Shown piece after piece: positions 1-64,000 of a stretch of DNA of 64,000 nucleotides (positions are counted from its first letter, which is position 1; each line of letters starts with the position of its first letter). The notes below the pieces were generated by a model, which was given only the letters and a program-made list of their open reading frames with translations, did no database searches and was not told the DNA's origin. Source of the DNA: Spisula solida (lineage: Eukaryota > Mollusca > Bivalvia > Venerida > Mactridae); NCBI GenBank assembly GCA_947247005.1, contig OX365955.1, forward strand, positions 1,932,001 to 1,996,000. The letters are read 5' to 3'. Position numbers and translations under genes: made by a program.

Positions 1-116
1 TTTTTCCATTCCCAATTCCAGAAAATGACTCGAACAATAAACTTAACCAACGCACACACAGACGCTGATGCAGATGCACATGATCCCATCACGACATCTC
101 TATCAACTTTTTAAAA

Positions 117-895
117 TTTAAATATTGTTTGTTTCCCCTTCCCGAACCCTGGCCAATTAGTGTCAAGAAGGTAAAATATTTAATTTTTTTAAAATTTTTT
201 TTTAAATATTTTATCGTCAATCATTTTCGTTTTGCCTTTGCCCCTTACTAGTTGTTTTGATTGGTATCAATTTTATATTCATTGTGACTACATTGTATTT
301 GAAATTTTCACTATTTTTACAAAATAAAATTATTTTTTTCAGATGGTCAAAAAAGTATTTTGGAAAGGGGATGCTCAGGTATGTAGGGACGCAGAAATAA
401 ACAACATTTTATTTTTGTCTAAGCAACCAACATAACTCTAAAGCTACCTCACCGCCTGAAGAGCTTCAAACTTTTAACAAAATAGAGTACAACAATTTTC
501 ACAATAATTCTCCCTAACTACAATCACATTTCCCTCCAGTGATACAAAATTAACGTAATAACAATGTAATTTGTATAAAAGGAAAAAAACAGCTGTAAAA
601 GCATCATTTTTAATGACCTTCTAATAATTGAACCTTGTTATAGTACCAGTGTTAAAAATCTCGCAAATGTATAACAGCCCTTAGCGACGGTTTAGATCCA
701 AAAATAAATATTGTCAGTTTCTCCATCCCAGGGTTGGGTAGGTAGGAAAAAATGTCTATCTATTTTCCTTTATTTGTGGACTTGTAAATAAAAAAAATTT
801 TGTACTCTCGTACCGACTTTTTTACCATTTTGTTTTCAGAGAGTCACTTTTTGCTCGGGTAGGTAGTAGGGAAGGGGAAGCAAACAATTTATTTT
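117..895. mobile_element. MITE-like foldback repeat, two adjacent copies
   Basis: Ends near 121 (AATATTGTTTGTTTCCCCTT) and near 890 (complement of AATTGTTTGCTTCCCCTTCC) are inverted. Similar right ends occur at about 340-418 and 840-895, and left-like ends at 121 and about 710-760, so this looks like two adjacent copies of a family about 200-300 bp long. A third copy lies at 7821-8160. No coding capacity. Confidence 0.55.
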
Positions 896-954
896 TGACC
901 TGACTAAGGATGTTTGCTTTGAAGAATTTGAAAATAAAGTTTGGTCTTTCACCG

Positions 955-1260
955 AAAATCAATGAATTTTCTGTTTATTATATGCCTCAATTTCTCGTAT
1001 TATTGTATTTATTTTGAGTAATTGGCTTAGTTGGAAAAGTTGACAATGAAATTAAAACGTCATGACATGACAATTATGGTGTCATAATGACGTTACGTAT
1101 AATTTGAAGCCCGGCGCCGTTGACGTTAGGTTTCTTTTTCTGTATGGTAATGGAACCAACTTCTAAAACAGTGAAAATAACAAAATGATAGTTTCACTGT
1201 TATTTTCACTGTTATTTTCACCAATACATCTCTATAATCCATTGATAGCAAATAGCGAAA
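955..1260. repeat. Dispersed repeat, copy 1
   Basis: This block, from TTTCTGTTTATTATATGCCT through GCCCGGCGCCGTTGACGTTA to the CTATAATCCATTG segment, recurs at 16205-16505 at high identity in the same orientation. In the second copy it is attached to a large palindrome inside a TA-flanked transposon. The stretch 1261-1610 that follows shows nothing recognisable. Confidence 0.7.
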
Positions 1261-1610
1261 TGAAACAATAAATTTGTCTGTAGAAACGTAACTTGATACT
1301 ATCTATAGCTTAATGATTCCAAGTTGAACATTTTCTGAAAAGATTTATGAGTTTGGTTTAAAGTCAGGTGATCACAGGAACATCCCCACCCAATCCATCG
1401 CTATAATCAAAGAATACGGGACAATGGAACTGACACTTAGCTAAATTGCCTATAGGAACCGCCATTTTGAAAAGAAATAAGGCAATTGGCGTACGTCAGT
1501 AGCGCAATGCATCAAGTCATAATTTGCTCTTTTTAGACATGCCTATCCATTTGTGTATTATTTTTGCTGTAATTAAGGGGTATCTGAGTAAGTTTACAAC
1601 ATATTGCATA

Positions 1611-1827
1611 CTTTAAAATCATTATTTTTCGTGGGAGTTTAAGTTGAATTTTCGTTGTTAAACTCGACTACGAAATTCTAATGGCCACAAATAAATGAAG
1701 TCCCAAATCATACATAACATGGTTGTACCTTCTCATGTTTGTAATCCACAAATTGACTACCCCTCGAAAATAGATTTTTATCAAAATCCACGAAATTGTA
1801 TACCCACAAAAATATGTGATTTTACAG
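1611..1827. mobile_element. TA-flanked MITE (CTGTAAAATCA family), copy 1
   Basis: About 217 bp with a degenerate left end (CTTTAAAATCATT) and right end GTGATTTTACAG, flanked by TA on both sides. Same family as 20361-20570, sharing the internal motifs ACGAAATT and CCCACGAAAATATGTGATTT. Non-coding. Its right end runs directly into the 31-bp minisatellite. Confidence 0.7.
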
Positions 1828-3230
1828 TATACAGGGCTTGTATCCTTATAGTACTCAGTATACAGGGCTTGTATCCTTATAGTACTCAGTATACAGGGTT
1901 TGTATCCTTATAGTACTCAGTATACAGGGTTTGTATCCTTATAGTACTCAGTATACAGGGTTTGTATCCTTATAGTACTCAGTATACAGGGTTTGTATCC
2001 TTATAGTACTCAGTATACAGGGCTTGTATCCTTATAGTACTCAGTATACAGGGCTTGTATCCTTATAGTACTCAGTATACAGGGCTTGTATCCTTATAGT
2101 ACTCAGTGTACAGGGTTTGTATCCTTATAGTACTCAGTATACAGGGTTTGTATCCTTATAGTACTCAGTGTACAGGGTTTGTATCCTTATAGTACTCAGT
2201 ATACAGGGTTTGTATCCTTATAGTACTCAGTGTACAGGGTTTGTATCCTTATAGTACTCAGTATACAGGGTTTGTATCCTTATAGTACTCAGTGTACAGG
2301 GTTTGTATCCTTATAGTACTCAGTATACAGGGATCCTTATAGTACTCAGTGTACAGGGTTTGTATCCTTATAGTACTCAGTATACAGGGCTTGTATCCTT
2401 ATAGTACTCAGTATACAGGGTTTGTATCCTTATAGTACTCAGTGTACAGGGTTTGTATCCTTATAGTACTCAGTATACAGGGCTTGTATCCTTATAGTAC
2501 TCAGTATACAGGGATCCTTATAGTACTCAGTGTACAGGGTTTGTATCCTTATAGTACTCAGTATACAGGGATCCTTATAGTACTCAGTGTACAGGGCTTG
2601 TATCCTTATAGTACTCAGTATACAGGGATCCTTATAGTACTCAGTGTACAGGGTTTGTATCCTTATAGTACTCAGTATACAGGGCTTGTATCCTTATAGT
2701 ACTCAGTATACAGGGTTTGTATCCTTATAGTACTCAGTGTACAGGGTTTGTATCCTTATAGTACTCAGTATACAGGGCTTGTATCCTTATAGTACTCAGT
2801 ATACAGGGATCCTTATAGTACTCAGTGTACAGGGTTTGTATCCTTATAGTACTCAGTATACAGGGTTTGTATCCTTATAGTTCTCAGTATACAGGGTTTG
2901 TATCCTTATAGTACTCAGTATACAGGGTTTGTATCCTTATAGTACTCAGTATACAGGGCTTGTATCCTTATAGTACTCAGTATACAGGGCTTGTATCCTT
3001 ATAGTACTCAGTATACAGGGTTTGTATCCTTATAGTACTCAGTATACAGGGCTTGTATCCTTATAGTACTCAGTATACAGGGTTTGTATCCTTATAGTAC
3101 TCAGTATACAGGGCTTGTATCCTTATAGTACTCAGTATACAGGGCTTGTATCCTTATAGTACTCAGTATACAGGGTTTGTATCCTTATAGTACTCAGTGT
3201 ACAGGGCTTGTATCCTTATAGTACTCAGTA
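1825..3230. repeat. 31-bp minisatellite, about 45 copies
   Basis: Unit CAGTATACAGGGTTTGTATC followed by CTTATAGTACT (31 bp). Variants are TTTG/CTTG, TATAC/TGTAC, and a shortened 26-bp unit where the block reads CAGGGATCC. The array lies in the UMPS gene downstream of exon 5 (minus strand). Short open frames read across it are repeat artefacts. Confidence 0.97.
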
Positions 3231-3538
3231 GGGGCCATTGAATACAAGATCCCTTGATATTCTAGGATTGCTCAATAAATATGTCAAACTTCTTTAAATG
3301 TGTAGGTTTGAGGCTTCTAAAGAAAAGTCTGTGTCATAATATGAGGGATGTTTAATGAACACCTAAATTTATTTTTTTTAAATTCACAGTAAAACAAGAA
3401 AACATGGAGGTTTCTTTTCCTTTGAAAGTTTTCTATCTTTTTTATAAAAAATAGTTTCTTTTTTTATAAAATTAAATAGTGATTGAAATAAAAATAAATT
3501 TTTCAAGAATAAATTTTGCAAGAATAAAGAGAACTTAC
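3231..3538. other. Unannotated UMPS intron sequence
   Basis: AT-rich sequence between the minisatellite and the exon 5 donor; nothing recognisable. Confidence 0.6.
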
Positions 3539-3701
3539 AGCTTTAACTTTTTTAGCCAGTGAGTCACCATTTCCGAGATTGGGTTGTCTCGGAACTTCAA
3601 ATCTGTTCTCGGCAATAAACTTCAAAACTTTGTTAAACATCGTCTCATCAATTTTTCCGTGTTTCTTTAAGACTGACACCAGCTGCGTCATGGTAATAAT
3701 G
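3539..3701 (-). CDS. UMPS: UMPS exon 5 (interdomain linker)
   Basis: 163 nt, acceptor tttctag and donor GCT/gtaagt. It reads (S)[18 protein letters not shown], then [19 protein letters not shown] and a polar stretch ending SLAKKVKA. This matches the helical linker after OPRT in animal UMPS (pattern LSKMLEIL...KRFIQEN). It ends in phase 0. The next exons (OMP decarboxylase) would be to the left; no OMPDC motif was recognised on the minus strand between 1 and 3538. Confidence 0.88.
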
Positions 3702-6700
3702 CTAGAAATATAAACAATAGGGTTTCATAATCCGACAAAAAACACAATAGATGATGGAAATTAATCAGACAGGTAATGTCAATCAATCATTGACTTAACC
3801 AAATTGCATTGGGGTTTAACCTGGCACCGTTAATACATTTTGTTTGTCCTGTAAACAAGGCATATATTAGGCAGAAATATTTTAGATTTCTACTACAGTA
3901 CAACCTCCCCATAGCGATCCTCTGTAGAGCAACAACCTCCCCATAGCGATCCTCTGTAGAGCAACAACCTCCCCAGAGCGATCCTCTGTAGAGAAACAAC
4001 CTCCCCAGAGCGATCCTCTGTAGAGCAACAACCTCCCCAGAGCAATCCTCTGTAGAGCAGCTACCTCCCCAGAGTGATCCTCTGTAAAGCAGCAACAACC
4101 TCCCCAGAGCGATCCTCTGTAGAGCAACAACCTCCCCAGAGCGATCCTCTGTAGAGCAACAACCTCCCCATAGCGATCCTCTGTAGAGCAACAACCTCCC
4201 CAGAGCGATCCTCTGTAGAGCAACAACCTCCCCAGAGTGATCCTCTGTAGAGCAACAACCTCCCCATAGCGATCCTCTGTAGAGCAACAACCTCTTTGTA
4301 GAGAAACACCCTTTGGGATCTGAAAATATTGGCCATTGTGTAGAGGTGGTTTCTCTTAGAGGTTGAATTTAGATGTTGTACTGGTCATTGTGTAGAGGTG
4401 GTTGCTCTCAGAGGTTGAATTTAGATGTTGTACTGGCCATTGTGTAGAGGTGGTTGCTCTTAGAGGTTGAATTTAGATGCTGTACTGGTCATTGTGTAGA
4501 GGTGGTTGCTCTAAGAGGTTGAATTTAGATGCTGTATTGGCCATTGTGTAGAGGTGGTTGCTCGAAGAGGTTGAATTTAGATGCTGTACTGGTCATTGTG
4601 TAGAGGTGGTTGCTCTAAGAGGTTGAATTTAGATGCTGTACTGGCCATTGTGTAGAGGTGGTTGCTCTAAGAGGTTGAATTTAGATGCTGTACTGGTCAT
4701 TGTGTAGAGGTGGTTGCTCTAAGAGGTTGAATTTAGATGCTGTACTGGTCATTGTGTAGAGGTGGTTGCTCTAAGAGGTTGAATTTAGATGCTGTACTGG
4801 TCATTGTGTAGAGGTGGTTGCTCTAAGAGGTTGAATTTAGATGCTGTACTGGTCATTGTGTAGAGGTGGTTGCTCTAAGAGGTTGAATTTTGATGCTGAA
4901 CTGGCCATTGTGTAGAGGTGGTTGTTCTAAGAGGTTGAATTTAGATGCTGTACTGGTCATTGTGTAGAGGTGGTTGTTCTAAGAGGTTGAATTTTGATGC
5001 TGTACTGGTCATTGTGTAGAGGTGGTTGCTCTAAGAGGTTGAATTTTGATGCTGTACTGGTCATTGTGTAGAGGTGGTTGTTCTAAGAGGTTGAATTTAG
5101 ATGCTGTACTGGTCATTGTGTAGAGGTGGTTGCTCTAAGAGGTTGAATTTTGATGCTGTACTGGCCATTGTGTAGAGGTGGTTGTTCTAAGAGGTTGAAT
5201 TTAGATGCTGTACTGGTCATTGTGTAGAGGTGGTTGCTCTAAGAGGTTGAATTTAGATGCTGTATTGGCCATTGTGTAGAGGTGGTTGCTCTAAGAGGTT
5301 GAATTTTGATGCTGTACTGGTCATTGTGTAGAGGTGGTTGTTCTAAGAGGTTGAATTTAGATGCTGTACTGGTCATTGTGTAGAGGTGGTTGTTCTAAGA
5401 GGTTGAATTTAGATGCTGTACTGGTCATTGTGTAGAGGTGGTTGTTCTAAGAGGTTGAATTTAGATGCTGTATTGGCCATTGTGTAGAGGTGGTTGCTCT
5501 AAGAGGTTGAATTTAGATGCTGTACTGGTCATTGTGTAGAGGTGGTTGCTCTAAGAGGTTGAATTTAGATGCTGTACTGGTCATTGTGTAGAGGTGGTTG
5601 CTCTAAGAGGTTGAATTTAGATGCTGTACTGGTCATTGTGTAGAGGTGGTTGCTCTAAGAGGTTGAATTTAGATGCTGTACTCTAGTTTTTTATGAGGAC
5701 TACTCTGAAAGTTCAAGAAATAATCTTTCCAAGGTCTTGGTTCAGGGCAGTTACATCCCTTAGTAATAATGATGTCACATCGATTATGGACAAATGAAAT
5801 CGATGATCAACAATGTCAGTTTAATTCAATCAATCATCGAGTAAACTCAATCATCGTTTAAACACTTTAACACATTTTAGTGAAATTGCCAAAAAGTAAG
5901 AATTTTCATGAGGGATTTATTTTCCCTCTTATTTTTTTGCTCATCACTTTAACAACCATGCTGAACATTAATTCATTTTTAGAAGTATGAGCATGTAATG
6001 TCAGGAACTACTTTAGAATAACAAATATGCAAATTTTACAGTCAACTCTCATTATCTCGAATTTAGCGGTACCGTGAAATTTACTTCAACGTAACAAAAA
6101 TTCAAGGTAAGTTCGAGAGCCATTTTTCGCTCTGGTCATAGTCACCGTAGTCACGGTTACAGTACAGGTTAAAACAGGTTTTCTCATGCAAGGAATTTCC
6201 CCGTATTTTTATGAAATTTCGCAACCATTCCTTCTTCCCATGTTTGGCTTTCTGGTGTGTTCCCCATTTCTAGCTCCAATGTGTTGTTTAGGCAAGAGAC
6301 AGAATGACATACAGTTAACTCTCGTTATCTAGAATTTTACGGGACCGTGGAAATTACTTCGACATATCGAAAATTCGAGATAGAATTTCCGGTATCAAAG
6401 TTGCAAGTTTTCTAGTTTCTGTCATTTTACGTCGCCATATTGTTACGGTCGTAAGAACGACATGTTCCTGAGAATTGCTTGTTTTTATATTTATGTACAT
6501 GTATGTATTCCTCCTCGAGAAAATGCATTTTATTCATTTTTGTTTGTGTAAGTTGTGTTGTTTGCATTAAAATATGATGATATATATATACTCATCAGTA
6601 AGTGTAGTGTATGACATGCTAATGTACGTGTATGACTGAGGAAGTGAAGTAAAACTTTAAATACCAACACCCTCGATCTTACATGTAAATTAAGCTGTAG

Positions 6701-9700
6701 GCCTACATCATAAATACATGAGAAATAAAGATAAACAGTTTATTATTTACTGTAGTGATAGTTTCTTTTTTGTATTCTAGATCGTGTTCATGTATATAAA
6801 TTCAAACATAATGTATTAATTATTATTTTTACAAACAATTGTTCGAGATGACATGTTCATTGATGTTTGGACTTAACTCAAATCTTTATGACATGTTTGT
6901 GCAAATTATTGCAAACAAATATTTGTTCAACAATGGAAGGCACGAAAATTACAGGTAAATCGAAGATTTCAGACTGGCGAGATGAGAAAAACATTTGACG
7001 CTATATGATCAGACTTCGACCCACCTTCGAGATGAACAATAGATTTAAAGTGCGAATTAGTAAATCGGGACCAAAAAAATAATTTGACATAACGAAAAAT
7101 TTGAGCGGAATTCGAGCCGAAACTTCGAGATAGGTCTCAACATGTCATATAAGACAAAGAAGGAGAAAAATCGGGCCTTGAAAAAAAACTTCGATGTAAC
7201 GGAAAATTCGATATAAGCAAGTTTGAGATAACGAGAGGGGACTAAAAAATCTCGAGATAACGAAAAACTTTGAGACTTACTTCGAGATAAGTGACAAGAT
7301 TTCATATTGACAAAGAAGAAGAAAATTTGGGACTTTTTCGAAATTATGTAAAATTCAAGCAAGTTCAAGATAATGAAAGTTGAATGTAACTTTAAAATAA
7401 TTACAAATTTGCTAAGTTTTGACGTCATGAAAATAACACATGCTAAGTTTTGACATCATGAAAATATTACATGCTAAGTTTTGACGTCATGAAAATATTA
7501 CAAGCTAAGTTTTGACATCATGAAAATAATCCATGCTAAGTTTTGACGTCATGAAAATAATACATGCTAAGTTTTGACGTCATGAAAATATTACATACTA
7601 AGTTTTGATGTCATGAAAATTATACATGATTTTACATAACTGTGTTTTATTGCGACTATGCATTAAAATAGAACCTGTGTAAGTTGACCCCGTCGTTACG
7701 TAAGCGCTCTGTCCCACCTTGTTCTCGCTCCAACAGTACCACAGCATCTTTCACAACCAGCCCGTACTCGTGTAGTAACTGAAATCAAAGCACAGAAAGC
7801 ACGTCAGTTGTTAGGCTGAACTAACAATATTTTTTGTTTCCCTTCCCTGACCCTAGCAGATTTAGAATGGGTAGGTAGGTTAAATAAATTTTTTGGAATT
7901 GTTTCAGAATGAAAGTTATTGGTTAAGATAATATAATGCAAATAATGAAATTTAGTAATAACTCCAAGGTGAAAATCAATGGAACTTCTAACTTTAAAAT
8001 AGGTACAAAGTAATAAGTATAAACAAGCCTTTTTACAGAAAATAACATTTTTATCCCAATTTTTCATAAAAAAGATATCAATTCAATGTGGGCAATAAAA
8101 TATTTTGCGTACAGCCGTTTTTTTCAGGTAGGTAGTGTATGAGGAAACAAACAATATTTAAATGAAGGCTTTATTCGATATTTTTTTGAAAATCGGACAT
8201 AACTGTTTTTTATTCTCTCATGCGAAGCTTATTCTCTCATTGTGAAGCACCTTTATCACTTTCACTGCCAAATTTACCCTACACTGCCAACTTCGACTTT
8301 ATTCGAAAATAGTGTGTGGTATGATTTAACTAAAAAAAAATTGAAACAAGAGGGCCATTGGCCCAATAGCGCTCACCTGATGACTAGCAGTTTAGGCTGA
8401 ATCAGTGACCTGGTAGCCTAGTGACCTTGTTTTTGGTCCAGATGACCCAGTTGCAAACTGGACCTAGATTACATAAAGCCACACATTGTGGCCAAGTGTT
8501 ATTAATGTCACATAAAAAATGTGACCTCTAGAGTGTAAACAAGGTTATTCTTTAGTGTGACCTTGTGACCTAATTTTTGACAACAAATGACCCATTTACG
8601 AACTTGACCAATATTTTTATAAGACAAACATTGTGATCAAGTTTTATATAGATTAGGTAAAGCAGGTGACCTCTAGAGTGTTAACAAGGTTTTACTTCAA
8701 TGTGACCTTGTGACCTAGTTTTTTACCCCACATGACCAAGTTGCGAATTTGACCTAAATTTGATAAAACCACATATTGTGACCATGTTTCATTCTAATTA
8801 CATCATAAATATGACCTCTAGAGTGTTAACAAGGTTTTTCTTTGATTTGACCTGGTGATCTAGTTTTTGACCCCAGATGACCCAATTACGAACTTGAACT
8901 AAAATTTCATAGAGACATACATTTTAACCAAGTTTCATTAAGATTATGTAAAAAATGTGACCTCTATAGAGTGTTAACAAGGTTTTTCTTTGATGTGACC
9001 TAGTGACCTAGTTTTTGACCCCACATGACCCAATTATGAATGTGACCTAGATTTCATAGAGACATACATTGTGACGATGTTTCATTAAGATTATGTAAAA
9101 AACGTGACCTCTAGAGTGTTAACAAGGTTTTTCTTTGATGTGACCTAGTGACCTAGTTTTTGACCCCAGATGACCCAATTATGAACGTGACCTAGATTTC
9201 ATAGAGACATACATTGTGACGATGTTTCATTAAGATTATGTCAAAAATGTGACCTATAGAGTGTTAACAAGGTTTTTTGATGTGACCTAGTTTTTGACCC
9301 CATATTGACCCAGTTATGAACTTGACCTAGATTTCATAGAGACAAACATTGTGACCAAGTTTAAAAAAGATTAAATGAAAATTATGACCTCTAGAGTGTT
9401 AACAGTCCAATTGTTGACGGAGGTTGGCGCACAGTGAACAGTGGACGTGGGTGTGACCTTGAACTTTGAGAAAGGAACCTGGGGGTCAGGCATGACACTT
9501 CGCCTAATGGGGGTTAACATTCATGCCAAGTAAAAGAAAGATTGGTCAATGTATGACAAAGTTACGGTTCGGACAAGCTTCATTTTGACCTTTGATCTCC
9601 AACACTGACCTTGACCTTTGAGATAGGATCCTGAGGATTAGGCCTGACACTCTGCCTCATAGAGGTTAACATTCATGCCAAATATAAGAAAGATTGGTCA

Positions 9701-12700
9701 ATGAATGACAAAGTTTGGCTCCGGACAAACTTCAATTTGACCTTTGACCTCCAACTGTGACCTTGACAATGAGATAGGAACCTTGGGGTTGGGCATGACA
9801 CTCCGCCCCATGGAGGTTAACATTCATGCCAAATATAAGAAAGATTGGTCAATGTATGACAAAGTAAGGCTCAGGACAAGCTTCAACTTGACATTTGACC
9901 TCCAACATTGACCTTGACCTTTGAGATAGGAACCTGGAGGTTGGGCATGACACTCTGTCTCATGGAGGTTAACATTCATGACAAATATAAGAAAGATCAG
10001 TCAGTGTATGACAAAGTTAGGCCCCATACAAGCTTCAATTTGACCTTTGACCTCCAACAGTGACCTTGACCTTTGAGATAGGAACCTAGGGGTTTGGCAT
10101 GACACTCCGCCTCATGGAGGTTAACATTCATGCCAAATAATATTATAAGAAAGATTGGTCAACAGCCTTCCTATAGTTACTATAATTGTTAATAAAAATT
10201 ATCTATTTTCCAAAAAAAAAAAGATCCCTACACAGTTTTAAACAAGAGATGTTTGTAAAACACGAATGCCCCCATGGCAGCCCAATAATCAGAAATGGTT
10301 TAGGTCACAGTGACCTTGACCTTTGAGCTACTGACCTCAAAATCAATAGGGGTCATCTACTGTTGATGACCAACCTTAATGTACAGTTTGAAGATCCTAG
10401 GGCAAAAAGTTTGTGAGTTATTGAACGAAACATTTGAATAGTCAGAAATGGTAAAGGCCACAGTGACCTTGACCTTTAACCTACTGACCTCAAAATCAAT
10501 AGGGGTCATCAACTGTTGATCACCAACCTTCATGTGAAGTTTTAAAAATCCTTGAGTTATTAAACGGAAACCATTTGGTCTACCAACAGACCGACAGACA
10601 GACAGAAAGACATATGCAAAGCAATATACCCCCTCATCAAAGCAATATACCCCCTCATCAAAGCAATATACCTCCTCATCAAGGATAGTGGGCATAATAA
10701 ATGACAAATCGACATTCATTTTATAATGAAACCCTTGAACACATACAGATGCTGACTCATCCCCTTTAAAGGGGCATGCCCAGAAACTGGAGTGTCTTGG
10801 TCATCCAACAAAAGTGCGTTTATCACTTGTAAAACCAACTATTACCGAAGTCAAAGGAAAATTTGACTTAACAATTTACTCTATAACGATATTTTGTAAA
10901 TCGATTTGAATAAAAGGCTGTTAGCCTTTTATTGAAGACAACGATATTTAGTTATTCTGGAAATATTTTTTACAAACACGAGGGCCATTGGCCCTAAAGC
11001 GCTTACCTGATGACTAGCAGTTAAGGCAGAATCAGTATTTAAGTTATGATATGACCTTAATATTTGATATTACAACTACACACTTTACAGCTAGGTTTTA
11101 TAAAGATGAGGTAAAAAATGTGACCACTAGTGTTGTCTTTGTTGTGACCTTGTGACCTAGTTTTAGACCCAGATTTCTCACTTACGAACTTGACCTAGAT
11201 TTCATAAAGACAAACATTGTGACCAAGTTTCATAAAGATTAGGCATAAAACGTGGCCTCTAGATTGTTAACAAGGTTTTTCTTTGATGTGACCTAGTGAC
11301 CTAGTTTGTGACCCCAGATGACCCACTTGCGAACTTGACCTAGATTTCATAGAAACATACATTGTGACAAAGTTTCATTAAGGTTATGTCCAAGATGTGA
11401 CCTCTAGAGTGTTAGCAAGGTTTTTCTTTGATGTGACCTAGTGACCTAGTTTTTGACCCCAGATGACCCAATTATGAACATGACCTAGATTTCATAGAGA
11501 CATACATTGTGACGATGTTTCATTAAGATTATGTCAACAAGAGGGCCCAAAGGGCCCTAGGTCGCTCACCTGTCGTACTAGTGCATGCACACCCCTATGG
11601 TGACCCTACACGTTTTCTGAATAAAATTTAAGGATATTCAGCCTCTAATGCAAATTTTTTAATGATTTGACCATGTGACCTTGTTTTTGACCCCAGATGA
11701 CCCAAAATCGAATTTGGCCTAGATTTTGTTGACATGATCATTGTGACAAAGTTTCATAAAGATTAAGTTGAAATTGTAACCTCTGGTGACTACACAAGGT
11801 TTTTCTATGATTTGACCTATAATGTAAACAAAATATTTTCCTCCATAAAACTGTACAAATACATGTTATAAAGACAAAACAATACCTAAACACTTAAAAA
11901 AAAAAAAAAGTATGGCTCCAGTGGGGTTTGAACCCACGACCCTCAGGAAAAGATCAATTGACATTGTGATTTTTGTAATTGACATTGTGACTTTGTTTTT
12001 GACCCCAGATGACCCAAAATCGAACTTGACCTAGATTTTGTGGAGATGATCATTGTGACCAAGTTTCAAAGATTAGGCCAAAATTGTGACCTCTAGAGAG
12101 GACACAACCAAATTGTTGACGGACGGACAGACGGACGGACGAAGTGTGATCACAAAAGCTCACTCTGTCACTTTGTGACAGGTGAGCTAAAAATGTGACC
12201 TCTAGAGTGTTAACAAGGTTTTTTGATGTGACCTAGTTTTTGACCCCATATTGACCCAGTTACGAACTTGACCTAGATTTCATAGAGACAAACATTGTGA
12301 CCAAGTTTAAAAAAGATTAAGTGAAAATTATGACCTCTAGAGTGTTAACAGTCCAATTGTTGACGGCGCATGGCGTATGGCAGACGGCGCACGGTGGACG
12401 ACGGACAAAAGGGTGATTACAATAGCTCATCTTGAGCACTTCGTGATCAGGTGAGCTAAAAACTAGCGTGATATTTCGTAACTTTTTACAGGGTTTTCAT
12501 TATTTGACTTAGGTATTAAAATGATGCCAATTTGATTGCTATTCGAGACACTTCAGTTCCAGGGCATGCCCCTTTAAACAAAGAACCAGACAACCTTGTT
12601 TCATTTGTAAACTCTTCATTTTCATAGTAGACAAAATCATTCAACAACAACCAAACTTATAGACATTTCCACATTGATTAAAACCTGTCTCGCTACGTAC

Positions 12701-15700
12701 TGTACACTTAGGATAATACAGTATAAGCAGTATTTACACGTTTCAAGGATGAACTTAACAGAGATGTTGATCAGATACGTTTTTGCAAATCAAAGATACC
12801 AACAGACTAAGATTCGAATTTGTCAAAATTGCGACTAGTGACATGAGATTTAATCAACTGCCAGAAAGTCTATAAAATACTGAGCAGGATTGTAAATGGA
12901 AGGTGTATTCGCTGCTGTTTTTGCTAATCAATGTTCCTAACCCTTTCCTTCAGAATTAGATACAACATTCTGTTTCCTAACTCATTACTCCATATATACA
13001 ACATTTCTCTATACCAACCCATAACTCCATACACTATGCCGAATTTCTAATTGGCCACCCTATAAAATTTGATACTGTGTGATATATTCAATCAATACCT
13101 ATGAAATTGCGTTATGTTTTCATTACACACATTACATTAGATAGGTATAGTTTTACCTTGACAGTTTCATACACACTACATTAGATAGGTATAGTTTTAC
13201 CTCGACAGTTTCATACACACTACATTAGATAGGTATAGTTTTACCATGACAGTTTCATACACACTACATTAGATAGGTATAGTTTTACCTCGACAGTTTC
13301 ATACACACTACATTAGATAGGTATAGTTTTACCACAACAGTTTCATACACACTACATTAGATAGGTATAGTTTTACCTCGACAGTTTCATACACACTACA
13401 TTAGATAGGTATAGTTTTACCACGACAGTTTCATACACACTACATTATATATGTATAGTTTTACCTTGACAGTTTCATACACACTACATTAGATAGGTAT
13501 AGTTTTACCTGGACAGTTTCATACACACTACATTAGATAGGTATAGTTTTACCTCGACAGTTTCATACACACTACATTAGATATGTATAGTTTTACCTCG
13601 ACAGTTTCATGCACACTACATTAGATAGGTATAGTTTTACCTCCACAGTTTCATACACACTACATTAGATAGGTATAGTTTTACCACGACAGTTTCATAC
13701 ACACTACATTAGATAGGTATAGTTTTACCTCGACAGTTTCATACACACTACATTAGATAGGTATAGTTTTACCACGACAGTTTCATACACACTACATTAG
13801 ATAGGTATAGTTTTACCTGGACAGTTTCATACACACTACATTAGATAGGTATAGTTTTACCACGACAGTTTCATACACACTACATTAGATATGTATAGTT
13901 TTACCTGGACAGTTTCATACACACTACATTAGATAGGTATAGTTTTACCTTGACAGTTTCATACACACTACATTAGATAGGTATAGTTTTACCTTGACAG
14001 TTTCATACACACTACATTAGATAGGTATAGTTTTACCTTGACAGTTTCATACACACTACATTAGATAGGTATAGTTTTACCACGACAGTTTCATACACAC
14101 TACATTAGATAGGTATAGTTTTACCTTGACAGTTTCATACACACTACATTAGATAGGTATAGTTTTACCACGACAGTTTCATACACACTACATTAGATAG
14201 GTATAGTTTTACCTTGACAGTTTCATACACACTACATTAGATAGGTATAGTTTTACCTTGACAGTTTCATACACACTACATTAGATAGGTATAGTTTTAC
14301 CACGACAGTTTCATACACACTACATTAGATAGGTATAGTTTTACCTCGACAGTTTCATACACACTACATTAGATAGGTATAGTTTTACCTCGACAGTTTC
14401 ATACACACTTGATCCAGTGGTTACAACATCTTCGACCACTAAACACACATCGCCAGCGTTATATTTGCCTTCGATCATTTTCTTTGTCCCATAATCCTTC
14501 GCTTCTCGTCGTCGTATCAACATCGGCACGTTGTTGTCTACCGACATCACCTGAAATTGTAACACATTAAATCACTCATAATTACCTCTCTTTATATTCA
14601 TTAATTATGCACAAGAGTCATTCATTGCGGAGTGAGTATAAAGGCTTGCTTGAAATATCCATTTTTTGGAGATATGGATGGTTCTTTCTTTGTCTGACTC
14701 TTGTGTGTATGGCTGGGTGATGCCGCAGTTTTTGTGTGGCTTTGGATTGTCTGTGCACTACAGTATTCAGTAATAATTTGTTGTAGAAATATTTTTTGCT
14801 CATGGGTGATATTCAATATTGATCTTATTGAAACTGAGAATAAGGATAGCCAATCATATCGCCTGTTACTGACCAAGAGTTTAATATGGTGTGATCTGAT
14901 TGGTTGTCCTTATCCATAAGTCAAGTAAGATTAATCCTGGAATACTTAACAGGGGTTCTACTGAGGCATAATCTCCAATCCTGAAAACGAGTCGCAAGTC
15001 TGTTTCGGGTGCCATTAGCCGTACATCCCTACCCCTTTACTATGTTTCAAACATTGTTTTATTGTTAAAATTCAGATTATGGAACTTCAAATGACCATAA
15101 CTTTGTCAATTCTTTGAATTTCTTCATCAAAAAACTTTGATTTTGTGCAGAAAAGATCATTCTTCCCAATGCAACATTTTTAATTTCAACAGATTTCCGG
15201 ATTATTCTGAAATTGTAGGACCCCTGACTAAAAGATCAATGTAGTCCTGGGGAACATTTCCTTGATTAACACATACTGGGTTATGGTCAGTGAAAGCGAG
15301 AATTTTAAAATGATCATTTCAATGATCGTTATCATTTTCAAGCGCAGCACGCTACTAGGTTATACTGCAAATCACGTTCTAGCAGGGCCCTAATTTTCCA
15401 TTTTTAGCTCACCTGCCACAAAGTGGCAAGGTGAGCTTTTGTGATTGATTTTTGTCCGTCGTCCGTCTGTAAGACATTTCAGCGTTAACACTCTAGCACT
15501 TTCAATTTTGCTTTGATCTTCATCAAACTTGGTCAGTAGTTGTATCTCAATGAAATATAGGTCAAGTTTGAAGTTGGGTCATGTGGGGTCAAAAACTAGG
15601 TCAAAAGGTCAAATAATAGGAAAACCTTGTTAACACTCTGGTGGCCACATTTTTGCGTTTATCTTCATAAAGTTTAGTCAAAATTATAATCTTGGTGACC

Positions 15701-18700
15701 TTAAGGTCAAGTTCGAAGTTGGGTCATGTTGGGTCAAAAGGTCAAATACTGTATAACGGGTATATTTCACGGGGGTCTAATTTTCGCTATATTTGCGGTC
15801 AACATCAATAGCGCGAAATCTAAACCCAGCGAAATATTCACCTTGTAAATATACAAATTTTACAAAGGGAGACAATTCATGATTAAAAACCAATGTTGAC
15901 CCAATGATTTTGCAAGAAGTACGTCGATTAAATAAAATTCGGCTGTAAGACTTTGACTTATAATAAATTACAAAATATAATTTGAAATTAGATCTTTGTA
16001 AAACGTGTGTAAACTCTATACATGTGTATCAAATATCATACGTGCATCATGTTTTCTCAACGTTAAATAGAGGATATTTGTTGATTTTGGTGTAAGATCG
16101 AATTTTATTTCACTGAGTGATCACAGAAAATCAATATTTTCACGAGTGGCGTAGCCACAAGTGAAAATGTAATTTTCTGTGATCACGAGTGAAATAAAAT
16201 TGATCTTACACCAAAAATCAACAAATTTTCTGTTTATTATATGCCTCGATTCCTCTTAAATATGTGCCGTAATTGTCTTAATTGAAAAAATCAGGTCGAA
16301 ATTAGAACGTCACAACGTGATAATTATGACGTCATGATGACGTAACGCATATTTTAAAGCCCGGCGCCGTTGACGTTACGTTTCTTTTTCTGCATGATAC
16401 TGGAACCAGCTTCTAAAACAGTGAAAATAACAAAGTGGTAATTTCACTGTTATTTTCACTGTTTATTTCACTGAAAAATCTCCATAATCCATTGAAAGCA
16501 AATAATAAAAGGTGTTAATTATAAGCAGGTGCATCAAAATTATTAGATTTAACGCTTTTGTTTGCAAAACGTGTAAATGATTGCCGAAAAGGTATTTGTT
16601 TGTGTAATTTTTCTAATGATAGTCAACTCGGCCATCAAACAAACCGTTCAAAATAACCCGTCGAAACGCAACGAGCGATTTATGAACAAAATAAACAATC
16701 TTACTGTGTAATTGGTCAATCCCGTAAATCGTTTATAAATTATCAAATTTGGAAGGACAGAACCACACGCCCTTATATGTTATACCGATGGACAGCATAA
16801 ATAAATCATGGACAGGGGGTTTAAATAGTCTTATAAAGACTTCTTATTAGACTATTTATACCTGGCTAGTGTTTCCCTGTGTGCCCAAACGCTTTAAATA
16901 TATCAGACGCAGCATGTGTACACACTGGGTTGAGAAAATGACGTAATATATTCCGGCATATCGGAAGCGTTGATTTGATTTTGCCTGCGTAATTACATAG
17001 CAATATGGGACTTGTGAAAAAGTATGTATGTTCGCAATTAATCAACACTTAATGAACACTTGAATTGTCATTATGCCCAGTTTTCTTACAATATTGCATG
17101 TAAGTTTTAAGCTTAAAAAGTTTATACATTGCCGTGTTCAGCAATCAATTTCCATTTTTTTATTTTCCAAGGTGTAACTTACGTAAGATTGACCTCCCAT
17201 TTCACGTTTAACAACAAGGTTTTAAATTCGCGGTCAAGGTGGTTTGCCGAAATCAAGACACTGTGAATTCAAAAGGATCCAGATAACGCAAATAATGGAC
17301 CCTGTGAAATATACCCGTTATACAGTAATAGGAAAACCTTGTTAACACTCTGGCGGTCACATTTTTACTCCAATCTTCATGAAATTTGGTCAAAATGTTA
17401 AGCTTGGTGACCCTAAGGTCATGTCGAAGTTGGTTAATGTGGGATTAAAAACTAGGTCAATAGGTCAAATAATAGAAAAACCTTGTTAACTTTCTGGAGG
17501 CCACATTTTTGCTTTGATCTTCACCAAACTTGGTCAGTAGTTGTTTGTATCTCAATGAAATCTAGGTCAAGTTTGAAGTTGGGTCATGTGGGGTCAAACA
17601 ATAAGAAAACCTTGTTAACGCTCTGGAGGCCATATTTTTGCTTCAATCTTCATGAAGTTTGGTCAAAATGTTTATCTTGATCTCCTTAAGGTCAATTTCA
17701 AAGTTTGACCATGTTTAGCAGGTGGTTAGCCCAAATTTTGGCCCCATTCCCTTCCTAAATGAATATACATTTTCTCCTTATTTTCTGAAAAAAATCCCCC
17801 TTCTTTGAAAGTCAATGAAGAGCCTTTGTAATGCTATTCATCAGTTGTTGTAGCTGTTGTTATAGCTTAAAATTGGCTTTTTGTACAGTAAATATGTATT
17901 ACTTTTATAATAGTATTGATATTTATAAAAGACAAAGTTCCCCTTTTCCTTCAAAACGACACGTAATTCCCCTACCTGAGGGCCCTTGGCCCCAGTTGCA
18001 AAAGTGTAGTGAGGGACAAGTCTAGGAGAGTGGCAGGAGAGATCAATTTTCCATATAATCCTCACTCATTTTCCATAGTGTTCCTTGTTTTTACAGGGAA
18101 ATCCCTGTAAAAGACTAAGGAAAAGTATGTAAATATCTGGAAAAAAATGTTTTCCACACTTTTCCCTATTTTCCCTCATGATCAGACAGGGAAAAGTAGG
18201 GAAATCTCTGTAAGTTTATACTAAGACAATTTTTAGGCAGGGAAAAACACTGTAAAACACTTAGAATTATTTTGATGCTTGCATATTGTTGAACATAGAA
18301 AATTTTGCAAGGGTAAAACAAGGGAAAACCATGTAAAAGACTTTTTTTTTAAGTCAGAAATTGACCAAAGTTTAAAAGAATGCAGAAATGAAAAACTGAA
18401 GTTATTAATCAGAAACCAATTGTTTGAACTAAAGCCATTTTCAGAATTTTGCTATTACTAAAAGCCCAATTAATAACTTGCTTTTGATTATTTATAAACA
18501 AATTGAAATAATTATTTGGATTAATTATAATAGACACAAATGATACATTAATATACAATGTACATTACTTATGGTTGACAAATTACAATGCTGTGCCAGT
18601 CTAATACAAAATACACTCTACTCAGTGAGAGCTGTTTTTCAGCTCTTCCAAGCATGAATAAATTTTAACTATGCACTTTCATTAAATAAAGATTTACAGT

Positions 18701-21700
18701 AATAAGGATGCCAAATAATCACTTCACTTAATTAACTATCACAAGCAGTATGTGTGAAAACTCATAAAACGTATTGAATTACAAAACCAACCAAGATAAA
18801 CAAGCCACACTGCTTACATTGTGTTTCTGATAAACCTCTGACATTTACTAGTACATAGGGTAAATCTACTTCAGAAACATTGGAGGGAGGTATAGTCCAG
18901 TCAGAATAAAAATCCAGTGACGCAGCGGTTGAGTCCACTATAACGGTGTAAAACCAATTATAAAGGCTTATACTGTACCAACAACTATAATTACAATGCT
19001 AAACTAACAAACTAAACTTCGCTCTACCTGTTTAGACAATGGTTGTGATTTTTTGCGTACACATAAACTGCAACGTCACTGTCACAATATCCTAACTGGA
19101 CTATATATCAAGACATTCCTCAGTCCGGCTTTGTGAATAATAAAACATTCATGTAGCCAGTGACATTCTAACAATGTCAAGTACATAATTATTAATGGTA
19201 AAGCCTATGTATACAGTCTTAGTAAATTTATGAGAATTATAACTATTGAACAAATTTTATCATTCGAGATTTGAAAACAATCCACTTATCCAAATGGACT
19301 TGTCCAGATAAAACTCTCACGCCCGGTGCAGACAACGTTTGACCTAGAAATTCAAATATTATTTTCTAAAGGTCTTGCAGAGTTAAGTCGGATTTAACCA
19401 ATTGTTTGGTAGAGTTCGATTTTAAATGTGTTAAAAGGCTTGAACTTTTTCACTGATGAGTTTAAGTGTTGTTATTATAAAAGAAATAACTTGGGGGAAC
19501 TTGGATGGATTTCAAACAAAAGATGAGATGTAAACAAATTTTACAATGGAGCTATATTTTCAGTGTCAGTGGTAAGTTTGTTTGGTTTTCCCTTTTATTT
19601 TATATTACAAAAGTTTCACTTTATTAATGTTCAGTTCATCAAACTTTAAAATAAAACTAGATCTTAAAGACATACCTTTAGCCAGAGCATATATTTATAC
19701 AATTCTCCAACTCTTCATTAAAGTCAAACAATAGATTTGAAAATTGTAAACTCTAAATAATAGCAATTTTGGGGTTTGTAAAGCATGAATATCACCAATC
19801 AGTTCATATTTAATTAGCCATCGGTGATTATTGTCCGAAATAATAGACCCTATGAAAAATGGTTGGAGTTAATTAAAAGTTTTGTACAGTAACTTTACCT
19901 GGCTCATTAATTATTACACTCAATTTCTTTTTAACTACCTCATCCTATTTATTGCTATAAATAATTATTACATAAGTTGTCACTAGTAAGTAAGTAACAA
20001 TTGTATTAATGTGGATAACATTTACTAATATACAAATGTCAGGTTTATAATTAAGAAACCCCCATTTACGTTCATATATAGTTTTATAGAAACCATTCAT
20101 TCTAACTCAATTACAGGTACTGATTTTCTTGGCAAAGCATAAACAGCTCTTAATATTGGGAGGTTCAAATATGGTTCAAAGGTGCATAATCTTCCACGGC
20201 TACCACAGTATTTAGAGCTTTAACTTTATCAAGAAGCCAGAGCTGGAAGAAAACAAAAACATTTGGTGACAATCGTTAGTCGAAGGTAAGAAAAATATTT
20301 TCTAGCTGAGCATGCAATGATTAAATGCATTTTTGCTATGTAATTGTAAGTTTCAGTATACTGTAAAATCATTATTTTTCAAGGGAGTAAATGAATTTTC
20401 GTTGATTTCGTTGTTGCACTAGACCACGAAATTTAAACCCCACGATTAATCGACTTCTCAAAACTCGAACATTGGTTTACCCTTTCATGTTTTGTAACCC
20501 GGCATGAAAATGCACAATTGTTACCAAAATCCACGAAATTTAAAACCCACGAAAATATGTGATTTTACAGTATTAGCTATTTTAGTTTTAGATGACAGAA
20601 ATAAGGCAATTATTGGTGTTGATTAAATAATACTGCCTAGTCCCAGTAAGATACAATGTATTCATGTTAATATTAGACTGGCATTAGTCCAAGAACTTTT
20701 TTTTACTTTTCAGAGTCAAATCATCTTGAAAATCAGATATTTGAAAATATACAAAAAAAAGTCCACTAATTAAGTCTTAGAGGTGAAAAGACAGGGAAGA
20801 TCCGTAATTAGCCAGTGATCAAAAACCTGAACCTATAAACCAACCATTAATGACCGAAAGAAGTCGGCTTTTGTTGCAGGTCAGTGGCAAAATTACACTT
20901 AAATTAATTTTATTGATACCTGAAGTTAAAAATACGCGCCATCAAGTTCGCTTCGACTCACAAGCATGGCTGTGGAGCAACAGGAGTACAGCAACTGTGA
21001 CTGTTACACTATGTTAAAGTAATAAGTACCAAAAAATAACTCCTTCTTATCACAGACAAGGAGAAAGCTTAATTCCTGCTGATTGGCAGAAAATGAAAGA
21101 TACTTAATGTTTAAAATTACTTACATGCTAAAAAAATGACTAAAAGCATGAAATATAACAGCATAATACAATTGTCATTTAGGTTTGTGGATTAAGTACA
21201 ATATGAGTTATAAAGAAATTTTTCCTGGGACAGAGAGGTGCCAGATAAATGAGGTGATAAGGCAAACAAAAGATGGAACGGGACAAAACAGAACTTTTAT
21301 CAGTGACTTGTGCTAAGTACATTTCATAACAATACAAACGTGTTTTTGTGTGTGTGTTTGTCAAGTTCATGTGAATCAATAATTACTTTTAATAAATTCT
21401 CTTTAACAAAACTTGTTTCGATTCTTACTGAAATGTCACTAAATGGTCATATATAATTTATTATTTTTCATATAAATGCAAAATGCTGGAATATTTTTTA
21501 TTTGATGCTTGGGAGTACAATATTAATATACATAATTTTCAGCAACATGATTCCTAAATTGCAGGTCAGTGTAGAAAGAGGGAAAACCATAGATTTTTTC
21601 CATAGTTTTACAGCAATTTCCCCAGAATGCTGGAAAACTGTGTAAAACAGGGGAAGTCAAGGTAGTATTGAATGTTTCCATTCTTTTCCACAGTTTCTAT

Positions 21701-24700
21701 AAATCCAGGATATAAAGAAGGGAAAAGTAGGGAAAAGCATGGAAAACTTGTTTCAATACTCCACCGTTTTACAGGATCTGTGGAAATTGAGGGAAAACAA
21801 GGGAAAACAGTGGAAAAAACTTTCCAGGATATAAACTAGGGAAAAGTAGGGAAAAGCATGGAAATCTTGTTTCAATACTCCACTGTTTTACAGGATCTGT
21901 TGAAATTGAGGGAAAACAAGGGAAAACTGTGGAAAAAAACCTTTTCTATCTGTCTCCCTGCTTTTCCCTGTTTTTTTCCAGAGTCTTACATTATTTTACA
22001 TAAAATTCTCTGTTTCAATACTCCAGTCTTTTACAGGGTTTTTCCCTGTAAAACGGAGGGAGAGTTTACAGACGGGAGTACGGAGAATTGGACATGACTC
22101 CCGACCTTCTATTAGCATAATTTAACAGCTGATATAATGTCTATTTATAATCCTGGTGGTATGTTTTCATGGAAGTATCACAAAAACACTCGAGGTGTAA
22201 TACCAGCACAAACTGAAGGATCGATAAAGCACAAATTGCTCGGGAAATTTATATAGTCAACGCAAGAAACTTGTAATATAATCTACAGGTGTAAAACTGT
22301 TCATGCATAAAGATCACGGTCAGGTCAATATCTCCCTGTCGTCAACTCTCTATACTCATAAACAAGCAAGGGTATTAAGCTACCTTTATATATTCACAAG
22401 ACGGCGTTCAATAAACGCTAAGACCCCTGTGGAAGCTTTGTCCATAAAAAACTAGCTAAATCAATCCCTTAATAAAAAGTCTTGAATGATCTCCCTTGAT
22501 AAAGAGTTTTGAATCATCTTCCTTGATAAAGAGTGTTAAATGATCTCACTTGATAAAGAGTGTTGAAGGATTTTCCTTGATAAAGATTCTCGCTGATCTT
22601 CCTTGATAAAGAGTCTTGAATGATCTCCCAAGATAAAAAGTCTTGAATGATCTCCCTGGATAAAAAGTCTTGAATGATCTCCCTGGATAAAAAGTCTTGA
22701 ATGATCTCCCTTGATAAAAAAAGTGTTGAATGATCTCCCTGGATAAAAAGTCTTGAATGATCTCCCTGGATAAAAAGTCTTGAATGATCTCCCTTGATAA
22801 AAAAGTATTGAATGATCTCCCTGGATAAAAAGTCTTGAATGATCTCCCTGGATAAAAAGTGTTGAATGATCTCCCTTGATAAAGAGTCTTTGAATATTTT
22901 CCCTTAATTTGTAAGTCTGTTTCCATAATTGGATTGTCTCCCCATATGAAATAATTGATGATTGACATGTGATAGGGGCATGAGAAGAGTAACAAAGGAT
23001 AAACACACTCATAAATCCTCAGAAAAGAAGAAATATATGTTACTTGTGTCTGAGGACAAATACATGGCTAGCCAGAAAAGTTCTGTCTCACCGCAGCTTA
23101 AAAATACACCACTTAGGGGATGCAGACATAAATTGTCTCGATGATCTAACCACAGGGTATATTACTTTATTTAATGCTAATTGGTGAGATATGGAGTTCT
23201 ATCAGTGAAATAAAACCTATATCAGTCACTGGTTATCATCTACAATGTGACTGATATAAGCTCCGCCCCCTCATAGGGACTACTTTAATTTACCAAAATC
23301 TCAACACTAAAATGTCCGTAACTTTTTTTATTACTGAACGGAAACATGTCATGTGGGGGTTTTTATTTTTAGTTAGACCATTTCCTACAAGTTGGTGTAT
23401 GATTTGATGCAAAATTCTCAAAAAAGCCGTTTTCACATATTCACCATAATCCAAGATGGCGGATTTTGAAGTGAAAAATAAGAATGGAATAACATATTCA
23501 TACGTAGCCTAACCACAGTGGTAATTTGGCATAAACAGTACTAGTTTTGACACCATATAAGCATTAAATAAATAGAATATTTGTTGTTTTAATTGAATAT
23601 GGTTAATATCTCATATTGTAGTGATAAAATTTTAATATTTTCACTCGCGCTACGCGCTCTCGAAAATATTGAATTTTATCACTACACGATGAGATATAAA
23701 CCATATTCAATAAAAAAAACAAATGTCCTCTATATATTAGAATGTTATAGTGTTTTTCATAGTTTCCACGAAAAAGTTGCACCAATCATGAAGGTGCAAG
23801 ATGCTGAAGACCATCAGATGCAAAATGAGAAAGAAAATAACTAGAATTATCACTGTCGTGAACAGGGCCCCGTGGTAGCATGTCGTAAGAGGGGGGAGGG
23901 GAGGAGTGTAGGAGTATAGTGGGGTTGCATAATTATCAGCGCTATAAGTTTCTGTACTCAGACACAATAACAAAGTCATATCTCAAACTTTCATGTGTTG
24001 ATGCCTGAAATAAAGTAATTCACTCCCTTCTAAAATTCAATTAAAGTTGTTTGACAAGCGCAGGTTTAATTTCCTACATTGAAACCATGATGAACTTTGA
24101 CTTTTATAAAGTTTGGAAATATCTTTGACAGACTAAAATTGCACACTGAATTCATGAAATCATGACATTGGTTCATGATATTGGTTTCATTGACATTGCC
24201 CTGTTCCTTATCGGCCAATATTGTTTGCAAGATGGAAATACACAAAACAGAACTACATTAATCTGTTTGTTTTGTGTGCAAGTGTTAAGGGGAATCAGTC
24301 AAAAATTATTAAAGTTTTAAAGAGTTGTCGCCCTTTGCTAAAAATGTGTATATTGTTTTTGCTCCACATACATGTACTTATTGTCGTAGTCAATAGAAGT
24401 AAGTATAGCAAGTTTCATTTGAATATCTTGAAATATCTTTTAACTTTGACCAATGTTATAGTTTTTGAAGCTGAAAAGGGGCATAAGTAAAAAATTATCA
24501 AAGCTAGAGTTGTTGCCCTATGCTAAAGATAAGCGTATTATCACTGGCAATAATTATAGCAAGTTTCATTTAAATATCTACTATCGTTGTGAAATTACTA
24601 AGAAAAAAGATGAAAAATTAGTAAATTTGAATTTAACAAAGGGCCACAATTCTTCCAATATTGTAGCTAGAGTAATGTAACTTGTCATAAAATAGTGTTT

Positions 24701-27700
24701 GTTGTTGTGAGCTTATGTTTACAGTGATTTTTTTTGGCTATTTTTAGGGCCGAATACAGGCCCCTTCCCCTAGCAAAAAAACCTCCATTTTTCCAAAAAA
24801 ATCATAATTTTTTCCCAAAAAGTAGGCATATTTTCCCCCTTTTGTGCTCGCAGGTTTCAAAGCAACAACAGTTTATATGTAGCTGTTTTTAAGTCGAAAC
24901 AATGTATTTTCTAACTTGCAAAGGTTGTTGCCACATATGAATAGTGTATTATCAGCAGAAAATACAAAATATGACCACTTTTAACCCAAACAAACTTTTT
25001 TAATAATTCCCAAATTTGCGAATTGTCGCGCTAAAATTTCCCAATTTTAAAGGCACAGGCCGCTAAATTTTCTTCAAGAAAAATCACTGGTTTAAAATCT
25101 CAAGTTAATAGCTTCAATGGTTTTCAAGTTATCAAGAAAAAAAGCTGAAAATTGATGAAAATTTGAATTTTACAAAGGGCCATAACTCTTCCAATATTGT
25201 AGCGAGAGTTATATAACTGGCCATAAAATAGCGTACTGTTGTTGTGAGCTTATGTTTAAAGTTTGAAGTCAATATAGTCCGTTTGCGGCGAAAGAAATCG
25301 TCTAAAATGAAGATTTCTCAGTATTTACTGCACCTACAAGTATGAGATTTTGCACGAGTAAATGAAATGTATCTACCTAATATACAATAATTAAATCTAA
25401 GCAACATCGGACATGTGTGAAAAAAGTTTTGTTCATAAGTTCTATGTAAAATATTTGTAGTTTACGATAAAACTTCATGTTAGTAGACTCGATACACACA
25501 ACAGCCAGTTGTATGGTCACGTGACACGTCTAACGGTAAATTTACGTATTTGTAATCTATCTAATATGGCAAATACGAGGCCCGTCTGTACATCTATACT
25601 GTCTATGTGTATCATATTTTCGGGTCTAAACGTAGAAATGGCTTGCGTCTAGCAGCCTCATTCTCGAACTATAAAAACACGGATTTTGCAGCGTCTTTAA
25701 ATGATTTTGACTGCTTAATATTAGGCATTCTTCAAACGTGTTTATGAATGTCGATTTCAGACTAATCCTAAATGTTTGGGTAGGTGTATATTACTCAATT
25801 ATTTAGGACTGGTTCAGTCATAAGACTACATGTCATTGCGCACATAAACATTACAATGCTTTTATTAAGTTCTTAATTTAACATTATTATATATGTGTAT
25901 GGCCATGTATAAGTATCGATATACATAGCTTATGTAGTTTAGTGAATAAGGGTTTGGTTTTCACTGCTTTACCGCGTTAGTACTTGTTTTATACATAATC
26001 TGTATACACACAAGCGACATACCTAAATAAATCGACTTATATGGGCCTCATAAATTTCGCTTTCATCACAACAATGTTAATCTCGCTGATCACGGATTAT
26101 AACAGTTAATAAAAAGACAGTTAAACATCAATGGAATACCAGATTTCCTCCCTGCGTTAAAGTGTTCAAATGCAGGTAATATCAATATACAATTAAGAAT
26201 AAACTTGTTTAAATAAGTAATTAAAAATTATGAAATTTAAAATGGGAGTAGGTAGAATGTAATTACGATTCTACGTAAATTTTTATCAACATCTGATGAA
26301 CAGATTTTTAACCATTCAAAATTTAGACGATTTTTTTCGCTGCAAACGGGCTATACCTATAATGGTTTTCAAGTTATTAAGAAAAAACTTGAAAAATGTG
26401 GACGGACGGACAGACAGGGTGATTACAATAGGGCACACAAAATTGTTTTGCGGGGCCCTAATTATCTGAGTCTCTCAAGCACAATTCAGTTAACAGGAGG
26501 GCTCCAAGGGCTATAGGGCGCTCACCTGTCCTAGTAGTTCATGCAGACCCATTAATGGTAGCCTCTATTGCATGTACAAGGTTTTTACAGTGTCTTATAT
26601 AGCAACCTTGCAATTTACATCACATAGACCCAATGGCATATTGAAGTTTAAGCCAAGGTTTGTCTATGATTTGACCTAATGACCTAGTTTTTGACCCTGG
26701 ATGACCCAATATCGAAAATGACCTAGATTTTGTTGAAATGATCAGTGTGACCAAATTACATTAAGATTAGGTCAAAATTGTGACCTCTAGTGACTATGCA
26801 AGGTTTTTCTACTATTTGACCTTGTGACCCAGTTTTTCACCTTGCATGACCCAATATCAAACTTAACCTAGATTTTGTTCACATGATCATTGTGACCAAG
26901 TTTCATAATGATTAGGCCAAAATTGTGACCTCTAGTGTCTACGCAAGCAAATTGTGGACGGACAGATGACAGACGGACGTACTACGAGTGATCACAAAGC
27001 TCACCCTGTCACTTTGTGACAGATGAGCTTAAAATATACAGAATATAATATCTATATATAGATGCAAGTGACAGACCTGAATAAACAGACTATACATACT
27101 GAAGCTATGGGTAGAGCTGTGTAAGGCACTCCACATATGGATACAAACTTCTCTGCTTTCTTTGATGCCTTCCATAATACTTGAGAAACTTCTCTCTGAA
27201 AAGTTAATATGGGGTCAGACAGGAAATGCAGCCCTCAACTTAACCAGCCGAGACAGAAAACATAAAAAAACCATACAAGGCACAATGCCCTCAACTGAAC
27301 CAGCCGAGCACAGAATTTACAGTGTATTCTTACCCATAATAACTTAACCATCTACAAGGAGTAGAACCGGCAACTTCTCCACATGTGGAGTAAAAATTCA
27401 ATGTTCAAAGAGGTTAACAGTAGACAAGTATTTGAAGTAAATGTAGTATCCCGTTTAACTATGGCCTGTTGTATTGGGTTCCTATTATTTACTTAAATGC
27501 ACGGAGAAGAATGATGCACCTATCAGTATTTTGCCCCATGGGGAGAGGCGGGCAGACACAGGACGTTACATTAGAAAGAAGACGATTCAAGACAGACAGG
27601 AATTTGACACCCCAAATGATTCCGGGTCCGGGGAAAATAAAACTTTGGCCGGATTTTCAGTGATTTTTTCCTTCTTTATTAGGGTCCTGAAAACGGACCT

Positions 27701-28810
27701 TTTCCCAATTGCAAATAGGCTATAATTTTCCCAAATTTGAATGGAGAAATTCCCAATAAACAATTGAAAAAAATAATTTTCAAAATCGGACATAAAATGA
27801 TAAAGTTATGAACATTTTTGACAAGAGGTCAAGCATAAAAGCTCAAAGAAACCAGTAAACATTTACATGTCATTCACATGTAATCTCTTTTTCTGTTTTA
27901 TTTGGCCTTTCTGCTTCATGGAAATTCCCAATTTCAAGTTGTCATGACGTGAAAATTCCCAATCTGAACGGACCCGGACCCTTTCCTAAAGGGGCAAAAA
28001 AAATCACTGGATTTTATACCCCAATTTGGAGAATTTTGACGCCGAAAAAAACCCAGACAACTGTATAAAGATGGCTGTTTGTTTGATACACCAAGCCTCT
28101 CCCACTTTGAGGATAAGGCATAATGTTTGGCTATAGAGTTAATTTTGGAAGTAGACCCAAAAAAAAAAGAAATTGTCAAATTCTGCTGGCTCTGCCTGCC
28201 ACTACCCCTCGCCCCCCTGGCAAAATATATGTAGATGCATGATGGAGAGTTTTAAATGTAAATGGGAAGGATCAAGGGTACATGTAGTAATAGACCAGCC
28301 TCCCTTTGGCGATTGGCAAGTGCAGCTCATCAGGATTGTTATCCTCTAATTTACTCTATCTGTTACTGTAATCTGGAATTGTTCCATTTAATAACCTGCT
28401 CGGTACTTATATAATGTCTCACACTGATGACTAAACAGAAAGTAGGCCTACACATTTTATTATAGAAGACTTGGAAATAAAGCATAATTATAAGTGTTTA
28501 TTTTGCCTCTGTGCAACTTTAGTTTGTTTCAGACGAATAGCTCGCACGCTACGAACAAACATGTAGTAATCAAGCTTACAATCAGCTATTCATATGACAT
28601 TACGCAATCACATACATGTGTACATGTATGGGTCGCGAAAATAGATGACAATCATAATATTACCATCAAATTTGGATATGAGACGATGACACGCAGATCA
28701 AAGTAAGCGGGCGATTGAATACCACTCTTCAACTTAAAGTCACCAAACTTCACGCCCTCCACTTCGTATAATTTCAGAATAAGCTGCTCCAAACATTCGT
28801 CTTCTTGCAT
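3539..28810 (-). CDS. UMPS: UMP synthase, partial gene (5 exons; OPRT domain and start of linker)
   Basis: UMPS is the bifunctional cytosolic enzyme for the last two steps of de novo pyrimidine synthesis: orotate plus PRPP to OMP, then OMP to UMP. Five exons, 28810-28664, 27195-27100, 14550-14389, 7778-7675 and 3701-3539 (147, 96, 162, 104 and 163 nt), join in frame to 224 codons, all with GT donors and AG acceptors. Together they align from memory with animal UMPS from the N-terminus through [37 protein letters not shown], the PRPP loop [11 protein letters not shown] and LLEREQGG into the linker. The OPRT half (about 210 residues in animals) is complete. The OMP-decarboxylase half is not in the window and should lie to the left of position 1. 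Introns are about 1.5, 12.5, 6.6 and 4.0 kb and are full of repeats. No stop or frameshift is seen in the exons, so the gene looks functional. Confidence 0.93.
3895..4296. repeat. 32-bp minisatellite, about 12 copies
   Basis: Unit GATCCTCTGTAGAGCAACAA followed by CCTCCCCAGAGC, with CATAGC and CAGAGT variants. Because 32 is not a multiple of 3, all three minus-strand frames stay open and give repetitive pseudo-proteins; these are not genes. Confidence 0.95.
4320..5684. repeat. 52-bp minisatellite, about 26 copies
   Basis: Unit of 52 bp starting GGTCATTGTGTAGAGGTGGT and continuing TGCTCTAAGAGGTTGAATTT to AGATGCTGTACT. Copies are close to identical, with GGCC/GGTC and TGCT/TGTT variants. It follows the 32-bp array with almost no gap and its core is the reverse complement of that array's core. 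Confidence 0.96.
5685..6036. other. Unannotated intron sequence
   Basis: Low-complexity AT-rich intron sequence between repeat blocks; nothing recognisable. Confidence 0.6.
6039..7386. mobile_element. TA-flanked TIR element with a nested pair of similar ends
   Basis: Outer ends CAGTCAACTCTCATTATCTC (6039) and the complement of TACATTCAACTTTCATTATC (ending 7386), both next to TA. A second inverted pair of the same type sits inside: CAGTTAACTCTCGTTATCT at 6312 and the complement of AGTCCCCTCTCGTTATCTC near 7225-7243. The interior has several further GAGATAACGAAAA-type motifs. CAGT...ACTG ends with TA duplication fit pogo/Tigger-like Tc1-mariner MITEs. No transposase is seen. Confidence 0.65.
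7410..7630. repeat. 31-bp tandem repeat with CRE-like sites, 7 copies
   Basis: Unit TGCTAAGTTTTGACGTCATG followed by AAAATATTACA, about 31 bp. The centre is TGACGTCA in copies 1, 3, 5 and 6, TGACATCA in copies 2 and 4, and TGATGTCA in copy 7. Located 45 bp downstream of the UMPS exon 4 donor in the minus-strand sense. Confidence 0.93.
7675..7778 (-). CDS. UMPS: UMPS exon 4
   Basis: 104 nt, acceptor gatttcag and donor AG/gttcta. It reads [20 protein letters not shown] followed by [14 protein letters not shown], matching the end of the OPRT domain (family pattern DAIVLLDREQGG) and the start of the interdomain linker. Phase 0 at its 5' end; two bases (AG) are left over and complete a Ser codon with the first base of exon 5. 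Joined to exon 3 it gives TVE-LLHEYGL, one residue shorter here than the human enzyme. Confidence 0.92.
7821..8160. mobile_element. MITE-like foldback repeat, third copy
   Basis: Left end ACAATATTTTTTGTTTCCCT and right end GAGGAAACAAACAATATTTA are inverted copies; GGGTAGGTAGG and CAGGTAGGTAG blocks lie inside as in the copies at 117-895. The minus-strand open frame inside has no resemblance to a protein family. Confidence 0.6.
8345..9450. repeat. GTGACCT-rich bivalve-type repeat, truncated copy
   Basis: Begins AACAAGAGGGCCATTGGCCC and consists of about seven diverged units of roughly 145 bp, each with GTGACCTAGTGACCTAGTTT, GACCCCAGATGACCC and GAGTGTTAACAAGG. The usual end (GGTGAGCTAAAA) is missing; the sequence switches near 9450 to the next repeat type. 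Confidence 0.8.
9450..10170. repeat. About 152-bp tandem repeat rich in TGACCT half-sites
   Basis: Four to five diverged units containing GACCTTGACCTTTGAGATAG, GGTTAACATTCATGCCAAAT and AAGATTGGTCAATGTATGAC. Perfect TGACCTTTGACCT occurs at 9738-9750 and 10041-10053; TGACCTTGA at 9606, 9909 and 10061. Confidence 0.85.
10250..10720. repeat. TGACCTTGACCTT dispersed repeat
   Basis: Two related halves with GTCACAGTGACCTTGACCTT and CTGACCTCAAAATCAATAGG, then a short tandem AAAGCAATATACCCCCTCAT. A reverse-orientation relative lies inside the LTR element at about 33440-33800. Confidence 0.75.
11537..12190. mobile_element. Related repeat element nested in the previous one
   Basis: Starts AACAAGAGGGCCCAAAGGGC and ends with the hairpin AGCTCACTCTGTCAC-TTT-GTGACAGGTGAGCT followed by AAAA. 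The host repeat is continuous across it: ATTATGTC before and AAAATGTGACC after, as in the uninterrupted copy near 9235. Any duplication is hidden in the A run. Confidence 0.75.
11911..11950 (-). repeat. tRNA T-arm-like SINE fragment
   Basis: On the minus strand GTGGG-TTCAAAC-CCCAC forms a perfect 5-bp stem and 7-nt loop with a B-box (GGTTCAAACCC). It is followed by TGGAGCCATA and a T14 tract that would stop RNA polymerase III. The D-arm and anticodon half are not found, so this is a truncated tRNA-derived sequence and not a tRNA gene. Confidence 0.5.
12463..13120. other. Unannotated UMPS intron 3 sequence
   Basis: AT-rich unique-looking intron sequence; nothing recognisable. Confidence 0.6.
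13121..14409 (-). repeat. 44-bp minisatellite made of the UMPS exon 3 / intron 3 junction, about 29 copies
   Basis: In the gene's sense each unit reads GTGTGTATGAAACTGTCGAG, then gtaaaactatacctatctaatgta split by the exon border. The first 20 nt are identical to the end of UMPS exon 3 and the rest to the start of intron 3. The base pair before gtaaaa varies between copies: GAG, AAG, CAG, GTG and others. The array touches the real exon. Confidence 0.97.
14389..14550 (-). CDS. UMPS: UMPS exon 3 (PRPP-binding motif)
   Basis: Fifty-four codons, acceptor atttcag and donor GAG/gtaaaa. It contains [20 protein letters not shown] (flexible catalytic loop region with the Arg and Lys residues) and the type I phosphoribosyltransferase PRPP-binding loop [11 protein letters not shown] with the paired acidic residues. 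The last 20 nt of the exon and the first 24 nt of the following intron are the unit of the tandem array at 13121-14409, so many extra copies of this exon end lie just downstream in the intron. Confidence 0.93.
14551..15404. other. Unannotated UMPS intron 2 sequence
   Basis: No recognised gene or repeat; short overlapping frames on both strands at 14618-14919 look random. Confidence 0.5.
16079..16222. repeat. Long palindrome, about 140 bp
   Basis: Left arm GTTGATTTTGGTGTAAGATC and right arm GATCTTACACCAAAAATCAA pair over about 60 bp. TTTTCACGAGTGGCG and AGCCACAAGTGAAAA lie at the centre. Confidence 0.85.
16205..16505. repeat. Dispersed repeat, copy 2
   Basis: Near-identical to 955-1260, including AAAGCCCGGCGCCGTTGACG and TCCATAATCCATTGAAAGC. 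Confidence 0.7.
18060..18350. repeat. GGGAAAA-rich diverged repeat, copy 1
   Basis: Recurrent CAGGGAAAAGTAGGGAAA, TTTCCCTATTTTCCC and CTGTAAAA motifs. Related to 21570-22065. Non-coding. Confidence 0.6.
18500..20358. other. Unannotated UMPS intron 2 sequence
   Basis: AT-rich; no gene, repeat or exon recognised. Confidence 0.5.
20361..20570. mobile_element. TA-flanked MITE (CTGTAAAATCA family), copy 2
   Basis: 210 bp with inverted ends CTGTAAAATCA and TGATTTTACAG, flanked by TA on both sides. Related to 1611-1827 along its length. Confidence 0.85.
20573..21569. other. Unannotated intron sequence
   Basis: No gene or repeat recognised. Confidence 0.5.
21570..22065. repeat. GGGAAAA-rich repeat with a direct duplication of about 120 bp
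   Basis: Two direct copies (about 21700-21825 and 21826-21945) share GGATATAAA...AGGGAAAAGTAGGG, AAGCATGGAAA and CAATACTCCAC(T/C)GTTTTACAG. Reverse-complement relatives follow to 22065. Related to 18060-18350. Confidence 0.75.
22459..22895. repeat. 27-bp minisatellite, about 16 copies
   Basis: Unit GTCTTGAATGATCTCCCTGG followed by ATAAAAA. Unit length is a multiple of 3, so two minus-strand frames stay open as repeats ([13 protein letters not shown]); no evidence for a protein. Confidence 0.93.
23593..23710. repeat. Long palindrome, about 118 bp
   Basis: Arms TTGAATATGGTTAATATCTC and GAGATATAAACCATATTCAA. A GC-rich loop, CTCGCGCTACGCGCTCTCG, separates TAAAATTTTAATATTTTC from GAAAATATTGAATTTTA. 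Confidence 0.88.
24722..25089. mobile_element. CAGTGATTTTTT TIR element, copy 1
   Basis: 368 bp with ends CAGTGATTTTTT and AAAAATCACTG, flanked by GTTTA at 24717-24721 and 25090-25094. The sister sequence near 25246 (GAGCTTATGTTTAAAG) is the empty site. The internal TTTTTCCCAAAAA-type sequence has no coding capacity. Superfamily not assigned: the ends look hAT-like but the duplication is only 5 bp. Confidence 0.85.
25277..26351. mobile_element. Non-autonomous TIR transposon, 1075 bp, TATA duplication
   Basis: Ends GTCCGTTTGCGGCGAAAGAA and the complement of GCCCGTTTGCAGCGAAAAAA, inverted over about 35 bp, flanked by TATA at 25273-25276 and 26352-26355. Inside, no frame resembles a transposase. 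Confidence 0.88.
26492..27034. mobile_element. GAGGGC...GACAGATGAGCTTAAAA repeat element
   Basis: Starts AACAGGAGGGCTCCAAGGGC and ends with AGCTCACCCTGTCAC-TTT-GTGACAGATGAGCT, the same terminal hairpin as 11537-12190. About 70 bp from UMPS exon 2. Confidence 0.8.
27100..27195 (-). CDS. UMPS: UMPS exon 2
   Basis: A short 96-nt exon (32 codons) found by reading the minus strand: acceptor tttcag, then [17 protein letters not shown], then [15 protein letters not shown], then donor gtatgt. The [10 protein letters not shown] block is a hallmark of animal OPRT (the GVPxxxxPxA loop next to the active site). It is phase 0 on both sides and fills exactly the gap between exons 1 and 3. It is too short to stand out as an open frame. 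Confidence 0.93.
27658..28009. mobile_element. CAGTGATTTTTT TIR element, copy 2
   Basis: 352 bp, ends CAGTGATTTTTTCC and AAAAAAATCACTG, flanked by GATTTT on both sides (27652-27657, 28010-28015). Same family as 24722-25089. Lies in UMPS intron 1. Confidence 0.82.
28016..28663. other. Unannotated UMPS intron 1 sequence
   Basis: No repeat or gene recognised. Confidence 0.5.
28664..28810 (-). CDS. UMPS: UMPS exon 1 (coding part)
   Basis: Forty-nine codons from MQEDECLEQ to SYPNLM, then donor gtaata. It carries the OPRT N-terminal signature ([20 protein letters not shown]) that binds the substrate phosphate/orotate side and contributes to the dimer interface in the family. The ATG at 28808-28810 is chosen because it gives an N-terminus of about the usual animal length. 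The frame stays open upstream to another ATG at 28913-28915 (35 extra residues, no family resemblance), so a longer N-terminus cannot be excluded. The exon ends in phase 0. Confidence 0.9.
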
Positions 28811-28915
28811 GATGAACGGTTTTACGTAAAGTCCGTAAATCCGGACCGAAAACTGCACGGATGACACTTGAAGCTGAATGACGATATGACCACGCATGAT
28901 ATGACCTTCAAGCAT

Positions 28916-31147
28916 CTTCCCGTCCTGTTCACAAATATTCAGTTTTCATGACTGGATTGGAGATCAATTCTGTTTTTGCTATTATTTGGAAGTATTTCTA
29001 AAGTTAAGAACTAGTTTTCCTTTGCATAATTTACAGAATACCTAAGACTACAGATAACTGTATCATTGATAAAGAGCAAAAAAAAAATGTTTTTATAAAA
29101 TTTATATTATCTTAATAGGTCCATAACATGGGAAATTGACCACACAGTCACTGAGGTGCATTTTGTTTTGATAAACATTTCATTAATACTGTTGTTATTT
29201 TAAATATATTTACATATTCAGACACTAGAGCTAGAGCTTCATCTTTGTAACGGTGTAAAGAAATATTGAATTAAATGATAAATAAAAATATAACATGTTG
29301 GGCCGTGGAATTCGAACACATAGCAAATATAATTTTACTTGGTCGTTTGCATTGAATGCACTTTATATATACAGCACCTATGTACTCTCATAATATGAAC
29401 TAATGCACTGCATCCAGCGGGGATTTCCCATCAGGTTTTTGGATTATGATCGAGGAAAAAAATTACTAAGGAATGTGTTTACTCCACAGAGAATATAGAT
29501 CTAGCCTCTGGCTACCAGGCAGAACCACATAGGAGACCAGGCGCACAAATGCTTAGAAAAGAGTGTTTCCGATCTAGGAGACGGGTTGCACAGATATACC
29601 CTATAAATAGTTATTACAGTTTTACACTCGTCTTTTATTAGCTATTTATAATTTAAAAGTGGTGTTATTTTATTTGGAAATAAATCCCATGCACGCCACA
29701 CAAATACCGCAACATACTAGAAAAGGGTTGAGAAAATCAAAAATCAAATGTTTTGGAAATTGGTGGAGTATTTACAATTAGGCAAGTAGCTCAATGTGTT
29801 GGCACATTATTAGGAGCTATTCATACAATTATCAAGCATATTACAAAAAATAGTTATTGCAAAAGTATAGTTTGGGTACCCGTATCTGCTTTGAGACGCC
29901 AGCACATATGCCCTTGCAAACTGTCAAAAAAATAGTTAAAACCAGTTTCTAGATACAAATAGTCGACCGTTTGCAAATGTAATGACCATAAACCAGACAC
30001 GGGTTCATTGTGTCACCTATGCGACAGATCCATAAACAAATATGGGCCAGCAAAGACAGAACAAAAGTATGCATTGCAAAACGCACTATGAACGCCAGTA
30101 GAAATGTACACCTTTTCCCATATAAACCAAGCTTCTACCATTAAATTTGATGTATAAAATGGACAATGGGTAAAGGCTAAGCTTAACAAAGGTAAATTCC
30201 TTAAAAAATTGAAGAAATACTCCGACGATCGTTGCCAAGCCAAATATTTAAAGGATGGCATGCTATTGCAGAGCAATTGGCCACCACCTGCAGCAGCCAT
30301 TAACGCGACTTTCTGAGAAGCGTGAATGTTCTTGAGCTTTCCGACCATCCTTTTTGTCAAGAATTGTCCTTCGTTATCTTTATTTGTTTCAAACGACTCT
30401 TAAATTGCATTGTCGGAAAAAATATCAGGTACGTTAAGATCTCGGTTTGGCTCATGTCAAGTATATGCACAGTGTACCTAGGAATTATAACAAAATCAAA
30501 TTTTGAAAAAGGAATAACAGAATGAAACTTCGCATATATATTGGAGATGAATACTGCAATAGGATCAAAGGCTTGTTTCATTAGAATATATCAAGGATAA
30601 AATTGTATAGGCTTAGTTGCATTCCAATTTGAACAACCCTCGTAATGATTTCTCTTCTTTATCGAAGGCCGTTTTCTAGTTTCTGTCTATGCAGATCTGT
30701 GTCGTCAAAACGGGTTTTACGCATTTTGAGATCATTCTATGCTCAACACAGGCGACTTTGTGTACGTGTATTGATAAAAGTTGTATTTTTATGTATAATA
30801 TTATATTGTCTTGAAGTGTGCAGTACAAATTAAATGATTGCATTCGGCTTGTTTAAGATATTGGACATAATGTTGAGTTGAATATTAGGGCCAGTCATAA
30901 ACTCAGACCCTGTCTTAGATATTCATAGTATAGATGTGAAAGATATTTTTATCGGGTCAAATCCCTTTGGTATAAACATGTATTGCCGACTTATTAGAAT
31001 TATAAATGTTACATGAATCACCAGATTGATATTCTACCTGGAATTACGTCAGCTGGTCAGTTGTTAAAATTTCTAAATTATATAGACGGCTTATAAAACT
31101 TAATAGTAACAATTGTTGTAGCACAGGAACAACTTTTACTCGACTTA
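28916..31147. other. Region upstream of UMPS, no gene recognised
   Basis: It should contain the UMPS 5' UTR and promoter, but no CpG-rich core or clear TATA/Inr pair could be assigned. Frames at 29753-29935 (+), 30013-30360 (-) and 30322-30833 have no recognised domain. The frame at 29753 weakly recalls a DIRS-type RNase H segment (FTIRQVAQCVGTL), which is not enough for a call. Confidence 0.4.
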
Positions 31148-31450
31148 TGCACCAGTCAATTTAAACCACACCCCAGCCACGGGGAAGGACGGGGAACTGT
31201 CCAGAGGTTTTACCTTTGCCGATTTCGCCGCACACCGTGTGAGTGCTGTGCTATTCTTTCGCGCAAACGAAGAAGCTGGGAAAAATTACCGTTACTATAT
31301 GAGGTATAAGGCGGGACAGTTTGCGGGTGTTTTACAATTATGTATGGCCCTGGGGGCAGGGATTTGGTAATGGGTATGAAAACGCAAAAAGAAAAATCCC
31401 CGCCATCTCCGGGGTTGGGGGCATTTTTTCAATTCTAATTGACTGGTGCA
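31148..31450. mobile_element. Harbinger-like MITE, 303 bp
   Basis: Inverted ends TGCACCAGTCAATT and AATTGACTGGTGCA are perfect over 14 bp, flanked by TTA on both sides (31145-31147, 31451-31453). A 3-bp TWA duplication is typical of PIF/Harbinger. Interior is GC-richer than its surroundings. Confidence 0.85.
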
Positions 31451-31655
31451 TTAAAGGGTCAGTCACACCGAACTAGTTCTCAAAACGGGACATCCCAACA
31501 CGTCGAAAATATTGTCAAACTGTTCTGGTCTTGCTAGAAGGAGGTTACGTCCATATCCCGTCTTTCAGGCAATGAGTGGTGTGAAGAAAATACTCAAAAT
31601 TCATTTATTAACTAAGTGTACGCATCATACCAAAGCGTACTATTATCGTGTCAAG

Positions 31656-32169
31656 AGTAACGAAATTATGTTATAATTTCGTTTGATGGATTGATTGCTA
31701 AATACTTGGCGATTATTTCATAACACACAAGTTGTCGTCTGTCGTGTTAATTAATTTGTTTAAACAACCTTATGCAACATGTGTTGACAGCTACGTGATG
31801 TGCGTGACAATAAAACTATCATTAGAAATGATGAGGTCACGTGCTTAATACACAAACTACGCATGCTTAGAAGTTTTATTGTCACGAACTGTAATTATGT
31901 TGTTATATTTAGTTACATTTTGACAGAATACTGACATGATTTATGTATGCTCATTAATGCATATGCTAATTACCAATGACGAGGGTCATTCGGAAAGATA
32001 TATAAGCTGTCCCGCTAGTAACAGATTTCAGAACGGTCGAGGGACCAAGAGCTAGCGGTCCTCACATGTCTTGTAAATATACTATGTTGGATGTTATATA
32101 CGAAATAAACTTTGAAAGTGAATTCTAACTGTTCTCATTGTTTCAACCCACGACTACAACTTAGTTACA
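31656..32169 (+). repeat. 5' LTR
   Basis: 514 bp, ends (A)GTAACGAA and TTAGTTACA, matching the 3' LTR's TGTAACGAA and TTCGTTACA except for the first base and one internal change. TATATAA at 31999-32005 is followed 31 nt later by TCAGAAC (A at 32030), a likely start site. AATAAA follows at 32104-32109. Confidence 0.95.
31999..32031 (+). promoter_or_regulatory. LTR core promoter (TATA plus initiator)
   Basis: TATATAAG and a TCAGAAC initiator 31 nt apart, conserved in the 3' LTR copy (about 40480-40513). Confidence 0.6.
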
Positions 32170-32180
32170 CGTTGTTGAAT

Positions 32181-32200
32181 TGGTGTCTTAAAAGAGCCAG
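32181..32200 (+). other. Candidate primer binding site
   Basis: TGGTGTCTTAAAAG begins about 11 nt after the LTR. TGG matches a tRNA 3' CCA end; the tRNA is not identified. Confidence 0.4.
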
Positions 32201-32311
32201 GATTAGAAAACGAACCTTGGGAAACGTCGCAGACACAACGCAAAACACAATTATGATCATCGGTACTGGTAGTTCAGGGTAAGTGGTTACTTGTTACACG
32301 AATTACTAAAG

Positions 32312-33158
32312 ATGGCTAACCCGGATGTAGATATTTGGGCTGTTTTTCAAAATTTGTCAGTACAATTAGCTAATGTATCAGCAGCCGTCGGCGCTCAGGG
32401 GATAGCACAAATTGTCATATCGTATGAGGGAGAACCAAAGCAATTCAAAAATTGGATTAAGTCTACTTTACTTACAAGGTTAGACGATGAAAACAAAAAA
32501 GTTAGTAGCTTATAAATCCGCGGGAGGTTCCGTTTCAGATTTTATTCACCGATACATACGGACCATACGTGAAATCAATTAAAAACAGAGTTATCATCAC
32601 GATTTGCAGACCCGCAACACGCTTTTATGCTACTTAGAAATGTCTCGCAGAGTCGGAACGAAGGCATTCAAATTTACGCGGAACGGTTATTATCATTAGC
32701 CGAGGAATCATACGTCGATAACAATTAAAATGACATGGCCGCGGTAGAAAGACAATTAATTGGATTTTTATCGTTGGGTTATCTCATGACTACCTAAAAA
32801 TGAAGGTAATGAGAGATAATCCTAGAACCCTCGCAAACGCAGTTACAAGCGCAATGGCAGAACACAATTTACATAAATAGGCCAAGTCAAAATAGTAGTT
32901 CTAATCATGATTCTCGTCCACAACCTATGGACGTTGATTTTTACAGACAAACTAAACGATGCCGAAACGATGCAGAGATTGTCAGAGATTAGGTCACATG
33001 GAAAATTATGCCGGCAACGAAATGTAAACGCAGTAAATAGTCAGGATCAACAAGATTACAGGGCAAAAATACAATGTTATGGGTGTAGAAATTATGGCCA
33101 TTATATAAGAGAATGTCCAAATGCCAAACAAAATCATAGGACTTATAAAAACATTTAA
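32312..33158 (+). pseudogene. gag: gag remnant with CCHC zinc knuckle
   Basis: Gag would form the particle and bind the RNA genome. The N-terminal part, MANPDVDIWAVFQNLSVQLA to about 32480, matches bivalve gypsy Gag (YEGEPKQFKNWIKS). After about 32480 the frame changes: SAGGSVSDFIHRY, then a segment readable as SRFADPQHAFMLLRNVSQS and YAERLLSLAEESY, then an in-frame end. At 33075-33116 the nucleocapsid knuckle CX2CX4HX4C (CYGCRNYGHYIREC) is intact. At least two frame breaks and internal stops make it non-functional. The upstream in-frame ATG at 32291 adds only seven residues. Confidence 0.85.
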
Positions 33159-33251
33159 ACTAAATTCATCCCATCACCTTGAAACCAGTGTTGGGATAAG
33201 TAAAAATGTGTCAATGCAGGTTCATTCCAAATTTTGCAGAAATAGCCTCTC

Positions 33252-34158
33252 CTATAATACACTCATTAAAAGTTAGAAGTACACCAACATAGTAAATAGC
33301 GATATATGCAAATAGTGCATATCATTTTGCTTCTAACTTGAAATATTACACAATATAGAACTACAAAATGTATGATATTAATATGTTTATTTTAAAGTTG
33401 TTATATTTAAACATCTAAGGAATTGTAAGTAGTTAAGTTTTTTATGTCTCCGTATCGTAGATATGGATTTTATTACTTAGCACATGCATGTCGGTCGGTC
33501 GGGTTGGAAAACTAAATGTTTTCTGATTAATGACTCCAGAGCGGTCGGACCTAAAACCCACAAACTTTAAGCGGAGGTTGTTCATCATCAGTAGATGACC
33601 CCCATTGATTTTGAGGTCACTATGGTCCAAAGGTCAAAATTACTGTGACCTTCGAATGCATAACGGTTTCTAATCGACAACGCAAGAACGGTGGGTCCTA
33701 AGATCGTTAAACTTCACAGACAAGTTGCTAGACATCAGCAGAAGACTTCGACAAATTTGTAGGTCAATAGGTGAAAGGTCAAGGTCGGGACAGCCTTAAG
33801 TATACATGACTATTCGGTTGTCATGAGACATGCATGTTTAACAAATATCTCTTGTTCTGTCTGTAATCGGAATTCTTCAGATTTTATGTTTTTTTGGGTT
33901 TTGGTATGCTGGACAATGTGTAGTCAAAACCTCAAGACATTGTACAATACACAGTGTTGTGCACGCGCATTTTTCTTAATTTCGAGGGTTCACGGTTCAC
34001 TGCTTACACCAATCCAAATACAAATATCAAATTATCGGATATTGTTGTTATACTACTCGCATGAACACATGCAAAAAATGAACAAGCTATCATGTATAGT
34101 TAAACAGATACAAGCGTAACAAGTTGGTGTACTTATCACTTTTAATGAGTGTAGCTCT
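33252..34158. mobile_element. TIR element inserted where protease/RT should be
   Basis: ATACACTCATTAAAAGT with GTACACCAAC near 33258-33290, and its inverted counterpart (GTTGGTGTAC...ACTTTTAATGAGTGTA) at about 34119-34150, bound roughly 900 bp with no retroviral reading frame. Inside (about 33440-33800) is a reverse copy of the TGACCTTGACC dispersed repeat. Confidence 0.7.
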
Positions 34159-34660
34159 CACAAAAAATATACCAAATTTAATTGGACTACAGAATGCCAG
34201 AAAGCGTTCGATTATTTAAAAAGCAGCTTATCAGCAGTACCTTTGCTAAGCTACCCGGATCCCAATAAACCCTATATTTTGCGGAAGCGTATTAGTTCAA
34301 GAAGAAGTCTTAGAAAACGGACAAAAAATAGAGAAACCAATTCATTTCTTGTCACATAGATTATCTACTACGCAACAGAAGTATCCGGTGGTAGTTAAAG
34401 AATGTCTTGCGATAGTGTACTCGCTATCAAAACTGAATAACTATTTGTTTAATTCAAAATTCATAATCAGGTCTGATCATCTTCCTGTCAAGACATTACT
34501 TAGCTCTCCAAGCAAAAACAGAAACATTTAAATATGGTCACTTAATATTGCTAGTTATGACTGTACTATAGAATACATTCAAGGGGTTAAGAACACTGTA
34601 GCCGATATGCTCAGTCGCAGACCTGATAGTGATAACGAAAAAAGTAATACTCAATGTCAT
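34159..34660 (+). pseudogene. pol: pol remnant: end of RT and RNase H
   Basis: Resumes in pol at KYTKFNWTTECQKAFDYLKS, then LSAVPLLSYPDPNKPYIL, the usual RT/RNase H junction of Ty3/gypsy. After a frame change come LSHRLSTTQQKYPVVVKECL and FIIRSDHLPVKTLL (RNase H, with the acidic and RSDH motifs), then GVKNTVADMLSRRPD, the normal RNase H/integrase connector. The RT catalytic YXDD part is absent. Frame breaks near 34280 and 34530. Confidence 0.85.
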
Positions 34661-36650
34661 GATCAGGAAACGGAACTAGAACCAGAGATTGATGACAGAT
34701 TTTATAAAATAAACGGACTGAATTCAAGTCAAATTGAGCCTACGGCTTATACAAATTGTCAATTAGATCAAACAACACAACCTGTCACTTATAATGAGCT
34801 TAAACAACTCAACATGACAACCGAACAAGACAGTGACGATGTCATACAACAGCTTAAATCAGACCTAAGGGCTAATAGGGTTTCGGATGCAATACACAAA
34901 AAAATACCTTGAAATAGACCAGATATTATATTGCATTTCTAGCCCTGATGAGATTATATGTTCCTACTCAATTAAAGCTAGAAGTGATTAAACAATATCA
35001 TGATAGGGACGGTCACATGGGTGTTTACAAGTGTTTTCACAGTATTAAACAAAAGTATTATTGCCCTAACTTATACAAAGATCTCGTAGATTACATCGGT
35101 AAATGTGTCGAATGTCAATCTAGAAACCTTAAGAAAATTAAAGTTCCAATACAAGAATCAGATATTCCGCCTTATCCGTGGGCATGTGTGGCATTATATC
35201 TCGCTTGACCTTTCCCCTTGTCTGCCCCAGGTAATAGATACACAGTTGGATTTATAAACATTTACAGTGGCTGGCTAAAAATGTACCCGACACCAGACAC
35301 ATCGCAAGAAACGATTATACATCTTCTAATTGACGAGATAATGTCCCGATATGGCACTCCAATATCAATTTTGACTGATAATGGAACTGAGAATTGCAAC
35401 AAAGCAATGGAAGAAACTCCAAGAACTTTAAATATTACTCACAAAAAGACATGTACTTATAGACCACAAACAAATGGAAAAATAGGAAGGGCACACCGCT
35501 CGATAAATGACATATTATCCAAGAAAGTAGCGGATAAACCAGAAGTATGTGACCAATTCCTGAATCAAAGCCGTGCAGCCATGTCAATGAAAGTTCAAAA
35601 TACTCACCATTCTTCCTATTATATCAAAGGGACGTTGTAAAGCCATTATATTTAATTAACCTCTTAAACCACAAAGACGTTATTACGGGACAGATTTTCA
35701 CAAAATAGCCTTAGAAAATCAACAAAGATGCTTTTTGTCATTTTATAAGAACATGAAAAAATCTAAGCGCAGACAGGCCGTCTACGCCAACAAAAATACA
35801 AAACTAATTAAATTTGAAATAGGTGACCCTGTATATTATGTCAATAACAGAAAACATGAATATTTTAGAATAATAGAACAAAAATCACCAGTTATGTTCG
35901 TTATCAAAGACCAATTAACTCAGAAAACAATTACGACACACGCGGAACAACTACGTTTAGCTAAATTAGAATGGGAAATACCTAAAGATGGAAACTTGCC
36001 GAAAAGAAAAGCACAATTGACGTTCCCCATAAGCACGCATGTTAACTAACATGCGTGCTATAAGCGAATCTTCAACTAGCGATTCGGAGACAGAATCTCA
36101 AAATAAGACGGAAGTTAAAAACAGAATACGAAAATATTATAGGAAAGAACGAGAATGTTCTTCTGACAGTGAAAACATTCCGTTATTGGAACTAGCAAAA
36201 CGGCTTAAATCACAACAAGATCAGTCAGATGCTGATAGCGAAAGTAGTTATGCTGGGAAAGGCTTTCAAACACATATATCCAATTCAGACGGCCCCGAGA
36301 ATGAAAATAAATTATAATGAACAACAGCAACCATATCCATCACTTGATCATAATTTTGAAGCAAAACTGTTGGACGACGGTGTCGATGATGGCTTATCCG
36401 ATAACGTCGAAATGTCTATTAATCAATTAACTAAAACTAAATTACTACCACCAGTGAAGATAACTAGAATGAACCAAACTTACCATACCTGCTCACAATC
36501 CAGTATTCATACTAAAGAAATTGGGACACATACAGAACCTATGAAAAAGGAAGAAACTCCGTTAATTCAAAGCATGGACCGTGCAAGTTCAATTAAACAA
36601 GTGTTAGAGGGTTTAGCAGTTATTATGTGAAAGGAGAAAACGCTTACCTG
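34661..36650 (+). pseudogene. pol: pol remnant: integrase and C-terminal tail
   Basis: The zinc-binding domain is intact at 34948-35150 (HDRDGH...CVEC). In the core, the place of the first catalytic Asp reads LYLA followed by TGA, i.e. Tyr and a stop where the family has Asp and Gly. The second Asp is kept (LTDNGTEN), but the catalytic Glu is Gly (TNGKIGRAHR). A GPY/F-like C-terminal module follows (GDPVYYVNN...YFRIIEQKSP...AEQLRLA, 35735-36000), then a Ser/Glu-rich tail read in two frames to 36630. Two of three catalytic residues are lost, so integrase is dead. Confidence 0.87.
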
Positions 36651-37077
36651 AAGTAACGAAATAGGTTAAGACATCAACATTCCTTTTTGGCTCAACACAA
36701 ATTCTAAGTCACGAATGTACTGAGTCTACGCATAAACCACTAATGATATTGACCAGAGAAAAAATATTGTCAACTCGTATTTGACAGATTAGGGTCAAAA
36801 GTTGACAGGCGCTGACAGTTTTATGTTCACAAAGGCAGAAAACAGCCTGAACACAATGCATTTATGTCAGCATTGCAGTGTAAATTGTAATTAACAGGGG
36901 TAATAAGGTATGTATAGAATTATTAATTGACAGTTCAGGGAGAATATTTGTCATGATGGACGTACCATTGTTAGAGTCACAAGGGAAATTTGAATTGTAT
37001 AAAATTCATAACCTCCAAATACCTTTTTTAGTGCAAATCGTTCGGTAACTGACACATCGCTAGATGTCACGTATAGA

Positions 37078-37808
37078 ATGGTTGCAAATTATAGACTAGA
37101 ATCGGACGCGATGTTAATAAATCACGAAAGAACAAAATATACCATGACATCAGCTGACAGCTTACATAATTGCGAAAATCCTATCTCGCGGTCATGTATC
37201 CTGTTTACCAAACGGCCTTGTCAAAGACATGTGTCATTATTTATGAAGGACCACATCGTGTACAAAAATATTGTCACCGAGTAGTATATCCGAATTCAGT
37301 TTTGCCAAAGGCACAATACTTGTTTGATGGTCACTGGGTAATCGCTACGGAGGAGAATTTACGATTTTCAATCGTGTGTAGCAGTCAAGAAAGTCATTAC
37401 CGAACTTTGACTGTCAAACCGCCATTAGACATGATTAGTCTACATATGGATTGTCAAGCGTACAACAAATTCTTGACATTGAGACCATATTACAAAAAGG
37501 ATTCGGTTTTTGTAAATTAACAGACGCGTGACTACGTGAAAAGTAATTATAATGCGACAATAACAAATATTTGGGAACCTGTCATGTCCAACTTTTCCAA
37601 GTTGACATCAATAAAAATTCCTCCTAAACTGCACGAATTAAATGAAATTCCTATGAATCATTTAATAAAAACATTACACGAGCTATCACAAATACCCATG
37701 AGTGAGGATGGTTGGTCGATATATTATTATGTACTTATTGCACTTGCTTGTGCATTAGTAGTAGGAATTGTACTGTTTTTATATTGTAGACACAGTGATT
37801 GTTACTAG
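37078..37808 (+). pseudogene. env: env-like glycoprotein remnant
   Basis: Sits where env lies in env-bearing gypsy elements. The first part (37078-37284) is Cys-containing (NCENPISRSC...KRPCQRH). The frame then changes near 37190 and runs from 37170 to 37808 with a single TAA at 37518-37520. The C-terminal 90 codons contain N-X-S/T sites near the start and one long hydrophobic segment (about residues 58-82, WSIYYYVLIALACALVVGI onward) followed by a short basic/Cys tail. This is the layout of a type I membrane-anchored fusion subunit. No family match is claimed beyond architecture and position. Broken by one frame change and one stop. Confidence 0.65.
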
Positions 37809-38207
37809 GTCATTCAGCGTAGGCATTCTGCCTTTTGGTTGCTGTATCTTTTCTACTGGGTCATTCAGCTAGTTATAATTTATTATACTTTTCGACAGCT
37901 TGGACTTGGGCGGATCTGCGCTTGTTTAGTTGGGCATTGTGCTTTGTGTGTTTTTAATGTTTTCTGTGCTCGGCTGGTTAAGTTGAATGCTGCCTTCCCT
38001 GTCTGACTTAATATACTCTTTTTAGTGCATCAATTGTACCCAACACTGGACATAGCATCAGTTAAAAGTACGAATAATGTACCGAGGCGGGCATAAATTC
38101 CAGAGGTCATGTCAGATTTACGAAGAAAAAATATGACAGTTATTACATCAAGGTGTACACAGCAAAGCCAATTAGAAACTTTGACGTTATGATGTTGGAA
38201 GCTAACT

Positions 38208-38246
38208 TATAAAAGCCAGCAGAGAGTCCATTCAACCCATCAGTTT
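38208..38246 (+). promoter_or_regulatory. Internal core-promoter-like module before frame A
   Basis: TATAAAA at 38208-38214 and TCAGTTT at 38240-38246 (34 nt from TATA to the initiator A), 44 nt before the ATG at 38290. Confidence 0.45.
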
Positions 38247-38289
38247 CAATAGGATTACGTTACTTACTGGACTAACAAGAACTATCATT

Positions 38290-38769
38290 ATGTTGCCGGT
38301 GGAAGAAATCATATCTTCAATAATTGCCTATTTTATTGGCATAACGGTGGAAAACATTGTAAGATTAATGGCAGGAAAAACGTGCGGTGGTTGTCAAAAC
38401 AGGGCATTGTTGCACACTTTCAACAATATGCGGACATCTGCAAGTGAGATAAGCACAGTAGCATTGGTAGAACATTTTGGATTAGCGTTCCAGGCGGCGT
38501 TGGAGCCACTGATGGATCCATACGTCCGCTTCTATTTGGCTATGAGGGGTATGGAAGTGTCCCTCGGGGTAGGAGAGAGGATCACCCTACAGGCGGTCTT
38601 CAGTGCAGCTACGGGGTTGCGCAGAATAAACAGATCAGAATTTAGGGCAGATGTATATCATAGGCTATACATATTCTCAAGAAGGACTTCATATGCCCGA
38701 CATAGCCAGTCTCCAACAAGCACGGACTCCAATTACTATACGGACGATGATTTGAACAACGTAGACTAA
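38290..38769 (+). CDS. Accessory frame A of the LTR element, 159 aa, unknown function
   Basis: Fully open although gag, pol and env around it are broken. The N-terminus (residues 6-25, EIISSIIAYFIGITVENIV) is hydrophobic and could be a membrane or amphipathic segment. A CGGC pair lies at residues 32-35. The middle (about 45-115) looks helical with AFQAALEPL and SLGVGERITL. The tail is Arg/Ser/Tyr-rich and ends in an acidic stretch (DDDLNNVD). I recognise no family. Placed between env and the 3' LTR, it is in the position of retroviral accessory genes and has its own TATA/Inr-like module upstream. Confidence 0.6.
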   Translation: MLPVEEIISSIIAYFIGITVENIVRLMAGKTCGGCQNRALLHTFNNMRTSASEISTVALVEHFGLAFQAALEPLMDPYVRFYLAMRGMEVSLGVGERITLQAVFSAATGLRRINRSEFRADVYHRLYIFSRRTSYARHSQSPTSTDSNYYTDDDLNNVD

Positions 38770-38868
38770 TTATTAGACACCAGAAGGACAAATTGACAGC
38801 AATGATGGGGTCACCAAGTACCAACGTCAAAACCGCTGTCAAAGGACGACAACTTATTACACAAACGA

Positions 38869-38905
38869 TATAAAAGAACAGCCAATAGCATAGGAAATTC
38901 AGTTT
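38869..38905 (+). promoter_or_regulatory. Internal core-promoter-like module before frame B
   Basis: TATAAAA at 38869-38875 and TCAGTTT at 38899-38905 (32 nt from TATA to the initiator A), 50 nt before the ATG at 38955. The arrangement copies that before frame A. Confidence 0.45.
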
Positions 38906-38954
38906 AGTTCATGAAAAAAACATCAAAACAATACACTTAACTACCAGACTAATA

Positions 38955-39203
38955 ATGGCGCAAATTACGGAGAAAATTACATGTTTTGAAGAAAAATACA
39001 GTGCGTGCCCACCACCAGGAAATAAGGTTCACACGGAAAACACACCATCGTTTGAAGAAATCTACGTTGAGTGTTCACAACCGGGGAATGAGTGCCCACC
39101 ACCGGGAAAGAAGGGTCCAAGGAAATTAACATCCTTCGCTGAAACCTACATAACGTGCCCACCACCGGGAAAAAAAATCCTAAATGGGTGGACAAACCAA
39201 TGA
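38955..39203 (+). CDS. Accessory frame B of the LTR element, 82 aa, CPPPGK repeats
   Basis: Small hydrophilic protein built of three repeats: FEEKYSACPPPGNK (residues 11-24), FEEIYVECSQPGNECPPPGK (33-52) and FAETYITCPPPGKK (61-74). The conserved core is F-x-E-x-Y-x3-C-P-P-P-G-x-K. No family recognised; Pro-rich/Tyr repeats could be protein-binding motifs (inference). At an A8 run (39170-39177) a shift by -1 would replace the last eight residues by about 49 others, ending at TAG 39323-39325, with an open, compositionally normal sequence (KALDDYIKHVFLKPIGKSIE). Confidence 0.55.
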   Translation: MAQITEKITCFEEKYSACPPPGNKVHTENTPSFEEIYVECSQPGNECPPPGKKGPRKLTSFAETYITCPPPGKKILNGWTNQ

Positions 39204-40125
39204 CATCAGACAAGGCGTTGGATGACTATATAAAACATGTGTTTCTAAAACCAATTGGAAAATCCATAGAACGCATACACCCGAACAACCCTTATATATA
39301 CAGAGAAGAACCGGACTGGGTGTAGAAATAACGACTAGGACACTTACCAGAAATGACTATCAGAATGTTGTAAACCAGTGAAGAATCAACAATGGACTTG
39401 ATTATCTGTTACTACTGTTTATGTGTTTGTTTTCATAATATAAGATTTTAATTATAATCATTTGTTAGTGGTACTAATCTAAAAATATCATTAAATGTAT
39501 TGTTGTTTATTTTTGCCTTATGTTATTGTTAAGATATTTTGCCAAAATGTGTATAATATGACAGTCTACAACGAAAAAAAAGTCAAATAAAGAACATTAC
39601 CTTGGACAGGTCAGCTTCAAGATTTTAAATCCATACAAATAAAATCACAATTGATACCTTTGGTAGCAAATACACGGTATATATACGCTTTAGTAGAGAG
39701 AAGCGTTATTAACACTTCTGTCTTAGGTAATTATCAGTGGAGTAATCTCCCTTACTTTACAGATTATTATCTTACAATATTATAAGCTAAATGGCCAATT
39801 ATGTACGCAATTTAGTCGGCCTAAAGAAAATAATTACTTAAAGGCCTTAAGCGACATTATGAAACGGAGGGAAATGTCTAAGACATGATAATAATGATCA
39901 AGAGACATGATAATAATGATCAAGAGATAAAGTTTTTGGGCGCTTAAGTAGATGTTTGCGCTTTTGTCTTCATAAACATACTATATACATTTTTTTGACA
40001 AGGTTCAAATTCTTAAAAGAATAACCTTTTGTTAAAATTGTTACTCAACTGGCTTCATGTTAATGTTTACTCAACTGGCTCAGTGCTAGGGAAAAATTGA
40101 AAAATCAAAGAATACGAAAATGAGA
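39204..40125 (+). other. LTR element 3' untranslated region
   Basis: After the possible frame-B extension (to 39325) there is only AT-rich sequence, including a 24-bp direct duplication near 39882-39925 (AGACATGATAATAATGATCA). A purine-rich AATACGAAAATGAGA just before 40126 is a likely polypurine tract. Confidence 0.6.
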
Positions 40126-40655
40126 TGTAACGAAATTATGTTATAATTTCGTTTTTTATGGATTGATTGCTAAATACTTGGCGATTATTTTATAAAACAC
40201 AAGTTGTCGCCTGTCATGTTAATTAATTTGTTTACTAAAGAAAAACCGCCTTATGAAACATGTGTTGACAGCTACGTGATGTGCATGACAATAAAACTAT
40301 CACTAGAAATGATGAGGTCACGTGCTTAATACACAAACTACGCATGCTTAGAAGTTTTATTGTCACGAACTGTAATTATGTTGTTATATTAAGTTACATT
40401 TTGACAGAATACGGACATGTTTTATGTATGCTCATTAATGCATATGCTAATTACCAATGACGAGGGTCATTCGGAAAGGTATATAAGCTGTCCCGCTAGC
40501 AACAGATTTCAGAACGGTCAAAGGACCAAGAGCTAGCGGTCCTCACATGTTATATCTTGTAAATATACTATGTTGGATGTTATATACGAAATAAACTTTG
40601 AAAGTGAATTCTAACTGTTCTCATTGTTTCAACACACGACTACAACTTCGTTACA
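40126..40655 (+). repeat. 3' LTR
   Basis: 530 bp, complete ends TGTAACGAA and TTCGTTACA (9-bp inverted). Differs from the 5' LTR by short indels (TTTTTTAT, an AAAGAAAAACC block, TATATC) and substitutions. Confidence 0.95.
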
Positions 40656-41639
40656 CAAGATCGTAGTATTGCCGACATAAACGGCGCAACATCGTGCTAC
40701 AGTCTTTTAGGTCGGTCACCAACGTAGTAGGGTCTTGCAGATCGATGCGACATCGAAGTACAAACGGTTTATGATCGGCATTTATCGCGGTGGAAACGTG
40801 GTGTAAGCATATAAGCATCTTATCGGAAACGCTGTAGTCGTAGATCAGACGTTCCGGTGAAGTTTTTCGTCAAAGTTCTTAGTTTTGACGCCGATCTCGT
40901 CCCGATTCATACTTTCAGGTCGGGGCAGATCGGCCTGATCGTAGTAAGAGCGTAGCCTAGTGTGAACGAGATGTAGATAAATATATATGCATATGTCTGG
41001 TGACAGCGGTCTTTGCACAATATTTACTGGCATCGATGACACGCTGTCTCCTCAATTTTTCACATGTCGCATGGAGAGGGAGTCTGATGTCAACACACAA
41101 TATAACCAGATCTAATCCTTCTAAGTTATGTTTTCATCGTTGTAATTAAATAATTGATTTACGTTATACAAAATAAATATTTAAAAATATACGTGCAGGC
41201 AATCGTGTTTTGCCTATATTTGATCATGTGGCACGTGGCACTGAAAGTATATAGGGTATACCCAATTTCAAAATGTATGATGTAGATCTAGATCTGCGTC
41301 TTTTTCATTATCCCGCCATTTTTTATTGTTACCAAATTGCAATAAGTAGACTTTACCACCAATCTTTAATGCGTGTATCGAGCTATTTTTTTCAGACGCA
41401 ATCTGAAATTCATCTAGATCTACTTTTAAAATGAAACGAAACATCTATTTAAACAGCGATCGGACATGCACATTAATTAAAACAAATCCCCTAATTAGTG
41501 ATCATATTTTTTCACAGGGGCGGTGTTCAAATCATGTTTTTTCTAGACCCGCGCGTGTTGTTAATAAATATATTTTTAAAGATGAGAAATGTCGATTAGA
41601 AAGTTCAAACTAGATTCGGATTAGCTTTTTTGCGACACA
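40656..41639. other. Unannotated sequence
   Basis: No gene or repeat recognised; 40660-41050 is somewhat CpG-richer than its surroundings. Confidence 0.5.
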
Positions 41640-41641
41640 TA

Positions 41642-42896
41642 CACTTGGGGACTTTGAAAACGCAACACTTATTCAAACCACTCAAATTTATAGTAAACAT
41701 TATTTATTTGACACAAAAATTGGTATATAGAATGCCTCATTTATATTTAACCTACTAGCAAACTTTCATTATAAAAGTGAACAAAATAAAATAGTCACGT
41801 GACATCGATATGTTCAAGTCTCAAATGCCAAATTCACAATTTAGTAGTTTGTGTATAACGATTTGTTCGTGGTACATTCACAACAACGGCAACTCTTAAA
41901 CAACATCACATTTTAAATGTGCTGCTGAGGGAATGTTCCACCATACATGGACAAATGTTTGGAGAAGCTCGCGAGCAGATAGAGAATCGGTTACCACCCG
42001 TGGACACTTTTTTGCAAGAGCATGTCATATTTTTCAATAAGTGCAAAATCTGAGGATACAACTGGAGTATCCATCACGTTGATATTCTTTTCGTTGATAA
42101 AAATGATTATTTTCAGTAATTTATGCGAATGTTTATTATCATGTTGTCTAAAGTTAACATCGCTGTCGCCGAAAATAGTGATACAAGAAGGGAATGGCGA
42201 CAGATTAAAGAACATCTTAGATGTAAGATTGAACACAAACTGTCGAACTGTACTATATCAAAATTTCTTTTAGAAAAAATCGAACATATTTGAACTTTCA
42301 TTTAATCATTTTGCATACCCATGGCGACCAAGTATTACTCTGACAGTCATGGTTGTAGACCGGAAGCCGTTTTGTCGGTTGCGCATGCGCATTGATTCAT
42401 GCGTATAAATAGCAGTTTTATGCCTTTTATCCTGCCTTGGGCGGTCAGTGACAGTGTCAGTGTGCATTAAACGCTCATGTGGACAAATATTTGTTATATT
42501 ATCACAATGGAATCGTGCGAAAACGGCATGGTTGCTACTTCCGGTATGTAACATTGCTACACCTCTAGGCACATCAATTTCGGATGAACGTTACATACCA
42601 ACTAGTGATTTTGGATGATTGAAACTGTGATTTTTTTTGCATGTCAATGTATCGTGTACACATTTCAATTTACACAATTCGGATATTCTCATTCACGCGA
42701 TATTCACGAGCGAAAAATGAGATTTGGCCACGTGGTTACCACGTGTAATTTGCGTGGTAAAACACGTGTCACATAGTCTCTACTGACAAGGTTATTATCT
42801 AGGAACATTATTTTATTCGTACAAATTCAGCTAAATATTTCAATAAAAAAATATATGGGTCCCTTAAAAGTGGTGCGTTTTCAAAGTCCGTAAGTG
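41642..42896. mobile_element. TA-flanked TIR transposon, 1255 bp
   Basis: Ends CACTTGGGGACTTTGAAAAC and complement of CACTTACGGACTTTGAAAAC, inverted over about 28 bp, with TA at 41640-41641 and 42897-42898. Overlapping frames of 60-88 codons inside do not resemble a transposase; a non-autonomous Tc1/mariner-type element is likely. Confidence 0.85.
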
Positions 42897-42899
42897 TAC

Positions 42900-43489
42900 T
42901 GAAACACCACGTACATCTTACCAACAGTTGTTATCAAAACGTAACGGACCAGGCACGAATGTACCAGTAGTAATTTACATTGATTTTACCTCACAGACTG
43001 TTAGAATACGACACAATATTATATCATAGATTCTACATGTATATCTAAATACTGCAACTATTTCGTAGATCTAATAAATGATAAATCATCATGTGGAAGG
43101 AATAGATAGGTCGTCTATAGATGAATGGGTGGGGGCAGTAAAACATAAATCAACTAAATCTAGATTTTATTTAGAACACATCGTCCGTATTTCATTCGCT
43201 TCTACACTGCTTCCGTGAATTGAAAATCTAAATCTTAACCCTAGACATTTTATATTAAAACAATTAAACATGTTTAGTAAACAATGCGCTAGCGTACGAC
43301 ACATCGAAGTAGAGTCTGTCTTTGTTTACACAACGTTATTGGTTACGCTAATAGTTGAGGAGGTGTTACGGGTTAAATATACCAACCGCGATAATCGCGC
43401 GCTGCCAATTACGACGTTTTCGACGCGCAACTTTGTCGTCTGCTTTTGACGTGACGTCATTTTGCCCACAAGGTCGGAAATCTCACGAC
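42900..43489. other. Unannotated sequence
   Basis: No gene or repeat recognised. Confidence 0.5.
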
Positions 43490-43907
43490 ACGGCTAATAT
43501 TTCCGACCCGTAAAGAAGAATAAGTTTAATTGTTTTATTAAAAATATCAATTTGTATATCAATTGGCAAACATTATCTATTGCAATTCTTTAATAAACTA
43601 TACATAACCCGAGTAGCTTGAGCAGCAATGTGTGGTTTAGATTTTGTAAAGAATCCGGATTTACAAAAATAAATACCTAAATATTTGTACTCATTAGCTG
43701 TTTCAAGAGGCTGATTTTTGAATGTAAAATTAACTGGGCGTTGCCTATCCTTTGAAAATATTACAATTTTGGAGTTCGCTATATTAACAGTGAGCTTCCA
43801 GTTATTAGCACTTTGTTAATCATTTTCATTATCTGCTAATATTACTGTATCATCGGTATGATAAGACAAATAATTTGAGATAATTTACATTACATTTTCA
43901 TTGCCTA
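43490..43907 (-). pseudogene. LINE A, 3' fragment of reverse transcriptase
   Basis: The minus strand reads SYHTDDTVILADNEND (the A/DD catalytic box), NWKLTVNIANSKIVIFSKDR, EYKYLGIYFCKSGFFTKSKP, HIAAQATRVMYSLLKNCN and, after a stop, CLPIDIQ and LILLYGSE. This is the palm/thumb order of a non-LTR RT (family pattern ADDTVIL...TKVIIFSK...YKYLG). It continues the RT that ends at 59985-60110; the giant TIR element separates them. Confidence 0.82.
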
Positions 43908-45394
43908 ATAGTCCATGGGCCAGTGGGGTGAACCCTCCCCCCGCTAGGGAATTTCGGACACTATATTTTTCTGAAAGCCTATGATCAGTAGAGTATTTTT
44001 TCAAAGTCTGCACTTTGGCCGTTGGGGCGTTAAGATTTTTTGGGGTAAAACGTTAAAAATATGAACGAAAGTGTGAATTTCTGGAATTGGTTAATAACTA
44101 TCACATTTAGTAAGTTATTTTGTAATTAAACACTTTCATGGGTTGATATAAACTCATAGTTTAAGTCTGCAAAATTTTAGTGCCTTGTTATTATGAGAAA
44201 TGGGATATTTTTGGGGTAAAACATTAAAAAATACATGAAAAAGTGCAAAATTTGAGAATCGGTACACTTTAATGGCAAAATACGGTGTCATTGATCTCTT
44301 TTTTTAGTAATTATGAAAGGCTTTGACCTACCAATACTTTTCCCAAAGTCTGCACTTCAGACATTGCGGGCGTTCAGCAGGAAAAGCAAAAATAAGATTA
44401 CCCCCCCCTGCTTTTAAATGGTGTAGAAATTGTAACGATGTATTCACTTAACTATGCTATAACACATTGTGCCTTACTGTATTTTAATTGCAATTGGGAA
44501 TACCAATAAAGGCATATTCCCAAAATGTATTTTAACATTTAAATGCACAAAAGGTGGGTCTATTATGTAAAATGGCCATCAAAATGGCCGCCAAAATGAC
44601 TAAAATATTGAAAACAGCCGTTCTACTTATTTACAAGTACTCACAATATGATTTTGAAATATATTTCCATTTTTCACTTTGTTTGCAATGTATGTAATAG
44701 TTGGCATCAGTAATATAATTATGTATGTATTGTGTTTAATTATACTTATTTTACAAGAGTGGGTGGGGTAAATATACATTCATTTTTTTCAAATGTTATT
44801 GTACAGCTATTCCTTGTGACACAATGGCTGTGCATCATGGTTGTGTCAGGAATGGCTGTTCTGGGTGGTTGTGAGTATCAAAGAGAACCAGGAATCTCTT
44901 GCCCTTGTAGTTGCCAGTACACATTGTGCAATAAATGAGATACCACATAATAGTGCACATCCTATAAGACCATGGATGTGTGTATCCAGTAGTACTGTCT
45001 GCTCATGGTGTGTGTGAGTACCATACAGCACCCGAAATACTTGTACCTAGTGGTATTGGGTACCCTCTAATTAATGCACCTAGTGGTTATGAGTACCAAA
45101 TACATCCAAGTTTGCATGAACATGGTGGTGGTTGTGGGTACCCATTAGGACTATGAATGGATGTACCTAATGGTTATGAGTACCTAGGAGTTTATGTGCA
45201 AGGTGGTCGTGAATACATACATGGACTAGGAATGATTTACCCAGTGTTTATGATTGCCAGGAATGTTCTGATTAGGCACTAAGTAGTCAATAGGACGAGG
45301 AATGGGTGCTCCTAATGGTTGTCTGTACCCAACAAGACCAGTAATGTATGCACCTAGTGTTTGAGAGTGCTTAATTTGACCAGGAATGGTTGTA

Positions 45395-46357
45395 CGAGGG
45401 GTGATCCAGAATTACGTTGACTTTTGCTCTAGAAAGTTTATTTTAGGTCAGATCGGTATGAAAGTTACACACAAACGACTTTTATCTATTATTGACATAA
45501 AACGCAACACATATCTGAAAATAATTCTTTGCATCAACAGTTATACGCTACCATGGCAACACATAAATGCTTTCGCGGATCAACACCGATTTTTTTAGTA
45601 AAACGTGTTACGTTATTGCTGATTGTTACTGTGTTTCTTCATGTAGAAATTTAGAAATATGGTATCATGTTGTCTAATCTTGTATCGACAACTGAGTGAA
45701 ATTTCAAAGTAAAATTCGGTGTAATCGTCATATTATGAATATATATTTAACTGTTGTCATATCATAAATAACGTCAATATTGACGTCACAAAATTTCATT
45801 TGCACTCGCATAACCATAAAATTCTTTGAACAGCTAGGAAAAACCCCAACGCAGGCGAAAGAACTGTTAGAGAAATCAAGTACATTGTATTAGACACATT
45901 GTATCACAGTAACTTGTTTTTAAATGACATAAACGTTTTAAAGGAGACCTGGGTGATGTGAAGGCCATGCGTGTAGAGGTAAAACCCCGACGTTGACTGG
46001 ATCGGTGCTTACAATGGTCAGAATCAACCATTCGTGACATTAGTGGGAAAATATCATCTTGCGGGGCTGGTAACGATACAGTTAGGTACATATTGACAAG
46101 ACGATTAGATATGCATACAGTAAGAACATATATGGGTTAGGGAAAATAAAGAACAGTTAATTAACAGTGCTAAAAAGCATCATTAAATGATAGGCGTGAA
46201 GGCGACGTCGTTCGTCATTTCTTATTATCATATCTACATGAAATTTGGTATACTTGTGCAGGAAGTATTACTATTAGAGTGTGCACAGAATTGTAAATTT
46301 AAGTCAAACGGTTTTTGAAATAGAACAAAAGTCCACGTAATTCTGGATCACCCCTCG
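45395..46357. mobile_element. Mariner-type MITE, 963 bp
   Basis: Ends CGAGGGGTGATCCAGAATTA(CG) and complement of the same (30+ bp, one mismatch), flanked by TA (45393-45394, 46358-46359). GAGGGGTGnTCC ends are typical of mariner. No transposase frame. Confidence 0.9.
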
Positions 46358-47097
46358 TACATGAAGTACATAACAGGATCCGGTATAGTGGCTATGCATA
46401 CCAAATCAGACCATGAATGTATGTACATGTACTAGTAAATGATGATAGTGAGTACCCAATAGGACCTATAACAGTTGTGTATTTTAGCTGCAAGTACTTT
46501 ATCACACTAATTATGCATGTACATGGTGGTTACGGGTACCCACTTAGTCTAGGAATGTATGTATCCAGTGGTTATGAGTACCTAATAAAGCCAGGACTGT
46601 CTGTACATTGTGGTAATCATGACCCAATCAGATAAAAAATGACCACACCCAGTGGTTGTTAGTACCTAATCCGTCTGCAATCGTCTGTACATTGTGGTTT
46701 GTAGTATCTAATAGGACAAGGAATGCATGGGACATGATAGTTGTGGGTACCCACTAGGACTTGAGATGTATGTACCTAGTCGATATGAGTATCTAATTAG
46801 ACCATGCTTTATGTACATGGGGTTAGTGATTACCCAATTTGAAAAAAAAATGGTCACAGCTGAGGGTTAGGCATGCTCACTGCTCAATTATAAAGACCAG
46901 GAATGTCTCTACATGGTGTCAATAGGACAAGGAATGTGTGATCCCAATAGTTGTCTGTACTCAATAAGACCAATAATGTATGTAACTAGTGGTTGAGAGA
47001 TGTCTAACATGATGATGTTCAGTATCTATCCGGAACAGGAATGTCTGTTAATCGTGGTTATTGGTACCCAATACGACCAGGAATTAATGTATATAGA

Positions 47098-47237
47098 GAA
47101 ACTCGTGTCACTGTCCGGTGAGAACAATGTTATCAGGCGAGGTGATATCGTCCGGATGGCGAGCCTTTGGCGAGTCACCCCGGACGATATCGCCGAGTCT
47201 GATAACATTGTTTGATCCGGACAGTGACCCGAGTTTC
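47098..47237. repeat. Foldback hairpin with 58-bp arms
   Basis: Left arm GAAACTCGTGTCACTGTCCG to GATATCGTCCGG, right arm CCGGACGATATCGCC to GACCCGAGTTTC; about 50 of 58 positions pair, with a 24-nt loop. Marks the left side of an insertion in the degenerate satellite. Confidence 0.85.
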
Positions 47238-47239
47238 TA

Positions 47240-48430
47240 TTTATCATGCAACCAGCATCACGGAACAAGTAAGGGACGTTAATCCTCAATTTTTAAAGTT
47301 ACAACCGAGATGCGGGTTTTAGTAGATCCAGTTATCTCGCTGAAAAACACAACTAAATGTGCTTCTTCGCGCAAAAATAGTTCTCAATTCTACGTTGCTT
47401 AACAAAAGAAATATAAAAAATAAAATATTTGAATTATATATTCAGAACGGGGAATCTTAGTAAATAGTATTACCAAATAACTACATCCTGTCATTAAAGT
47501 AGAATAAAATTTCGCTCATGAATTTTTGAAGTTTTCTGGATGAATCATCAATGACGTACGTGTGTGAACAAGGCCGTTACTACGTCATAAATTCGTCTGT
47601 TATTCTTAACATTGCCTTGGAATAAATATAAACATTGACTATGTGGTACACTAGGTTGTTTGTGGAAACTGTCAGTGCAAAATTGAATTCCGGACGAGGG
47701 AAATAACTTCAAGAATGAACAGCTTATACACGCTTACACGTTTTAGTCAAGTTAGTGGGTGGAGAATGGCAGTAGGGAGACCTCAATGCTTGGGAAACAG
47801 ATGGAAATAGAATATGGTAAGACATTATCTTGTTGAAGAGCCTATTATATTTTTTATGTTTTACCTATGTATAAACCGTATGTACACTGAATGCTATCAA
47901 TGATTTAACTGTCACACTTAGTCTTAAGATTCGCCAAAAATTTCGGATTTTTTCATTTTCAACGATTTTGTATGCGCATCGTATCGAGTCTGCAAATGAG
48001 TTCAAATTTGCATTTTGTCCAGTGTATTTGATGTAGTACCGTTGGCTATGCATACCTTCTATGTTTATTTATCTTTGATGATACTGTGCCTGTGGATTTA
48101 TGTGTGTTTATTGGTTTTTTTCAGGGCCTTTCCCAAACGATTGGTCCGTGGATGACCCGTATGAATTCAAGAACAATTACACTGGCGTAGCCCTACCTGG
48201 CGAAGAAATATTGCTGATGTTGGTTGTAAATCTTAACTTCGAATAAATATTAGCTATCAAAAGTATATTTTTGTAGTTTTCAATAATATCTAGGTCAATT
48301 TCAGAAGGAATGAGAAATGGGAAAATAGTCCGTGATTTGTGGGCGGAGCCAAAAAGTGTTCTCATGCTACTAGTAGCCTATTGACCTGAGAACACTTAAT
48401 GTTCTCAGGTCATGTGTTATCAGGCAGTTA
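47240..48430. other. Insertion body of unknown type
   Basis: Unique-looking sequence between the 47098-47237 foldback and a perfect small hairpin, GACCTGAGAACA-cttaa-TGTTCTCAGGTC (about 48384-48412). No coding family recognised. Confidence 0.4.
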
Positions 48431-49194
48431 CCATGGCAGTCGCATGATAAATGCATGGTAGTCAGTACCCACAGGGACCAATAATGGCTGCGTATATTGG
48501 TGTGAGGACTCGATTATACCACTTATGCATGGACATAGTGGTTGTGAGTACCCAATAGGACTACAAATGTATGCATCTAGTGGTTATGTATGCCTGATAG
48601 GACCAGGACTGCCTGTAGAGGGTGGTAGCAGTGACCATATAGAACAACATATGACATATGTACATGGTAGTTGGGGTACCCACTATGACTACGAATGTAT
48701 GTATGAGTATCCAATAAGAACATCACAGTCTGTACACGGGGGTAGTTATTACCCAATAGGACAACAAATGGTCGCACCTAGTAGTTGGTAGTTCCCAATC
48801 CGACAACTGATTTTGTACATGAAGGTTTCGAGTAGCACATATGTTATGAGTGGTCAATAAGGCCAAGCATGTAGCCGTACCCGATGGTCGTAAGTTATAA
48901 CTAGGACACCAATTCCCAAAAATCACACTTTCCATAATTCTTGTAATTTTCCCCCAAAGTATCTCATCTGGCAATATATATTTGAAATCTTAAACTGCAT
49001 GTTACTACAAATCTATCACATTAATATTATTAAGTTACAAAAAATTATCATATGAATGGTTTTATTGTAATCTACAGATTACTAATATTCCCACTTTTCG
49101 GTTTATATTTTTTTATGTTTTACTCCAATTTTTTGCAGTCTGAAACTGCACTAAAATATCTTTCAATTTGAGTAATTTAAAAAAAAAATGCCAA

Positions 49195-51600
49195 TGTCTT
49201 AAGACATGTTCTTTCCTGGAAAATGAGTGGCCATCATTTCTGGCCAAACTTGTAACTACAGAAAGTAACATCATTATTGTTGGGGATGTAAACATCCACC
49301 TTGTCACCCTTTCAAACCCAGAGTCTGCCAAGTTCACCAGTGTACTTGAATCTGCGGCATGCAGCAGCATGTAACTGGGGCAACTCATGTCGCTGGATGT
49401 GGTTATCACCAGAGACACTGACACTACTGTTTCGCAAGTTGAAATATCGGACCCTGGACTCCCTGATAACAGTGGAAAGACGTCATGTGACCATTTTGCA
49501 GTAGTATTTAAAGCATGCGCTGCTAAACCTGCTCCTGTGAGAACAACTGAATTTTAGAAAGCTAAAATCGATTGCCTCAAATCTAAAACCATTGTTTTAA
49601 GACCTTCTTGTCCTTGGTACACTGAAGATCTACATGACGCCAAACACCTGAGGCGTAAACTTGAGCGAAAATGGCGAACCACCAAATTAACGATAGATCA
49701 TGAAATATATAGAAATCAATGTTCGGCAGTCAACAAATTGCTAAAACATCTAAAGTAACCTTTTATGCAGATAAGGTAGAGGCATGTGGTCGCGATCAGA
49801 AAGAGTTGTTTAAGATAACTAAACATCCGATGGGCGATGCTAAGGAAGTGGTGTTACCATCTAATAAATCGGCCAGGTTGCTTGCACAGGACTTCAGTGA
49901 CTTCTTCATCAACAAAATTGAAGGAATACGAACTGAAATTGCCTCCACTATTCAGTCAACCCAACATGGTGACACTGCTGAATTCGACACCTTTTCGAGA
50001 AGAGCAACTATCTGAGTTTTCTCCGACTTCAGAAGAAGAAATCCGGAAACTGATAAATAGATCACCTAGTAAATCATGTGAGCTTGACCCAATCCCAACA
50101 TGGTTGTTGAAGGATTGTTTAAATGAACTACTGCCAATATTAACACGACTATTCAATGCATCACTTGAAAATGCTTATGTACCCACGGCTTTTAAAAGCT
50201 CCAGAATAAGACCACTGATAAAGAAGCCAGGCATTGATCAAAATGTAATGACAAATTACAGACCGGTGTCAAACATACCTTTCATTTCCAAAGTTCTTGA
50301 GAAGGTAGTCGATGCTCAACTAGATGAGCACTTAACACTGTACAATCTCCATGAAGAATGCCAGTCAGCATATAGAAAATTCCATTCTACTGAAACTGCT
50401 TTACTTCGTGTGCAAAATGACATCCTTTGTTCTCTAGACCAGAATAAAGCTACTGTCCTCGTCATGCTTGATTTATCAGCAGCATTTGATACCATTGGTC
50501 ACACCACCCTCCTACGCCGACTTGAAAATCATTTTGATATAGTAGGCAAATCATTGGAGTGGATGAAATCCTATCTGCGTGACCGTTACTAGACTGTTTG
50601 TATTGATGGTGAACTTTCGGAACCAGTACTGATGAATTATAGCGTACCTCAGGGCTCTGTGCTTGGTCCCAAAAACTACATCATGTTTACAAAACCAGTG
50701 GGTGCAATCTGCAGAAAGCATCAACTGTAACATCATTTCTACGCTGATGACTCCCAGTTGTATATGGCATTCCAACCGAAGGATTGCGTTTCACGCGATG
50801 AGACACTGCAACGAATTGAAGCATGTCTGAAGGATTTATTGCTCTGGATGAAGAACAATTTGTTAAAACTTAATGCAGACAAAACAGAGGTAATCCTGTT
50901 TGTTCCGAAACGGAATACCAATGTTGCCGAGAATATTACAGTGAAAGTTGGTGACGCTGTGATCAGCCCATCATCAGAGGTGAGAAACCTTGGTGCCATG
51001 TTTGATTCACACCTGAATATGGATAAACATGTAAACTCTGTCTCCAGGTCTTGTTTCATGCAGATCCGACAAATAGGTCAAATCAGACAATATTTGACAG
51101 TTGATGCAACAAAATCCCTCATAAATTATTTAGTAACATCAAGACTGGATTATTGCAACTCATTACTGTGCGGCTCCCCAAAAACCATTTTGAACAAACT
51201 ACAAAATATTCAAAATACAGCTGCCCGCCTCATCGCACGGATACCGCGATACAACCACATCACTCCTGTGCTGAAGGATCTTCACTGGTTATCTGTACAA
51301 TACAGAGTGGAGTACAAGGTATTGACTCGTGTTTACAAAGCACTACATGGAAAGTCCCCAGGCTACATCAGAAGTATGTTGGAAATATATACTCCACAAA
51401 GACAGCTTAGGTCACAAAATGACTCTATTCTTCTAGTTGTGCCGAGGATGAGGACTGTATCGTACGGTGATCGATGTTTCATGGCTGCAGCACCGAAGCT
51501 CTGGAATGCACTGCCAACAGCACTCAGAGATGGTAAAACACTACCATCATTCAAGAAAGCGCTAAAAACGCACTGTTTTACCAAAGCATATTCTGGCTGA
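49195..51600 (+). pseudogene. LINE C endonuclease/reverse transcriptase remnant
   Basis: The endonuclease C-terminal part reads SNIIIVGDVNIHLVTLSNPE, with a stop, and after a frame change DVVITRDTDTTVSQVEISDP. The RT core at 50010-50592 has SCELDPIPTWLLKDCLNELL, NYRPVSNIPFISKVLEKVVD and LDLSAAFDTIGH (first catalytic Asp). Then stops at 50590 and near 50729, VPQGSVLGP, and the YADDSQLY box at 50739. The C-terminal frame 50758-51600 is open for 280 codons through LHWLSVQYRVEYKVLTRVYK and PKLWNALPTALRD to the normal end. Frame changes near 49380 and 50000 make it inactive. Confidence 0.9.
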
Positions 51601-51863
51601 TGATTAGTTTGACTTTTTAAGGGTCTCCTAAAAGGTAGTACATTTATACCTTTGGAGACGGTTTCTTGTAGCAGTGGTATGTGACGCTGTTCTTGAAACA
51701 CTAGTACAGTAGTAAATAAATCGGGGGTCTCCTGCCTCCTTAAAGGAAGTATCACTATTCCTTTGGAGTTAGTTTCTCGTGGCATTGGTATGTGACGCTG
51801 CTCTTGAAACACCCATTTTAGGGGGTGTTTGAGGGAGGATTTTTAGCCTTAAACTTTAATATA

Positions 51864-52623
51864 CAGTCAAACTTGTATTAAGCGACCACTCTGGGGAAGG
51901 TCTGAAAACGGTCGCTTAACGGAACGGTCGTTTAACACAAATGTAAGAAACATTGAGTGTAATTAACGAATTTCCGATTTTAGGCTGCCTGATTACCTTT
52001 GAACTTCAATTGATAAACATTAGTGTGTAAATAAATTTTATGATGATTCTTACTTGTATGCATGGTCTTCATAAGCATTTCAATTTATCATTTTAATAAT
52101 CTTACTGATATATTACGCAATGCAATTAATGCAAGTCAGTTTTGCTTGCACTCGAAGAAAAAAACCGGAATAGGCCGGGGATTAGCCCGATCTAAATGAA
52201 CGGAGACTGCAAGCTGATTGCGGCAAAAGATACAACAATTAATCCGTAATAATGTGTGTAATCGGATTAAAATCATCTGAATGACATGCCCATCGGACAC
52301 AATTGTGATTATCAATGGTGTTAATTGGGGCCCAATTAACAAAAGACATACTCTGAAGTGTGAACAAACAATGATTTATGACGAGGTATCAGGTATAGAT
52401 TAACAACCTGTCACTACAAACGACCAGTGATTTACAATTTTTTGGTCGCTTAATGCAATTTTACCTATGAATTATAGTGCTTAAACAGTGGTCGCTGGTC
52501 GCGTAAGACAAAAGTCGCTTAATACAATAGACATATAGAGCAAATATGGTCGGGAGGATTTGAAACTGGTCGTTTAAGACAAAGGTCGCTTAATACGCGT
52601 GGTCGCTAGTACAAGTTGGACTG
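51864..52623. mobile_element. Pogo-like MITE, 760 bp, nested in LINE C
   Basis: Ends CAGTCAAACTTGTATTAAGC(GACCAC) and complement of CAGTCCAACTTGTACTAGCG, flanked by TA on both sides. Interior repeats of GGTCGCTTAA. No transposase. Confidence 0.9.
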
Positions 52624-53883
52624 TATATACATTTGTTGTTATGTTTGCATGCATATGTAAAATTGTTTTAACCATGTCTTAAATGTGATTGTAAAGCACT
52701 TTTGAACGTGTAATTTTATGATAAAAGTGCTATATAAATATGGTATAATAAATAAATAAAAATAAATGCAGTCCACAGATTCCAAAAATTCGCACTTTTC
52801 ACTTATAATTTTTAGCGTTTTACCCCAAAAAAGCCATTTTGCACAATAGCATCAATCTAATCTTTTCAGTCTAGATATGACAAGTTTATATCTACCTGTT
52901 ACAGGGATTTATTTTAAAATAAAATAATAAAGAAGATTGTAGTTAACCAATTCCAAAAATTCGTACTTTTCGTTTATATTTTTTGACGTTTTACCCAAAA
53001 AAATCTTAACCCCCCAATGACCAAAGTGCAGACCTTTTTTTCTCATTCTTTATTACTTTAAATACATTCATGCATAATCATATATATAACAATTTTGACA
53101 AAATTTACACAAAGTGATTTTAAGATTTTCTTTCTCACACACTCGTTCTCTTTCACACTCTCATTCATGCCAGACAATCATACACAGTTACGTTCTATAC
53201 AAATACTTACATTTAACTATTATCATTAAAAAAACACAAAAAACACAAAAAAAACAAACAATACATTTACAGACAGTACAAAATAACACATACTCATATT
53301 CATAACTAAGATATTTAAAAATAGGAAACAGAGAGTCTTTTTTATTTATTTCTTGTTTTTGTTTATCTTTTCATTTATGCTTATTTATTGTACCATAATG
53401 ACAGTTTACGATTATGTAATTGAAAATGTGTTCCATTTGTGACAGTAGGACTCATATGTGTTATTATTTAGTGCAATTTCAGCCTCAATTTTTAATTTAC
53501 ATGAAAGATAATTTTTAAATACTGAGAACCTTGGAATAATCTTCCTGCACCTCATTCTGTAAATAAAATTTCTCATTAATATCAGTAGATAGTTTATTTG
53601 CTTTGTGTATACTTTTAGCTCAGTATTTCCTAGTATGGCATCTAATTTGTTTACTCGAAAAGTTATTGATTTTGAATATAGATAATTATTGAATTGATTC
53701 CATAGATGTTGAACAACATGGCATTCTCAGAATAAATGTTCTATGGATTCTATATGACAATTACAGAAATCACACAAGTTAGAGTCAACAATTTTGCATG
53801 TATAAAGATGTTTATTTGTAGGAATTATTCTTGTATTTATCTTAAACTGGAAATCCTGAAGAGTTATATCTCCAGTACTTTGC

Positions 53884-56800
53884 CTAGGTAGCATGTATAG
53901 TTTTTTTCCAGTTCAGTTCAACCTCATTTTGAAATTTTTCGTTCCATTTTACTTCACTTTTTGGTGTTGTTCCTTTTTCTATTTGTAGACAATATAAGAA
54001 TTTATTCACTTGCATTGTCTTTTTTATATGGATTAAAAGTAATTCTTTTTGTCTATTTGTGTTATCTTTATAGTTTTCTGTCTTAAGGGCATTTTTGAAC
54101 TTATTTGGTATACAATGCACTAGTGCCATATATTTGAATAGATCTACATTCGGAATTCCATACAGATATTGTAAATGGTTAAATTTATAGAACGTTCTAT
54201 TGCGATAATCATATATATGTTCTAAGTATTTAATTCCCATTATCATGCCAGTTCTTATAAAAAACTGTTTTAGAATCAATTTTCAAATTTGAGTTGTTCC
54301 ATAGAATTTCTTTACCTATACATTTTGTTGTTTTGTTATCATTTTCTTTGAATTTAGAATTGACAATACACCATGCATTAAGTACATCATTCAAAAACTT
54401 TGAATTTGGAATGTGGATATCTTTTGTCTCTATATGACATTCAAAAATCAGTTCATTTCCAAATTGTTTTAGTTTATTGTCAAAGAAAATCTTCCATTTA
54501 CCTATATTTTTTTAATTGACATATCTTTTGACCCAATTGCATTTAATTGCTTGAATGAAAGATTCTATGTTAGTTAATTTCAAACCCCCATTTTCATATG
54601 CTTGATAAAGTTGGAGTCTTTTAATTTTGTCAGGCTTGCCGTTCCAAAGAAAACTAAACATAGCCTTATTGATTCCTTCAATAACTGTTTTTGGTGGATT
54701 TGGTAATACTGTAAGAGGATAAATAAGTTTAGGTAAAGCAAACGTTTTTATTACAGTTATTTTGCCCATGAGGGTTAATTTTCTGTGTTGCCACTGTTTT
54801 AGACATGCATGGAACTCTTTTATCTTAGGTTCTAAGTTGATTTCGGTATTTAGCTTTATATTTGTAGTAAATATCATTCCAAGTGTTTTTGCACGTTCTG
54901 AAGTCCATATAAATTGTTTGTTATCACAATATGTTATAGTTGTTTTGTTTAGAGTTCCTACTCTAAGAACTGTTGATTTAGATATGTTGAGGTTTAGTCC
55001 AGATATTGAACTAAATTCGCTTAACGTTTTTACTAGTGATTCAAAAGATTCTTTTGTGCAGTCTAACATAAAGGTTGCTTCGTCTGCAAAATATGTTTGT
55101 TTTATTTCTTCTTCATTAATAGAGATTCCAGATATATTTTGGTTTAGTTTGATATAATTTGAGAGTATTTCTAAGCATACAATAAAAATAGAGGTAGACA
55201 ATGGACAACCTTGTCTTACTCCTTTTTGAATCTGAAATGACTGATAGATGTCCATTGTTTATTATCAAACTTGAGATATCTGTATAAAATAATTTTATCC
55301 AACTGATAAAATCACTGCCAAAATTAAAACGATCCAGACATTTAAGCATAAATTCATGATTTAATGAATCAAAAGCTTTTTCGAAATCTGCAAAAAATAA
55401 CAGACCAGGTTTTTGATGGTCTTGTAAATATTCAATTACTTCAAAAATTGTCCGAACATTTTCCCCAATATACCTCTCCTTCATGAAGCCAGTTTGATCA
55501 TTACTAATTATTGATGGCAATACTTTTGTTATTCGGTTTGCAATGGATTTTGTAGCTATTTTATAATCTAAATTGAGCAAACTTATTGGTCTCCAATTTG
55601 AAATGCCATCTAAATCCTTTCCTGGTTTGGGGATCAATGTAATAACGCCTTGTTTTTGAAGCTGGGTTAGTGAACTATTATCAAAAGAGTAATTTAAGGA
55701 ATTGACAAGAAAAGTTTTTATATCATTCCAGAATATTTTATAAAACTCTACAGTTAAACCATCTGAGCCCCTGCTTTTATTGTTTTGCATTTCTTTTAAG
55801 GCTAATCCACATTCATACTCGGTTAACTTCCCTTCACATGTTTGTCTTTCTGTTTCGTTTAGTGTATTTAATGGCTTATTAAGAAATTCGTTAAGTGAGT
55901 TGTTATTAATTGGGGACTTTTTATGTATTTTTGAGTAATAGTTTACTTCTGCATTTAGGATTTCTGTTTTGCCTTTTATTTCTTTTCCATTGATAGTTAA
56001 TTTATGTATAGCTTTTTTCTCAGCCCTATGCTTTTCTAAATTGGCAAAATATTTTGTTATCTTTTCATTTTGTTCAATATGTATTGCTCTTGACCTTAAA
56101 ATTTGACCGTCTATTTTTTTGTCATATATACTCTCTAATTTCTGTTTTTTTATCTATTATGCTTTCTGTAATTCCATCAATGTCTGTTGGTTCATTAATG
56201 AGCTTTGTTTCTAGATTTTTTATTTCAATTAGAAGATCATGTTCTTCCATTTTTGTTATCTTATTTCTATAAGTTGCATATTTTATTGTTTCATTTCGAA
56301 CGGTACCCTTAATAAGTTCCCATAAAATATCGGGTGTGCAGTCTTCGTTCACTCTTGAAGTAAATTTTATTTCATCTTTTATTTTTTCTTGATACTCCTG
56401 CTCTAATAATAATGAATTATTTATCTTAAAATAGCCCGGACCTTTTTCGATTTGTATTATTTCTAAGGATAATTGTATTAGTGAATGGTCAGTCTTATAG
56501 GCAGTCTTAATTGTAGATTGTTTTACTATATTTGCTAAACTGTCAGAAATAAGGAAGTAATCTAGTCTACAATGTATATGGGGCTTAGAATTTGAATGCC
56601 AAGTATACTTTTTGCTATCAGGATGTTTAGTCCTCCATATGTCAGTAACGTTACAGTTGTTTATTATATCTAAAATTTTCTGTCTACATTTTTATGTGTG
56701 TCTGACTTCCCATTTCTTTTATCTAATTGATAGTTCAAAACTGTATTAAAATCGCCACCGATTATGAAATATTTATCATCATTTTTTAATAAAAAGGATT

Positions 56801-57173
56801 CTAGTTTTAAGAAGAGTAATTCATCATCCTTATTTGGACCATATATATTTATTAAGGTTATACTTTTGCCATTTATTTCTGTATCTACAACTATCAATCT
56901 ACCTTTCACAATTTCTTGTATGTTCGAAAGCTGTATATTACTATTTGGATGAATTAATATTGCTACACCTTCACTATTGGTTCTTGTTCCACTGAAGAAA
57001 GATACACCACCCCATTCTGATTTCCCTTTTTCCATGAAATTATTTGGTAAGTGGGTTTCTTGTAAAAAGTATATTTGATTGTTCATATTTTTTAACCATC
57101 CGAAAACTTGCAGACGCTTTTTAATGTTACCTAAACCTCTAACATTTAAAGAAGATATTACTGTCGATTCCAT
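53884..57173 (-). pseudogene. LINE B ORF2: endonuclease and reverse transcriptase
   Basis: Starts MESTVISSLNVRGLGNIKKR. The AP-endonuclease motifs are present: QETH, GVAILI, YGPN, IIGGDFNTVL and, after a frame change near 56690, DYFLISDSLA and TDHSLI. The linker is followed by the RT at 55790-54512: KSRGSDGLTVEFYKIFW, LIPKPGKDLDGISNWRPISL, FADFEKAFDSLNH (catalytic Asp), then a frame change near 55245, GVRQGCPLS and TYFADEATFML, where the second catalytic Asp is Glu. C-terminal SFLWNGKPDKIKRLQLYQAY continues to about 53884 after further breaks. WRPISLLN and the L1-like endonuclease point to the L1/Tx1 clade. Multiple frame breaks: inactive. Confidence 0.9.
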
Positions 57174-58525
57174 AGTGTCAGTTTGGATTTCAGTTGTTCA
57201 CTGTCATATGTTTTGAAAATGTATAATAAACATTTAAAGCTGTAATAAAAATGAGTTACTCTTTGTTTCATTGTTATATGGTTTTTGTTTCTAACAAACA
57301 AACAAAATCACAATCATAAGTGTTTACAAGGATTATCAAAAATGAGATTTTGAAAATCTAAATGTTAATATTTACATTTATATGAAGATCATCAATTTAC
57401 ATAAAACAACTAATGAGTGTCTTGTAACACTTGCAATTTACATGTAACACTGACTTTAACATATAAAATGAACAATACAAGACAAAAAGGTACATAGTAA
57501 AGGTTATGACATCACCTCCCAACACCGTCAACATCCATCATGTATAGTTTATTATTTTCAATACTGATTTTCTTAAACATGTATTTAAGTTACTTATGTA
57601 ATTGTGCAATTCAATAAACATTGAATGGTGTTGAAGGGAGATGTAAAAACCTTCACTTAAAATAATTCATAGTCAAAAGACACATGAATTGTAAGAATAA
57701 ACATGTTTTTTCATGTATAACATTATGTTATATCGTGCCAAGAGTGCTTTATGACCGCAATAATAACATTTTCACACATTTCATGCGGACAAGTTGATAC
57801 AAATTTTGACGGTATACGCCTCACTGGTACGTATCAAAAACATAAATTCAAGTTGTAAATTACAATAACATACCAATCAAACCCTACTATACAAAGCTCA
57901 ATATACACTTAATTCACATGTATTAAGTGTTATATAAGAGTACAGAGCCGTGTGAACAAAATAGTATAAATACATGTCATCAATAACACTATAACCTTAC
58001 AGTATCACATGATTGAAAAGATATATTTATTAAGGTTTTTTGCATCGGTTTTCAGTGAAAATCAGTTAGTTCTTTCGAACTATCACTCAAGAACCCAATA
58101 CTATATAATGTACGGTTACATATTTTGTCTGTTATTATATGTATTTATTTATGTCTATTATCATATTTTATGTCAGTTAACATAAGTATATATGTCAATA
58201 ATTATATTCATTTTTTTTACCAAGAGTCTAATGTATATCATATGGTGGTAAGTTTATTTTCCATCATTATCATTATAAATATATGAGTAACCGTATCAAT
58301 TTACTTGTTTAAATAGTATTATTATCATGTATCAGGTTTAACAAAAATAATGTGTAACACATTTTTGCACTCATTGACATTTCACTCATACTAGATAAAT
58401 ATCTAGTACTAAAATTGATTTTCTACAATTGACCACTCAGGGTCACATGTTTACATAGCCTTTGCAGGTTTTACAAGTGTGTGAAGTCGCATGGCGTGAC
58501 CACTATACTGCACTACAAAAGTTTT
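57174..58525. other. LINE B spacer between ORF1 and ORF2
   Basis: 1.35 kb of AT-rich sequence with no frame or repeat recognised; long for an inter-ORF spacer, so it may hide a non-coding insertion. Confidence 0.5.
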
Positions 58526-59559
58526 TCAATCTTTGAAGAACTTCAAAGTTTTTGACCAGGTAGCCCCAATCCAATCTCCGTATTGGCCAAAAGGAACGAA
58601 ATGGTTGATACCGTCGACACTTTTATACCACATTTTTCCATCTCGATTCCAGGCAAATTCGTCTTCTTTCAGTTCATGTCTAATGGATTTCAGAACGAAT
58701 CTGTTGAGTTTTGTTAAATCTGCATTAACAAATATGTCAAATTTCTTATATGTTTTCCTATTTCTCAGAATCGCGTTTCGTTTCATTCATGAAATAAATT
58801 TCACGATAATTGGACGCGACGATGGCTCAGAGGTTGGCACAGAGGCTGACTTCTTTCCTAGCCTATGGGATATATCGATATCGTTGTGAGTTAGCTGCAT
58901 TTCATCTGGCTTCATATATTTGTTCAAGATATTTACAACCTTTTCTGTAGTTTCTTCTGTCGTTTCAAATGATTGTGTAGCATTATTACCGGTTTTGTTT
59001 TCTTCTGGTATTCCATTAATAATCACATTGTTTCGACGACCATATTGCTCTAGATCGTTGATTCGCTCGGACTGTCTCATAACTGTGTCGTCCATTTCAC
59101 GATTTACTTGACTAAGTTTATGTTCTTGATCTTGGCCTTTCTTTTCTATTTGTTCTATCTTTAACTTCAGGCGGTCGTTTTCGCATTCAGCATCATATAC
59201 CCTTGATTCTAACTTATCCAGTTTGTGTTCAATTGATTTCAGCAACTCATCGTTCATCTGTCTGAGGGTTTTGGTGATTATTTCTTTTATTGCTTCATTA
59301 TCTTTAAGTGTTACATTTTTCAGTTGTTCGTGTATCTCTCTTAATTCTTGTCTTATGTCTAACGATTCACTGGTCTCTGTATCACTATGTGATTCTTCTA
59401 TTATTACTTTAATCTCATCTTTCCTTTATTTTGTTTCTCATCTTTCTTTTCCTTTTTCTTTTGAGGTTTCGATAACGTGGCTGTATCACCACTAGTGTCC
59501 ATATCACTCACACTGCTCTCACTTCTGTCTCTTTTCCTGTCAACTTTTGCGTCTGACAT
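58526..59559 (-). pseudogene. LINE B ORF1: coiled-coil RNA-binding protein
   Basis: ATG at 59557-59559 begins MSDAKVDRKRDRSESSVSDM with a Lys-rich N-terminus. A frame change near 59425 leads into KVIIEESHSDTETSESLDIR and a heptad-rich coiled coil (about 59330-59090). Then RINDLEQYGRRNNVIINGIP (RRM-like block of L1-type ORF1p), DIDISHRLGK and RPIIVKFIS. A TGA at 58787-58789 is followed in the same frame by MKRNAILRNRKTYKKFDIFV and a C-terminal domain ending TLKFFKD. One frame change and one stop break an otherwise complete ORF1. Confidence 0.87.
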
Positions 59560-59984
59560 TTTGCACCTTATTAATGTAGTGAAGTATACTTTAAATATTC
59601 TGTGTTAATCTCAGAGGGTCCAGTACACAATACTTGTGTTAAACTTTACCTCACTGCCTACTCATGTGTAAAATAATCCTTGTTTACACCTATGAACGTG
59701 TTTTCAGTTTTAAACACTCATTTTGCTAAAGATAAAAGTTCGACAAAATTAATTTGAGTCACCTGATGTATAGTCCAATTAATAGTCCAATTTTTATTTA
59801 TTAAATGCTTTTATTCCTGTTTATATTTCACAATTTCTCTCCAGCTAAGTTTACACATGTTTCCATCATCAGGGGACCTAACTCTCTCCTTAGGAAAATA
59901 CTCCAGGGACCATATGCTTTCAGAAAAATATAGTGACCAAAATTCCCTTGGGGGGAGGGGGTCTATTGGTGGCTCATGGACTAT

Positions 59985-60110
59985 AAGTGTATACCTTGGG
60001 TATTATGGTGTTCGCGCATAAAGATTCCAAGTCGTTAAGAAATATGGAAAACAGCAGAGGAGAAAGAGTTTCGCCTTGACGTACACCAATATCACTTCCA
60101 AAGAAGTTGG
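59985..60110 (-). pseudogene. LINE A, middle RT fragment
   Basis: The minus strand reads SNFFGSDIGVRQGETLSPLL and FSIFLNDLES, RT motif VRQGxxLSPLLF. It stops at the right end of the giant element; the next piece of the same RT (ADDTVIL box) is at 43490-43907. Confidence 0.85.
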
Positions 60111-60125
60111 ACATTTTCGAATTAC

Positions 60126-60545
60126 AGGATACTGTATTCCTAGATACTTTCGCGGATACAATATTTCGCGTTTTTCATACCGTCAGCATATTCGCGGCTA
60201 CAAATTTTCACGGAATCATAACGCCCGCTAATTCCGCGAAACTAAAGTCGCTACGGCATAAAGGTATGTTTGACACATCTTGCAATTTCAATAGGATTGT
60301 TTGTCATCACCATCCGTGTATACACAAATCAAATTCAATTGATTGTGACCTTAGCTGACCTGATAACAAGTACGATGATCAATTAATCTCTTTATAACAA
60401 AGGATTTCATAAAGTGTTTTCACTAGGTGTTATCAACATAAACCGGTAAATAGTTACAATTATGAATTAATCACCAAACATACATGTTTAACAAATAAAT
60501 GTGAAATGATTATTGTGAATACCTGTACAGGAATACACATGATTA
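60126..60545. mobile_element. Probable MITE inserted in LINE A
   Basis: LINE A coding sequence is interrupted between NGKCLNVIKNMY (about 60550-60585) and SNFFGSD (60110). The insert has imperfect inverted ends (CTGTATTCCTAGATAC against GTGTATTCCTGTACAGG) and TTTCGCGGATAC-type motifs. Confidence 0.5.
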
Positions 60546-61006
60546 AAAATTAATATACATATTTTTAATAACATTGAGACACTTGCCATTTATTCTTATA
60601 CATTTGTATTTTGGAGTTTTTCCCAAAGGCCGTTCCTCCATACGGTATCAAGAGCTTGCTTAGGATCCATGAATGCACAATAAAGCTTTTTACGTTTATT
60701 ATTTAAAACTTGAATGATATGTTGTAGAATAAACATGTTATCTGGTGTTGAGACACCCTTTCTGAAACAAGCTAGGCAATTAGTAAGTAAATTATTGGAT
60801 TCAACATATTGCGTTAATTTATTGTTAAAAATACAGGTAAAAAGTTTTCCAATGCAACTGAGGAGTGTTACCGGTCTATAATTTTCCGGTTTTGTAGCAT
60901 CGTTGTTGTTTTTGTAAATGGAATTATTTATGCCGATAGTCCAAGCTTCAGGGATAATTCCAGTGTTAAAAACTAAATTAAACAACTTGAGGTATACATG
61001 TTTCAT
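60546..61006 (-). pseudogene. LINE A, first RT fragment
   Basis: KHVYLKLFNLVFNTGIIPEA, NNNDATKPENYRPVTLLSCI, ACFRKGVSTPDNMFILQHII and KKLYCAFMDPKQALDTVWRN give RT motifs 1 to 3. The catalytic FxDFxxAFD appears as FMDPKQALD (catalytic Asp kept). The clade looks jockey/CR1-like; a finer assignment is not made. Confidence 0.87.
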
Positions 61007-61133
61007 TTTTGCGTAAGTTGATTTAATATGCCCATTTACTATTTTATCATATCCACAAGATTTATTGTTTTTTTTAGACTTTTAACAGCCATTTCTATTT
61101 CAGATTCATTGATTTCTGTATTTGAGCCAGTCT

Positions 61134-61727
61134 CCAGGAAAACCTGCTATTTTGACAAAAAGATAATCTTGAGATTTTTTATTATTTAAAAGAGTAATCG
61201 TAATGAAGCAAAATGCAAAAGAAATTTGGTTAGTATCTTGATTTTTAAGGAAGTTACAGCTGTTTTTTAGAGGCCCTATTCAGAGCCTTTTTGTGTGACG
61301 TCGCGAACGTCATTCAAACGTTATTCGACGTCGTTGTTAAAAGTACTTTATAAACACAGCATTTGATCAATTCTTTACATAAACTGTCCAAAATGGTTAC
61401 ATGTTTTAGAATGATGTTTTGAGTTTTAAAAATTATATCATAATTGGAAATGTTCGCATTTAGAGAAAGGCTATTACTATTTTAAACAACTAACTCCTCG
61501 TTTTTCTCAATCAAAGTACTTTTCTGAAATTGGTTACCATAGCAACGGAGTAAGTGATTTCGACATAATTCATAAGAAATTTTAAAGCTAAGATAATAAA
61601 TTGATAAATTGCTTAAAATTGAATCTATAGATATGTCATTTTGTTCTTATTTTAAATCTTTTTAAAACCTTGTTACATGTAGTAATTACATAATGTCAAT
61701 ATAGCAGGTTTTCCTGGAGACTGGCTC
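61134..61727. mobile_element. TIR element, 594 bp, inserted in LINE A
   Basis: Ends GAGCCAGTCTCCAGGAAAAC(CTGCTATTTTGACA) and its complement match at 33 of 34 positions. It lies between two fragments of LINE A; TGTATT occurs close to both ends and may be the target duplication. Non-coding. Confidence 0.87.
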
Positions 61728-61994
61728 CTTTGTATTATCATTAATTTCATATAAATGGTCGTCATCGATTTGGTCTACATCTTCACTTTGTTCTGAATTT
61801 GGTTTTTTGAAGGAATTATACAAGTCAGAGAGAGTAGCTTGATTTTCATATTTGCTTTTTCCTTTAAGTATTTTCCAATAAGCTCTAGGATCGTTACTTT
61901 TAATATTACGTAGTTTGTTTACTTCCTTAGTTTTTTCTTTGTTACTAAAAGAGCGGATGGTTGATTTATATAGGTAAATTTCTAGGTTATGCAT
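61728..61994 (-). pseudogene. LINE A, linker upstream of RT
   Basis: FSNKEKTKEVNKLRNIKSND, PRAYWKILKGKSKYENQATL and SDLYNSFKKPN match the endonuclease-RT linker of molluscan LINEs (KELNKLRN...DPKEYWKI...LYxxF). The last residues before 61727 come from the inserted TIR element. The LINE appears truncated near 62000. Confidence 0.75.
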
Positions 61995-62179
61995 ATTGTT
62001 GTACTTTTAACTATGGACTAATCCGATTAGAGGTATTCTAAATAAGCACGTTGATTTTTACAGTTGTGATAGATACCCTGCATGAAAACATATCTCCCCT
62101 TTTCAAAAGACGAGTCCGTGTTTGGATTACCAAAGTTAAAAATATACAACATTGTTTTAGATGCTGTTTATTTACAACA

Positions 62180-62480
62180 GTTTTTCTCAATTTATAGGAG
62201 ATTTTACCGGCCGAAGACGGTAGAGAATGGTATTTTTCCTTAATCGGCAGCCTATAAATGTCGTTCGGACCGTACCGATTGTCTTCGCGGTATTCGTAAC
62301 TACTCGGGTCTTTCCATCATCGGCCGAAGTTCTGCGCAAATACGAATACGCTTAACAAAATTATGAAATACCATCGCCGTGACGATAGTCTGGTTCCCGG
62401 CGTACTATGTGTTTTAGTACGTCCGGCGTAAGTCAAAAATGGCGCCGCCTTTACAGCCGTTGCAATAAGTATCACTTTCG
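62180..62480. promoter_or_regulatory. CpG-richer patch, possible promoter
   Basis: CpG density is clearly higher than in the surroundings (GGCCGAAGACGG, GTCGTTCGGACCGTACCG, CATCGCCGTGACG). GTCAAAAATGGCGCCGCC near 62433-62450 resembles a YY1-type promoter motif and an ATG in good context, but that frame stops after nine codons. No gene is attached to it inside the window. Confidence 0.25.
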
Positions 62481-64000
62481 TTATTTTTGTGAGCAAGCGA
62501 ATGAAACTTGGTAAATAAGCGAAATATAACATTCTTATTACGATGGTGAATTTGATATTTTGTCATCACGATGTTATTGGTCAGAAAATGAAATACTGAA
62601 AGTGAATGTATTTCGGGCGTTGTCGCGTTTCTTCATATTTCGGATACGTTGTTCATTAAAGAAGACGTGTCACAAATGAAATGAATATGTGTTGCTGGTA
62701 TTAAACGTTTATTCTGATATAAATATCTACATTTATAAATATGTTTACCGGGTTTGTATTGAAAAATGTCTCAAATATAGATCTAAATGAATATTTATAA
62801 ATTATATTTTAAACCCGAGATTTAGTGTAGTGATTAATCAGTAGAGGTATCCTAAAATGCAAAAGCTTCCTTTTTGGGTCACCCTATGTATGTGCAATCC
62901 TTGACCATACTCCGTTATATGGATGTTTGAGTCTGGGTGCAGCTCAGCTCACACTCCAGTAACAGTTATATCAGTCTCAGAACAGATTTATAATTATTAT
63001 TCAACCTTCTTATAGCTTCTAAGAATAAGATGGATGTTTGATACTATCGTTTCTTATTTACGGTTTTCCATTTCAGCTCAACTATTTGCTAAATGTGAAA
63101 AGGACAGAATAGGGCATATCAGAACTAATATACCTGGTTAACACCATCAATCATACCTGGAAAGAAGGGGGCATAATAATTTGTAGTTTACTAGATAGTA
63201 AATATTTTGTTTCATTAATTCACTGGTGTTCTCAGTATAACTTGAAATTACCATTCATTAAATGCTTGATTATTTCAATGAATCATTGAATTGTATTTTT
63301 AGATCAAGTGCAAAACTACATGCTGAATGATAAATCATGTGATGAGTTGTAGTGTCAGATTAGAAGTCAAGATGCAGATTCAGAGCGCCCATCACCCAAA
63401 GATTGTGCTTTTGATTGTTTATTTATGTGTGCTGGATATCTCAATACATATATGAATGTATAACAAAAAAAACTTTGTCTTAAATGTAACAATTTGTGTT
63501 GATTTAACCCATGCACCAGACCAGGTTGGTTTGCTCCTCCTATGCAGCACTGGGAGAACTTCTGTGATTGAGACAGTGTAGCGAGCATGATCTCAAGCTT
63601 TCAGTATCCTGTAGTCACACCAGGACTGGTATTTATAAAGCATCATAGTGAAAAACATAAGTATCAATATTTAAGCTAAAAATTTGCGCAGCACATAATC
63701 ATTTCTCAAAAACAGCTTTTCATATAATGCTTGAGAACTATTTTAACATCAATAATCTTGTTTTTATTATTTAGCTGCAATACACCTTAGCAATTTTTGA
63801 AATTGAAGGATGGATAATCTTAAGTTTTCTACTATGGTGCTTTATCGATTTTGACCAATGGTTCTTAATCAGTTCATGACAGACACCACTGGCTATCTAG
63901 GGTAAGCCAGAACCCAATAAGTAGGAAATTGAATAAATAAAAATACCGACAAGTGCCAATCAACTTGACATATTTTATTTAGACATGTTCGAAACCATGA
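62481..64000. other. Unannotated sequence at the right edge
   Basis: AT-rich sequence without recognised gene or repeat. Confidence 0.5.

Follow-up and report, generated by a model that had tools for sequence, protein, structure and literature searches.

Introduction

What determines the choice of one 5' splice site among several comparable ones is an open question, and the account in PMC6002489 indicates that the intron-proximal donor tends to be favoured and that the reason for this preference is likewise open. The UMPS gene of the bivalve Spisula solida bears directly on this question, as it carries 29 and 31 near-identical donors in series at two of its exon ends within a single pyrimidine-synthesis gene. 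Which of these donors is likely to be used, and how the others may be tolerated, is the subject of this article.

The window is the whole stretch of DNA that was analysed, 64,000 nucleotides in length and equivalent to C13:1932001-1996000; coordinates without a prefix are window positions. Genome-wide searches covered 931,988,947 bases in 36 contigs.

The UMPS Gene of Spisula solida

Exons were located by tblastn with a human UMPS sequence as the query, and reading frames and donors were then placed by hand. The resulting gene lies on the minus strand and comprises 11 exons that encode 479 residues without an internal stop, with canonical splice sites throughout the model and with both the phosphoribosyltransferase and the OMP decarboxylase domains present. 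Identity with the human query extends to 239 of 476 aligned positions, and the closest relative among the 120 matches listed by a protein database search is that of Mactra antiquata (79% identity). Exons 1 to 5 lie inside the window, and exons 6 to 11 lie before its start. The features inside the window that concern the gene model are as follows.

28664..28810, minus strand: UMPS exon 1, from the ATG (tblastn with human UMPS; hand-placed frame and donor)
27100..27195, minus strand: UMPS exon 2 (tblastn, hand-set sites)
14389..14550, minus strand: UMPS exon 3, ending ...VYETVE (GTCGAG) (tblastn, hand-set sites, homologue alignment)
7779..14388, minus strand: UMPS intron 3, 6,610 bp (from the exon model)
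7675..7778, minus strand: UMPS exon 4 (tblastn, hand-set sites)
3539..3701, minus strand: UMPS exon 5 (tblastn, hand-set sites)

Other elements were recognized by eye in the window. Positions 11905-11955, within intron 3, resemble the 3' part of a tRNA gene or a tRNA-derived SINE, and retroelement-like open frames (gag/pol-like and reverse-transcriptase-like) occur at 32273-38769, 49713-51600, and 54512-57197.

Anatomy of the Exon 3 Donor Array

The exon 3 donor, GTCGAG/gtaaaa, is located at 14389/14388 on the minus strand. That exon 3 ends at GTCGAG, as the first-pass annotation had proposed, is supported by the junction with exon 4, which aligns without gaps both with human UMPS and across ten mollusc homologues (nine bivalves and one gastropod, chosen from the 120 matches listed). 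The same annotation had described the sequence around this donor as a minisatellite made of the UMPS exon end and its splice donor, and this description is borne out by Tandem Repeats Finder, which reports positions 13127-14409 with a period of 44, 29.2 copies, and 96% matches, and by hand parsing, which yields 29 full units, every one of 44 bp, running from 14408 to 13133 on the minus strand over a total of 1.28 kb. The unit can be written as GTGTGTATGAAACTGTCGAG followed, across the boundary, by GTAAAACTATACCTATCTAATGTA; the proposed division into 20 nt resembling the end of exon 3 and 24 nt resembling the start of intron 3 holds in all 29 units. The authentic donor is itself one of the 29, so the intron carries 28 extra copies rather than about 29 further ones.

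14365..14408, minus strand: array copy 1, spanning the authentic donor GAG/gtaaaa with the final 20 nt of exon 3 and the opening 24 nt of intron 3
13133..14364, minus strand: array copies 2-29 (28 x 44 bp), all of which carry a donor-like GT
13093..13132, minus strand: distal array flank, beginning ATGTGTGTAATGAAAAC (read from the sequence)

At its start the distal flank is similar to the first bases of the unit, and it may have been the original slippage partner. A dispersed satellite that had landed at the boundary by chance was considered and is ruled out, the unit being found at the UMPS intron 3 locus only: a whole-genome search allowing up to three mismatches returned 31 matches, 29 of which constitute the array itself, and the two outside it carry three mismatches each (a reversed-unit control gave six matches).

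Sequence Variation within the Array

The sequence immediately before the donor GT differs among units, with GAG in nine, AAG in eight, GTG in eight, CAG in three, and ATG in one. The mixture of AG and TG before gtaaaa noted at first pass is thus correct, 20 of the 29 donors being AG/GT and nine TG/GT. Variation is otherwise sparse: 28 of 1,276 array cells depart from the majority, 21 of them at donor positions -3 and -2, and five of the eight distinct substitutions fall within positions -4 to -2. In a simulated scan, a comparable cluster anywhere in the unit arose with P = 0.0009, and one CpG at -4/-3 may account for part of the clustering.

Positions -4 to -2 (unit columns 17-19) correspond to the final codon of exon 3. 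A coding stretch is here contained within a fast-evolving repeat. In the homologue alignment, this codon specifies Glu in Spisula, Ruditapes, Mercenaria, Sinanodonta, and Littorina, Gln in Mactra, Mya, Dreissena, Saccostrea, and Mytilus, and Asp in Solemya. The array variation therefore sits at a codon that differs between species, and the array in effect stores variants of that codon. Along the array, equal variants recur in excess at lag 2 (p 0.011, uncorrected) and at none of the other seven lags. In this array, as in the exon 8 array described below, the first two copies do not differ anywhere in the unit; their place in the row, rather than local sequence, must therefore decide between them.

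Donor Arrays Elsewhere in UMPS

The 30 kb preceding the window start was examined for further UMPS arrays, and two additional donors proved to have been amplified.

C13:1923529-1925071: exon 8 donor array, 50 bp in 31 copies, before the window start
C13:1929867-1930353: exon 6 donor array, 41 bp in about 12 copies
7410..7628, minus strand: array of 31 bp in seven copies, starting 46 bp past the exon 4 donor, donor not included
C13:1919210-1919335: intron 10 array, starting 28 bp past the donor, donor not included

The exon 8 unit consists of 30 nt of exon and 20 nt of intron, and its array comprises 30 units that match the core exactly, followed by a final unit carrying GTAAAG. In the exon 6 array, position -1 is A rather than G in the three copies adjoining the true donor. 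Donors thus lie inside arrays at three of ten UMPS splice junctions and acceptors at none of ten, and the remaining seven donors are without a donor-bearing array. More minisatellites are present in UMPS introns 5, 4, 4, and 2, away from splice sites (1825-3230, 3900-4294, 4334-5682, and 22465-22895, respectively).

The concentration at donors was assessed by placing the nine arrays of the gene at random in 20,000 draws, a tenth array past the 3' end being excluded. When overlap with an exon was limited to one unit, three or more donors were covered in 1 of 20,000 draws and two or more in 0.3%, whereas three or more were covered in about 14% of draws when arrays were allowed to swallow whole exons, so that the P value depends on the overlap constraint and is post hoc. 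The 0.3% obtained for two or more donors is the fairer figure because the exon 3 array prompted the search.

Choice of Donor and Its Consequences

The UMPS arrays are probably tolerated minisatellites of the mirage type known from amphioxus, generated by slippage, with the first donor in use. The 44 bp that straddle the end of exon 3 and the start of intron 3 were duplicated in tandem, probably by slippage or unequal exchange, and expanded to 29 copies, and the exon 6 and exon 8 donors were amplified separately in like manner. The array extends downstream of the authentic donor, which therefore remains the first after the acceptor of its exon. Copy 1 of the exon 3 array would be selected by exon definition (the acceptor, exonic enhancers, and normal exon length) or by first-come use, the other 28 copies would be removed along with intron 3, and an occasional use of later copies would produce mRNAs with a premature stop that are degraded.

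The predicted consequences of using other donors agree with this scheme. Splicing at the second donor of intron 3 shifts the frame and leads to a stop at codon 159, and splicing at donors 3-29 leads in 27 of 27 cases to a stop in copy 2, at codon 151, even when the retained insert is a multiple of three. The first-pass annotation had expected downstream donors either to change the frame or to add codons; the predicted outcome is a premature stop in 28 of 28 cases. In seven intron 3 donor cases, the stop falls 819 to 2,031 nt upstream of the last exon junction, a distance at which we would infer decay of the mRNA. Over introns 3, 6, and 8 together, all 66 alternative donors tested (28 + 8 + 30, leaving out the three exon 6 copies with A at -1) break the frame, so that an intact protein needs the first donor; only this donor appears able to yield a working protein. 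Hidden microexons, in which each copy would supply TAG, 19 nt, and GT, were also considered and rejected: eight of eight distinct versions stop at codon 138, and the acceptor is poor by eye.

Several observations count against the use of copy 1. Pairing energies computed with an assumed U1 end (in kcal/mol, GAG -6.9, AAG -6.8, CAG -8.3, GTG and ATG -5.3) place three of the 28 extra copies above copy 1, 16 about equal to it, and nine below; the authentic donor is not favoured by its local sequence. Were the intron-proximal donor preferred, the choice would fall on the last copy, and human IFI6 makes use of downstream repeat units. The persistence of an intact UMPS frame nevertheless suggests that position relative to the exon wins.

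The arrangement could alternatively act as a dimmer, in which a sizeable share of transcripts would use later copies, meet a stop, and decay, with array length and the mix of CAG against GTG and ATG setting UMPS output and with alleles of different length differing in pyrimidine synthesis. The early stops that follow from every alternative intron 3 donor and the 19 copies that pair with U1 better than or about as well as copy 1 speak for such a device, and downstream units do serve as donors in IFI6 according to PMC4526556. The donors themselves show no sign of maintenance, given TG before GT in nine of 29 units and A at -1 in three exon 6 copies, and the RT-PCR results described for amphioxus suggest no interference (PMC3087553). 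We regard a dimmer as unlikely; of the two outcomes envisaged at first pass, and by analogy with amphioxus, the spliceosome would be likelier to ignore the copies than the array to tune UMPS.

It is far less probable that the copies form a U1 platform that aids the weak true donor or shields a long intron from premature polyadenylation, a purely inferred role. In its favour, the authentic exon 3 donor is weak, with A at +5, and all three unit lengths (41, 44, and 50 bp) are greater than the 35-nt footprint of U1 given in PMC6002489, hence neighbouring copies, and indeed all of them, could be bound simultaneously; counting against it, the seven other UMPS donors are without a donor-bearing array of this kind. 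An assembly artefact, whether a wrong copy number or a wrong array, is hardly credible. Tandem arrays are prone to mis-assembly, but the array is merely 1.28 kb long, its variants are interspersed among copies that are all 29 of equal length, and the assembly is reported to derive from 31x PacBio HiFi data with a QV of 62.8 (PMC11101916). The tolerated minisatellite with its first donor in use remains the preferred reading. The UMPS arrays would bring exon definition, first-come use, and proximal preference into direct comparison.

A Possible Donor Bias across the Genome

The recurrence at three UMPS donors raises the idea that minisatellites of Spisula solida are seeded preferentially at 5' splice sites and that acceptors are spared, which we hold as tentative and rather doubtful. 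A process tied to donors, for example transcription-linked breakage or RNA:DNA hybrids at exon ends, would then build arrays repeatedly. A bias of this kind across the genome is suggested by evidence that is mixed.

Minisatellites are frequent in this genome: 18 stretches of 10 kb, one fixed position being sampled per contig, contained 14 arrays (period 15-100, at least five copies). The consensus donor word AGGTAAGT, in tandem triples, gave 7,094 matches in the whole genome, ten times the 695 of the reversed word, against 382 for AGCTAAGT, a donor killed by one base. The numbers of distinct arrays were counted by eye among the matches listed and are lower bounds: at least nine for AGGTAAGT in the first 32.2 Mb of contig C1, at least 14 for the reversed word in 126.5 Mb (one of them a simple repeat; eight copies of one dispersed element are dropped, and the count is 22 if they are kept), at least 18 for AGCTAAGT in 386 Mb, and at least 34 for the acceptor word TTTTTCAG in 417 Mb. 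Counted as arrays the gap narrows: among these matches, arrays of AGGTAAGT are more frequent than those of the reversed word by a factor of 2.5 (p 0.03, or p 0.16 with the dispersed element retained), than those of the dead donor by 6.0 (p 1e-4), and than those of the acceptor word by 3.4 (p 0.003). As single sites, the donor word occurs eight times, the dead donor nine, and the reversed word nine in 274 kb, which are few counts. The genome-wide tandem search found no excess of the acceptor word TTTTTCAG (232 matches against 424 reversed), and also none of a second donor word, AGGTATGT (2,308 against 2,436 reversed; at least 18 arrays in 58.2 Mb among the matches listed).

The nine AGGTAAGT arrays among the matches listed have units that are all different. 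Their 5' flanks pass a crude acceptor-plus-open-frame test in three of nine cases, compared with 12-13% of random sites (p about 0.09), and UMPS exons 2-10 pass the same test in six of nine. A Pfam search with four of the flank peptides gave none above the cut-off, and PDB searches with two gave no match. Four flanks on contig C1 (L039, L042, L044, and L045) read as exon-like up to the donor of the first copy, although L039, exon-like by eye, fails the acceptor-plus-open-frame test; these four are candidate boundary arrays in other genes. With the genome-wide tests mixed, it is mainly UMPS that speaks for donor seeding. If the idea is true, this genome would amount to a natural competition experiment on donor choice, with dozens of locally identical sites offered to the spliceosome.

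Comparison with Known Systems

Human IFI6, in which a minisatellite supplies several donors, was reportedly described by Turri et al. in 1995. Two of its downstream repeat units serve as donors, as presented in PMC4526556. UMPS resembles IFI6 in having an exon-end minisatellite whose units are donors. The use of downstream units in IFI6 leads to variant proteins, whereas the alternative donors tested in UMPS lead to premature stops, and none of them, neither the 28 of intron 3 nor the 66 over introns 3, 6, and 8, would provide a translatable variant.

The Rogers model, as outlined in PMC3087553, explains intron gain through tandem duplication of AG/GT proto-splice sites. UMPS shares with it the tandem copies and the AG/GT at many junctions, but differs in that the copies are contained in an intron already present, with exon 4 unaltered; the gene model contains no new intron bounded by two copies in this region, exon 3 being joined in frame to exon 4 over the 6.6-kb intron.

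The closest likeness is to the amphioxus arrays, on which Canestro et al. 2002 is said to be the founding paper. Tandem repeats across exon-intron boundaries are termed mirages in amphioxus (PMC3087553), where they are described in Adh3, the globins BflGb6 and BflGb9, and TnC, with PGBD5 similar (PMC3087553; PMC3902484). According to these sources, RT-PCR suggests that mirages leave regular splicing undisturbed, their length varies, somatically too, and they have been put forward as a source of new introns (PMC3087553; PMC3902484). The UMPS arrays are likewise made of boundary-spanning tandem units, many with AG/GT, in an otherwise ordinary gene; their units are of minisatellite size (44 bp in 29 copies, 50 bp in 31, and 41 bp in about 12) and span real exon-intron boundaries, with only about 3 nt of exon in the case of exon 6. 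The intact reading frame obtained with copy 1 argues for splicing that would be similarly undisturbed in UMPS, and the variation in copy number between individuals that the first-pass annotation expected of the exon 3 array is plausible. The differences lie in host, number, and position: UMPS has three boundary arrays in one mollusc gene, with 29 and 31 copies in two of them, whereas BflGb6 of amphioxus has six and three, and the UMPS arrays are at donors only, whereas amphioxus mirages occur at both boundaries. No boundary minisatellite of a mollusc was found in the openly licensed literature, which is weak evidence of novelty. With UMPS, boundary minisatellites are seen in a mollusc as well as in lancelets, three of them in one gene and always at donors.
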